64,000 nucleotides of DNA, from the NCBI GenBank assembly GCA_037783545.1, contig JBBELK010000972.1, positions 62,001-126,000 on the forward strand, read 5' to 3'. Position numbers and translations under genes: made by a program. The stretch is from Henricia sp. BOLD:AAB3569. Its lineage: Eukaryota > Echinodermata > Asteroidea > Spinulosida > Echinasteridae. Of this stretch, positions 1 through 64,000 are shown one piece after another. The notes under the pieces are model-generated. The model ran no database searches and was not told the origin of the DNA. It saw nothing but the letters and a program-made list of their open reading frames with translations. Within the stretch, counting starts at the first letter, position 1. Every line of letters starts with the position of its first letter.

Positions 1-300
1 ACCATATCTTAAAACTTCCCAGCCTTGCCAGCTCTGGCCCAGACCTGGCCCACAGTTGGCACCATGTCTTAAAACTTCCCAGCCTTGCCAGCTCTGGCCC
101 AGACCTGGCCCACAGTTGGCACCATGTCTTAGAACTTCCCAGCCTTGCCAGCTCTGGCCCAGACCTGGCCAACAGTTGGCACCATGTCTGAAAACTTCCC
201 AGCCTTGCCAGCTCTGGCCCAGACCTGGCCCACATAGTTGGCATCATGTCTTAAAACTGCCAGCACTGGGCCAGTGCTGGCCCGGCCCTGGCATCTTTGG
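1..300. repeat. 60-bp GC-rich minisatellite
   Basis: Four nearly identical 60-base units stand head to tail, followed by a decayed partial unit. Each contains the core CCAGCTCTGGCCCAGACCTG. Neighbouring units differ by only a few bases, so the array is recent or kept uniform. It runs off the left edge of the window, so its true length is unknown. The same GGCCCAG/CTGGC vocabulary returns in the second minisatellite at 4434-4925. Reading frames through it are repeat artefacts. Confidence 0.9.
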
Positions 301-1221
301 TATTATTTTGGGTGCTATTTTTAATTTTTGTTCTACTCAATTATGAATTCCAGGCCTAGTCCAAGTCTAATAGATCTACAAAAAATAAGAAAATCAAAAG
401 AATTTAAGTTAAACATGTAAACTACATGTACATGTACAAATATATAGGACCTACATTTTATAGTGTATGTGTACATATACATGTAAATAACTAATTATAT
501 TTTTTCCTTTATTAATTATATGATTAATGTATTTTTAAGAAAACAAAATCCGTCAAAATCCGTTTTTTTTCCTTTTTCTAATATCTGTATTCCTACGCCG
601 CAGCATGCTGTGTAAGTCTGGTACTCTCTGCACATACAGTGAATTACACATACACAGTGCACTGCCTTATATTTTGTACCAGACTATTCCTACCCATGCT
701 GGTTTGCTGGATTTGCTGTTAACTCTAGTGCTAAGAAATCGCCTTAAACTTCAGTCATCCTCCATTTTTTGCAGAAGATTTACATTTTTTCGGCAATGTC
801 AACCACTATCCAGAGCAGTAAGTAACCTATTTCTTGAATATTTGAAAAAAAGGACGGGAAAAAAACCTGTCTAAATGTTTGATTGTCAAGCCACATGTTG
901 TGCATAGACGTATCTAGACGTACACATTGTACATCATATATTTCTGCTGGTTTTTTCCACCTTGGTATTTGAAATTCACCATGTTTAGTGATACTTTTAG
1001 TACATTTACTTAATCTTTTCAGGTGTCTTCTTCAAGAGGTATCCAAATCTCATCAAACAAGATTTTCGGGATCACCAGTGATTTTCTTGATGCTGGGGAT
1101 CGACAGACGGAAATCCGCAAAAAGGAGGCCAGGCAAGGCAAAATAAGGTTTAAACGCTCATTGTATTGTGAAATTAAAACTTCATGCATGCTGCAAAATC
1201 AACGTTTAGTAGAATTACAGT
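301..1221. other. AT-rich DNA without a recognised gene
   Basis: I see no coding exon here. The stretch is AT-rich with TACATGTACA-type microrepeats (about 420-490). Two short open frames (605-874 and 1023-1262) show no domain and no consistent splice sites. Confidence 0.5.
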
Positions 1222-1611
1222 TTGGTATTTTTTCCGTATACATAGAACAAAGATTTAAATGAAATTACCTCCAATTTTAAGAGATATCATACTTGCACGT
1301 CTGTCGGAAATGTTGCATAAAAATTTCTGAGATAAATGATAAATTTACTGCATGAAGTAATGCACAAAATTACGGCGCGAGTGGTCCGTGCGTAAGCTCG
1401 ACAACGGAGGGCGCTGCGCGCGCGCGAGAATGCTTATCTTGTGCACTAACTGAATGCAACTTTTGAAGAGGAAAATGTGATTTTTCTACATAAAAGCAAC
1501 ATTTGTGACAAAAGTGCAAGTGGGAAGTATATCTTAAAATTAGATTATCTGTTGATTCCAGGAGGATTCCTTCAAATCTTTGTTCGATGTATAAAGAAAA
1601 AAACCTACAGT
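1222..1611. mobile_element. MITE family A, copy 1
   Basis: A non-coding element of about 390 bases. It starts with GGTATTTTTTCCGTATACAT and ends with the inverted match, ATGTATAAAGAAAAAAACC. The interior has a conserved GC-rich block (about 1370-1430). Two more copies lie at 3275-3609 (inverted) and 61024-61393. Three copies sharing both ends and the interior make this a dispersed non-autonomous transposon. The superfamily is not evident because no clear target duplication is seen. Confidence 0.75.
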
Positions 1612-1828
1612 TGAACCTTGTATGAGAAGAGCACTGCTGTTAATTTATCAGTTTGCTTGTAACCAAGCAGATTTAAACCCTGGTTCATTGTTCTACTTCC
1701 TGATATTAAATACAACTTTCTATTAGGGAATAATAAAAGACTATATAACCTTTTTTATAAGCAGAATTGTGTATTAACGATGTTTTAGTGAGGTTTGACT
1801 ATACATGTACATGTACATAGGCCCTACC

Positions 1829-2960
1829 CGGTACCCCTAGAACTATGGGGGATATACTCTCCCCCATAGGTAATGTTGTTTTTTTCCAATATGGCGGCGC
1901 CTGAACTTTAAGATCGGACCGATACGGTTTAAGCTAGCGCAATAATCCGCTGCCCAATCGCCACCAAACTCCGTCTGATAGTTCTTGAGACACTCACCTT
2001 GCGTGTGTCTACGGAATTTCGGTACCATTTGTCCACTAAATTCTCCGAAAATAATGTTGGGAAATGAATGGTTACATGTACGAAAATGTCATGTACATGT
2101 GTATCATGTGGTTTTGTAGATATAGACTGGTTTCCGTCCACATATTCCACATAGGAGAATCAAGCGTAGACTAGTTCCCGGTCTACATATTCCACACACA
2201 CGCGTCGATGTACATCGTCTCAAACTGTCGGAATCTTTTTGTCTGCCCGTCAAGTGCGTGGGAAGTCGCGCAGCGGGTGTTTTAAACTGGAAAGGAAATC
2301 AGAAACATCCAAAAGCATAGGTCCTTACTAAATCGTTTCTCACCTCAATGGTATTACCTAAAATTCACTACAAAATTCAAACTGAAAAAAAACAAACGCA
2401 CCGGCAAAACAAATTTTGAATTTTGTAGTGAATTTTAGGTAATACCATTGAGGTGAGAAACGATTTAGTAAGGACCTATGCTTTTGGATGTTTCTGATTT
2501 CCTTTCCAGTTTAAAACACCCGCTGCGCGACTTCCCACGCACTTGACGGGCAGACAAAAAGATTCCGACAGTTTGAGATGATGTACATCGACGCGTGTGT
2601 GTGGAATATGTAGACCGGGAACTAGTCTACGCTTGATTCTCCTATGTGGAATATGTGGACGGAAACCAGTCTATATCTACAAACCACATGATACACATGT
2701 ACATGACAACTTCGTACATGTAACCATTCATTTCCCAACATTATTTTCGGAGAATTTAGTGGACAAATAGTACCGAAATTCCGTAGACACACGCAAGGTG
2801 AGTGTCTCAAGAACTATCAGACGGAGTTTGGTGGCGATTGGGCAGCGGATTATTGCGCTAGCTTAAACCGTATCGGTCCGATCTTAAAGTTCAGGCGCCG
2901 CCATATTGGAAAAAAACATTACCTATGGGGGAGAGTATATCCCCCATAGTTCTAGGGGTA
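1829..2960. mobile_element. 1.13-kb foldback element with 550-bp arms
   Basis: The left arm (about 1832-2381) and right arm (about 2415-2960) are near-perfect inverted copies around a loop of about 33 bases. The tips read TACCCCTAGAACTATGGGGG and its complement. The 12 bases CATAGGCCCTAC occur on both sides (1817-1828 and 2961-2972), as a target duplication would, but AGGCC motifs are common here, so this is only suggestive. No domain is seen. Open frames in the arms mirror each other and are shadows. The near identity of the arms points to a young insertion. Confidence 0.85.
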
Positions 2961-3067
2961 CATAGGCCCTACATATTTGAAAACAAATAAAAATTCAATC
3001 TCTTATAGATTTTATATTGATTGATAGTCTGTGCCATTTACCAACTAAACGTTTAGAAACTTAAAAT

Positions 3068-3171
3068 AAAGCAAAGGTTCGTCACTGCGCGCGTTATGCC
3101 TTTGCTATGGAGGTGCGTATTCTGTAGCACGAATTTGGCCTCATGCGCGCATTGACGAGCCTCTGCCTTTA
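3068..3171. mobile_element. Palindromic MITE family B, copy 1
   Basis: A hairpin-forming element of about 104 bases. It is bounded by AAAGCAAAGGTTCGTCA and TGACGAGCCTCTGCCTTTAA, with a GCACGAATTTGGCC core. Fuller copies are at 4288-4429, 32214-32352 and 56259-56374, and a remnant is at 28236-28292. Confidence 0.7.
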
Positions 3172-3274
3172 ATTTTTACAACAATATATGCATATGAAAT
3201 GAATAGTACTAGTCTTGATAATAAGAGCGCTGTTAATACAACATTGTTCTTATAATGTTAATGGTTTTCGGCAA

Positions 3275-3609
3275 ATTTTATGGTACATTTTCCATATACA
3301 TTGAACAAAGATTTGAAGGAAATTACCTCCTGGAATCAACAGATAATCTAATCTTACGATATACTTCTCACTTCCACTCTTTATAAATTGCATTCAGTTA
3401 GTACACAAGATAACCATTCACGCACACATGCAGTGCCCTCTGTTGTCGCGCCGTAATTAGCCTGTACTTAATTAATTTTAACATTTATTTATCTCAGAAA
3501 TGCAATATTTTCGGCCTTTTCTGACAGAAGTGGGAGGTATCTTAAAATCTGTTGATTCCAAGATGTAATTTCATTTAAATCTTTGTTCAATGTATAAGGA
3601 AAAAATACC
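3275..3609. mobile_element. MITE family A, copy 2 (inverted)
   Basis: The same termini as copy 1 (CATATACATTGAACAAAG on the left, AATGTATAAGGAAAAAATACC on the right). The interior is the reverse complement of copy 1, so it sits in the opposite orientation. The GC-rich middle block is shorter than in copy 1. Confidence 0.7.
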
Positions 3610-4287
3610 TAAGTCGGCAATGCGGCCGATTTGTGCCTGGCCTAGACTTGCCCAAGTTATTATTGGTGGACCACCAATAATGTGAAAAATTAACAGTAAT
3701 TGTTCAATAACTAATTGTTGGTTTTTTTTTTCTTCCTCGATGTCTCATTTGAAAGCGAATAACTTGTTTCTACAATTATAAATTCAAAAATTGATTTTTT
3801 TAAGGTGAAAAACCCAAAAGGCATGGGCAATACATGTACATCTTTAAGGTCCTTGCTGTTCTTTTATTGTTTTTGTTATAACGAGGTATTTTGCCCCGAG
3901 TACATGTACATGTACCTATATTAACAAGATTTGTCTGCACATTTACACAAAGCATTTTTAATGCATTCAGTATCCCTTTGATGCCTTTTGACCAAAAAGT
4001 ATAAAAAGTTATTTTAGTCAATAATATGGCTTGAACCCATTATAGTAAACTTGGTTATGAAAGAAATAAACGTGAACTTTCGAGATAGTCATTTATATGT
4101 AAGTACACACACATGTATGTATGTAATGACATGTTGTATTAAAGTTTATTATTTTCTAGAAATACATTTTCTGGTTGCTTTGTCTATAATTATCTTGCCG
4201 TTTGGTGACATTAATTTTAATTAACACATGTCTGGTTAGATAGGAAGAAATAAAAACAAGCTTCATAATAGTGTACACATTAAACGA
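3610..4287. other. AT-rich spacer, no gene seen
   Basis: AT-rich sequence with TACATGTACA runs (about 3900). No open frame has a domain or plausible exon borders. Confidence 0.5.
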
Positions 4288-4429
4288 TTAAAGGCAGAGG
4301 CTCGTCAACTTGCGCGTGCGGCCAAATTTGTGCTACGAAATATGCAGCTCCCATGTCTTTGTTATGGAGCTGCATATTTCGTGGCACGAATTTGGCCTCG
4401 CACGCGCATTGACGAGTCTCTGCCTTTAA
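4288..4429. mobile_element. Palindromic MITE family B, copy 2
   Basis: The cleanest member of the family: 142 bases folding into an almost complete hairpin. It runs from TTAAAGGCAGAGGCTCGTCA to GACGAGTCTCTGCCTTTAA, with inner arms around ATGCAGCTCCAT. It lies directly before the GC-rich minisatellite. Confidence 0.8.
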
Positions 4430-4433
4430 CCGG

Positions 4434-4925
4434 CCTGCCAGTGCCGGGCCAACCAGCAACCAGCCTTGGGCCACCTATGTGCCAGCTTTGGGCCAGCCCT
4501 GGCAGCCATCTATGGGCCACATAAGTGCCAGCTCTGGGCCAGCCCTGGCAGCCAGCCTTGGGCCACCTCGGGGCCAGCCCAGGCAGCCATCCTTGGGCCA
4601 CCTAAGTGCCAGCTCTGGGCCAGCCCTGGCAGCCAGCCTTGGGCCACCTAGGGGCCACCTCTGGGCCAGCCCTGGCAGCCATCCTTGGGCCACCTAAGTG
4701 CCAGCTCTGGGCCAGCCCTGACAGCCAGCCTTGGGCCACCTATGGGCCAGCTCTGGGCCAGACCTGGCAGCGACTTGGCTAGCCATCCTTGGCCCAACCC
4801 TGGCCCACGTGAGCATTAACAAGGTTGGTCCAGAGCTGGCATGCCAGGCCTGGCCCAGCTCTCTGTGCCAGTTCTTGCCAGCTCTGGGCCAGGCCTGGGC
4901 CGGTGGTCTTGTGCTGGAGGTGCAC
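4434..4925. repeat. GC-rich minisatellite upstream of the RAG1-like gene
   Basis: About eleven diverged tandem units built from GCCAGCTCTGGGCCAGCC and GCAGCCAGCCTTGGGCCACC. It is rich in GGGCCA and CTGGC and related in wording to the repeat at 1-300. It ends just before the first recognised exon of the RAG1-like gene. Open frames on both strands through it (repeats of Ala, Gly, Pro, Trp) are artefacts. Confidence 0.85.
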
Positions 4926-5766
4926 ACGGTTTTTACAGGATGGCGAGTTTGCAAATGCTGATCATAGAGAAACAGCTTTGATATCATGGGTGAAACACTC
5001 AAGAACTGGAAGATGCGAGACCTGTGATCTTTACAGTGGAATGCAGAAAGGGGGTCGACCAGTCAAGAGAAAGCGAAGTGGATATGGTCTTCCAAATGTA
5101 GTGGTTACAAATGCGAGACACATTGATGAGATTGACTCATTGTTGTTCAACATAGGGCCCTTCGAATCTGAACCAATTCCTCAGAACTTGGACACACTTC
5201 ACACAACAGATGCAGAAAGTTTGTTTATCTGCTCTATTTGTCAGTGCATATTGGGCTCACCAGCGGTTCAAACACCATGTGAGCACAATTTCTGCGGAGA
5301 GTGCTTGCTTGCGTGGTTTCAACACTTACAAAATAGTGTTGTGAGGTGCCCTGTATGCAATATGCAAGTTCACATTAAGGATGTGACACTATCTCCAAGG
5401 GTTTTACGAGTACAATTGCTAAGTCTATCGACAGTGTGTGTCCAATGTGGAACAGTTGGAAAATTAGACCAAATGAAGAGTCACGTCTGTCCCCCCAAAC
5501 CCCAAAAGTCTACATGCAAAGCTGCAGTGTTCTACGCACCACATTCCCCCATCAAAAATCAACAAGTCTCTGCATCTGATGAAGCAACTAAGGCTGCCCG
5601 CTTACTTAAGTCAATGGCTTCAAAACACACAAGAGGAACCCCAATTCCCCAGGAGATTGAGGAGGCTGCTGATAGGTGGACTTGGCTAAAGCTAAAGCAA
5701 TCAAAAAACACTCGACTAAAGACTCTTGGCAGGGTAGGAACCTTTATTTTCGCAACAGAGAAATAG

Positions 5767-5824
5767 CTTCATTCGACAAAGATTAGTTAATTTATTGAAG
5801 AGAATTAATCTTTGTCGAATGAAG
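5767..5824. repeat. Hairpin repeat in intron 1 of the RAG1-like gene
   Basis: A near-perfect inverted repeat, CTTCATTCGACAAAGATTA and its complement, around a short AT loop. The arm resembles the CTTCGTTCGACGAAGATTA arms of family L repeats near 49600 and 52800, so it is probably a minimal member of that MITE family. Confidence 0.65.
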
Positions 5825-6623
5825 GGCTGTGTATTTACAGGAAAGCTCACTCAAACAAAACTAGAAAAAGAAAATAAATAAATAAATAAGAAGTTTTAAG
5901 GTGAACTGAATTTGAAAATAATGCAGAAGTTGACCATGGCTTTAGAAATTAGAAAACATTTTTTTAAAAGTGTTTCCTAACAAAATCTTAATTTTGTTGC
6001 ACTCCTAAAATTGTTATTTTTTCCCCAATAAATCTGCACTTACATGTATCAATGCTTGATAAATAATTTTAAGGGAAAAGAAATAAGCTTCTGCATTATT
6101 TGTTATGTACTGAATTACTCTCCCCCCCAATTTAGCCAGCATATGTGAAACTTGTCAGTCACAAGGAAGCAAGTGATGACCCTCAGCTTACAGCAAGCAC
6201 GCCATGTACAGGTTCTGATGAAACAATCAGTGCAAATCAGTCCCTTGCAATGATGCGAGACTGCCAGTTGGCATGGGAGCAGTTAAGGAAACTTCGCAGG
6301 TAATTTTTCCTTACACGTTAAAAACATACCGTACATGTACTATGACATTTGGTCATTATAACAAGTATACCCAAAACACACAAATTGTCCATGCATTACT
6401 TTCATTAAAAAAACAAAAATAAACTACAGCGATGCTTTGCAGGATTGATGCTGCTATTGTGTCTAAAAAAATTAATTGGTCAAAATTACTCTTTCCATAA
6501 AGCTTTCCGCGTATTGCCATAGGAATGCACGGAGAAGTTGTACAAAGTGTCATTGTTTGCCCAGTTTTCGGTGCTCATACAACACGACATCACTGCAATT
6601 TACGTTTTTTTATTTGTGATGTA

Positions 6624-6716
6624 ACACTATGAGCAACTAGCAATGGAAATTGGGCATAAACCATTGTTATTAACATTGGTTTGTGCCCAATTTCAATTGT
6701 TAGTTGCTCATAGTGT
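6624..6716. mobile_element. Hairpin MITE in intron 2 of the RAG1-like gene
   Basis: Two 40-base arms (ACACTATGAGCAACTAGCAA and its complement) flank a TTGTTATTAACA loop. The insertion lies wholly inside the intron and leaves the exons untouched. Confidence 0.75.
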
Positions 6717-7929
6717 AAAGTTCATATGTTTGAGTTGCATTTGTTTAGCACAAAATGTCCTTTTGCAGATACCTCAGCACTTCTAGAGTGTCTATTCCCT
6801 CAGAGCATTCAATGAGGCGGCAACAGAAAGCACTACTGCAGGACAACATAGTTGGCAAGATGGTTCCTCTGTTGTTCAAGTCCACACATGCCAAGGGGGT
6901 AGATGGAATGCAGACACAAGAAGTTCCATGAACTGTCGTAGATCTGCAGAGGATGGTCTTTGATTATCTGGATCGGCATCACCTGTGAGTGTCCATGTTG
7001 AATGGTTGTTTTCCCGATGTTTATTAGTATGCAGCTTTTACTGGAAGTAAAGGAAGTAAAGGAAAATACCATGTATGCATTTTCATTTCAGCTATTTTCT
7101 TCTTCTTTTTATTCTAGAAATGGCTCACTGACTTGGCATAATAACATAATTCCAAAGGATGAGATCTGGCTGAAAATCGGTGGGGACAAGGGGGGGAATT
7201 TTTTTAAGATGTGCTTCCAGATAGTAAACACTTATCATCCGAATTCAAAGAACAACACGGTTGTGTTCCTGTGCTGTGAAGGTGATGATTCCAGTGTGAA
7301 TCTAAGAAGAGTTATGCCGCCAGTTACAGAACAGCTGGCCAAGCTTCAAAATCAGACATGGAGGTACTGGTACAAATGCATACATAATTGTGTAGTGATG
7401 ATGGGAGTGCAATACCCAACGATTTGAACAGCAAATTCTGGCCTTAAAAATAAAAATGGAAAGTCAGATTCGATAACAAACTGGTGATAATACACTCCCG
7501 GTAGATATGTTAACAGGTTTAATATTTGAACTTTATTTACATACCTCTGAAATCCTATTTCAGCATCTGTGTCTGCGTTACACAGTTTTCTTGCACCTGG
7601 CAATCACAAACGAGGAAATTATCATTCATGGTTATTGCATTTTCAGTACATAACATACATTCAACATTTATTTTATAGAGGGAAGTCTATCAGGACATTT
7701 GTCTTTGGCGATTACGAGCTTCTTACGAAGGCATATGGATTGTGCAGTTGCAATGGTAAGTCTGCAGTGTCCATGCCGAAAGCTGATCTTAACTCCTTCG
7801 CAGCGGCTAACCATTTTCTATTTTATTCCCCTAGAGCGGGAGACTGCACTTGCAGTTTTTGGTTATACAGTACATGTACATGTCTCTGGGGCTGGAGACT
7901 TAATAACCAGTTTTTATGTTAAGTCGTAA

Positions 7930-8560
7930 ATAAATTTTATTTCCAAAATCCAGTCACAATTCATTTTCTCAAGAGTCAAGTCAGGTCAAAAACTAAAAAC
8001 TGACTTGAGCCAGTCAGCAAGTTAAGAGACCATACATGCAGTTCCCCGTCGCAAAGGGGTTAAAGATACTAACCACACTGTAATATTATGGGTGTGTAAA
8101 TAAGCACACAAGTTATGAAGATAATCGGAATAGTTCAGCCAATTTATTCATGTATATCTTCGTGTCAGTCATCCATGACGAGAGTGTTAAAACAAAGTAC
8201 TTGTTTACATATCATTAGTGGGTATTGACATGACGTCACTTTAACGTCAGTATTTGACGTCATAGGTGTCATAAATATAACGTCGGTACGACGTCATATA
8301 AAGGTTATCACATTACGTCAGTACGGCGTCGACATACTGCGTCGAATTAACGTGGGTTTAGGGACAACAATTTACGTCATGCTTGCGTCGCTATTCTGAC
8401 GACAACCGGACGTTAACGGCCACATACGTGGGCACACGACGTGTCAAAGACGTATTTTTTCAGTCGTTTTCGAGTCGTGCGTCATAAAATGGTCGTGACC
8501 AAAAAATGACGTCTTATAGACGTCTTTTTCTAGCTGTAAAAAAAATGCAATGCATTGTGG
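7930..8560. repeat. ACGTC-motif-dense non-coding stretch
   Basis: From about 8225 to 8540 the hexamer GACGTC and its relatives (TGACGTCA, ACGTCA, TACGTC) recur about twenty times at irregular spacing on both strands. I see no coding frame. This pattern resembles the subterminal repeat zones of CACTA or similar transposons. It could also be read as CRE-like sites, but the density favours a transposon end. Similar motifs reappear at 11085-11330. Confidence 0.45.
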
Positions 8561-8830
8561 GATTGCATGTAACTCAACAGATTTATCGTGTAAAAAGGCT
8601 AATTTGATTCAGTTTTGGCAGTTATTTTGATTGTTGTAACTGTGTTGTTGCTTGATAATAGGCAAATTTGCAATTGTCCGGGATGAACAAACTAAAAGTG
8701 GCGAGTGATTAGAATTAAATTTGGTATTCGGTTAGTAGGTGTGTGCCAACCATGGGTTACAGGGTGCAGGTTTTTGTGGAGCATAAATAGAAGTCGCACA
8801 TTAAGATAATGTATGAGTAGTATATAAGTA

Positions 8831-8908
8831 GTGTATGAGTATGTATAAGTAATGTATGAATATGTATAAGTAATGTATGAGTAGCGTATGAGACGTCAGG
8901 GGAAAAGA
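8831..8908. repeat. 78-bp block duplicated at 11017-11094
   Basis: A run of GTATGAGTATGTATAAGTAA-type units ending in GAGACGTCAGGGGAAAAGACG. It is repeated essentially identically 2186 bases downstream. It ties the ACGTC-rich zone at 8225-8540 to that at 11085-11330 as parts of one repeat family. Confidence 0.8.
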
Positions 8909-8929
8909 CGGACATGCTAGTGTGATATT

Positions 8930-9125
8930 TTGTCCACGAGTGATAGCCGCAGACCATGTGTGTCTATGACTAGTCGATGATCAAGCCAGTTATAGCTTTT
9001 AGGCAGTCGATGTCCACGAGTGACATATTCAGACCACGAGTGTCTATGACCAGTCGGTTAGGCAGTCGATGTCCGTCCACGAGTGACATCTGCAGACCAC
9101 GAGTGTCTATGACCAGTCGATCAAG
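8930..9125. repeat. Three tandem copies of a 60-64 bp unit
   Basis: Units contain GTCCACGAGTGACAT followed by CAGACCACGAGTGTCTATGA. Two copies (about 9001-9125) are very close and a third (about 8937-8990) is diverged. Non-coding. Confidence 0.75.
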
Positions 9126-10200
9126 CCAGTTAGGCAGCGTTTGTACGTGTGTATGTTCGTACACGCCAGTATGTAAACTTAATTTGTTCCATCCCTAAAG
9201 TTTTGTTTTTTACTTTCAGAGCATTTTGAAGAATGTCATTTGAAAGCACCTTCAAGTCGATACGAGCTGAAAAGTAGACGATTATCGAAGCGCACGGGCT
9301 GGTGATTTCCCTTAGCCTGTAAGCCGCACGCAAACCGCGCGGGAAGTCATAAGGCTTCGAGTTTTCGCAGCGAAACCAACGGAGTGAAAACGGCATTCGC
9401 CGCGTCTTCAGGTTTCATCCACCAGACTAGCCTTGCAATCCGCACCATCGGATGGACACAAGTCGGCCAGTATGTGTTGGTTCCCTTACCAATTAAGCTT
9501 CATTGAATCAGTCCTGGACAGCACGCACCAAGCCATCTTTAATCAAAAAGTTCTCAAGACTCCTTTTGGGTGAGAAGCTGTCAAATATTAGACTAATCCT
9601 CGTCGAAAGTGGCCAACATGAATCATCATACACCTGACATTCGTCTGCATGTCTTTTTCATTATTTTGCCGACTTTATCGCATCACGTTCTGTTAAAGGA
9701 ATCTCCATTATCTCGGACAAGGACAATTTTCTCAGGATGGGCACTCTGCATGCGTTACCCGGCCACTAGGAGTTCACCATTGCGAACAGGCCTTTAAGCT
9801 GCATGTGCCACAGCTATAAAACGAATCTCGTGCACTATACGACCTACAGAAAGCTGATTGACATTTTAGTACGTGTCAGTTGCGATACGCACCTTTTCCT
9901 AGGACAAGCACGTATATATCGGAGAGGCATCGCAAGCGGGTTCTGTATCGCACGTCGGGAGGAGGAGAACCGGTTGCAACCGGCGACATGCACACAAAAC
10001 TATTATTTTAACAAATTATCATTTATCCTTTGCTATGAATCTTTAAGGTGCTACATAGAGTCATCGCGGCTAAAGTATAATTATGTCACTTTTCTTCGTT
10101 TTCAATGCAAACTTTGTCCTCGCATTATAGTACAAATCACATGACATTGTACTTAAAGTGGGCGTATGTGACTGCAGCTATCCCAGAATAAAACAAGATA
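9126..10200. other. No gene recognised
   Basis: Mixed-composition sequence with short open frames only (for example 9130-9396 on - and 9803-10144 on +). None shows a domain or supporting splice sites. Confidence 0.45.
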
Positions 10201-10204
10201 ACAT

Positions 10205-10538
10205 AGTCCTGGTGTCACGTTTTGTAAGGAATTAGTATTTCACGAATTAATTAGTCATACAATTAGTCATTTGGAATTTAATTCGTCTTCCGGAACTCGG
10301 GTGACTAACATGATTAGTAATTTGGATGTGATCTAATTAGTCTTTCAAAAAAATTAGTCTTACAAAAATCTGCATTAGTCTTTGCATAAACTAAGATTAG
10401 TATTTTCCTGAAATTGGTTAGTCAAAAAATGTCCAGTTAGTCTTTTAGATTGCAAAATTAGTCACGTGTTCAAAGACTAATTTTTATTTCCAATTTGACT
10501 AATGTTTGGTGCAAAATGACTACTTAATTTTTACAGTG
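10205..10538. mobile_element. CACTA-like element terminus with ATTAGTC subterminal repeats
   Basis: The motif ATTAGTC or its complement recurs about fifteen times, and the block ends in TAATTTTTACAGTG. Read on the - strand this begins CACTGTAAAAATTAAGTAGT, the expected form of a CACTA/EnSpm tip. No matching opposite terminus with the same motif was found, so this may be a solo end. TA follows the tip. Confidence 0.5.
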
Positions 10539-10539
10539 T

Positions 10540-11019
10540 ATTACGGCGTTATAACGCCGTAATTTTACAGTGTTATAGTGACCGACGGCCACGCGTGCCA
10601 GTGTTTGTCAATACACCGCCGGCATTGTATGTGAAACTACCAAAACTTGTTCTAGCTAAACATAAGTCATAACAGGATCGGATTACAGCATATTAGCCTC
10701 ATATTGGCGCAACCTAGTTCATAATAGAAGACAGCTAAGTTAAAGGTATGTTAATTGTCTTTGCAAAGAGACGATTTGACAATGTAACGTAAATTCTCAC
10801 CTACCCCTAGATTTGGGGGGATATACATTGGGTGAGGTCACAATTTTATGTGTGTTACGTGTTAGTGTTAGTGTTACATCTGTTAACAGACTGTTATCTC
10901 AATCAGAATTGTGACATCAGAACAAACGCCGTGTTAACACGGCGTGTTAGTGTGTGTGTTGAAAATCGTGCGCAGAACTGCAAATTGCAGTGAGTGAGGG
11001 CGCAATTATGTGCTCCGTG
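10540..11019. repeat. 480-bp duplicated block, copy 1
   Basis: Identical but for one or two bases to 11716-12195, at an offset of 1176. It begins with the palindrome TTACGGCGTTATAACGCC and TTTTACAGTG. It contains the left part of a family C MITE (TIR GGTCACAATT from 10836). At 11017 the two copies part company: this one enters the 78-bp block also seen at 8831. Confidence 0.9.
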
Positions 11020-11459
11020 TATGAGTATGTATAAGTAATGTATGAATATGTATAAGTAATGTATGAGTAGCGTATGAGACGTCAGGGGAAAAGACGTCTT
11101 TTGGCTTTGCATATACGACCCCACAAAGACGTTAATACGACGTCAATAATTTACGTCTGCCGTTGAGCCAGCATTGAATTGACGTGGAAGTAAGGTTGGG
11201 AATTGAGCGATATGACGTTTGTCCAACGTTAACGCCAACTTATAAACAACGTTGTGCCAACGTTATTCGGAAGTGCAACTTTACGTTGAGTATTGAGTAT
11301 GCGCACGTTAGCTCAAGCGTGACGTAAACAACAGTTTTAAAAGTTCCCTATTCAGCCCGGTTCGAAATTTATACAATCATGTTTTTTGCTGACCCCAATT
11401 AACTATTTGTAAATATTAATGTACGATATCTACGGTGGCTGATTTCCGCCAACAAAACT

Positions 11460-11755
11460 ACTTGTTTTTATTACGGCGTTATAACGCCGTGTTTTTACGG
11501 CGTTATAACGCCCTAATTTTACTGCATTATAACGCCCTAATACGGCGTTATAACGCCCTATTACGGCGTTTTAACGCCCTAATTTTACGGCGTTATTACG
11601 CCCTATTACGGCGTTTTAACGCCCTAATTTTACGGCGTTATAACTCCCTATTACGGCGTTTTAACGCCCTATTACGGCGTTTTACCGGCCTAATTTTACG
11701 GCGATATAAAGCCCTATTACGGCGTTATAACGCCGTAATTTTACAGTGTTATAGT
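11460..11755. repeat. Tandem palindromic ACGGCGTTATAACGCCGT array
   Basis: About twelve units of TTACGGCGTTATAACGCC (each close to a perfect palindrome, several decayed to GTTTTAACGCCC) are spaced by ATTTT. The array ends in AATTTTACAGTG, so on the - strand it begins CACTGTAAAATTACGG, again like a CACTA tip with subterminal repeats. The open frame through it (repeated LLRRYNA) is an artefact. A truncated second array lies at 12690-12765. Confidence 0.8.
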
Positions 11756-12195
11756 GACCGACGGCCACGCGTGCCAGTGTTTGTCAATACACCGCCGGCA
11801 TTGTATGTGAAACTACCAAAACTTGTTCTAGCTAAACATAAGTCATAACAGGATCGGATTACAGCATATTAGCCTCATATTGGCGCAACCTAGTTCATAA
11901 TAGAAGACAGCTAAGTTAAAGGTATGTTAATTGTCTTTGCAAAGAGACGATTTGACAATGTAACGTAAATTCTCACCTACCCCTAGATTTGGGGGGATAT
12001 ACATTGGGTGAGGTCACAATTTTATATGTGTTACGTGTTAGTGTTAGTGTTACATCTGTTAACAGACTGTTATCTCAATCAGAATTGTGACATCAGAACA
12101 AACGCCGTGTTAACACGGCGTGTTAGTGTGTGTGTTGAAAATCGTGCGCAGAACTGCAAATTGCAGTGAGTGAGGGCGCAATTATGTGCTCCGTG
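11716..12195. repeat. 480-bp duplicated block, copy 2
   Basis: Second copy of the block at 10540-11019. It continues into a complete family C MITE. A further shared stretch, 11291-11546 and 12508-12763 (offset 1217), shows that the whole region is an imperfect 1.2-kb tandem duplication with a swapped middle. Confidence 0.9.
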
Positions 12196-12343
12196 TTCGT
12201 GTAACAGATCTGTTAACAGATCTGTTAACACAGCGTCTCGGGAAACTGTATCAGTGTTAGTTTGTTGACAGATCTGTTGACTCGGCATCTTTGGAAAAGT
12301 TCTGCACGACATTAAACACTAACACTAACACAGAATTGTGACC
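12012..12343. mobile_element. MITE family C, complete copy
   Basis: 332 bases between GGTCACAATTTTATATGTGT and its inverted partner ACACAGAATTGTGACC. The inside is packed with GTGTTAG, GTTAACAC and TCTGTTAACAGA motifs. A truncated copy starts at 10836 and a longer copy lies at 16067-17187. Confidence 0.75.
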
Positions 12344-12990
12344 TCCGGTCCGTGTTACACGAGCTTAACCACTAGTGATTGAAATTTTCAAAATCTTACC
12401 GGAGCCAGAAAAAAAGTCTAAATTGTGGGTAGAATGCAGGATCCAACACATTTAGAAATTGAGTTGAATAATTATAACTCTTTGGTCCTTCTGTATTGTT
12501 TACGCCATATTGAGTATGCGCACTTTAGCTCAAGCGTGACGTAAACAACAGTTTTAAAAGTCCCCTATTCAGCCCGGTTCGAAATTTATACAATCATGTT
12601 TTTTGCTGACCCCAATTAACTATTTGTAAATATTAATGTACGATAACTACGGTGGTTGATTTCCGCCAACAAAACTACTTGTTTTTATTACGGCGTTATA
12701 ACGCCGTATTTTTACGGCGTTATAACGCCCTAATTTTACTGCATTATAACGCCCTAATACGGCCATTACTGGGACGGCCTCGATACTTTTGGTCATTTTA
12801 AGTTTGTACACATGTCTATGGGCCATATCCTTGTACACAGTCTGTTCAGTGACCGTCGGCCAATCAGCTGTGTTATGGCGTTTCTTGGCCACGCCTTGCA
12901 CTGTGTCAGCGATTCGAGTAGCGACATGTTTATGACTGTGATTTATGACTGTGCTGGCATTGACCGCATACCTACAGAGGGCAGAACTTA

Positions 12991-15461
12991 TAGTCCGCTG
13001 TTTTACCCCCGTCACGGCAATACCTCTCCGGGGGGATGCCAAATCACCATGGTTTAATAGAACTTACCATAAATATAACATTCCCACAGAGGCCACAACC
13101 AAACTATCAGGCTTTTGCGAGAAATCAGCGTTTTTTGGTTCAAAAATCCCGCCCCAATCGAGCGAGAATTGACATTGAGCGCGCATGCCCAGAAGGTAAT
13201 TACGTCAATAACTTTCTAAAATAACAACTAATTTACTCATACACATACATTTTATACACGCAATATAAGTTGTGCTATAAACGAAAATTGTATAAAACGT
13301 AATTAGCACGCATTTTGTGTTGTTTATCAGTTACTAAAATATAATAAAACGCGTCATAGTTTTAAAATTCCTGAGCGAGGTTTCGCTTAGACTGGTTTCC
13401 CGTCCACATTTTCCACACACCGACACGATGATGACTTTATGAGGACTGACATTGGAAGTGTTTTTTATGCCATTGCATCGCGGATGCCACATAAACTCTT
13501 GAAGAATTTTTAATTGTCATCGAAAACGAGGGTCTCAGTGCTTTGGTTTGTGGTGACTGAATTTTCGAATGAAAAGACGCACGACGTTATTAATGGCTCA
13601 GCATCTGAAACGAGGCTGCCAGTGTTAATTTGAAAGTAGGGGGGTCGGTGTTAGCCTGTTGTCTCGGGTTTTATCGGGATCGTAAAATAAAACAAATCTT
13701 AGTATTTATCGCCACCACCAACGATGATGCGTGTACCCAGGGCGTGTGCCGTCGACGTATATACGTAAACGAACACCCGGCCTTTCACGTTGAATTGTGC
13801 TTGTTATAGGCCTATGTATAACCGAGCATATAGGCCTATGTCTTTCAGCGCAGCTAATGGACTACCGAAGTAAATACGTCACCCTATACATATATATTGT
13901 CAGTTGCCTAGGCAACGGCGCTACACTAAAACTCACCGAACCGTTTCCCTGTGCTTTTGCAATGGCGTTTAATCTGGCAGCCATGATGTTTGGAGCCAAT
14001 TTCCATAGCAACACGTCACACTTCGGCACTCCATTAACTATACCCAACACGATATAAAACAAAGGGACTCCTCCCCCTCCCCTACACCTCAAACACACGT
14101 TTTCCTTTTGTTAACATTCCCCTATAAAACCTGAAAGGAAATCCTTAACAATTCTTTGGATGTTTGAGGCACAAAGGAGGAATTCGGAACAATGGAAGGT
14201 GGTGGCGAGGACATATGCAGCATGATATGGGGCCGAGGGCACCCCCCTCCCCTCCCCTACCATTGTTCCCCCATTGTGTCTCAAACATCTAAGAAATTTC
14301 CAAGGAATTCCTTTCAGTTTTTAGGGGGAGGGGGGGGGGGGGGGTTTGGTGCGTTAGCAAAAGGGAAGAGTGTGTTGAGGTATAAAGGCGTTAGGGGCCA
14401 GTCCTTAGGCCCCATATCGTGCTGGGTATAGGCGAGGGGGAAGTAGGGGATGGGGGAGGAGTCCCTTTGTTTTATATTGTGTTGGGTATAGTTAATGGAG
14501 TGCCGAAATGCGACATGTTGCCATGAAAATTGGCTCCAAACATCATGTCTGCCAGATTAAACGCCATTGCAAAAGCACAAAAAAACGGTTCAGTGATTTT
14601 TAGTGTACAGTTGCCTAGGCAACTGACAATATGCATATAGGCCTATAGGGTGACGTATTCACTTCGGACGTGACAGAGGGTGTTCGTTCACGTACGTCGA
14701 CGGCACACGCCCTGGGTACACGCATCATCGTTGGTAGTGGCGATAAATACTAAGATTTGTTTTATTTTACGATCCCGATAAAACCCGAGACAACAGGCTA
14801 ACACCGACCCCCCTACTTTCAAATTAACACTGGCAGCCTCGTTTCAGATGCTGAGCCATTAATAACGTCGTGCGTCTTTTCATTCGAAAATTCAGTCACC
14901 ACAAACCAAAGCACTGAGACCCTCGTTTTCGATGACAATTTAAAATTCTTCAAGAGTTTATGTGGCATCCGCGATGCAATGGCATAAAAAACACTTCCAA
15001 TGTCAGTCCTCATAAAGTCATCATCGTGTCGGTGTGTGGAAAATGTGGACGGGAAACCAGTCTAAGCGAAACCTCGCTCAGGAATTTTAAAACTATGACG
15101 CGTTTTATTATATTTTAGTAACTGATAAACAACACAAAATGCGTGCTAATTACGTTTTATACAATTTTCGTTTATAGCACAACTTATATTGCGTGTATAA
15201 AATGTATGTGTATGAGTAAATTAGTTGTTATTTTAGAAAGTTATTGACGTAATTACCTTCTGGGCATGCGCGCTCAATGTCAATTCTCGCTCGATTGGGG
15301 CGGGATTTTTGAACCAAAAAACGCCGATTTCTCGCAAAAGCCTGATAGTTTGGTTGTGGCCTCTGTGGGAATGTTATATTTATAGTAAGTTCTATTAAAC
15401 CATGGTGATTTGGCATCCCCCCGGAGAGGTATTGCCGTGACGGGGGTAAAACAGCGGACTA
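12991..15461. mobile_element. Harbinger-like 2.5-kb foldback element, TSD TTA
   Basis: The left arm begins TAGTCCGCTGTTTTACCCCC and the right arm ends with the exact complement. Trinucleotide TTA flanks both sides (12988-12990 and 15462-15464), as expected of PIF/Harbinger elements. The arms are about 1.1 kb each and differ by small indels. The centre (about 14250-14460) is G- and C-rich. No transposase is present. The segment near 14490-14620 (GAGTGCCGAAATGCGACATG onward) also occurs at about 40390-40530 in the other large foldback. Confidence 0.85.
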
Positions 15462-15469
15462 TTATGATA

Positions 15470-16066
15470 ATGACCGACTATGAGAAAACCATAGCAACTG
15501 TGCTATACTTGCTTGCTGTTACATGTACATTTACGCCGTCGTTATACACTCCTAGAATTATATTCTTCTGTACATTATATTTTAGCCACAATCAAACATT
15601 ACTTTTTAAAACAAAAATTGGCAGGTTTATAATTGTGTGACTGTAATCACAATTCATACATGTATATAGAAACCCCCATTCAGCTAGAAAACGTACTGTC
15701 ATGTTCATGTATAACCGACAATATTTGCATATACATGTAACATTTTTTGTTTATAACATATTATTTAAGTTTTAAGAAGTGAACATTGCAAAACTGTGAT
15801 TACCCGTATAACCCGGTACAGCATATATGCTAACTCGTGGACCTGCGGGTTTATGTGAAAATGTTCAGCTTTTCTGACAGAAACAGACAATTTACAAAAC
15901 CATACTGGAAGTCTCCGTCGAACTTTGTGCGAAAACTTGGCAATCATAACCACAAAGCCGAAACAAAATTCAAGAAAGCAAACTATAGGCCTATACATGA
16001 ACATGTGTTCCTTTGCCTATACGACTCTGTATACAAGATTGTTCGATTGACAATGGCCGGGTGACT
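15470..16066. other. No gene recognised
   Basis: AT-rich, with TACATGTACAT runs at about 15520 and 15725. Overlapping short frames on both strands (15765-16064) carry no recognisable domain. Confidence 0.45.
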
Positions 16067-17187
16067 CACAATTACGTGTGTGTTACGTGTTATCGTTAGT
16101 TTTAACAGGGGCCCATTTCATAAAGCTGTTTAGCAGAAAAATTTGCTTAATCCAAACATTTTCTGCTTTTTTAGAAACGGGTAGTAAACATTGTATGTCA
16201 ACTTGTGTATTAGCAAGAAAACCCATTTTATAAAGCAAGCAATTTTTTTCTGCTAAACAGCTTTATGAAATTGGTCTCAGATTTGTTAACACAGCTGTAA
16301 TCTCGACCTGTAACTGAACGTCCAGCTTAACATCATGTTAACACGGTGTTAACACTATGTTAATTATATGCACTGAACATATAGGGCGAAGTCAACTCTG
16401 GGTTGCGTGTTAGTTAAATTAGTGTAACAGATTTGTTAACTTAATCGGAATTGTGACCTTGGAACAAACACCGTGTTAACTCGATGTAACACGATGTTTA
16501 GGACGTGTTAGTGTTACATCTCGTGATAGTTCAACACGTACACACGTCATAAATTATGCTACACATCGTGTAGTGTAACAGATCTGCTAACAGATAACTA
16601 TCTGAAGGTATTTCCCAACTTGAAAATTAGGGGTCCAAAAGTGTGACGTACATGCTTTTAAAGATTTTCAAGTGTTTTAGTGATTGAAAGTGGTTTCCCA
16701 GCAGAAAATATTTATTTTGTATTTCCAAAGTGCCACTTAAATTTAATATTTGTTTGTGAATAGAGTACTCAGGTTTAATGCAAACTCAATATACAGCCAT
16801 TTTTTTATTGGCGTATGTAACCTGAGACACATAATTCCTATTCAATATCATGGAACAAATAATGAGCCATTATGGTCTTAAGTCTCAGTAATCAGAGGAC
16901 AAAATATTCAGGGCGCAGTCTATTACCAAGAATTTTTTACCATGATTTGCGATTTTTGAAGCCAACTAATGGTGTCATCACAGTACATAACTAGGACACC
17001 AACAATTTTGGACCTCTTATTTTTACCCCTGAACAAAGTTGGTGGTGTTAATTTTGACTATTTAAAACTTTCTCAATAATATGAGTTTTATTTTTCAACA
17101 ACTTATAAGCCGCGCGTTGGATCTTGCATTCTACCTGTAATTGAGACATCAACACTAACAAGTACGTAACACACACAGAATTGTGAC
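16067..17187. mobile_element. MITE family C, long copy
   Basis: The tips are TCACAATTACGTGTGTGTTA on the left and TAACACACACAGAATTGTGA on the right. Subterminal GTGTTAAC and GTTAACAC motifs are like those at 12012-12343. About 1.1 kb with no coding sequence. A family D hairpin (16107-16278) sits inside the left part. Confidence 0.7.
16107..16278. mobile_element. MITE family D, copy 1, nested in a family C element
   Basis: Inverted ends AGGGGCCCATTTCATAAAGC and GCTTTATGAAATTGGTCTC, with second-level arms TTTAGCAGAAAAATTTGC and its complement. A related copy is at 49199-49440. Confidence 0.7.
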
Positions 17188-17189
17188 TT

Positions 17190-18550
17190 TACTTGTATTG
17201 TTAATTTTTGGCTACCACAAGCTCATTATGGCGTTATCAATTGTCACCCCTCCCCCTCCCCCCCCCCGGGCAATCGTTAGGCAATCGTCAGGCACGTCTC
17301 TTTGGCTTTGCATGCATTGATGGCCATCTGCATAACTTCGGGCGACCATGAAGCGCGGCTCAATTTCCAAATATAATTCACTGGCATCTGAATAAAAAAA
17401 GGGCAAAATAAAAATTTAACAATAATTATTAACAAACCCTACCTAAATTAATAATTCTGAATCAATATCACTTATTATATACCCTAACAAACAGAGAAAA
17501 AAACTAGAGGTATGTCTGTTGATAACAGAGCATATGGCTTTCCGCTTTTCTTTTTTTATATGTTTGTATGCATTTAAAACTGCATGCTGTATAATACTAC
17601 ATGTACACTTTGTACAATATAAATACATACCGTACATGTACATGTACAATATGCACAGTGACAAGATTCAAAAATTCATAATAAATCAACAAATCATGCA
17701 TGTAATACTAATGTAACTTGGTATGTTACATGTTAATGACCAGGTCCAGGCACCTGATAGTTTTCAAGGTCATACGACCAATGGAGAAAGTAAACGACCT
17801 TGGTTAATGTATACTTGAGGAACTCTTATTTGATTACGTCATCGTGACGTCACAATATTTAGCTGATAATATACATTTGACCAAGTCAAAAAATGTTTTG
17901 GTCTTTTTTCAACTCGTCACTAGATGGCGCTGTTTCGTGTGACGACTTAACTTTTTGTATTTTTTGAATGCCCAAGGGTTCCTGAGACTAACACCGTTGA
18001 CACGATCTCGGCATCGCTTACCAGTTTTAAATGACAAGGCAGCCTCGTTTTCGACCAATAGGAAACAAGATTCAAGGTCAATGTCTCTGCATGAAATTTA
18101 GACCTTGGATAGTCATGACCAGTGCCGAAAGAATAAAGATTGTATCTCAAACGGTTGAATTGTTACAGATTTTTCAATTTGTAAGGCATTAAATTTCAGA
18201 CACATGTAATCTGACACCTGGTGACGTCATCAAGATCTAACCTCTTTGGTATAGTACTTTACTATGGGTTCCTTATTGTGACTAAGTTTGATGATGATCC
18301 AAGCTTTGCAAGCGACTCTTCTAGCACCGAGACAGACTGTGTGCTTTGTCTATGGGATAGTGCAGATGTATGCATATTGTACATGCTTATGAATCATGTG
18401 ATGTATGTTTCTCACACATATTCTTTCCCAGTTTGAATCACTGACCGCAGGAAAAAGGTGAGTAAAATTTTGCTTGTGTAGCCATCTTTTCATTCAGCTC
18501 GTGTATGTGCACGCGTGTTGTACCCGCGCGCAAAGATTTACATACGGCGT
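17190..18550. other. No gene recognised
   Basis: Contains a pyrimidine run at 17245-17275, TACATGTACA repeats near 17635, and an otherwise plain AT-rich sequence. Short frames at 17519-17716 and 18221-18436 show no domain. Confidence 0.45.
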
Positions 18551-18553
18551 ATA

Positions 18554-19422
18554 TACAGGGTGGATAAACAAAAACGAAACCGAGATATTATTGCTAACTG
18601 TGACTGAAGTAGGGCACGTATGAATGAACGAGAGATATCATCTGTTAAGGTGGAATCTCCTCTTTAAAATGACACCCTAAACATGTCATTATGTTTCCGG
18701 TTGACTAAGCAGTTATCAATGTTATGCAAGGGTCTAGTTTGGGATTTGCGCCACTTTCTTAATGGCGTCCAGTTATGGCCTGAACCATGTCATGGCCTGA
18801 ACCATGGCATATGCATGGCCTGTTTGGACGATCAATTATCCATTGGCTAAACCTAAGATGCCTCTGAAGATCGCCAGAAAGCAGTTGATGTCTTACGAGC
18901 CACAATTATGTAAGGTTACCACCGAACAATTGTGTTGAACATGGTTAGGGCCAGTCCCGGCTAAACCATTTTGTCTATGACTGCTGCGTTCTCCCTGGTG
19001 CATGCAGGGATTGTTGAATTGCATTAATTATCTCGGATTACCGACCAGTTCTCATTCGCCCAGACCTTGGACTCAACAAAAACTCGCTGCATTCCCATGT
19101 AGGACTGAATGTTCTGGTTAAGAAAATGCAGGTTTTCCCACCAACATTTTTATCGATATGTTAATTTCCGAGGCGTCCTTGGCTACTGGATACTTGGTCC
19201 GGCGTCCAAACAGGCTATGCCATGCATTAAAGAAAGTGGCGCAAATCCATAACTAGACCCTTGCCTAACATTTATCACTGCTCAGTCAACCTGGAAACAT
19301 CATGACATGATCAGAGAGGAGATTCCATCCTAACAGATGATATCTCCCGTTCATTCATACGTGCCCTACTTCAGTTACAATTAGCAATAATATCTCGGTT
19401 TCGTTTTTTTATCCACCCTGTA
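18554..19422. mobile_element. Mariner-type non-autonomous element, TSD TA
   Basis: 869 bases with ends TACAGGGTGGATAAACAAAA and its inverted partner, each flanked by TA (18552-18553 and 19423-19424). The arms match for about 210 bases with scattered differences. The centre carries short GGCCTGAACCATG repeats and no readable transposase. TACAGGG tips and TA duplication fit the Tc1/mariner superfamily. Confidence 0.8.
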
Positions 19423-19483
19423 TATGGAGCTCAATGCCCGTGCGGTGCTGTCGATCGTACTGTGCGCAATTCGCGCTACGCCC

Positions 19484-19626
19484 GGGCTGCGTTCCAATCA
19501 CGCGAACGTTGTCAACGTTCGCCACTGGTTACAGTGCTTTTGTGCACTCGTTTATGAAAAGCCGGGTACCAGATCTTGGCGAACGATGAAAACGTTTGCA
19601 ATGTTCGCGTGTTTGGAACGCAGCCC
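19484..19626. mobile_element. MITE family E, copy 1
   Basis: 143 bases between GGGCTGCGTTCCAATCACGC and its inverted partner GCGTGTTTGGAACGCAGCCC. The inside has AACGTT-centred inverted blocks. The inner segment (CGCCACTGGT to GCCGGGTACC) recurs with differences at about 28755-28865. Confidence 0.75.
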
Positions 19627-20146
19627 TGGTGTTTCGTAAAGCGCATGCGTAGTGTACTATTCCCGGGCTGCTGAGAAAGAATGCTTCGTATAGCGCGTGC
19701 GCAGTGTACTATTTCCCTGGTAGCCGCAAGTATAGTGGTTTACTACGCTTGCGCTTTTTGCATACGCACAGCTAACAGCAAATATAACTACTGGCACGTA
19801 ACGGGGAATGGACCAGTGAGGTATGGTAATAAACATCAACATCCACCGTTCTCTCACTTCTATCGTATTCGATCGTATTCAGAGAACACATAGCACGTCG
19901 CGGTAGTTTCCCTGTTGTCCTTATACGACACAGGCGGCATGACACCAGTCATGCAATGTCACTCACATACAAATCTGGGACTCTTGTTTGGGCGTAAAGA
20001 TCAATATTTTCCGGGGGAAAACAGAACTTTAATAATTCTTTGCCAGATGACTTGCAAGTCTGTAACATGCTGTATACGTGCTGTGGAGTATATACCTAAT
20101 AGTGACACTGCAAAACGGATGATCCTCTCACTTCCGTCGCATTCAT

Positions 20147-21985
20147 TTAGAGTCTCGTACTGTTACATTTGTGGCATAGATAGTGTCGTGGTAGTTTTCC
20201 TTCCTACACAGACGGTGTGATACCAGTCCTGGCAGTCTCCCTCGCAAAAAAACATGTTGCGGTTGCTTTTGGGGCGCAGACATTCTTCATCGAGGAAGCA
20301 TACAGAGAAATCGGAGCTGAACAGATTATGAGCCACTTGACTTAAAAAGTACAGCGTTGATGTGAAATCCTTTGGGCAACCTCTGCCTACTGCTACTGGC
20401 ATAGCCCTAAAAGATGCCGCATGGCGACGGACATCATCTATTTTTGCCATGATGTTCGATTTCCTTTTTGTTGGCTCCGACTGGCAACGCTTCTCCTTGA
20501 TAATCGTACTGGCTATCCCGCATGTCGTGCTGTGGGGAGTAATTCATATATTGGCCGCTACATAGGACGAAGGCCCATAGTAATACATGAACTCCACAGT
20601 CCCAACCGTTTCTCTGATGGGGGATGTCAGTTGGCGCCAAAATCGACCATTCGGCCAAAGCAAGTGGGCTACCGGAAACGAGCATTGAGCGTGAAGACAC
20701 AAAACGTAACACAGAAGAGATGGTTATTTCGTCATATCCGTGCAGAGAGTCTAAGTAGAGGAAAAGTTTGATTGAATGTATCACTAAAATGAGTACCCAA
20801 TGCGAACCTCGGACATTGATAGGCATAATCCAGATATCGCTAGACATGGCGTCACTCTGATTTACCCACTTCGTGAAGCTTTGCGTCTTCATTCCTAATC
20901 TAAGCCATTCAGCAAAATGTACCGGAAAAAATAACAAATTCTGGCCCAGGTCCTTGTCACATGCGGATGCGACACACAGATGGTAAGAAACTCATCGATA
21001 ACTCGATCGTCAAGCCAATTTGTACCTTTTAGTGGCCTGATGAGTTTCATTAACTTTTCTTCCTTCTTGCGCGTACCGCTAGGAAATTGCTCCCCTTGCT
21101 ATGGCTTTTTGGGATCGCAAGCTGCTTGTCCAAAGTCCTCACGCCGGTTTGTATGCGACGATTCTCGCTCACCAGAGTTCCCTTCATTCCGGTTTGATTT
21201 TTTCGTCACATTCCGGTTCTCTGTATGTGGTGTGTTCAATCTGTCTCCGGACACCGGAGTGGATGTCATTGTAGGACGCATTTTGAATTCTTTAGGTGGG
21301 GTTCCTAGTCCAATATCTGGTAACGAAGAATCGCTGTACCCTTTTGAACGGGGTTCTTGTTCTGCCAAATTGCATGTCCGGAAGTGCTTGCTTTTGCCCC
21401 TGCATGCTATATCCATGAGACTTCGGTGTGCCTACATGTAGTTTTCCAGAGGACGCTTCTTTGTGTCCCTTGGGACGAGTTTTAGTACTGCCGACAACGT
21501 TATTCTTGCTTTTTTCTGTCGCTACATATGCCTTCGCTGTTTCCTGCACTGTGTGGTGTGTGGGGTCGATTTCCTGACTCACCGGAGAAACTTCGCATTC
21601 ATCCCATGGGGTTAGATCGTCCTGAAATGATTCGGGCATCATCATGTACGAATCTGGAGCTGGGTTAACTTCCAAAACGTCTTTGGTTCTTGGTTTCTTT
21701 CGTCCCGCTCTTGTGCGCCCCCTTTTGTTCCTTTTCAGCTCTATCAGGCTATACCTCTTCCGAGAAACTTTCAAGTTCCCAATTGCAAGATTGCATGCTC
21801 TGATATGCAGACAAGTGCGCTTCGCCGGGCAGGAACAGTGCTCTGTGGGAAACAGTTGAACGACGTGCAGCTGGCCGTCAAGTGCCTTTACGTTGAAACA
21901 ACTCATGCTCGCGTTCAGGCTAACTCGTCCTTCCGACACCAGCCACTTGGCTAACCCTTCACTTGACTTCGATTGCCGCCCTTCT
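20147..21985 (-). pseudogene. MULE-like transposase C-terminal part: SWIM, Ulp1 protease and PHD finger (decayed)
   Basis: Read on the - strand. The first segment (21985 to 21292) holds a SWIM zinc finger (CSCPAKRTCLH) preceded by KWLVSEGRVS, the usual C-terminal mark of MuDR/MULE transposases. A low-complexity basic linker follows in a shifted frame to about 21099. Next is a C48 (Ulp1/SENP) protease: NWLDDRVIDEFL, then GSHWVL (His), YLDSLHG (Asp) and PHQRNGWDCGVHV (Gln and Cys), so all catalytic residues remain. A PHD finger ends it (CFLDEEC, CEGDCQDWYHTVC, LCHKC), stopping at 20147. Four or five frame breaks separate these parts. The DDE core expected upstream is not found before 22000, so the copy is 5'-truncated. 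Alternatively it could be the relic of a host gene made from such an element. Confidence 0.7.
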
Positions 21986-21989
21986 AATA

Positions 21990-23110
21990 GATGCTTACTT
22001 TTGCTTTACCGAAAGTGCCCTCTTTAATAACTCGAAACCCCATGGACATGTGAATATAGCATGATGCTCGGTTTCCATATAGCACAGTGCTCGGTGTGCA
22101 CATTCCACCTTCTCGATATCAACAGTGCACCATGTTCGATGTGAGTGTTGGGTGTTGCATCTTGTCGATGTGAGTGTTGCATCATAGTCGGTGTCAATGT
22201 TCAACGTTCGCTGTATCAGTGTAGCATCTTTCATCATGTCTGAATGAATGGTGCTAGTAACATGTTGTCGATGTGCATCTTCTGTCGTGACTTTTTTGAA
22301 AAATTACGTAGTTCCCGAAATGCCATATTCAGTTTTTATCGTTTAGTCACAACGGCTGTTTCAGACTCAAACTTAGCTTACGTGTACATGTATTGCTACA
22401 GTTATATGTTGGTACGCACGGAAGGATAGGAAATCGTGGATTGGGCGACCTTCACGTTTTGTGTTTATGAACTAAAACTGTGTGTTGTACCGCGGGTGGA
22501 GTAGTGTTTCAATACACGTGGCACAGGGTCTGGAATTGGGCAACGCCTCTACACCTTAGTAAAAAAACAGACAGCGAAAGGTAACGATTTTGAAGTTTGG
22601 CTAATCGTAGTCGTAATCAGCCTCTCGCAACAGACTTGGCGTCTTTTCTGCAGAATTTCTGCAGGATCCTGCAGACTGGTATAATCCCCCCAATACAAAA
22701 GAGCCCTTAGCAACGCAGGTCGTCTGCGGATGGCACGGAAATATGCAGATCGGCAAACATGAATATGCGCGGCCTGTACGCGGACTCGCTGGACGGGCGC
22801 GTAGCCAGAAAGAGCCGTTTTAAAACCAATAGAGTCACACCACGATAAGTCTGCAGAATCCCGATCGCTGTATACCAGCCATTGTCACTACACCACGATA
22901 AGTCTGCAGAATCCCGATCGTTGCACCAGCCATTGTCGGTAGTGAAATATTCGGAACCTTTCCTGTTTCGGTATTTTTGGATCGCTCAATTATTTGTAAA
23001 TGTATCCGCACATTTTCCGATCGCATGCGTGCGAAATATAAAGTCTCCGGCTGTATCATCTTGCGGGCGGCGTGAATAATTTGGGCGCTCACAACCAATA
23101 TTTTATTAAT
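21990..23110. other. No gene recognised; local repeats
   Basis: 22030-22220 has diverged repeats of TCGATGTGAGTGTTG and GCTCGGT. 22837-22942 holds two tandem 53-bp copies of ACCACGATAAGTCTGCAGAA. No exon with a domain was seen on either strand. Confidence 0.5.
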
Positions 23111-23114
23111 ATCC

Positions 23115-24145
23115 ATATGAATAAACCTTATCGACGTTCTCAATGCATGATGGTATTGGATGACACAATTGCCCGGCCAAATGTGCATAAACCTATGAGG
23201 CGGACACCAACTCGGCAACTTTTTTACTCATTTTCAAGAAAACCAAAAAGAGTTCAAGAATCAACCTCCCACCACTTTATCTTTGACACATATCAAACAT
23301 TCTGACAAACATGTCCCGAAACAGAAATGTTGCAAATGCGAGAAATCATTGGGGATTCCCTTCGTATCGGTAGAGTCCGAGTACCACGCTCGCAGCTCGG
23401 TATGCGCTATGCAACACACGCCGTATCGGCACGGCGTTGGACGGATTGAGTGTGCTGCATACGAGTCCGTGTACACGGACTCCCCCACCAATATAAACTT
23501 TACGGCGTTTGTTGCATAGCGCATACCGAGCTGCGAGCGTGGTACTCGGACTCTACCGATACGAAGGGAATCCCCAAAGATTTCTCGCATTTGCAACATT
23601 TCTGTTTCGGGACATGTTTGATATGTGTCAAAGATAAAGTGGTGTGAGGTTGATTCTTGAACTCTTTGGTTTTCGTGAAAATGAACAAAAAAGTTGGTAT
23701 CCGCCTCATAGGTTTACTCTCTAAATGTAAAAGAGTGAAAAACTCACTCTTCAAAAGAGTGACTCCCTTATAAAACCACTCGGAAACAGTGAAAATCACT
23801 CTAAAAAGAGTGAAATTCTGTAAAAAGAGTGGCAATCACTCCAAAAGGAGTGAAAAAAACACTCGAAGGAGGAGCCATATGGAGGACAGCTCTTTTTCGA
23901 GCTGTCCTTTATATGGCTCCTTTGTGGAGTGGTTTTTTCCACTCTTTTTGGAGTGATTGCCACTCTTTTTACAGAATTTCACTCTTTTTGGAGTGATTTT
24001 CACTGTTTCCGAGTGGTTTTATAAGGGATCACTCTTTTGAAGAGTGAGTTTTTCACTCTTTTACATTTAGAGAGTATGCATATTTGACGGGGCAATTTTG
24101 TCATCCAATCCCATAATGCATTGAGAACGTCGATAAGGTTTATTC
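23115..24145. mobile_element. Foldback element split by a later insertion
   Basis: The left arm runs from about 23115 to 23415. Its complement is found in two parts, about 23510-23716 and 24075-24145, separated by the MITE at 23717-24074. The central loop (about 23416-23509) carries ACGCCGTA/TACGGCGT. Ends are GAATAAACCTTATCGACGTT and its complement. The arms are about 95 percent alike by eye. Confidence 0.85.
23717..24074. mobile_element. MITE family F hairpin, TSD TA
   Basis: 358 bases, almost a perfect hairpin, starting CTCTCTAAATGTAAAAGAGT and ending with its complement. It is flanked by TA at 23715-23716 and 24075-24076. The loop holds GGAGCCATATGGAGGACAGC and its partner. Internal GAGTG/CACTC motifs are frequent. 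The uninterrupted left arm of the host foldback shows the pre-insertion sequence, so the TA duplication is firmly supported. TA duplication and TIRs suggest a Tc1/mariner-type MITE. Confidence 0.9.
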
Positions 24146-25515
24146 CGTGCTCAGTTACAAAATGAAATGTTTGGTTCTTTCGCCGCATTGAGAACGAATT
24201 GTTGTGTTCTTATATCTCTTTTCATCACAGGAATTTGGACAGAACAAAATATTCCCTTTTCACCCTAAGAGAATATATACGAGCACGCGAAATGTACATC
24301 GTTTAACCGTAAAAGCGGTTGAAATAATTTAATATATATATTATGAAATAAGCTGATTATCTGAAACGTTTTATCTATTATTCGTGGGCGCCCAAAGAAG
24401 TAAATATGGCACCCGCTTTATAGATGTTAAGAGTGGACTCGGTGTGGAGAGAAACTGATATATAGGATTGATTCGTTTGTATTTAAATCGTTTACGTTTG
24501 GCTTTAATATTAAAAAGAAAACAAATAGAACTCAACACGTACACTATCTGGTATGCAAGAGCTGTCTTTTATAAAAACGACTCTCTCCCCCACCCTCTCT
24601 CAGGTAGATGTTCTTGGGATGAAATTGGTTGTCACAATGCTGGCATTTGTGCGATTCCACGCGGACTTGGGTCACAATATTGCTGGTGTTCCTGCATGTA
24701 GGCCTATTTTTTTTAAAAATCCGGCCGCTTTTGGGACTGATAAAGTTTCACAATTTGCATCGTCTGTAAATATCATTGCGGTGATGATGTATAATATATT
24801 TCAAGTTGTTATTGTCTATAATTAAAAGAAAAGATACTTCGTTTTCTCTTTGTATGTAATTTGTAAGATCAAATGCCCCTCAAAAGGCTACGGGAAAATG
24901 GTTTGGGGACGGTTACCGTCTACCGGGTGGAGATAGGAGGTTCTCGTTAGATAATTTTATAATCAGTTGGGCTATAAATTTATCATCAGAATGAAAGGAG
25001 AGCTATAGACGAATGATTGACGGGGCAACAATGGTAAATAGATCTTATTATTAAGAGCACCCTTTTTATTTCAAACTTAACGCTAATGGCATATAAGGAA
25101 GGCGATACCCAAGAAATAAAGGTTTGGGTTGGAATGATGCCCGCATGCATTTTATGTTTTCTTTGTTTGGGACATCAACCTAAAATCATGATGCATAGTT
25201 TCTTAGTAATCGATAGAAATCGGCATCCCTCTGTACCCAGACAGATAGAAATCGGCATTCCTTTATGTCCAGGCGGTTTTTAACTTCTAACGTCGGCGAT
25301 GTTACCGATCTTTTGTGAGGCCGACGTCAATAACGTAACGAGAGTATGTGACTATACATTGAGAACGCCATCGTGATTACTGAAGCGTTTTGAGAGCATC
25401 TGATCTGATTAATCCGAGCTTTTTTGTGGCATTGTTGATGTAACAAGTCGCAGCAATCCTAGGTTCCAAAAGTCATTTTTAAGTTTCCTTAAGTTTTTTC
25501 GATCTTCAAGTCAGC
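24146..25515. other. Mostly AT-rich, no gene recognised
   Basis: Only a weak cysteine-rich frame (about 24600-24702) attracts attention; it is treated as unsupported. The last 130 bases may hold the promoter and 5' leader of the BEN gene, but no TATA box can be assigned. Confidence 0.4.
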
Positions 25516-27710
25516 ATGGCAGAGACCCGTGGTGTCGTGAGAATTTCGTGGCTAACCCCAATACGATTTCGTGGGATTGTTGAGGAAGTCAGCAGAAGCC
25601 GGGTCAAGGTGAAAGGCCGGCTACAGCGAAGAGCAGTGGTGCCGGTAACCTACAAGTCCAGCACTTTCAAGGCCCGTGTTCTTGAAGTTAGACGTAAGTT
25701 AATTATATCTTAATCTTCTTTATTAATAATTGATCGGCTCCATACAGGAACATCACTCAATATGTGTCATATCAAGGGGGATCATGTTAGCACTTGCTAT
25801 CTAACTCTCTTCTAAAAGAGGATGAATCCTTAAGTGAGGTGATATTGTAAATATAATTACACCAAGCATATAAAAGAGTACCAGCAACATATCCTTCATT
25901 TACATTACACATATATAGTGCAAAAACATTGTTCGTGCCAAACCAGGCCGGGCAAGCTCTATAGGAATCTAGGTTTCCCTGGATTCTGGTAGGAACCACC
26001 TTACATGAACAAGTATGTTTAAAGAAACACCCACGTGAGTTTTACTGTCGGATAATCGCTTGCGTGATACACGCAATGGCGTACAGGGCTTTACAGTCAC
26101 TTTGCCCCCAAAACCACATCACGCTCAACTTTTAAGGCCTCAAAAGGCGGCGAAAATGGCGCTGCAATAATTGTGCAAACTAGCGATGCAGAGATTTCGT
26201 CCCCACATTTCACCCATAATGCACCGGGTGAACATAATTGCGTGACGACATCTTGTCATAGGTCTATTGGAGATAAGGCTTTTATTGAAACGAGCTTCAC
26301 GTGTAAAGTACGATACAAATGTAATCATTCTCTTTTTTATACAATTTCATTGCAGCTGACAAGCGAATCCGACCAAATTTGGAATCTGATGACGAGCCTA
26401 AGTGCAAATTAGCCAGACCATCTTCATCCAACCCGAGTCCTAGTGGACCGTTTGGGAGTAGATTCTACAAGGGTGGCCGATCAGCTGATGGCCACAAATC
26501 GGATCAGCAGATTAATAGAGTCTCCTCTCCGCCAGCCAGCCCCCCGCCACCCCCTCCATCTCCATTACCGGCACTGCCCCCAGCCCCATCAGCTGATGAC
26601 CACCCCTCAGATCAACAGATAATTCCAGACTCCTCTCCGCCAGCCACCCCCCGCCACCCCCTCCATCTCCATTACCGGTACTACCCCCAGCCCCATCAGC
26701 TGATGACCACCCCTCAGATCAACAGATAATTCCAGACTCCTCTCCGCCAGCCAGCCCCCCGCCACCCCCTCCATCTCCATTACCGGCACTGCTCCCAGCC
26801 CAATCAGCTGATGACCACCCCTCAGATCAACAGATAATTCCAGACTCCTCTCCGCCAGCCAGCCCCCCGCCACCCCCTCCATCTCAGTTACCGGTACTTA
26901 ATTCCCCCAGCCCCATCAGCTGATGACCACCCCTCAGATCAACAGATAATTCCAGACTCCTCTCCGCCAGCCAGCCCCCCGCCACCCCCTCCCTCTCCAA
27001 CACTGCCGTCAATTAGATCTTCATCCCCTAAACCCAGGTCTATTTCTCCATCGTCCCCACCACCATTACCTACTTTGGACATATCTGAGCTGTCAGCTTT
27101 TCTATCCACGCCTTTTTGTCCTCCAGACAGGCCAGAAATGTTGGAAGTAAACCAACGTCTTAATGTAATCGACGAGAAACAAGACAGGATCCTCCATTTC
27201 CTGGACACACTGATGGTCAATGTTAACACTTTGGCTAAGGTAGTTGCAGATTTGGTGCAGGGGAAAGACACGGCGTCGAGACAGCCTTTGCCCCTGAGGC
27301 AGACCGACTTTTACGTAACAATTGGCGATGAGAAAAATCCGTTCGATATGCCACGGAAGGACTTTGAAGAGTGCTTCTTCAAAGCTACAAGTGGTCAGGC
27401 ACTTGTGCTCAAGTTAATGTCTGCAGTTTTCTCGGATGAAGAATTGGCTAACAAAAGCTTTAACGGAGGGTTGTGTGGTAAACCTGGGGGTGGCCATGTT
27501 GTAAAAGATGCTCTGACAAGAACCACCCGATTCCAAGCAATACTTGCACAAGCCGAGAGGGAATATCCTGGAACGACATCACCTGTAATGTTGCAAGTTT
27601 GCCACAAAGAAGCCCCAAACCAATATTTGAACTCTAAACAAGGATTGTTCTTAAGTTATTTACCCCTGATTTTCTGCACTGTAATGGATAAACTGCTTCT
27701 GAATGTTTAG
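25516..27710 (+). CDS. BEN-domain protein, two exons, frame disturbed in a proline-rich repeat
   Basis: Exon 1 (25516-25693) starts at an ATG in good context and encodes a basic 59-residue module (MAETRGVVRISWL...RVLEVR). Exon 2 (26356-27710) joins in phase (donor GTAAGT, acceptor TTGCAG). It encodes KRIRPNLESDDEPK, then five tandem copies of a unit with ADDHPSDQQIIPDSSPP and a poly-Pro run, then a coiled segment (LEVNQRLNVIDEKQDRIL) and a C-terminal BEN domain (about 27330-27620: VLKLMSAVFSDEELANKSF, ALTRTTRFQAIL). BEN domains bind DNA or chromatin proteins, so a nuclear role is likely. The repeat loses one base in its second copy (near 26643) and gains four in the last (near 26900). The frame is therefore lost between them and regained for the BEN part. 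It may be a pseudogene, an assembly error in the repeat, or a spliced-out stretch. Confidence 0.72.
26520..26995 (+). repeat. Proline-rich tandem repeat in BEN gene exon 2
   Basis: Five units of roughly 105-115 bases share GCCCCATCAGCTGATGACCA and CCTCCATCTCCATTACCGG. Copies differ at few positions, so the array expanded recently. Unequal exchange here explains the frame changes in the gene. Confidence 0.85.
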
Positions 27711-28554
27711 ACTTACATGGATTTACTGGGTACCCTAGCAACTTGTGTCACATGTAGTACATGTAGTATTTTGTTTGATACACTATATAACAATTACAGT
27801 CTTAACATCGCTAATGAGAACACTTATTACAACATTACGGTTAAAAATAAGATTCCCATTAAACTTGTTTATTGTTTTAATGATAAGACGAGCTGGTATT
27901 AATTTTAATATGGTTTTCATTGCATTTTCTTGCCGATGATGTATTTTTCAGTGCAAACTTTCTATTTTTGTGTATATTGTAATTTGCTAATGTTTATAAT
28001 AACTTCACCTTCCTTTTGATTAAAACAAAATTTATACTCCATTTTTTTCCATCTAATAGTAATGATAATATATTCATCCACAAATAATATACATGTACTT
28101 TTATAAGCTGCTAGTTTAACAATATATATATTGTTTGTTTACCAATGTATTGGTGTGGTTCCGACTGAATACAATTACAGCAAATTATTATAAAACATTG
28201 TGTGGGCTATTTACTTATTTTAAAACTCCAGTTACCAAGCGCGTGTACCAATGTACGAATTTGGCCTCAAGCGCGCATTGACGACATTATCATGAAAGTG
28301 ATGCCATGATTGCGTACATTTCCAAGTGTTTTCTTAATTTGCTCACTCCTAAATTGGGTTATTCCATTTTAAAGATAAACATACCGACTTCTCAATTCTT
28401 ACCCGGAAATATTGCCTGGAAATAAAACATACGAAAAGTGAAAACTCCATTCAACCGTGGATTCAACTGTTTTTTAGCAACACAACTTTGCTGAACAGCG
28501 TGTTATGTAAATTGGCCCCTGGGCTTCGCCGTTCTAAATATACATCATAGAGCA
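27711..28554. other. AT-rich 3' flank of the BEN gene with a family B remnant
   Basis: No exon seen. The remnant of palindromic MITE family B at 28236-28292 keeps ACGAATTTGGCCTCAAGCGC and CGCATTGACGA. Possible 3' UTR of the BEN gene occupies the first part. Confidence 0.5.
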
Positions 28555-28680
28555 AGTTCGATCAAGCGACTATAGTTCACTAGAGTCCCTCAAACGACGG
28601 ATAATGTTCGTTGTTCGAGGGACTCTAGTCGACTATAGTCAACTATAGTCGCTTGATCGAACCTGCTCCATACATGTACG
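28555..28680. mobile_element. Hairpin MITE
   Basis: Inverted arms GAGCAAGTTCGATCAAGCGA and complement, with inner arms TAGAGTCCCTCAAACGACGG. A diverged relative with the same TTCGATC and GTCGTTCGAGGGAC motifs lies at about 28870-28975. Confidence 0.7.
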
Positions 28681-28754
28681 TCCAGCTGGTACCCGGCTTG
28701 CAATTGATATTAAAGTGCACAGAAGCACTGTGAATCAAATATGGTATAGCGCGC

Positions 28755-28865
28755 GTGAACCAGTGGTTCGCCACTGGTCACCGTGATTTTGTGCACGCGT
28801 CTATGGAAGGCCGGGTACCTGTTGTTGGCGAACGTTGTATACGTTTGCAATATTCGCTGCATCAA
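28755..28865. mobile_element. MITE family E fragment
   Basis: Shares CGCCACTGGT, GTGCACGCGTCTATG and GGCCGGGTACC with 19484-19626 in the same order, but lacks the GGGCTGCGTTCC tips. Confidence 0.55.
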
Positions 28866-28975
28866 TAACATGAGCGAGTAGATCAAGCGAGTATAATAGT
28901 CGACTAGATCACTCGAACGGAAATTACCCGTCGTTCGAGGGACGCTAGTCGCTCGATCGAACTTGGCCATGGGTA

Positions 28976-30130
28976 CCAGTGAGCAGCACAACGTGTGTTA
29001 AAATCGCCACACACGACTTGTTCGATCGGTTGACGAAAGTGTTCGGTTGTTCGAAAGAATACTGCCAACTAGCCATGGTGTAAACAACTTGGGCAGCGCG
29101 CTCGTCGATATAATTATAGGCCTACTCATTTACCGCGCTATTTTCCTGATTTATTTTAGGGAAGTGGAGTTTCCGCCGTTTAAGTGTATCTATGACTTCT
29201 TGATCACAATTATTACAGGTGTCTCGAAGTTTTAGTTTGTATATTTTGTCATGACACATCCATCATGTCTGAACTTGAGCGGGTTCGGCATTGTGGGTAA
29301 TTTCAAAATTCGTGAGTGATAATACGAACTGTAAGCAGTCGGCGCCACAGAAGAGGCCTATCTTACGTTTTCTGTCTTTTTCTTAGTTGTAACTTGACAC
29401 GAGTGACGTTTAATATAAGAATCTCATTTTGGAATCTCATTTCTCATTTTATGCAATGGAAAGTTGAGGTTTCAAAAGCGTTTCTGGCGGATAGAGATCA
29501 GTAAGGGCCTTGAAACGTACAGTAATGTGAAACAAGTAATTATGCTTATGATTTGGGATACGCTGGTGTGATCTCCGACTTGTAAATTATTTCGGTTTGT
29601 TATGCCACGGATATTGTTTTCCTTTCTCCATGGTTGTCATGGTTATGCACACATGGTGGAAAAACAATGGATCTTTTGACCGGCTTTTTAAATTCCACCT
29701 GTGCATTTCAGGGCATGACGTGTAATTCCGACTATTTTAAATGAAATTAACTTCTCTCTTCTACACTTTTTTTGTGGCATATGTGTTAGCTAGTTGTGTA
29801 GCAGACAGCATGGAACTCCCAACATTGTCTCCATGGAAACCGAGTCGGGCTTATACAGAAATATTACGCCCTCTACCTTAAACCAGGACTCCTCTTCTCG
29901 TCTCCACGTCGGTTGGTTCCCGAACCTGCTTGGTTCCCGTAAATATTTTGATTTTTGATGGTTACCACAAATAGGAATGTTTGGAAGAAAAAATCCATAC
30001 ACACTTGCTGCTGAGGCAATGGGGTATATTTTAATAAATTTTACAAAATGAAATTTTCCCTTTGCTTATAAAAATCACAGAATTGTTTTCTCCAAAACAC
30101 AGCTACGCAAGTACACATGTTTTTGTCGGG
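28976..30130. other. No gene recognised
   Basis: Short frames only (29047-29235 hydrophobic, 29790-30002). None has a domain or clear splice signals. Confidence 0.45.
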
Positions 30131-30212
30131 GTGAAACTTGTTCAGCATTTCCACAGCGGTTTGGGACAAAGATTTTTTTCTGCGGAAACGCAGAACAGGT
30201 TTCACCCCTGTT
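30131..30212. mobile_element. MITE family G hairpin, copy 1
   Basis: Arms GGGTGAAACTTGTTCAGC and the complementary GCAGAACAGGTTTCACCC enclose a TTTGGGACAAAGA middle. The second copy is at 31813-31909. The two lie on either side of part of the DDE-like relic but are separate small insertions. Confidence 0.7.
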
Positions 30213-31812
30213 TTGTTAGGTGAATGGTGGGATTATTTGCTGAGCTTTGCCTCATTGAATATTCCTATTAGGCTACTACGTGTCAACAAAAGTCCAACTT
30301 TTTCATTTTTAAATCAAAAGTATGAGTAGACATGTTTTTTGACACGTAGTACTATTGAATGAATCAAATTAAATGTTTTTACAACATTCCCCATCCCATG
30401 TCTCGATGCTACTAATTTATCCTTTATAATAATAAACACATATGAGACGATCATTTCACTTTTACATGTATTTATTTTGCCAAGAGGAAAGCAGCATTGA
30501 ACTGAAAATAAACTAAATTTACTATTTTGGACACGGCAAAAGGACCTTTTTTATATTCATTAAAAACAACATCGGTGATTCGTTTTATGATAGCCTTGAA
30601 TATTGAATATACATGTATATGAAATAAGGACAAATGATATACTGTAGTATCAAAAATCACACGGCATGTAACTCGTGTACTTATTGTATATGTTCCTATT
30701 TTGCACAGGTGACCTTTTGCCGCGGGTGAAAAATCCTGCGATGATCCTTCTTGTTCGTCTCGGATGTGTACAAAAACTTGCAGATTAGGCATCTCCCAAG
30801 ACCTTTGTTTTGAATACGTGGCATGTGTACGTCTGGCAAAGCCTGTGGTTGCTGAAGTGCCTTAATGAAAGACGTAAAGTGACCAGGGTGGTTTGTTGAT
30901 GGTACTGGTGATGGGAAGTTTCGATAAAACCTGACTGCTTCTGCATCTTTGGGTGGGTTCTGGAGACAGTGTTGGCACATTTCAGGTGCTGGACACTTAG
31001 AATAAATTACCATGCCCATACGACGATCTATGTGAGCTTTGAAGAACGCCAAGTCAGCATGAACATCCTTCTCTTGCACAATGTCCTTGTAGGGCCCGGT
31101 TAGAAGACGGTGAAGGCGGTTGTATTCCTCATCACTGTAAGGGTGTGGCTTTTCTCCGCTTGGCTTGTGGCTTACTTGGATCGGGACGTTGCTATACCTG
31201 AGGTCTTGCCAATATTTCTCTATTAGTTACCAAAGCTGCGTCAAAAACCTCGGCTTCTGCTTTTCGCAAAGCTTCTCCTCGCAAGTTTTGTTGTGTTGGT
31301 GAGAGTTTACCAGGTAGATGGTCAGGTAGATAAACGGATGTAGCCGCGTTTGTCAAGACACCCCATACGTGTTCGATTGGGTTTCTTGCCGAAAACCCCG
31401 GACAAAAAGCTGTCGCCAGAAGTACATCTAGATCGAGATCCCGGAACATCTTCATAAAAAAACATTCATTTGTTAGGTGGTTCACATTGAAATCTGCGCC
31501 CCCATCAGAAAGAATGGTGATGCATGATTTCCCACTACGCTGGATTAGTGGGGTCATATCGTTGCAGTGGCTGGCTATTGATGTCTTTGTGTGTGGCCCT
31601 CTGTTTATGACGTGGACTGCACTGCACGCAGGAAGGCTGGTAATGGTTAAAAAAATAAATAAAGATGTAAATCGCCATAGACTACTAAAGTGAAAACGTC
31701 ACCCTTTGTGTGTTGTCATGGTTATTGGGTCTATACTAAAACCAGTAAACTGGTTTCCTGCGCTTTACTAATGAACCAGCGAATCTTTAGACCCAATTGA
31801 CGTCACACTCAG

Positions 31813-31909
31813 GGGTGAAACCTGTTCTGCGTTTCCGCAATAAGTCTCTGTCCCAAACCGCTGAGACAAAGACTTTTCCGCGGAAATGCAGAACAAGTTT
31901 CATCCCTGC
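31813..31909. mobile_element. MITE family G hairpin, copy 2
   Basis: AGGGGTGAAACCTGTTCTGC and its inverted partner surround a GTCTCTGTCCCAAACCGCTG middle. It lies in an intron-like gap of the DDE relic. Confidence 0.7.
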
Positions 31910-32213
31910 ACGCTTTAGTAGTCCAAAATCCGCTTTTAATTAATACATTATCCTCATGTTCGTCTCGCTACTATTATTGTTTTTGTTTTTTAAAGAACTA
32001 TTCAAACCCCAAGAAACAATGCTTCAAAACAGGTGCAACTCAAACGCTATGGTCATGAAAAGAAAAAGTATGACTTTGACGGCACCATTTTCATTTGGTC
32101 ATATTATTAAATGCACAAGTTGCACTTGTTGAGTGAGCACATTATCGGGTTGATCCCTTTACAGTGCATTTCGTGTTTGCTGATTTGGTATCTATAGGTT
32201 AATACATTTTGTG

Positions 32214-32352
32214 AGGCACAGGATCGTCGTCAATGCGCGCGCGCCAATTTCGTGCCACGAAATACGCAGCTCCATGACTTTGCTATACGGAGCTGCGTAT
32301 TTCGTGGCACGAATTTGGCGCGCGCGCATTGCCGACGAGCCTGTGCCTTTAA
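32214..32352. mobile_element. Palindromic MITE family B, copy 4
   Basis: A nearly complete hairpin from GGCACAGGATCGTCGTCAAT to GACGAGCCTGTGCCTTTAA, with GGAGCTGCGTATTTCGTGGC arms. It is inserted between conserved segments of the DDE-like gene. Confidence 0.8.
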
Positions 32353-34049
32353 TGTATTGTGCCACAGCAAAGTGTGCCCTCCGCCTCTCAAGATAAAGCT
32401 TCATATCTTTTTGTGGCTGGACTCATCGATAACTTGGTCTTCCCAGCTTGTCTGTTGTAAGCTTAGTTGATGATTGGGACATTTCCATGTAGCCGGCCGG
32501 GGTGATGAGGTAGCCTGGTGTGGGGAAGTCGTGGTCGTAAAGGTTAGGTGCGTCGCCAGTTGGAAATATTTTTTGGATTGTGCAGCGCCTGTCCACAGCT
32601 GGGGTGACGGAACTGACTCGAAGCTTGTTCTTGTTGTCCACAGAAAACATCACGGATGCATCCTGGAACTTAGTACAGCTTTGCCTGGCGTATTTTACTC
32701 GGGCAGAGTAATAATGGTCGTTGACATTCTCTTTTCGGTTGTCGTTCCGTTTTGGCGGCACTTTTGCGTCTATGAAGCTGGTATAGGCTTTAGACGCCTT
32801 GCGCTGGAGTGTAGGTGGACGCATCCATCGATGAATTGTGTTGGTGCCTGCGAAGTCGGAATGCAAAAATTAAAAGTGAATAGGTTAATATTTTTAATAA
32901 ATATTTTAACTTAAACCGGTGCAAAAAAAGTATTATTGGATTGTCAGGGTATTATACAAGTCTGTCCCGTGTCTAGTCTGCAGCATGCCGCGTACAGCGT
33001 TTTTCACAGGGTTGCCGATGTCTGAAGTACAAAGTTTGATATTTTCTTGTTAAAATTTCGTTCAGAGGAAAACAATTGAATTTGCTGAGAACCAAGCACG
33101 AACTTTAATGTTTAACAAAAAACAATTTAAAATAAATGTTTAGTTACAATTCCCTGAAAACTAAGTTCCTTGAAGTGAATATGAAAAGGGTATTAAGCCA
33201 ATGTGATTTCTGTTATTTTATTTCCTTTTTCTTTATATATATGTGTTTTGCCTTCACTTTATTCACTATGTGTTATGCGTTGCCATGCTTTACCGGGAAC
33301 TAAATTCCATTTAAAAAAAAGATGTATTGACAGTGATATGTGATTTGTAAATAAGGTCCGATATTCACTCAAGCCTCCGTTGTACTCGGAAAGCTGTGGT
33401 GTTGCTTTTAGCAAGTGGTCCCGTATCATCGGCAGTGTGGCTCCGCATCTACCAGTTGTATTGTCTCGACGCCTGTGGGCTTCGAAGCCATTGTCCTCGA
33501 CGAACTTTCTGGCTGTGTCGACGATGCCAGGAAACATGTCAGATATGGCCGCCCTGCCCGGTTTCCGTCTCTTCGTAGGTGTCAACTTGGTATGCTGTCG
33601 CTTCTTCCCCGGGCGCTTGTTTTCCTTATCTATACATTGTAAAAGAAGTACACGTACGTTCACCATGATAAAACAGTCCTCATGTGGAGGGAAAAACAAG
33701 TCCTCATATTTTGAATACTACATGTAGTACTAAAGTTTTTGTTGGTATAATCGGACAATGTTATTCGAACACATTCGCTGGGAAAAGTACTTGCAGCCTA
33801 ACGTTTATTTTGTATCCAGACAATGTTTTTTTTCAACACATTTGATGGAAAAAATTTGCGTAGGCCTACTTTAAATTTTAGCCAGAGCCAACGCATCCAT
33901 GTTATGCTATAAGGAATAAAAGTAAATGTACTCATAGGGAGCAAGAAAACATCATGCACGTAGGTATAACAATTATTATAGTAATTGTGCCTCAATTTCT
34001 CAGAGTATTGGACCTCTTAAAATAATTCTTGTGGCGTAAATAAAAATCA

Positions 34050-34168
34050 GCAGCCGATTTCACGAAACTTTACGCAATTGCGCAAGTCCACTTACGCCAT
34101 AAATTATTGCGCAAGTAATGGCGTAAGTGGACTTGCGCAATTGCGTAAGGTTATGTTAAATCGGCTGC
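34050..34168. mobile_element. MITE family H, copy 1
   Basis: Tips GCAGCCGATTTCACGAAAC and GTTAAATCGGCTGC. The inner part is an extended palindrome of TTGCGCAAGTCCACTTACGC. It sits in intron 1 of the DDE-like gene. Other copies are at 42259-42422 and 44934-45100. Confidence 0.8.
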
Positions 34169-34599
34169 AGGTTTACTCATTTTGTTTTAGGTATTAATTT
34201 TTTCGAGTTACCTTGAAATCCCTCCCTTTGACGCGAAAGTTGGACTAAACGAGCAACTTCTGGAAGTAGTTTTGTGTCATCATCGTTGGAAGCCATACTT
34301 GCATCTGCAGCAGAACGCGAACGTTTTGGACTAGTACCGTATTACATCGATTTGATATATTAAAGCGTCCTGCAACGCGGCTATTGTTGGGCGATGAGCG
34401 TGACGGGCGGAGGAGCAATGGTGATGACTGAACAAAGGATGTAGTGGCAACTGCTGGCTGAATGCAGTTGCAGCTTAAAACTTCTTGGAAATGAATTGTG
34501 CACCTCCGGATTTAATCGATTTCGTACCTGCCCATTTATTTTATTGTGGGCTGGTTTCTTCATTTATGTCTACTGGGTTTAATGCTACATGTACATGGG

Positions 34600-36867
34600 T
34601 CATTCTATAAATTTGGGGTCCAATTTTTCTGTCCCCGTTACATCTGACATCTTTTCTTGTTGTTGTGCAATGCCGAACAGTTTGTTGCATATGGTATTTT
34701 TGCATATTGCAGGTGTATGGATCTCCATTTTTGAGTAGTGCGCAATGTACTCATCTACTTCGAGAACTGAGAAGTTTTCTCCGTCGAGCCGCTTGTTGAT
34801 CATACTCCATGTTGTCGTCTTGTTTATTTGAAGATCAAATTCTTGCTCTTGTTCTTGTGTCATTGTGGTGTTTGTTAGTTTTTGGAGAACTTTTATGTAC
34901 TCCTTTCTGGCTTTGGCAATTGTTGTGTTAGGGAGATAGATTGTTCCCTGATCTTGTAGTTTGTAGCAGGATGGATGTAAATCTGCATCTTTGTGCTGCC
35001 ATGGTGCTGTTTCCCAATTGAACATCCTCATTGCAGCACCTTGCATCTGTTGTTCAACGCCTTCCGATCTTCGTTGTTGATGACTTCTTTGAAGGGATGT
35101 TGGTTCGTTGTAATGATACAAGGAACTCTTCGTTGGCGAACCGGTGCAACGAACTTAATATGTATTTCTGTTGTTTCGCCACCGAGGAGTTCCTTGAATT
35201 TTTCGCAAGTTCGGTCTGTAACGTGCATCTTGTTAAATAACACGTATCTTTTTGCAGGAATGCTGGACCATTTGAAGGTTGACTCTGTATGCGTTGACCC
35301 TCCGATAATTGCATGGTTATCGCATGCTCGTTGTATCGGTTTTATGCTCCAAGTCTTACCGGCGTTCGATTGTCCATAAATCGCAAGAGAGTTTCTCTTC
35401 TGGTTGTGTCCTGCCTTATTGAAAATTGCATGGACAAGGTTGAGCCATTGTTCTACTGTTATGTTTTTGGAGTTTAGGAAGTATCCTAATGCTTCCTTGC
35501 TGTCTTCACTACTCATTATTATTTTGTTTGTGTCGTCATCGTAGCGCTGATTTAGGCCCCATCGACGTTCATATCGAGTAATGTATTCATCAAGTGAAGT
35601 TGATTGTTCTTCTTGTTTGTAGTGAAGAAGAGCATTGTTCCAGATGGGTCTGATCGTTTGTGGATTGATAGTTGCCCGGTGTAGTGCTGCTGCTGTTGTA
35701 TTTTGTCCGATGGAATCCATATATCTTTTTAGTTGTGGTGTCTCTTCGAATTGTGTTACTCCATATTGCCTCATGACGTTTAGGAATAAGTTATAGGTTT
35801 GTTCATTCTTTGGTATTTTGGTTTCGATGTTTGTCTCGCTGATAGTTGTTCTTTGCTGTGTCTTGCTTTGGGTCATTTCCATCCAGTGTACCGGATCGGT
35901 ACAATGTGCCCAATCGTCTAGCACATCGCCGTAATCTTGTAGGTAGACGCTTTGTTGATTTGTTGTCTTGTTTCGTTCTTGATTGCGTCTTCGATGTTGC
36001 AGGCAACAATTCTCGGCCGACAAGTAACGTAAGTAAGTGCTTCAGATCCCGATTTGAGTTCTTTGGATTGAACGATAATTTTGGTTGAACTTCTCAAGCG
36101 CTTGAATGCCTGAGTGTTCTCGGGTCTAAAGTCATTCCCATGCCAGATTAATAAATGGCAATGGGTGTTCAGGAATTCAGAATCGCCTTTGGCACACGCT
36201 GCCGAAGGCATATCGTTTTTCTGAAAATATGGCGTATTGACAGCTTCCAGTTTTGTCTTTTCTCGTAGACACATTTGGCCAAAATGAGCTTGTACCCACT
36301 AAAAGCTGGGTCTAATTTGTCTACTGTCAATTGTGACACTGTTTGAAGTGTTGGATCGTGTATGGTTAAAATGTGTCCAAATCTACTGTTTGACTCGTTC
36401 AGATCTTGTATGAAACCTCTTAGTTCCTTTACCATAGTGCCAATGGTACTGGTCGAGTCTCTCCGTGCGGCAATTATACCTATGTAACGGTACCCTCCGC
36501 AGATTGCCTTACGCTGGGCATATTCTGCAGCGAAGTTTTCAGCTGATTTAACTTCGCATAGTTTTAGGGTTCTTCCGCAGTATTCTTGCATATATGCCTG
36601 CATTGTAGCAGACATAGGTGTTTTGTACTGATCATCTATCTTTAGTGCGTAATTTTCGGGCCACCGCATATGAATGCATGATTGTGTTCCTACTTGTGAC
36701 AAAGGTTTCACAATTGTAGTGGCTTCGCCAGCTAATAGGCGATGAACATGTGTCGGGATTACTCGTTTCGAGATGCTTTCATGTAAACGATATCCCTTGC
36801 TTGCTTTTGCAAGGCATGTTATATATTTCAATAACTCGACTCTATCTCGGTCTCTTGCAGCTTGCAT
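34600..36867 (-). mobile_element. Parvovirus NS1-like replication gene fossil
   Basis: Read on the - strand, this resembles a densovirus/parvovirus-type replication protein. An HUH endonuclease motif (THCHLLIWHG) is followed by a superfamily 3 helicase with Walker A GQSNAGKT and the downstream ITTNQHPF block, in the order of NS1. It is broken, by about three frame breaks, but long open stretches remain, so the insertion seems fairly young. No capsid gene was recognised. A short frame with a hydrophobic segment (37037-37183, -) lies between it and the GC-rich hairpins at 37390-37745, which may be its terminal palindromes. The opposite terminus was not found. The exact genus cannot be given from motifs alone. 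Confidence 0.72.
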
Positions 36868-37389
36868 CTTACCTAGTTTTTACTTGTGCCGCTGCTGCTG
36901 CCTCCAAATTGTTTTGTTGGGTTGTTGTCTCACCACTGTCTGGTTGATCTTGTGCTGTAAATTAAATATAAAATATATTAAGTTTTTTTTGTCATACTGC
37001 TGCTGCTCGTGATTAAAATAATAATATAGAGGTTGTTTATTTGTACTTACGTTTTCGTAATGCTCTTAATGCTAATAGGCCGAGTACTGATGCTATTAAA
37101 CTCAATGATGCAATGATTTCTGCACCGAGTGCTGTACTGGCTATTGAATCATATGCTTGCTGTAGTATTACACTTGTGTTCATTCTCCAATGGTCTGGAA
37201 GCAAGTGATTGAATTATGTTCGTCACGTTAGATTTGTTTGAATTTTGTTTATCGCGTTGGCGTTACGCGCGCGTACTTGTTCTACGCAATACGCGCGTTG
37301 TGCGTATTGTTACTAAAAATAGGTTTTAGTTTTAAATGGGTTATTGTGTCAATGTACTTTTTGTTATTTGACTTTATAATCCCTTGGTA

Positions 37390-37745
37390 CTTTTCTATGA
37401 AGAGCAGCAGCAGACCGTTAGGTCTATGGTAATCCCATAGACCTAACGTAAACTGCTGCTGCTCGTGACAAAAAAAATGTATAGGTTTGTTTTTTAATGT
37501 TTTTTTTTTGAACGGCCTTGTAATGGCCGCTGCCGCTGCTCCCCCTCACTCTTTGCATGAGCCTTAACTATTTAAACTTCTTAGTGATTAAAGGGCATCA
37601 TTCAAAGAGTGAGGGGGAGCAGCGGCAGCGGCACCCTGACACGCGGCAGCCTTTTTGCGTACGCAAAAAACACGTACGTGTTTCGGCGCCGCGTGTCAGG
37701 GTGCCGCTGCCGCTGCTCCCCCTCACTCTAAATGGACTTTGGTAC
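37390..37745. repeat. GC-rich compound hairpins, possible parvovirus-like terminal palindrome
   Basis: Three inverted structures follow each other: a hairpin around GGTCTATGGTAATCCCATAG with GCAGCAGCAG tips; CCGCTGCCGCTGCTCCCCCT against its complement; and a longer stem, AGCGGCAGCGGCACCCTGAC with inner arms TTTTTGCGTACGCAAAAA. The nested stems look like the folded telomeres of parvoviruses. Position next to the NS1-like fossil supports this, but an independent foldback transposon is possible. The right edge meets the LINE fragment. Confidence 0.6.
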
Positions 37746-39010
37746 CTCACAGTGATTAAGTAATTTCTGAATGAGTAGATGTGGCTGGATATACCGGTAG
37801 TATTAAATGCGGATGATAAATCGAAAAACATCACTCTAGCAGAGTTACCATGTTGTGCACGTTCCAAATGGGCATATAACTTATCCAAAACAATCAAAAT
37901 TGCATAACTACAAGTACGATGTTTCTGATAAGCAAATTGCATGGGGTCAAACAAAATCTGAAACAAAATCCATTGACACACCCTTGAATAAACGTTAATG
38001 GCTGTCAAGGCAACCGGTCTAAGATCATTCATGTATGTAATAACAGAACACTTAGGAATTGGGATAATGCAAAAACACAATTTGGGGATACACCCAGTGC
38101 TAAAAGACAAGTTAGAAATAAGTAAAAACTTGCGAGAGCTGATCTGAACATAATTTTAAAACCCTAACCCGCTTTGAAAATACTCGACTTATGAAATTGG
38201 CGACGCACATCAGTTTCAGAAACATTCATCACATAACCATCTGGGTCGTTCCTAGTTATTTCTGAGGTTGTTAACTTCATCATTAAAATTATACTGATCA
38301 AAACAGTTGTATCCGGTAAATGGATATTCTTTTTAGATCCATTTGAATGTCCAGTCATAAGACTCATTCCATGCCAGACTTTGTTAATGTCGTTTTGTGT
38401 CAGACGCTGTTCAATGTTCTCCTCGTACTTGGTCTTCCCTGCCTTAATGGCCTGCTTCAAGTCTATTTGGATCTCCTTAAATTTAACTCTGTCACGCTGC
38501 CCAAAGATCTGCTTCTGTCTATTGAGTAAAACTGTCACCTCCTTCGTTATCCAGGGTTTATTATTGAGATAGATTTTTACCTCCTTTTTAAGAACAGCAT
38601 TCTCAGTACAGAATGTTACATAACAGCTGACCACATCGACGAGATCATCCAAGTCTGGGTTGGCTTTAATAAACACCTCCCAGTCTGTACACTCTTTTGT
38701 TACGTTTGGAGTGAAAAATGGCGGAATAATGATGTCTGTGACAGACTGAGAGTAATGCACCTAACAATTGTTTCCCCCCTCCCCCGCGAAACCCCACCCC
38801 TTAGGTAGGGGTTTGGTCACATTTTTCGTGGCCCATGGTGGGGATTTTGACCCATTGAAATACAATTTTGTGCATAATTGCATGTTTTGCACCCGAGAGT
38901 GGTGATTTCTGTCACCTAAATTGTGCCCCAGGGGTGGGGATTTTGTCACGCGAAAAGTGACAATCCCCACCTCTTAGGTGCGGCAGCCCGGGAAACAGAC
39001 TGAGAGTATA
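37746..39010 (-). pseudogene. LINE fragment (reverse transcriptase N-terminal part), 3' end cut by hairpins
   Basis: On the - strand, 38760-38164 reads the linker before a LINE reverse transcriptase (NNKPWITKEVTVLLNRQKQI and KYEENIEQRLTQ). 38110-37746 reads the first RT blocks (MNDLRPVALTAI, DPMQFAYQKHRTCSYAI, VMFFDLSSAFN). The YxDD block and 3' end are absent because the element stops at the GC-rich hairpins. The layout fits CR1/L2/Rex1-like non-LTR elements; the exact clade is uncertain. The frame changes near 38110-38164. A 240-base insert at 38755-38994 splits the upstream end. Confidence 0.75.
38755..38994. mobile_element. 240-bp insert in the LINE with 14-bp target duplication
   Basis: ACAGACTGAGAGTA stands on both sides (38741-38754 and 38995-39008). 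The insert is rich in GGGG/CCCC with TTAGGTG and CACCTAA near its ends. The long duplication suggests insertion by a LINE- or other staggered-cut route rather than by a TA or TTA transposon. No family recognised. Confidence 0.7.
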
Positions 39011-39541
39011 CCCTCTCACAGAATGGACCTTCGGTAGTTAATTTACAGTGTAACCGGCTAACACACACGAAGAAATGATAATTAGAGATCGCTTGTATTT
39101 ACATGTATTTACAAATTGTACAATTTATTTACATTTGGCCTTCTTATAAACGTACAATAGTCTGCTTAATTACATGTTTACTTGTTTCCAATTACGACTA
39201 TGGACCACGCTGCAATTTATATATGTCTTGTCAATTTACATGTAACTTCAAATATATACCCAGCACGATATGGGGGCCTATAGGACTCGCCCCCAACGAC
39301 CCTATGACTCAACACACTCTTCACTTTTGTTAACGCACCAACCAGGCCTCCTCAGGAATTCCTTCGGAATTCCTTTGGAATTCCTTTGGAATTCAGAGTC
39401 ATTGTTAGTAACTATAATTATCAGTAAATAAAATGGCCTCTAAGGGTCGGCTGGGTGCAATGTGTTGGCCGTTTTCTATAGTCAAATTTCACTGGTGTTT
39501 TTACAGTTTGCGGGTGCATCCAATTTGCAAAGGTCAGCCTA
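39011..39541. other. No gene; fragment of a foldback interior
   Basis: About 39255-39400 shares CAGCACGATATGGGGGCC, CTTTTGTTAACGC and GGAATTCCTTT wording with the centre of the foldback at 12991-15461 and with 42055-42200. It is therefore a relic of the same repeat family. The rest is plain AT-rich DNA. Confidence 0.5.
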
Positions 39542-41908
39542 TAGTCTGGGAGCCCAGACCGATTTGTTCATCATCACGAGTACAAAAGGTCTGAGGCGTG
39601 GAATCAATAGGTGGGGCAAGTGTGACCTCCGAATGGCATTTCTTAAGTTGCAGATCCTGTACCTAAGGGAGGGGGGAGGCCCCCTTTTGACCCCAAAATC
39701 ACTTTTATAAACATTTTCGAGTACATCGATCAAACCTTCACCAAACTATCCTCTGGTGAACCCTAATTAATGATCGGCATTTCTTAAGTTGCAAATCCTG
39801 TACTTAGTATGCTTAAGAAAGCCCTTAATTAGCAGTAATTAGCGGTTTAATTATCATATCGAGTACATCAACCAAACCAACGGTAATAAATTCTCTGGGG
39901 TTTCCTGAGTAATGAATGACCTTTCTTAAGTGTCAAATCCTGTACCAAACCCCCTTAAGAAAAGGTCAAAGGTCATTCATTTGCAGTACACACAACAGCC
40001 GTCGGCAAAAAGCCCATTTGTTTTGAACGGGTAGCGCTATGAGCAAACGGCTGTTTTGTGTTTCTTCCGCGGTTTAATCTCCGCTCGTTTTATGCGGACT
40101 CAGGCGAAGTTATCTGGCACTGGGATGGTTGAAATAATTCTGCAGAGTACACTGGCCAAAGAAAGACGTTCTTAGTTCAGCTTCTGTGGCGATTTCACTC
40201 GGGAGAATGTCAGTACCAGGTGAGACTGTATTTTTTAACGCAACCAGTCAAAGGAAATATTCCGTCTCCGCTATGGGTTCCGTAGACACATCGCTTTGAT
40301 GAATTTACCAGATTCTGTTTAGTGCACGTGTAATCAAATTCAAAATTTACAATTGCAATATTTGTCACCGTCAAAAGCCGCCGATTACATTATGGAGTGC
40401 CGAAGTGTGAGGTGTTGCCACGGTAATTGGCTCCAAACATCATGGCTGTCAGATAAAACACCATTCAAAAGCACAGGGAAACGGTTCAGTGATATTTAGC
40501 GTATACCAATTCCCAGCATTGCCTTATGAGTGACGTATTTTCCTCGGTATAGCTCAAATGCATCACAGGTCAGCAAACAACGGCTAAAGCTGCATGTTTC
40601 TTCCTTTTTTGCCAAATACGTTGTATTAGAGCTAAGCTGTTTTCCCTATGAAACGGTCTTAGATGCCCACCGTGCATCCTCAGTCGTTTTGATGTCCGCT
40701 TATGCTTTTATGGTAACACTCCTTATGCGAAATCTGTAGTGTTCTGCACAAGACGTGATGTGTATCACCACATGTGCTCACCGAAACATGTGCACACCAA
40801 GACATGGTGGCTTATGTTTAAAAATTTAAAAATGGGCACCCGTCAATTCGTGACAGTAAGGATTATTTTTTTTCAAATCTCTGTGCGGGTTTATGCATTT
40901 TCTGAAACTTTACATACGCACTTTGTTCACCATAATTAGAAACAAGTTTAGTTGCCAAAAAAATGCCACAAATGGCTGTCTCCGTGCACCGTGCAAGTCA
41001 TAACATATTAAAATACATGCTGTACGTCCTTTATTAATGGATCAAAATTTTAATTATTTCAGAGAAATACTACTAAAGATGTAAGGGCAAAAACAACCTT
41101 ACTTAACACTACTAAAGATGCTCAAAGCAATGGTAACAAACACGACATCATAAATAGTTATAACTGTAAGTACTTTTTGGTATCTGATAAAAGTGCGATT
41201 ATACATTTGCATAGATGGGATACTTTAAAAAGCCATACTGATTATGACCATAACATTTTATTGAGTTACAATGGCCCTTTATAATTCTATAATGACCTCA
41301 GTCTGATTTATTCGATAAGTCATTCATCATTCAGGACACCATTTAACTCTTTTTGGTTTGATTGTCGATTGTAAGACAGTTGTCATTTTGATAAGAATTT
41401 CATTTGATTATGGAATTATTGGGGATTGGGTAGTCTTGGGGTACCAAACGACAGAGTTAGGGAGGAAAGCACATATGTAAACAAATGGTGATGTCATTAT
41501 GTTTCATGGTCCATTAATTTGGGATTAAAAATCCTGTGTTCACGTCTGGAAAGCCAAAAGGCAAGGACAACCGTACTTGCACCAACCCGATCGGCGTGAT
41601 CGAGTGATGACGTTCTGCTGTGTGATGGGCATTTTTTTAAACTATGGACCCGGCCACCATTGTTACGTCAGTTGTCAGGGTAATTGGGTCTAAACAGTAA
41701 TAAAGTAATATCGCGCGTCATTGTTTGTTGCTAAGGTTACTAGGTCAACACTTAAAAAAATCTGGACTTCTTCCATGGGCTAACTTAATGGCTGGATTCA
41801 CATGGAATTTTTTTCCCGTAGATTTTACGAGCGTCGCTTTCAGGGAAAAGGTCGGGGGGAAAATAAATCCAGCACGATGTGACAAAGGGATTGCCCCACG
41901 TCCTCCTA

Positions 41909-42053
41909 TAGACCGTATCGAATAGCCGAATTTCGTGGGGCAGTTTCTTTGTTCCTTGAGGACATGCATGATTGCACATATTGTGCTTCCATTGTTGAAC
42001 GGTTAAAGTAACGAAAGGTGCCCCACGAAATGGCGGCTATTCGATACGGTCTA
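41909..42053. mobile_element. MITE family I, TSD TA
   Basis: 145 bases with arms TAGACCGTATCGAATAGCCG and complement, flanked by TA on both sides. A diverged relative, with GCAGCCATGCATGTCCTCGC, AACAAAGAAACTGCCC and a GGTCTA end, lies at about 45220-45375. Nested in the 39542-43997 foldback. Confidence 0.8.
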
Positions 42054-42258
42054 TATCTCAACACGCTCTTTCCTTTTGTTAACGCGGCAACAACTCCCCC
42101 TAAAACCTGAAAGGAGTTCTTTAAATTCCTTGAATATTTCAAAGACAATAGGGGAAATCACAATGGTGGGTGGGGGTGGGTATATACACTCTGCATAATG
42201 AAGGCCGGTGGATTCACGCTGTCGAGGAAAAACGCCAACGCGAAGTGGCTTGAGCACT

Positions 42259-42422
42259 GCAGCCGATTCCACAAAACTTATACGCAGTTGCGTAAGCCCA
42301 CTTGCACAACATTTTATTGCGTAAGTTGCGCAACATTCTTCCGAAGATAACACACAAGCTATGGGGCTTGCGCCATTTGTCAAAAGTGCGCAAGTTGCGC
42401 AGTGTTTCGTGAAATCGACTGC
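42259..42422. mobile_element. MITE family H, copy 2
   Basis: Tips GCAGCCGATTCCACAAAAC and GTTTCGTGAAATCGACTGC; inner TTGCGTAAGCCCACTTGC arms. Same family as 34050-34168. Confidence 0.75.
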
Positions 42423-44000
42423 AGGTCATTATCTTTAGGAGGTGTCAGAACCATAAGGCTCGAATTTTGGTCACGGCAAAGGAGTTATATTGCCACGAAA
42501 GTCACATTTATGGATTTGTTTTGTTTTCGTCGGTTTTTGATGTCCTTAAAGTAACGACGGAGTGCTCGACAAAGCACTTCGCGTTTGCGATTTACGTGCA
42601 TATATAAGACCTTCCTATTAGCCTTTTCGCGTGTAAATGCGACGCGCGTCGCTTTGACAAAAAGTGTCCTGGTTGTTGGGTGGGGCGATTTGGAGTGAAA
42701 CGACGCGTTGAAAACCAAATGTTTCGCGTCACGATCACGTAAAGAGTTTTTTTTAGCCATGCAGAACATACGTCAAAAACGCTAGCGAAAAAAAGGATCG
42801 GCTTTTCGTTAATCATGAATGCACATGGACTTGAAATTTACCATGCGTCGCCTGACATACTGCGCGTACCGTGCGGATCCGTTCCATACCCAGTGTGGAC
42901 TACCCAAAATACTATTTTCCCCAAAATACTCTATCCATGGGAATAAAACAATTCCAATCTCCAATTTAGATGTGGTAGCAAACAATTTGTTGGTGCAATC
43001 ATTGTTCATGGAACCAGATAATAATTTACAGAATGTCTTTTTGAACGACATAGGCCTATACGGATTGAGAGCGCGAAATTTCAGAATGCTAACGAAAAAA
43101 TTGAGCACCGTACGCCACCACCACCACCACATGTGGCTACTGGCTACGCTGCTGGGTGGAATACCTGGACGGTCACTTATGAATACACTCAAACTATAAC
43201 TTGACAATAACTTTAGAATTTAGGAACTAGTAAACGTCCCATGAATGCAACGTGTCTATACAGAATCCGTGGCGGAAATTTGCTTTGACTGCTTGGGTTG
43301 TCCATAGTCTCACCTGGTAGGCCTACTGACATTTTCTCGATTGAATTCGCTACAGAAGTTGAACTAAGAACGTCTTTCTTTGGCCAGTTTACTCTACAGA
43401 ATTATTTCAACCACCCCAGTGTCCGAGAACTTCGCTTAAGTCCGCATAAAAGGAGAGGAGATTAAACCGCGGATGAAACACAAAACAGCCGTTTGCTAAA
43501 AGCGCTAGCCGTTCAAAACAAACGGGCATTTTGCCGACGGCTGTTGTGTGTACTGCTAATGAATGACCTTTGACCTTTTCTTAAGGGGATTTGGTACAGG
43601 ACTTGACACTTAAGAAAGGTCATTCATTACTGAGGAAACCCCAGAGAAATTATTACCGTTGGTTTGGTTGATGTACTCGAAATGCTAATTAAACCGCTAA
43701 TTACGGCTAATTAAGGGCTTTCTTAAGCATACTAAGTACAGGATTTGCAACTTAAGAAGTGCCGATCATTAATTAGGGTTCACCAGAGGATAGTTTGGTA
43801 AAGGTTTGATCGATGTACTCGAAAATGTTTATAAAAGTGATTTTGGGGTCAAAAGGGGGCCTCCCCCCTCCCTTAGGTACAGGATCTGCAACTTAAGAAA
43901 TGCCATTCGGAGGTCACACTTGCCCCACCTATTGATTCCACGCCTCAGACCTTTTGTACTCGTGATGATGAACAAATCGGTCTGGGCTCCCAGACTACTA

Positions 44001-45903
44001 CCTCAATTGTCAATTGTTGCCCTGAAGATGTCGCTGTTCCCCCGGTGCTTCGCTGGTTGGGTGCTATATGGACTCGGATCTTTAATATGCGGGATCCAAC
44101 GGCGTCGCCAAGAGGGGGTGGGAGTTGGCCTGGGGGAGCACGTGCTCCCCGAGAGTGTCGTGCCCCCAAATGATGCTCGAAGTTTGCACAACTATATAAT
44201 GTGTAAGCTACTTTGCGTGCCCCCTTTCCAATGTGCTGTGGTGTGCCACCCCTTGGCCCACCACTTCGAAAAGTCTGATGGTGACGCCGCTTGCTAGGAT
44301 TCCTCTACGCTACTCCGAGTGTGGTTAGACTCGACTTTTGTTCACATTCAGACGTCTTTAAGTTTAACTATCCCCTGTAGTTCCGGCCAATACAACATCT
44401 GCTCTGATTCTGTCGTCACCGCCCACTGGGATGCTGTATACGCATCACGCCCCATCCTCACGTGACACATCCAGGGTGCGTTTTTCCCATCGGAGTAAAG
44501 TCCGCGTTGCTTCTGATTGGTCTAAAAATATGCCTATATTGATGTTTTTGTTGATAACTATAACTAAACAAAAATTCACACTGTGTTGCGAGAGTGTTCA
44601 AGTCTTCTCAATTAATAACTTAGACAAATTATGACAGAAATTAAGAAATTAACTTGCATTTAGTCATTCGATATATGACCATACTATTACTAGCGTATTG
44701 TTATTATTAATCATTTTGACTGTTTAGTGATTCTGATTAGTTAAAAGTCCTTAGCAACTATATCAGGCTGCCAAGAATCCGAAGCTTTTGTGATGTGCTG
44801 GTGACGACCGGTTCATGGGGACCAGTTCAGTCAAGGGGCTTTTTGAGCTCGTGTACCCCGGGGAACGGTGCCGGTGCAAAATAACAATGGAGATCTTTAG
44901 ACTCATACAAGTTCATAAAATACACAGCTAGCTGCAGTCGATTCCACGAATCCTTTAATACGCACTGCGTAAGCCCGCTTGCGCAACTTTTTATTGCGTG
45001 AGCTGCGCAACATTCCTGTGATACTTACGCGCAAGCTTATGGGGCTTATGCCATTTTTTAAAGTTGCGCAAGCTACGCAATTTTTCGCGAAATCGGCTGC
45101 CGGACTGATAAGGGAATCTCCAGCTAGGTGGCTGACGTGCGAATTTCCAGATTGGCTGCAAAACAATTAGAACCAGTTTAAATGGCATTCGTAACTTTTA
45201 GGACACTGTTTCGTATCGACCGTTACGAATCTCATGGCTGCCATCTTGTCGAGCAACTTTTGACATTTACTTTTATTGGTCAACATTGTAAGCACAAAAT
45301 GAGCAGCCATGCATGTCCTCGCGGAACAAAGAAACTGCCCTACAAGATGGCAGCTATTATACGGTCTATGAGAGATATCGAACCACTTCCACTGTTGTGG
45401 AAGTCTGGACATTTTCTTTGGAATGACAATTTTGTGGAAATAGGGCAGGGTTTTAGGGGAAACTGTAGGGTGAAATTAGGAATAACTGGTAAATGTTTAA
45501 CAATTCAAAATGGCATTGTGTGCTCAATATGGCACGAATTAAATTGGTCAATTACTGGGTGTTTTTACAAGTGAGTTAGCAATACAGAAGCTGACAAAAC
45601 AGGTAACATAAATTGTATTTTTAAAAAACTATGAGTTACAAAAATGAAGGTGGCCGTATAGCCACAAAGTGACTTTAATGCAGAAAAAAGTATAAAAAAG
45701 TGTCCCAATAGTAAAACAATGACGTTTAAAGTGGCAAATGTCTGGCTTTCCCAAACTGCACCAGGGTAGGCCTACGTACTACCCTTCCCCACATTCCTGT
45801 TAAAAAATGTTGAATTCGCGTATGCATTGTACTTCACCAGTTATGGGAAGTACTCTATGCATACCTGGTACATTATACACAGAGTCACAGGACCTACCCC
45901 CTA
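44001..45903. other. No gene recognised; MITE remnants
   Basis: Includes family H copy 3 (44934-45100, tips GCAGTCGATTCCACGAATCC and CGCGAAATCGGCTGC) and the family I relative at about 45220-45375. Short open frames overlap these repeats and are not genes. Confidence 0.5.
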
Positions 45904-46408
45904 GGGGTCGTCCACAAAGTGCGTACGCATGAAATGCAGACATTTTAGACCTCCCCCCTTACCCCCTGTACGCAGTGGCCCCAACCACCACACCCCTCCC
46001 CACCCCCTCTCCTGTACGCATACGCATTTTATATATACCTCAGCATTGGTAAGCATTGATAAATGTTCCAGTACCACATGTATTGTGCTATATATTACAT
46101 AACTACATGTAGTACGATTCGCCTGTCGCCTCCAAAGTCTGAAATAAGTGATATTTCTTTTGCATTTCAATAACTGATGCAGATTTAATGGAAAACCTAA
46201 TTTGAGGAGTGAGTAAAATGTGTGGCCTGTCTAATAATGAGGTCTGAAGCCATGGTCGACTTGTCCATCCTTTCCCGATTTACTAAAAGTAAATTTTTGG
46301 TTTGCGTACGTACGCATTGGCTTGGACCCCCCTCACCCCTGTACGCATGGTGTACGCAATGTCAACAACCCTCCCCCCTCCGTGCATACGTACTTTATGG
46401 ACGGCCCC
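45904..46408. mobile_element. MITE family J, TSD CTA
   Basis: 505 bases with tips GGGGTCGTCCACAAAGTGCG and CGTACTTTATGGACGGCCCC, flanked by CTA (45901-45903 and 46409-46411). Second-level TACGCA and TGCGTA repeats and C-runs lie inside both ends. No coding sequence. Confidence 0.75.
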
Positions 46409-46922
46409 CTAGTGGATGTCTGCAAATTTGTTTACTGGTACCCCCCGATATTATGAGGATCGAGGGGAATGGGGAGGTTCCAAGGCCACGTAGGACTTTA
46501 CATGCACTGTAAAATGTTGATATATTTCATAACACTGACAAAACAAAGTTGATAAGTAGTATTTCGGGGAGGTCTTAAAAAATACTACTGTAATTGATAA
46601 TGAAGAACCAATAAATTAATCATGATCATGTGATGATCATGGATTGATACTGAAACTGATACTAAGGAACAAACAAACTATTCATGAACATGTGATGATC
46701 ACATGGTTCAACAGATTAAACGTTATCTCGTGGTAAACAACAGTTGAAGTGCACTGCAAAAACGTTGTGTAAAATGTTACTCAACATTCTACTCAACGTT
46801 GTCTAAGTATGTAATCGAACAGTTGTTGAGTAATGAAATGCACAACCCCGTTGTCAATTCACTTTACACAGCTGTTGGGTAATTAATTTTAGCAACAGTT
46901 GTGTAAGTATTATTTACTCATA

Positions 46923-47385
46923 TGTTGAGCATTTCTATTGATCAACCGTTGAGCATTTATATTGATCAACCGTTGAGCATTTCTGTTGATCAAACGTTGA
47001 GCATTTCTGTTGATCAACTGTTGAGCATTTCCGTTGATCAACTGTTGAGCATTTATATTGATCAACCGTTGAGCATTTCTGTTGATCAACTGTTGAGCAT
47101 TTCCGTTGATCAACTGTTGAGCATTTCCGTTGATCAACTGTTGAGCATTTCCGTTGATCAACTGTTGAGCATTTATATTGATCAACCGTTGAGCATTTCT
47201 ATTGAGCAACCGTTGAGCATTTCTATTGAGCAACCGTTGAGCATTTCTATTGATCAACTGTTGAGCATTTCTATTGAGCAACCGTTGAGCATTTCTATTG
47301 AGCAACCGTTGAGCATTTCTATTGAGCAACTGTTGAGCATTTCTATTGAGCAACTGTTGAGCATTTCTATTGAGCAACTGTTGAA
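46923..47385. repeat. 24-bp subterminal tandem array of the CACTA element
   Basis: About nineteen units of GTTGAGCATTTCT followed by TTGATCAACC or TTGAGCAACC. Each unit contains the near-palindrome GTTGATCAAC. Open frames of 165 codons on both strands arise because the unit is eight codons long; they are not genes. In CACTA elements, such arrays near the ends bind the element's own proteins. Confidence 0.9.
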
Positions 47386-47419
47386 CAACATCACACCGTG
47401 TATACACTCGGATTGCTGA

Positions 47420-48615
47420 TCACTGTTTATTAACACTTCAAACGTTGTAACTGCAATGTACCTTTTACAACAATGTAACTTTTAAAATTGTCAAAATTAC
47501 CTCCTTGAACACTGTCACAAAATGCCTAATTTTGCGTAAATAAGTTTCACGAAGACCCTATTTTGGCAGTATGCATTTTAGGGATTAATTCGGGGACATA
47601 TAATTGAAAAATGGTTCACAAAAATTCAAAGGCAAAACATGTTTATAGTGTTGACAAAAGCACGTAAACTTTATCACTATAGTTTGAAAATGACACTTTA
47701 CTTCATTGCAGATACTAAAAAGTCCTTTCAGTTCCAGTTACCTAGCACTATACACTCATAATATACGGTCATTTGCCAGTTGATTTCAACCAAAATGTCA
47801 GATTATAAACAAGCCCTGACACATTTTATTGAGCAACTTGCATCAGTCTTGTCTGTGAGGACAAGATTTTAAAGACAACAAAACAAAAACTCAATTTTAG
47901 AATCTGCCACTTTCAACTTGGCATCTTCCAATATTAATAATTTGTTTGTCGGATCCCTTTGCACCTCTTAATGAGCAGGGCAAAACAATCGAGCCAGGTG
48001 GTGTGCACTGTATTATAGGCGATTCCTTCAGAATAATTCTGTAGTATACGCACCTTCCGCTGCATGCACGGTCTCCAAAGATGTAATATGACATTAGAGG
48101 ATGCATGGAACGTGGCAGATTCTTAAATTGATTTGTGTTTTCATACGACTTTGAAATCTCACCTTCTCGGACAAGGCCATATACAACCGATCTCTCGCTC
48201 AATACAACTTTTCAATGCTTGTTTAATACATAATCTAAACATTTTGTTGAAAACCACTGGCAAATGAAAGTTATTTAAGATCAAAAGTATGACATTTTGC
48301 TGTATTTAAACACTTCAAATGCGAGTATAAACTGATGTCACTTTTCCAACACATTTTGTCCAAATTACTTTCTTGGACACTAAAAATGCCTATTTTTACG
48401 TAAATAAGACCCATAAAAACCTCTCTTTTTTCAATTTCAAGCATTTTGGGGATGAACTGAAAAGTATGCACTGAAATATGGTTTAAAAAGTCAAAGTGTT
48501 GTTGTCTTGTTAAAAACAAGTAAACTTGAGCATTATAGTTTGAAAACGACACCTTTTACTTCATTGATAACAGATGCATGTCATTTCAGCTCCAATTAAC
48601 TTTTTTGAAACATTC
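47420..48615. repeat. Diverged direct duplication inside the CACTA left end
   Basis: 47420-47770 and 48290-48610 align in the same order (TCAAAATTACCTCC against CCAAATTACTTTC; TGCCTAATTTTGCGTAAATAAG against TGCCTATTTTTACGTAAATAAG; TATAGTTTGAAAATGACAC against TATAGTTTGAAAACGACACC), with many differences. Ancient duplication of about 330 bases. The sequence between has no recognised exon. Confidence 0.7.
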
Positions 48616-49198
48616 GCATATTTTATGAACTTATGTACATTGTTAAGAACACTAAACAGGACTTAAGAAAAGCATATCTTGCAACAAAATTAAGGGAAAA
48701 AAGTCTTAACAATCCTTTAAAGCTTCTCAACCTTTGTGATTTCCATCCTACAATTATAAATTTGCGGGGGGGGGGGGAATGCCACTTGCATAGATGAAAC
48801 AAACAAAACTGGCTAAAAGAAGGAGCGCAACTAAAACTGAAACACAGCTCAGTACCTAACAAAAAGGCTCCTTATCTTGGTATTGAGCCAAGGACGTTTC
48901 TGTGTCCGAGGCTGAAAGACTGACAAAGTCCCGCGCCAGCCTCACTGGATATGTCATGGTTGATCCCGGGAGGCTAGCATCATATGGGATCAACATGCAT
49001 GGTCTAAGTGTTTGCAAAAAAACTTTTTTTTTTTAAAATCCATGTACGTGAAGTCCGTTTATACAAGTTGTTGGAGAAATCGCTTCGTTTGACGAAGATT
49101 TGACGAAGATATTTCATGACTTTAATGCACGCCTCGTACGACGAAGCAAATTTGTAATGTGAACGGTCCCTTCGTTTGGCAAAGCGATTTGAAAGGCC

Positions 49199-49440
49199 AG
49201 GGGCCAATTTCATGGCGCTGCTAAGCACAACAATTTGCTTAACACAGGATTTGTTTGCTTTATTTTGCCAAAATGGATTGCCAGCCAAAATCGTAAGTAA
49301 TGTGTATTGAAAGGTATTCTCTTACTCTTGCGAAGAACACAAGTTGGAGTATAATTTTGGCTGGCAATCCATTTTATAAAGCAAATAAATCCTGTGCTAA
49401 GCAAATTTTTGTGCTAAGCAGCGCCATGAAATTGGCCCCT
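49199..49440. mobile_element. MITE family D, copy 2
   Basis: Arms AGGGGCCAATTTCATGGCGC and complement, with inner GCTAAGCACAA and CCAAAATGGATTGCCAGCC blocks. 242 bases, inside the CACTA element. Confidence 0.85.
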
Positions 49441-49594
49441 GGTTGCACAAGCCTGCGTCATTGAAGCACATAGCTATAGCAGGAGGCAATGATGATTAGA
49501 CGCACCACTCAAACCACGCAGCGTGTGAGACACTTGACGCACAATGTACCAACGCGAGTGCATCTAAGCATACTAGTGGCCTCCTGTAGCTTCA

Positions 49595-49740
49595 TTCAAT
49601 CTTCGTTAGCAGTGGCCTAAAGTGAACAGTACCGCTCTTCGATCTTCGTCAAGTCAGATGTGAGACCACGATTCATTAGCTAACGATGATTAACTAATCT
49701 TCGTCGAACAGAGCGATTTTTCAAGTGAGAACAGGGTTCA
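49595..49740. mobile_element. MITE family L, copy 1
   Basis: Shares CTTCATTCAATCTTCGTTAG, TTAACGATGATTAA and ATCTTCGTCGAAC with 52785-52935 and parts of 49040-49195. Arms built from CTTCGTCGAAC/GTTCGACGAAG. All lie in non-coding parts of the CACTA element. Confidence 0.65.
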
Positions 49741-50189
49741 TAAACAGGAAAAAAATGTACTTGGTGTTTCTCGCTGTTAATACAGGTTTCCACACAGATT
49801 TATTTTTGTTTTCCTATTCTAATTCATGGCCGGTTAAAGTATTGTCTGTTTTTCTTAGCAATTTAGATTTTCTTTTTTTGTCCGAATTAGTTTTTAAAGC
49901 GTTTAATTTATTTGACTGAAAAAAAAAACATACTTTGTATTTTATAGGCAACCCTGTGACAAAAACGGCTTTTTTATACGGCCGTTTTTGCACCTTGCCT
50001 AGACTTGCCCAAGTCTGAATTCCTGTTTCTGTAATGCACAGCATACAAGTGTGCCCTTTGGAGTATAGTGGCCTGTCAAATCTCTTTTCTTCTGTCTCAG
50101 AAGACTTTCTGAGACGGAAGAAACAGAAGAAAAGAGATTGGACAAGGCACCGGTACGGAGGGAATGCTGTGCGTGCGCTGTAGACCAGA

Positions 50190-50460
50190 CACGAGAGGTT
50201 GGACTTAGGCAAGTCTACGCCTCGCCCAGTGAATACTTGATGTTAGGGGTTTGATACCCAGCCATGGTAACTGTGCCCTTGAGCGAGGCACTTAAACATA
50301 CTTGCTCCATCCTTCGGAGGGGATGTAAAGCCATTGGCCAATTGTGTTTTGTAACTCACTTAAAAGATTCCTTAACATTCTTTTGTGAAGAGATAGGGGA
50401 TTCCCCGGTGTCTCTGGCTGTCAGTTGCCAACGGTTCCACCCACCTATGCATCTTGATGT
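50190..50460 (+). mobile_element. tRNA-related SINE fragment
   Basis: Contains a B-box-like GGGGTTTGATACCC followed by the block GTGCCCTTGAGCGAGGCACT and TTGCTCCATCC...GGGGATGTAAAGCC. This pattern is common in tRNA-derived SINEs of fish and marine invertebrates. Exact ends and family were not determined. Confidence 0.5.
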
Positions 50461-50711
50461 TTAGGTGGAAGACACTTGTAAGCTTCATGCAATTTATGAC
50501 CAAATTCATTGTAGCTTCTGCACATTACACTCGTCTTGGGACGAAATTAAAGTTAACTGGCTATGAATTTGAATGGAAAACGTTTTAAAATGTGTGAGAA
50601 AACCTACATCACATATAACTATACCTCAAATATTCATCAGGCAGCCTTGGTATTTTATTGGTCCATTCTAGCAACTCGGTTGTGTGATAGTATACAGATA
50701 TTGACTGCAAT

Positions 50712-50840
50712 GAGGGGCATGGTTAAGATATAGGCCCAAGGTGATCTCGAAGCCATGACTATGCCCCTCGGCTTCCGTCTCAGGGCAAAGTCATGGCTTC
50801 GAGATCACTTTGGGCCTGTAATCTTAACCATGCCTCTTAT
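50712..50840. repeat. Hairpin repeat
   Basis: GAGGGGCATGGTTAAGATTA-like left arm and its complement enclose AGTGATCTCGAAGCCATGAC and its partner. A partial relative, with ATATTGACTGC and GAGGTGATCTTGAGAT, is at about 54180-54400. Confidence 0.7.
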
Positions 50841-51273
50841 AGTCAATTTTTATACACTATTTCCCTGTGTCTTCGCACACAGTGACACGTGTGCTGCACC
50901 TAAACCAGTGAGGTACTATCACACTATAGTCACAACCTTAGATTTTGACCAGTATGTCCTTATTGTTATAATTAAAAGTACCAACGATGCATGCGTGGAA
51001 ATCATTGGTGAGCTTAGTTGTAGTAGTCTATTACAGCATAAATTGAAATATGTAAGGTTGTATATGGTGCGATATTAAAAACTGGAGGCCCAGATTCTTG
51101 AGATACCGCGGCTACAGAATATTTTTAAGGTATAGTAAAACAAATACAACATGGTTTGAGGGAAATTAGTTCAAACTAATGATCCCACACGAGATAGTCC
51201 TGAACATCTAACACTTCAGGGTCACTACTTTTCAAAATTTCCCATCCAGCCACGTTGTATTTGCATACTATTA

Positions 51274-54200
51274 CTAATTGACAGAGCTGGAAAAATTGTG
51301 ATACGCTCTGAACTGCCGTATGGCAGGCGCTTCCCGACCTTTAGCAACTCCTGGTTGCTGGTATACACAGGCTTCTAGGAACTGCCATACAGTCTTACAC
51401 TGCTCCTGATACTCCATGTCAAACACATAATGTGCCTTGTAGCATGTATCCATAGCTTTCAGCAGTGAAGGTTGGGGAATGCCTCTTCTTTCCAGTACCA
51501 CAAATGACTGCGACGGGTCCAACATGTTATCCGAGTACAGCATTAAGATGAACGGTTGCGGCCTCTTGGTGCTGTCAACGTGTTTCAGATATTCTGGCAT
51601 ATTGATGATATCCTACAAAAAAATTAAAAAGACAGGTGTTAGTTTTATATTAGATACCCAATATTTATTATATTAATTGAAGCATCAAGCTTTTGCAGAT
51701 ACCGTGCATTTCTGATACTGTGCACCACAAAACCGCAATCCGATGTGCCTTCACCTGCTTACACCAACATTTGGAAGCTTTCGACATTATTTGCCCATTA
51801 ATAAATACCTTAGACAGTTTACGCATCCCTATTGGATAAGAGAACGTCATGTGATCAGTCTTAAACAGACGATAAAGACCGGCTAGCCGGCCGCATGGAC
51901 CACACACGCATACATACATATGCGTTCCTGAAAGCAAAATATGCACTGAGAAAATCTACCCGGTCGTGTGTATGCGCGTACAACACGACTGCATTACCCT
52001 AAACAGTACCCCGGTACATGTATGTTTAGAAGCGGCTGGGTGGGGACCTAGAGGCTGATAACGACCCGAGCCATAAAGCTGGGGACCTTTGACACAAATA
52101 GTAAAACCTTGAAATGTATCAAGTGAACAAACTACCAGGCTAAACTTCAGTTCACTGAAGTAGCAATTACCAAAACAACATTGTTTGAGAGTACAATTAT
52201 CAGAATTATTTAATGGAGGTGACATATGTACAATGGCGCTAGTCACCTCTGCGTCATCTTGGTGAATGGCATTTTTGGCAGTGTTTCACATGTCAAGGAA
52301 TGAAAGACTTACTCTTTATTTTTCCTACTGTTTTCTAACTTCAAATGATCATTGAAACCATTTGTAATAGGTTTTAGTTTCCAGACCCAATGAATGTATA
52401 TCAGTTTTGCCTGTTGCATTATTTCTATAAATACTAACCAACTGAGCATCAATGAATGATGCCATCACCTCAGAAGATGCACACCTCCCACTGTGCCTTC
52501 CCTTGTGCCTGCCTTCAAAGATGAGAGGCATCATGTGAAATGCCAAATTATTCTTCTCATCTGCAAAACAGTCAATAGAATGGAATCATTCAAACACTTT
52601 GATCCTATAAAATGTGGCTGTTTGCACATTGAAAACAGTAATACCATGACCAAGTGTTTTGGGTCAATGACTCGCAATCATAGTTAAAAACTTGGGGTTG
52701 CGGGTTCTAACGTTGTTTTTGACGTGTCACTGGAAAACCACACAGCGTGTCTAGACGTGCGACGCGCATGTACGACCTCCCACAGCTTCATTCGATCTTC
52801 GTTAGCGGTTGCTTATAATGTGTACGGTACGTCTTCATTCGATCTTCGTTAAGTGAAATGTGAACGCACGCTTCATTAATTAACGATGATTAAGTAATCT
52901 TCGTCGAACGAAGCGATTTCTCTAGTGAGAATGGGGTCAAACTCATGATATTTGCCTTATCTCTTTGACTTTATGTACATTTTTGGAACTTGTGTACAAA
53001 ATAATTTTTACCTGCTGATAATTTCTCAATGTCAAGGTCATCCTCCAAGTGTAGTCTTTCTTTCCACTGTGGACACATCTGAATCCCATACTGCACAAGC
53101 GAGTTACTGAATCCTCCCCATGTCTTGTACAGGTCCTGTACATTTGGGTACATGACTGTGTAGTCCTGCTCAATCTACAAAAAAAAAAAATATTCCGTCA
53201 ACCCTAAAAATTACAATGTACATGTAAGTCTCAACAATTTTTTTCAACATTTTATAAATTGACCCTACAACCCTGAGAAACAAGTCTCAACATTTGTTTT
53301 AAACATTTTGTAAATTTAGGCCCTACCATCAAAAATCATGGCTGGTATCAACACAATTTTCTTTTCGGTTGAGTTCCTTGGGACCGAGTTGACCTGGGAC
53401 TGAGTTGACTAGGGAGCAATTAAGTTGGTTTGGGACCAAGTTGAACTGCACCCGGTGCGGGTTTCGGGTCATGTGACATGTGTGATGGATGGAAAACAAG
53501 CGTGATTAATGCCCGCGACTGGTCACGTGAAATGTTGCAACATATCCAATTTAAAGCAACTGAAACATACCATGCCAGGGTTAGTTAGACGTGGATATTC
53601 GTTTAAAATGTCTCCAACCGTCTTTGGTTCCTCATTATCCCTGATCCAGTGGAATCGGTGTCTTGCAGTAGCGGCCATTTTTTGCTTGACTTCATCCTCA
53701 GGCCCAAGATGGTCTTTCAACCACTGACGTAAACCAGAAATTTCCGTTGATGTGTCCGTCCCTTCTGAATCTGAATCATCAACTGTTTCTGGGACAGGCT
53801 TTGGATTTTCTGTGAAGAAATGGAGAACACTATAACACCCTACATATTTAGCAAATCCTCCTAGGAAGAGAAAGGTAGCCAGGGTGTATACTCACTTGGC
53901 TTGCATTTATTTTTACACAAGTGGAATATGGCACCTTGGTATAAAGACATAACTTCTCCGATACAGCAAATGTCCCATTGTGTACGTAACAAATGAAATT
54001 AAAACACTAATACTCTGACATTAAACAAACTTGATCGCAGTAGGATTGGAACCTGCAACCACAATAATTCTGTCAATATCATTATTCGTATATTATATGA
54101 GCAACAAATCTGTGCTTACCTTGTTGGCCAATGTTTAATTAACACGTGAACAAACATTATAAATATTAAAACCTGGGAAATGACAGGCCAGGGATCCATT

Positions 54201-57200
54201 GATTATACAATTGATATATACAATATACAAATATTGACTGCTCCTTGGGGTGATGGTGCAAACTAATGTCCCGAGGTGATCTTGAGATAGTATGCTTGCT
54301 ATTTCCCTCCGAGGCCGCAAGTTGAGGTAAAATAGCAGGCCTGCCGTCTCAAAATCCCCGAGACGGTAGTTTGCACCATCTGTTTTATATACCTGCATTG
54401 ATTTTTGAATCCAATGATTGTTATTTCAGGATCAGATTGTTTTGCTGTGAGCAAAAGTGCACTCGCCATAAATGCACATTGTCTGTGTAACGGCAAACAA
54501 TACTGGGGCAGTTCCACGATGTCGGCATACATTTTTGACACTGACAGGGTGTATTCTTAAAGCTACAATTTGAAAGTGGATTGTCAGTCCATTAACAGAC
54601 AAGTGGTAGTTAGTACAATGATTTAGTAAAAGCTTTAAGAAAACACCCTGTCAAAGCAGCTAGGTCAAAGTGTCCAAAATGTACGTCTGACACCGTGGAA
54701 CTTCCCACTAGTTGCCTCACAAACACAGATGCGCAGGGGAATAGTGCATCACCTGCACTTCCTCCGTTTACATAATCACACTATTATGAATATACCTTTT
54801 GTTTTAGGTGTCTCTTCTCTCAACAGTCTTGACCTGACATATCTGAGTCGTACTTCTAGGTAGCCCCCTGCAGGTCGCTTGTGGGCTCCTTTGAAATAGT
54901 ATGCTTCCTGGAATACAGCAAGGATGTAATAAACTGCTATAAATCTTGTAATTTAATAACGAGAAGAGAATACACATGTTAGGCTCATTCAAAAAAACAT
55001 AGCTTCAAATTAGGTTAACTTACGTAGCCTGTTGCTCCCAGAGGGTCTCTGAGACAGTGAAATGCAGCTATATTACTGCCTGAGCTAGTGCTGCCTTTTC
55101 AAAGGCACCTGGGCTGTGAAGAAACAACAAACAAATGCAACACTAAGATGGTAAAATACCCTGCACTTCTAACAAAAACTTGTCGCCTATTTCCGTTTTT
55201 TAGCTTTTTGGTCTCAATACTTTAAAGGAAATTGACACTAAGGCATTAACAAAAACATTCATAAGATAATTTTCATCAACACTGTTCAAGGCGAGCTTTT
55301 AAAAAGGTAGGCTTTAACTTAGGGCAAGATTTGGAGGATCCATTGCTTTTTAGTTTCTTGAAAAAGAAAAAATCCAGCTTTAAAGATACATGTACCATTG
55401 TACCGTGCGACTCTAGGCAGAAGACTCAATCTAACTCAGAATTAAGTTACATATTTACTTACTTGGGACCATGGTGTTCAATGAGATGTGCAACAAGCTG
55501 TGCGACCATTTCACAACGATGTTGCTTTGAAGCAAAACCATTCCGACTGATGAATTCAATCGCCTTTCTGCCTCGGGTCGTTTGGCTCAGTATTTTGTGG
55601 ACATCCTTCAGAGAAATACATATATTGAAACATACCCATTAAGTGATACGAATTATCAAGAGTGTCATCACACATGGGAGTTGTATATGGGAGTATGTAA
55701 TGTATGTATTTAAGTGTTGTATATATGGGAGTGTACTTTAGGTTCCCGACTGTAAATAACATGTAACTGCATGAACTGTGTATATGAATGTACATGTAAA
55801 TATGCTGTACATGTACAGTTGCGGAACAAGCGACATAAATCTTGTTGCCTCTCTGGACCAAGCAGGACGCTTGGCAGTGCATTGCAAATGTAAGGCGCGC
55901 AGATTGTAAACAGTGTGCATGCATGTGTACATGGTATTTACATGTTATTTTCATGTTAGTCAATGTTAAAATTATGTTATTTTATAAAATAAAGGCTATT
56001 TCAAGAGCTTTAAAATGATTTAAAGTTTATCTCTCTAGGGCCATTATTTTTAGAGATATAATTGTCCAAACATATACAGCAGGTCATGCTAATTAGTCAA
56101 ATGTTTGTTGACCCGTATATCAAACATTAATTGACCGAATGACATAACATTTTAGTTCTCGGGGTTTCTCAAGGAGTCCAATCAGCACACCAAATTTGAT
56201 CCATGATGGTCAGGTACAAAAGCGTATTGAATTGACACGGAATGACCCCAAAAACATCCTTAAAAGGCACAGGCTCGTCAGCAATGCGCGTGCGCCAAAT
56301 TCGTGACACGCGATACGCAGCTCCATGCCTTTGCTACACGAAGCTGCATACTATTGACGAGCCTGTGCCTTTAAGTAGTAAATGGCCTCCAGAATATTCG
56401 GGTTTGAAATTAAATCTAAATCTATGTTATATACTTACAAACAAGACTCTCTTCATTCTCTTCAATGGTGGCATTGACTCCTCAACTGTCGATTGACCTT
56501 CGTCTTCAAAGCTGGCACATGGTGATGTGTCTGTCTCAGACAAATATGAGTAATCACTCATATTTCCCAAGTGTAGATCAATAGAATCACGTGAGGCACT
56601 TTGGACCCTTAGTGGTGCAAGCTGTACCACTCGCACTGGTTCACTGATTTTAAACTGTGGAATATAATACAACATACATGTAATTATGCTTAAAAGTACA
56701 TGTTGTAGACATAAGACAACAACCCTTTTTTCATATTTACATGTACATAATGTACTTGCTGGATAAAAGAGGCTAAATATTTTCATGGGTATAATTCGCA
56801 TGTGCCTAATCACTTTGTCATTACATTGTTGAGCAAAAACAACAAAAACCTAAAATTTCAGTTCAATAAAAAGTGTAAACATTTCTTTTGTTGACATTGG
56901 AACATTCACTGCAGAGCTTCATTATGTACGAAAATCACATTGACTGTTTTTTTTATTAAAAAAGTTAAGAAAATGTTTGCATGTCATTTCTGGCTCAATA
57001 TACATGTACATGTACATGTACATGTATGTCAAGCAAAGGAAGTACATGTACATGTACGTACATGTACATGTATGTGTATATGATCACACTAGGGTTAAAG
57101 AAATATCTCCTGGTGGTCATTCTACATTTTATACTGGTAATTTTGTTTATTTACAAAAAAATTAAAACTGTCTCACACTATTTATATTTAATGAATGGTA

Positions 57201-60200
57201 ACCATTCAAATGATCTGAAACAACCAAACTTGGGCACTGGGCTGAGATAAAATGAGTTTTCTTTCAGTATTTGCATTTACATTCCAGCTCAGGTTTAGCC
57301 ATAAATACACAAGTGTACTTACCGGAAACCGACTACAAAATGTTGAATGGTATAGTCACATACCAGGTGTGATCTTCCTTGTTGTGACACTTCGTGTGGT
57401 GAAATGGGCGCCAGGCAAATAGATCAGTTGGTCTTAAAATCTTAGAAGATTCACTGCATGCTGCAACAGCATGTGCTTGCATGTGCCTGTTGAAGTAATG
57501 AGTCTTCCAGGGATGCACAATGAGGTACACGTTGTCGTCGATTACAATAATATTCTCCAGTTTTGCAAACTGTGGTCCATCTTCATTCCAATCTGTGAGC
57601 ACGAGGTAATTTGGCTTAAATATGTAGCTCTGGATTTCAAGGCTTTCCGCGACGATGATAAGAGTATCTTCAGCACAACCAAAGACTGTACACACCTCAT
57701 CTGACCCATCCAGTGCTGAAACCTGAACTGGGAGCTGATGCTTGATGTTTATTTCGCATCCTTCACATCGCTTCAGAAAGATGTAGCTCTGTTGCTGCTG
57801 GTGTCTGAGAGTGACTGTTTTGGTGATATTCCGGTAATTGTTGCAGGCATGAGCCCATTTTTTGAAGGGTTTGTGCTTTCCCTCCTTCCTCATACAAGAA
57901 TACTGCGGGAGGGGCCCAAGCAGTTGAATTATCCTGGGATAGTGGACAAGATTGTGTTGCTTTGCTATGAGATGACGGTCTGGGAATATATCAAGGAACA
58001 GTCTGTGGTGATCATGCACCAACTGTTTCAAAAACACTGTTCCGGCCTTACTGATGCTTGGAGCCATTACCAGTTTGTAGATATCAAGCAGGAGTAGCAA
58101 AAGTTCCCATACATCTGATGTTTCACAAACCAAGTCTCCTATGATTAGGGCAAGGTATTGAGCCAAGCAGTTCATCTGTGCAGCTGTTTGTCCACTTGCA
58201 CCACTAGGATTAGTTAAGGCCGTTTCAGATATTGGGCTGGGAACATTCTTCTTGTCGATAAATCCATAACTGAATGACGCTATTCGATTATTCACCTCCC
58301 TGAGAGTGAAACATCCATCATTGACAAGCGTAGATAGGATAAGCTTAATTTCCAGTGGTATAATTCCTTCAAGAAAATCATGCATGACGTCAGGAGCGTA
58401 GTTTCTTGTCACATGGAAACTCGGTATTTGATTTAATTTTGAATCTCTTTTGACACCTGTTTCAGATAAGTTGGCTGTTGCAATATCCTCAGCAAAGTTT
58501 TCTTCGTTCCTTAGCAGTGTTATGTCCTCTTTAAGCTGCTGATGTGTTAATTGCCTCGTTGCTTTGCAATACCGACATGGAAAGTTAGCTGTAAAACATG
58601 CTGAGAATCCAAGTATTTGGTGGAGACCTAGATTATCGCCAATGACTTGAAACAGAACTGGCCTGACCATGCCCGTAAAGGAACTACATGAAATATGAAG
58701 GCCAACAATCTCCAATTGTGTTAAGTCGTGTACAATTGGCGTGAGAATGCAGTCAACACCATATTTGGCAACAATGGTACTCTTACAGCAAGCAGCCAGT
58801 AATATATTGGATAAACTTGCTTGGTATTGTGCAGGTAAGCACAGCAGACTTATGTAGAATCCACTAATCTTGTTTCTCCCTTTCCTGGAACCTAAAGGAT
58901 TACCTACTTCGTAATCATCATTATACAACAACAGGGGGATAACTACTTCCCTGGCCTGGTGAAATTTGCCTTTGTAGTAACTACCATCCCGGTAGGTTAT
59001 CAACAAATCATCATTTCCAGATAATTGGTGGTTAAGTATTGCAGACATCATTCCAGGACGCTCAAGGTGTTTCTTTATTGTTTTATCAATGGGAATATAC
59101 TGGTAAGTATCATCCTTAAGAACTTGCTTTACTCCGCCCGTGGAACTGTCAACTTGGGAAACAAAACTCCTACCAGCAGTTTTCTCTTCAGGGCTGATGA
59201 ACACTCCTTGTTCTTTAAAGTACTTGTCTTGTTGATGTTGAGTTCTCAAGCCACGAAATGGTTCTTTTAATTCATCAAACTCATGAAGAACTTTATCGCA
59301 TTGATCTGCATTAGGAATTCTACCTGCCTTTATGTCTTCTACTAGTGTCACAACCTTTTTTTGCAGACGCTCAACGATATTTCCAGTCAATTCATCTGCC
59401 TCATCAATAACATTTTTGATAAACTGATGTGGAACATATGATGCCTTCATGTTTGCAATAAACATAGCAACATCTTGACGGATGTCCAGTCCAGTTTTAC
59501 CTGCCCCATCACATTGCATGAAATCCACTTCATTCGGTTCATCATTCTCATAATCCTCTTGTTCAATGTCTTGTCTTTCCCTTGGATAATTAGTTTCATT
59601 ATTGTTCTCTAGCTCATCAGCTACATGTACATGCGTTGACAACAAATGTTTCTTGTAGGCAGCTAGGTAAGAAAAATTTTTCTTGCATCCATTTTGGCTA
59701 CAGATCATATGCGTGGAGGTTTGTGATGTTACACGGTGTATATATTTCAAGTGATTTAATAAATCCTTGATCCCTCCAGGAATCTTTCCTAAGCACTTGT
59801 AACACAGCATTTGTGACGCCTCAAAAAATGTTCATTATCAAAAAATTAAAACTCACATGTTCTTTCCATTTCTGCAGAAATCTGAGCCGCAGCCCTAATT
59901 TTGGCACCAGCTCGACAATCATTTGTTCTGTCAGCAATGCTAGTGATTCTAGGTCGAAACCATTATCTGTGAGTGAAAATTTACAAACAAAAATTATACT
60001 ACCGGTAATAATAAAATGCATTCATTTTGTTTTCTCTTTAATTGCAACTTTTATCTCCACTGTACTTTAATTTTTTTGTAAAGTTTATTTAAAACATTCA
60101 AGCCAAATTATTTTACGTTAATGTAATGCAATAGGCCAATTAAAAAAATTACAATGGCAGGATACTATTTTCAACAGTAGGTACTAGGTACCAAGAACAT

Positions 60201-63200
60201 TGGAAAGTGGAAAATTGGAAATTGGTTTCAACTTTCGAGTTAGACAGTGTGCTGAACAATTTAATCTGTCAGGCTGATTTTCTTTTTGGTGCAGGTCTAT
60301 TGGGGCTGGTTTTCTTTATATTTGTGCCAAATATCATGCAAATCATGCAAGTGGTGAGATTTTCCGCCCCAAAATATCACCAAAATCGACAGTTGGCCGG
60401 CACTGTCAACTACATGTACCTAGTCTTGATTCAAGACACCAATACGGGCACGGCCACAAGCATAAAGTGCCCTCATGCTCTGCTTAGCACTGCTGTTTAA
60501 TGTCAGTTGATAGCACCCTGTTTATAAAGGACAAGATAAATAACGCTTGAATTTAAGACTAACCAAGAAAAAATAACATGCTTCGTGCCAATTTTTGAAG
60601 TTGCATTTTAACAAGCATAAAACAAATGAATTTTTGCAGCAAAAGTATTTTTGAAATCTACATGTATTGCAGCTTGTGTGTTGTGTAAAAGTGGTTTTAA
60701 CTCAAAATAAAAATTCTGAATTTGTTTTCCAAGTCGCTATATAGGCCTACGGCTGCTAAGGTCGCAGCCGTTGAGCGCTTAAGCACCATGAGTATCCTGC
60801 TAAAATATGTGCGCTATATAAGATGCCATTATATATTATCATAGTCATGCCTCTATTGGTGTCCTGAATCAAGACTAGGTATAGTTAACGGCGCCCGCCA
60901 ATTAACTGCCAGTTTTGGTGATATTTTGGGGCGGAAAATCTCACCACTGCACAGGTGGATTTGGAAAACCAGCCCCAATAGACCTGTACCAAAAAAAAAA
61001 CAGCCTGGCAGATTAAATAACAGAAACTGGTATTTTTTCCTTATACATTGAACAAAGATTTGAATGAAATTACCTTCTGGAAGCAACAGATCATCAAATT
61101 TTAAGATATAGGCCTACTTCGCACTTGCACTTTTGTTGCAAATGTTGCATTTCTGAGATAAATAAACTAAAGGATAAAATTACTGCATAAAGTAATCAGT
61201 AATGCACAAAATTACGGCGTGAGCGGTCCGTGCGTAAGCGCAATATGCCAATAACAGGGGACGCTGCACGCGTGCGGGAATGGTTATCTTGTGCACTAAC
61301 TGAATGCAATTTTTTAAGGAGAAAATGTGATTTGTTTACAGAAAAGCAACATTTGCGACAATCGTGGAAGTCAGTGGGAAGTATATCTTATGCACCTATC
61401 AATTCGTCGGTCGCACCACGAAGTGGCTTATCAGTAAAAAAAAAAAAAAAATTCAAATTTCTGTTTTTGGTATAATTTGACTTTATTTGGTGTCCTTAAC
61501 ATTTATGCAAAGTTACGAGACTTGACAATTTGTATTTGTTTAATTACAGAAGTTGCCTTAAACCACGTAACAGTGGTATTGCAAATTTACTTTTTCACGA
61601 AGTGGCGTATCGCGATACGCCACTCATAGAAAAAGATGGTATGTGCATGCATAAATTTCTTTTTCACGAAGTGGCGTATCGCAATACGCCACTTCGTGTC
61701 GTATACGCCACTCATAGAAAAATATGGTATGTGCATAAATTGCATTTTCACGAAGTGGCGTATCGCGATACGCCACTTCGTGAAAATGCCACGCGCCGGG
61801 GCGAGTTGTAAATATTACGCGCGCAGAGAAATACAGACAGGGGGCGAATTCTGTGGCAAATCACGCATGGTCGGCATTTTTCTTTTTCACGAAGTGACGG
61901 ATATGTTTTCAGCTAAAGTGTTCTTTAATTAGACAATCAACACAATACAAAAGTATATTTTTACGTCATTTAACTCATACTAAAAAGTATCACCTAAAAA
62001 GACTGACGACTTTTCATAGAATAACCGGCGAAGTTTGAGTTTTAAAAATTCACCAACTTCAAATGCGATTTTCTCAAAACAAAGTTTTACTACTGCGTTT
62101 GCAGATACGCCACTTCGTGGTGCGACCGACGAATTGTTCCCCCTCCTACCCTCCTGACCGCCCCCCCTTCCCCCTCCTCCCCTCCTGACCGCCCCCCCCT
62201 TCCCCCTCCCCCCTTCCCCCTCCTCCCCCCCTCCCCACCCTTCCCCCTTCCCCCTCCCTCCCCCCTCCCCTCCTGACCCCCCTCCCCCCCTCTACCCCTG
62301 GGACTCACCAAACCACACTGCGCAGGCCAAGGGGAATAACAAGCCACGATGAAGATTTAGCCTAAAACTTTTTGGGCCGGACACGACGCGTTTGTATACA
62401 ATAGTCTATCGGTATAGTACGTGTACATATGCATGTACCATGTATGTACCATGTATGTACCATAGAGTGGCATGTATTTCTTCCTCCATGCATGTACAGT
62501 GTAAATATCAACGATGTCAATGCGTATGCGAGATACCAGTGCACAAACTGGTGCACTGATGATGTGCACACTTATCTGCACCCGCACCGCGTACGTCCGA
62601 CCAACCGACTGAAGCGCACACCAGACGACTCGGACGTACGCGGTGCGGGTGCGAATAAGTGTGCGCACCAGACCGTGCACAAAGCAATGACCGTTGTCGT
62701 GTATGTTCCGAGCGAACCGACAACTCATCAGCTCAGCTAGCTAGCTATGCCTAGCCTCAACGCTAGCTGCACGCATGGGCTATACTGTAGTAAAAAAAAA
62801 AATTCGCATTTGGATTTTTTCGAAAACCCAACGTTTCTGACGGAAATGTTAGTGGAACTTGGTAGGCCTAGGCCTATTCTAAAATCAAAGCTATCGATTT
62901 CAATATTTCAATTTCTTAAATTCGATCTGTTGTGACATAAAAAGTAAATAACTACCGTACGTGACATGTCGATCGTCATGATCCTGGCCTAACCCTTTTA
63001 AATTTCATGAACCATGTAGGCTATGCTTTATACTGTGATGTATATGTAGGCATGTGCATAGCATATGCGCCTAGGCGAAGCATGTAAAGTATAAACTATG
63101 GCTATGCCGAGTGTACGATGAAGGAAATGACCGAGTTACCGTAATTCTACCCATGCATGTCCGCGCCCTACTGCGGGACCGTATTATGAACTTAATAAGA

Positions 63201-63300
63201 TACATAAATATTGCAAGTTAAAAATGATTTTACCAGTAAATATCTGTTCCAGCTCCTCCAACCCCCAGTCCGACAGTAGCTCTGACAGTGTCGCCGCCAT
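51274..63300 (-). CDS. SAM-domain (SAMD3-like) protein encoded by the CACTA transposon, ten exons
   Basis: Exons on the - strand: 63234-63300, 59857-59966, 56439-56654, 55463-55605, 55024-55113, 54796-54907, 53571-53809, 53012-53174, 52439-52560, 51274-51612. All borders are GT/AG. Exons 1-2 give a complete SAM domain (LLSDWGLEELEQIF, GFDLESLALLTEQ, LVPKLGLRLRFLQKW), starting at ATG 63300. Exons 4-6 carry GRKAIEFISRNG, RDPLGATGY and GGYLEVRLRYVRSRL. Exon 7 has WLKDHLGPEDEVKQKM and TVGDILNEYPRLTNPGM. The last exon ends VWQFLEACVYQQPGV near the stop. This layout is that of the repetitive fish and invertebrate genes labelled SAMD3-like. About 530 residues. Exon 5 contains an extra TA (GTAATATAGCT) that throws the frame; every other phase agrees, so the copy is slightly damaged or uses an alternative acceptor. 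Function unknown; an accessory protein of the transposon is my inference. Confidence 0.8.
56259..56374. mobile_element. Palindromic MITE family B, copy 5
   Basis: Runs from TTAAAAGGCACAGGCTCGTC to GACGAGCCTGTGCCTTTAA with a reduced inner arm. It lies in intron 3 of the SAM-domain gene, just outside exon 3. Confidence 0.75.
57333..59810 (-). CDS. CACTA (tnp2-like) transposase, 825 residues, with two C2H2 fingers
   Basis: One uninterrupted frame. Residues 3-25 and 37-60 are C2H2-type fingers (CYKC...HLKYIH and CSQNGC...HLLSTH), likely for DNA binding. An acidic linker follows. The catalytic core shows LLYNDDYEVGNPLGS (about 295-308, first Asp), GDNLGLHQILGF (about 391-402, second Asp), a CRYC zinc pair (412-415), and NYAPDVMHDFLEGIIPLE (about 470-486), matching the D-x-MHD-x-x-EG signature of tnp2/En-Spm transposases. 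Later blocks QHNLVHYPRIIQLLGPL and YSCMRKEGKH are also typical. It lies inside intron 2 (phase 0) of the SAM-domain gene, same strand, 46 bases after that exon's donor. It may be expressed from the same promoter by skipping or retaining the splice. No frame damage seen. Confidence 0.85.
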   Translation of the reverse strand: MLCYKCLGKIPGGIKDLLNHLKYIHRVTSQTSTHMICSQNGCKKNFSYLAAYKKHLLSTHVHVADELENNNETNYPRERQDIEQEDYENDEPNEVDFMQCDGAGKTGLDIRQDVAMFIANMKASYVPHQFIKNVIDEADELTGNIVERLQKKVVTLVEDIKAGRIPNADQCDKVLHEFDELKEPFRGLRTQHQQDKYFKEQGVFISPEEKTAGRSFVSQVDSSTGGVKQVLKDDTYQYIPIDKTIKKHLERPGMMSAILNHQLSGNDDLLITYRDGSYYKGKFHQAREVVIPLLLYNDDYEVGNPLGSRKGRNKISGFYISLLCLPAQYQASLSNILLAACCKSTIVAKYGVDCILTPIVHDLTQLEIVGLHISCSSFTGMVRPVLFQVIGDNLGLHQILGFSACFTANFPCRYCKATRQLTHQQLKEDITLLRNEENFAEDIATANLSETGVKRDSKLNQIPSFHVTRNYAPDVMHDFLEGIIPLEIKLILSTLVNDGCFTLREVNNRIASFSYGFIDKKNVPSPISETALTNPSGASGQTAAQMNCLAQYLALIIGDLVCETSDVWELLLLLLDIYKLVMAPSISKAGTVFLKQLVHDHHRLFLDIFPDRHLIAKQHNLVHYPRIIQLLGPLPQYSCMRKEGKHKPFKKWAHACNNYRNITKTVTLRHQQQQSYIFLKRCEGCEINIKHQLPVQVSALDGSDEVCTVFGCAEDTLIIVAESLEIQSYIFKPNYLVLTDWNEDGPQFAKLENIIVIDDNVYLIVHPWKTHYFNRHMQAHAVAACSESSKILRPTDLFAWRPFHHTKCHNKEDHTWYVTIPFNIL
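60258..61022. mobile_element. 765-bp foldback element in intron 1 of the SAM gene
   Basis: Ends TTTAATCTGTCAGGCTG and its partner CAGCCTGGCAGATTAAA. Arms of about 170-200 bases include TATTGGGGCTGGTTTTC and TTTCCGCCCCAAAATATCAC. The interior is AT-rich and non-coding. Confidence 0.8.
61024..61393. mobile_element. MITE family A, copy 3 (right end truncated)
   Basis: Same orientation as the copy at 1222-1611: CTTATACATTGAACAAAGA, then the block GTAATGCACAAAATTACGGC and CTTGTGCACTAACTGAATGC. It stops at GGGAAGTATATCTTA, where the family K element begins. Confidence 0.75.
61400..62136. mobile_element. MITE family K with internal palindromes
   Basis: 737 bases with tips CAATTCGTCGGTCGCACCAC and complement. 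Inside, the tip-derived palindrome CACGAAGTGGCGTATCGC (and complement) recurs at about 61597, 61670 and 61750. A poly-A/T stretch follows the left tip. No coding sequence; open frames through the repeats are artefacts. Confidence 0.8.
62138..62300. repeat. C-rich polypyrimidine tract
   Basis: Continuous CCCTCC/CCCCTTCC sequence with hardly any purine. Low complexity, in intron 1 of the SAM gene. It could form unusual DNA structures and is a likely site of length variation. Confidence 0.9.
62540..62690. mobile_element. Hairpin MITE with GC-rich arms
   Basis: Arms CACCCGCACCGCGTACGTCC and complement, extended outward by GTGCACACTTAT and ATAAGTGTGCGCAC. In intron 1 of the SAM gene. Confidence 0.75.
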
Positions 63301-63397
63301 GATCGATGTGTGTGTTTCGCGCGCTCGCCCTTACTTTTACGCAACGTTGGTTAATTTTAACCTCGTGGTCCCCGGCCATTTGCTCAACTGTTGTCAA

Positions 63398-63799
63398 TTT
63401 CATTTTCCCGCCATTTTCATTAAATCAACAAATGTGTAATGAAACGCGGCTCTCCAACGTTTTTATTCAACACCTCTTACTCAACGTTGGGGAAAGCATA
63501 ATACTCATAAGTTATATAAAAGTGCGCAAATTTAAACATATGTTGCATAAAAATGTGTTCAACAACTGATGAAAGTAATTTACCCAACGAATTATAAATT
63601 TCATTTTCCCGCCATTTGCATTAAATCAACAAATGTGTAATGAAACGCGGCTCTCCGACGTTTTTATTCAACACCTCTTACTCAACGTTGGGGAAAGCAT
63701 AATACTCATAAGTTATATAAAAGTGCGCAAATTTAAACATATGTTGCATAAAAATGTGTTCAACAACTGATGAAAGTAATTTACCCAACGAGTTTTAAA
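63398..63799. repeat. 201-bp tandem duplication at the right CACTA end
   Basis: Two copies almost identical, each beginning TTTCATTTTCCCGCCATTT and containing TACTCAACGTTGGGG and GTTCAACAACTGATG. The CAACGTTG and TTGAACA words match the left end. The pair lies between the first exon of the SAM gene and the right tip, so it probably covers the promoter. Confidence 0.85.
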
Positions 63800-63815
63800 C
63801 AACTTTTTTGCAGTG

Positions 63816-64000
63816 TGGTATCTCTCTGGATTAGCGTCGTATTGGGGTAAAGTCCGCATTTCGTGACTCTTACCCTATAAAAAATATGGGCAATAAAGAG
63901 CAAAAGGTTACATCATATCCTACATCTCCTGTCCTGATAATCTTGCGACTTATTTAGAGCTTTTCGTGGGGTGCGGTGGGGAAAATACCGTACACGCCAG
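63816..64000. other. Flank right of the CACTA element
   Basis: Begins with the TG target duplication. No exon or repeat recognised in the short stretch left. Confidence 0.5.

Follow-up and report, generated by a model that had tools for sequence, protein, structure and literature searches.

A 17-kb CACTA-like transposon that probably carries a SAM-domain gene in the place of TnpA

The transposons En/Spm of maize and Tam1 of Antirrhinum have CACT tips and a first exon near one tip, and the target-site duplication of Spm comprises 3 bp. In both elements (tnpA/tnpD and Tnp1/Tnp2, respectively) a large transposase frame is located in an intron of a second gene with many exons. According to the accessible parts of the reports cited here, the tnpD frame of Spm lies in the intron-1 region of an 11-exon tnpA unit, and TnpA binds to the subterminal repeats; the soybean element Tgmt*, which is 20.5 kb long and has a 3-bp target-site duplication, forms its TnpA-like mRNA with a donor that is located within the transposase exon (PMC2613891). 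For SmTRC1 of Schistosoma mansoni, alternatively spliced transcripts, a second protein and a cloned two-frame partial transcript have been described, and 2-bp direct repeats were found in 7 of 14 copies (PMC1636069). The EnSpm/CMCT families have CA..TG ends in most cases and target-site duplications of 2-5 bp, and a C(2)C and an H(3-4)H motif between the second D and the last E are known from EnSpm, Mirage, Chapaev, Transib and their relatives (PMC12730594).

Here we describe a CACTA-like element of 17,064 bp (46752-63815) inside an analyzed stretch of 64 kb, the window, in which tRNA and Rfam scans gave 0 matches; the coordinates of its features are compiled in Table 1. The 11-mer CACTGCAAAAA is present exactly twice in the 64 kb, at 46752-46762 on the plus strand and at 63805-63815 on the minus strand, and each copy is the outer part of a 23-bp inverted repeat (91%), which bears out the claim of the first-pass annotation that inverted tips bracket the element. 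If one mismatch is allowed, the tip word is matched 7 times vs 3.34 times expected, a number reached in 4 of 100 shuffles, and in this relaxed form it was rejected as stand-alone evidence. The CA..TG ends and the inverted tips starting with CACT/CAC are those of CACTA/EnSpm (CMC/CMCT) elements, with CACTG here in contrast to CACTA in En/Spm. A TG pair is located outside of each tip (GAAGTG/CACTGC...GCAGTG/TGGTAT), and this part of the earlier description stands, but the duplication itself is only presumed, as such a pair is expected by chance in about 1 of 16 cases. The presumed 2 bp would differ from the 3 bp of the plant elements and would resemble the 2-bp direct repeats in some copies of SmTRC1, an animal relative of CACTA among the TRC elements.

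The matching subterminal words that had been noted before were recovered as well. The left 669 bp and the right 486 bp contain 5 GTTGnGTAA sites each, compared with a single site in the intervening 15,910 bp and another single one in the 46,936 bp beyond the element, and nine of the ten terminal sites point inward (4 of 5 left, 5 of 5 right). All left sites are within 46764-46906, where the first one overlaps the inverted repeat; on the right, a 201-bp duplication accounts for two of the five sites. When the 7-mers common to both ends were compared after removal of the tips and reduction of the array to one unit and of the 201-bp duplication to one copy, the score was 223.5; of 5000 segment pairs drawn at random from the remaining window, 6 reached this value. 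Furthermore, the word GTTGAGYA recurs every 24 bp across the left array, and the right subterminal region is presumably the promoter side. Subterminal repeats common to both ends are typical for CACTA/EnSpm (CMC/CMCT) elements; in En/Spm they are bound by the second protein, and we propose that the same may hold here. Both the tips and the words are read directly from the sequence.

The transposase frame of 825 aa is uninterrupted and lies between the tips, as stated before. Its motif order, D298/299, D392, C412-x2-C415, H619-x3-H623 and E643, corresponds to the CMC-type arrangement D-D-C(2)C-H(3)H-E, in which the three acidic residues (D, D, E) were assigned by eye without an alignment; between D392 and E643 there is a single C..C and a single H-x3/4-H. 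This combination of a DDE triad with C(2)C and H(3-4)H between the second D and E is that of CMC/CMCT transposases and is in line with the EnSpm/CMCT families of Repbase, for which the available part of the description does not mention a SAM-domain partner (PMC12730594). The Pfam family Transposase_21 (PF02992) was matched neither by the whole transposase (E up to 1) nor by four pieces of it (E up to 10), and therefore we file the element as CACTA-like and not as a member of the tnp2 family. A PDB search with the transposase gave 0 matches, and its structure model (mean pLDDT 33) is too poor for use.

The second gene consists of ten exons on the minus strand, separated by nine GT-AG introns. 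The joined frames are open over exons 1-4 and over exons 6-10; in exon 5, the frames of entry and exit differ and an in-frame stop is present. The ATG at 63300 is 515 bp away from the right tip, so that the first-pass annotation was right about a ten-exon SAM-domain gene starting about 0.5 kb from this tip; the break in exon 5 had not been mentioned there. Because of this frame break, the SAM protein of this copy is probably truncated and a full-length product is improbable, unless the break is an assembly error. The SAM domain encoded by exons 1-2 was matched by Pfam SAM_2 (E 6e-4; 20.4 bits, just below the curated cut-off of 20.5) and by SAM_1 (E 0.009), and an N-terminal SAM domain is a feature expected of SAMD3-like genes; the name SAMD3 is our assumption, and the matched part is the SAM domain only. 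PDB matches for the domain were poor, with 3 chains at E up to 1, the best being a CHD4 chain (0.12), and a Bicaudal-C chain, which we take to be a SAM structure, at E 0.71. Outside of the SAM domain, no Pfam family was found for exons 1-4 and 6-10 (E up to 1), apart from a sub-threshold match to DUF6434 in exon 7 (E 0.069), and the Pfam search recognized no DNA-binding domain in the SAM protein. A PDB search with exons 6-10 yielded one match at E 1, the structure model of exon 10 (mean pLDDT 46) is too poor for use, and the basic stretch PLKRMKR encoded by exon 3 is a possible nuclear signal.

Table 1. Features of the CACTA-like element (positions in the 64-kb window).
Feature	Position	Strand	Basis
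Left TG, presumed 2-bp target-site duplication	46750..46751	.	flank letters
Left terminal inverted repeat, CACTGCAAAAA tip	46752..46774	+	exact word and inverted-repeat comparison
Left subterminal region	46775..46922	+	word counts
Array of 24-bp units, 19 copies, candidate protein-binding array	46923..47384	+	repeat analysis
SAM exon 10 with stop codon	51274..51612	-	
SAM exon 9	52439..52560	-	
SAM exon 8	53012..53174	-	
SAM exon 7	53571..53809	-	
SAM exon 6	54796..54907	-	
SAM exon 5, frame broken inside, in-frame stop	55024..55113	-	
SAM exon 4	55463..55605	-	
SAM exon 3, encodes basic PLKRMKR stretch	56439..56654	-	
Donor GGTAAGT 10 nt past the transposase stop, candidate distal donor of that exon	57321..57322	-	donor score
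Transposase, 825 aa, two N-terminal C2H2-like patterns, inside SAM intron 2	57333..59810	-	
SAM exon 2, second half of SAM domain; donor GTGAGT at 59856	59857..59966	-	
SAM exon 1, ATG, first half of SAM domain	63234..63300	-	
Right subterminal region, two 201-bp tandem copies (98%), inward GTTGnGTAA words	63391..63792	-	
Right terminal inverted repeat, CACTGCAAAAA tip	63793..63815	-	exact word and inverted-repeat comparison
Right TG, presumed target-site duplication	63816..63817	.	flank letters

The relative position of both genes had not been noted in the first-pass annotation. Both are read from the same strand, the transposase frame is located in SAM intron 2, and its ATG follows the exon-2 donor after 46 nt, which is the En/Spm layout of a transposase frame in an intron of a second gene with many exons, with intron 2 here in contrast to the intron-1 region there. 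The donor at 57322 ranks 5th in score among all minus-strand positions of the window, and GGTAAGT is found on this strand only twice in 64 kb. Two of the nine SAM donors rank 26th-27th and four only 254th-356th, and positions without an assigned exon (54119, 48162, 48053 and 53895) match or nearly match the score of 57322; a high value alone does not prove that 57322 is a splice site. No inverted repeat that would mark a separate element around the transposase was found in intron 2, where the longest exact inverted match is 8 nt (200 shuffles: mean 7.96, largest 14), and a separate nested element was rejected on this basis. Like the exon structure, the motif order and the donors, the nesting can be read off the letters themselves.

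Because the transposase is nested in a SAM intron as in En/Spm, we assume that the SAM gene is part of the element and the counterpart of TnpA. The nesting, the common strand, the 46-nt gap and the donor 10 nt past the transposase stop argue for one element that owns both genes, as had been claimed before, since a bystander gene would hardly be arranged in this way. We therefore read the locus, with a probability of roughly 0.7, as a CACTA-like (CMC/CMCT-type) transposon organized like maize En/Spm with the SAM protein as TnpA-like product. It is probably a real and new variant of the En/Spm plan, and it differs from En/Spm by the SAM-domain protein in the place of TnpA and by its host, which is probably an animal. 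The arrangement suggests that the SAM protein is the element's own second protein and not a stray host gene. Tgmt* is comparable in its large size, in its donor-choice route to a TnpA-like product and in that an unrelated subterminal binder has been proposed there too, but it is a plant element with a mosaic product lacking conserved domains, and a SAM domain is not mentioned in the available part of that report (PMC2613891). SmTRC1, in contrast, is 4.5 kb long, has tips beginning with CCC and a transposase with a Transposase_21 domain, and its second proteins are not detectably conserved, again with no mention of a SAM domain in the accessible text (PMC1636069).

The donors at 59856 and 57322 are compatible with alternative splicing of one transcript, and we infer a shared transcript, binding of the subterminal words and mobility of the element. 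A single transcription unit would start near the right tip and run leftward. Use of the proximal donor at 59856 would join exon 2 to exon 3 and give the TnpA-like SAM-domain protein; if this donor is skipped and the distal donor at 57322 is used, the long exon would retain the transposase frame, and the TnpD-like mRNA would carry this frame followed by SAM exons 3-10. As candidate binder, the SAM protein might occupy the GTTGnGTAA and GTTGAGYA words at both ends, multimerize via its SAM domain and pull the ends together, and it may also modulate the element's own promoter, with cutting and joining done by the transposase. Continued beyond exon 2, the SAM frame reaches a stop 10 nt upstream of the transposase ATG, and therefore it is hard to see how the transposase would be translated from a transcript led by exon 1. 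Polyadenylation-like words in intron 2 past the transposase (57192, 57151 and 56957) would be compatible with a separate transcript that ends there and is not spliced to exon 3.

Another possibility is that removal of a very short intron joins exons 1-2 in frame to the transposase, so that a fusion of SAM and transposase is made besides the SAM protein. In favor of this, exon 2 has a phase-0 end and the transposase ATG is preceded at 9 nt by an in-frame AG, but the intron would be only 37 nt long with a poor acceptor (GAG), whereas animal introns are usually longer, and in-frame joining is expected in 1/3 of cases by chance; we regard the fusion as the least probable of the alternatives. It also seems very unlikely that a transposase gene was inserted into intron 2 of a host SAM gene and that the distant tips are coincidental or belong to another repeat. 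The one-mismatch tip word is not clearly rarer than chance and a second copy of the element is not known, which would fit such an insertion; however, the 46 nt between exon 2 and the transposase ATG leave no room for a tip and a promoter, the frame has no flanking inverted repeat within the intron, and the distant tips have the 23-bp inverted repeat and the subterminal words in common.

Finally, the SAM-domain gene could be a host gene that a CACTA-like element has captured as a passenger, just as fragments of host genes are captured by plant CACTA elements. Host fragments are often picked up by CACTA elements according to the accessible part of one report (PMC8195511), and the broken exon 5 points in the same direction. 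One would expect such a passenger to lie next to the transposase and usually to be a fragment, whereas the SAM gene extends over ten exons from ATG to stop with exon 1 at 0.5 kb from the tip, and its intron 2 houses the transposase, which is on the same strand and flanked by two candidate donors. Capture is therefore unlikely, and we prefer the SAM protein as a genuine second product of the element.

The window contains no second copy of the transposase or the SAM gene. Scans of viral and prokaryotic contigs with the transposase confirmed 0 relatives (2 and 11 pattern matches, respectively), a scan of viral contigs with SAM exons 6-10 confirmed 0 relatives (1 pattern match), and the degenerate pattern PD-x-MHD-x-LEG had 0 matches in viral and prokaryotic contigs; as these scans by protein used exact 8-residue patterns and covered no animal genomes, they carry little weight.

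Tentatively, and with slightly more doubt than confidence, we propose that one animal CACTA lineage has kept the En/Spm layout, with a transposase frame in a SAM intron and a choice between alternative donors, and that its TnpA-like second product is represented by the many SAMD3-like genes in fish and marine invertebrates. Stand-alone SAMD3-like genes, including vertebrate SAMD3, would then be immobile or domesticated remnants. Among the papers listed in a literature search that covered few subscription journals, none linked SAMD3 or the sterile alpha motif to CACTA/EnSpm, judged by title and abstract opening; SAMD12-like and SAMD9-like genes are named in the available parts of PMC8117508 and PMC10706053. 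If the arrangement holds true in other copies, it would provide a source for the gene family annotated in fish as SAMD3-like, and the nested two-product plan of plant En/Spm would exist also in animals with a different second protein. In this case, a large number of the gene models named SAMD3-like may belong to transposons and would need masking.

The transposase of the 17,064-bp candidate element is located within intron 2 of the SAM-domain gene, rather than beside this gene. The exons of the SAM gene were placed by hand and then checked by script, which gave ten exons on the minus strand with GT-AG borders at 9/9 introns. The introns mark the DNA as eukaryotic, and an animal origin is probable. 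The joined frames are open for exons 1-4 and for exons 6-10. Exon 5 is entered in a frame different from the one in which it is left and contains an in-frame stop, so the product of the present copy is probably defective, unless the assembly is wrong there. Exon 1 begins at 63300 and is separated from the right tip by 515 bp, in agreement with the distance of about 0.5 kb in the first-pass annotation.

Exons 1 and 2 combined encode the SAM domain (Pfam SAM_2, E 6e-4 and 20.4 bits, just missing the curated cut-off of 20.5; SAM_1, E 0.009), and none of the other scanned exons of the gene reached a curated Pfam cut-off. A PDB search with the domain gave poor support, with three chains at E ≤1; the best one, a CHD4 chain (E 0.12), was left out of the support, and a Bicaudal-C chain (E 0.71) is presumably a SAM structure. 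SAMD3-like is the name that we assume for the gene. The basic stretch PLKRMKR encoded by exon 3 could be a nuclear signal.

The exon-2 donor at 59856 precedes the transposase ATG by 46 nt, and the SAM frame read on past this donor meets a stop 10 nt upstream of the ATG. A further donor sequence, CCG|GTAAGT, is found 10 nt downstream of the transposase stop; GGTAAGT occurs only two times on the minus strand, and by donor score the site ranks 5th on the minus strand of the whole window and 2nd in the element. This rank is limited evidence, because the top-scoring donor of the element (54119, minus strand, in SAM intron 6) as well as the high-scoring donors 48162, 48053 and 53895 have no assigned exon and 4/9 SAM donors rank only 254th-356th. 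An additional or alternative SAM exon may be present at 54119. The arrangement is most simply read as a single long exon that has a choice of two donors, of which the proximal would yield the SAM mRNA and the distal the transposase mRNA, continued by SAM exons 3-10. A separate nested element around the transposase was rejected, as the 46-nt gap is too small for a tip and a promoter, and no inverted repeat flanking the transposase frame was found within SAM intron 2.

The exact tip CACTGCAAAAA occurs in the 64-kb window only at 46752-46762 (+) and 63805-63815 (-). Allowing up to one mismatch, 7 matches were found compared to a shuffle mean of 3.34, and the tip word is weak on its own because 4 of 100 shuffles reach 7. 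The terminal inverted repeat comprises 23 bp with 91% identity, and TG adjoins the element at both ends. The subterminal sequence is better evidence for the ends than the tip word. GTTGnGTAA was counted five times each in the left 669 bp and the right 486 bp and once each in the inner 15,910 bp and the 46,936 bp outside, and the respective counts for GTTGAGYA are 22, 3, 1 and 1; both words were picked post hoc after inspection of the sequence. Nineteen of the 22 left-end GTTGAGYA words belong to a 24-bp array, and 9/10 terminal GTTGnGTAA sites are oriented inward, although the five on the right include two copies produced by a 201-bp repeat. A word-independent test based on shared 7-mers, using one array unit and one duplication copy and excluding the tips, scored the two ends at 223.5; random segment pairs averaged 48.5 (sd 34.7), and 6/5000 of them scored at least as high (highest 1044.8). 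The tips, TG pair and common subterminal words previously described around both genes were confirmed.

The N-terminus of the transposase contains two C2H2-like patterns (Pfam zf-C2H2, only E 0.11). The motif order is an acidic pair at 298/299, D392, C412-x2-C415, H619-x3-H623 and E643, with the catalytic acidic residues assigned by eye, and the D392-E643 interval has a single C..C and a single H-x3/4-H. As Pfam Transposase_21 did not match the transposase, the element is classed as CACTA-like (CMCT type, the transposase clade including EnSpm), with tnp2 family membership unproven. Tips, subterminal words and motif order favor the earlier CACTA assignment, and the Transposase_21 result does not favor a tnp2 type.

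A two-product plan is already known from Spm, Tgmt* and SmTRC1. According to one paper (PMC2613891), the tnpD (transposase) frame of maize Spm comes from the intron-1 region of an 11-exon tnpA unit, the subterminal repeats are the binding sites of TnpA, and transposition requires both proteins; a donor inside the transposase exon of soybean Tgmt* yields a TnpA-like mRNA, and En-1 TnpA and Tam1 TNP1 show little similarity. For SmTRC1 of the blood fluke, PMC1636069 describes 2-bp direct repeats in 7/14 copies, a second protein, and alternatively spliced transcripts together with a partial one that has two frames. Compared with Spm as outlined there, the SAM-domain protein would occupy the place of TnpA, and the transposase lies in intron 2 whereas tnpD lies in the intron-1 region. 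The literature searched, mostly titles and abstract openings, contained no precedent for a SAM-domain protein in this place of an animal element.

The anatomy of the element is read directly from the DNA, and from transcription onward we infer the most likely mechanism: transcription would start from the right end, and alternative donor choice would decide between SAM and transposase mRNA. The SAM protein is a candidate binder of the subterminal words at both ends, SAM-SAM contacts could join these ends, and the transposase would cut at the tips. Capture of the SAM gene by a CACTA-like element, the main rival, accounts for the presence of the gene but leaves the nesting of the transposase in its intron unexplained, and we consider it unlikely. 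Even less probable is a host SAM gene with an intron invaded by the transposase, since tips and words around the whole element would then have no explanation. In addition to the two alternative mRNAs, a fusion protein via a 37-nt intron is possible, to which we give the least weight. No second copy of the SAM gene or the transposase exists within the window, and the evidence comes from a single copy. An element origin of all SAMD3-like genes is a hypothesis. Two SAMD3-like genes are listed in a carp-goldfish expression table (PMC6771007), from which no more follows than that fish genes are annotated in this way.

Coordinates of frames and exons in the window
Feature	Position	Strand	Pfam match or remark
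RING-finger frame, 317 aa	4813-5763	+	zf-RING_UBOX E 4.5e-7
Ulp1-type protease frame and nearby frame without Pfam match	20437-20991 and 21295-22005	-	Peptidase_C48 E 1e-14
Parvovirus NS1 helicase-like frame	35031-36041	-	Parvo_NS1 E 6e-10
Weak reverse-transcriptase match	37601-38155	-	RVT_1 E 6e-4, under its cut-off
SAM exon 5	55024-55113	-	
Transposase frame, 825 aa	57333-59810	-	Uninterrupted

The NS1-like region looks like an endogenous virus-derived remnant; its neighboring frames 36172-36879 and 34603-35154 (-) had no Pfam match. The RING finger is followed by a further Cys/His cluster, and by eye this frame recalls RAG1-type N-terminal regions. The protease frame and its neighbor may represent another transposon, and the reverse-transcriptase match is probably a LINE remnant. 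Within the element, 49198-49441, 56263-56350 and 61028-61390 resemble DNA elsewhere in the window, and more inverted repeats are located at 60350-60948 and 61586-61786; all of these have the appearance of small insertions that came later and lengthened the introns and the 3' part.
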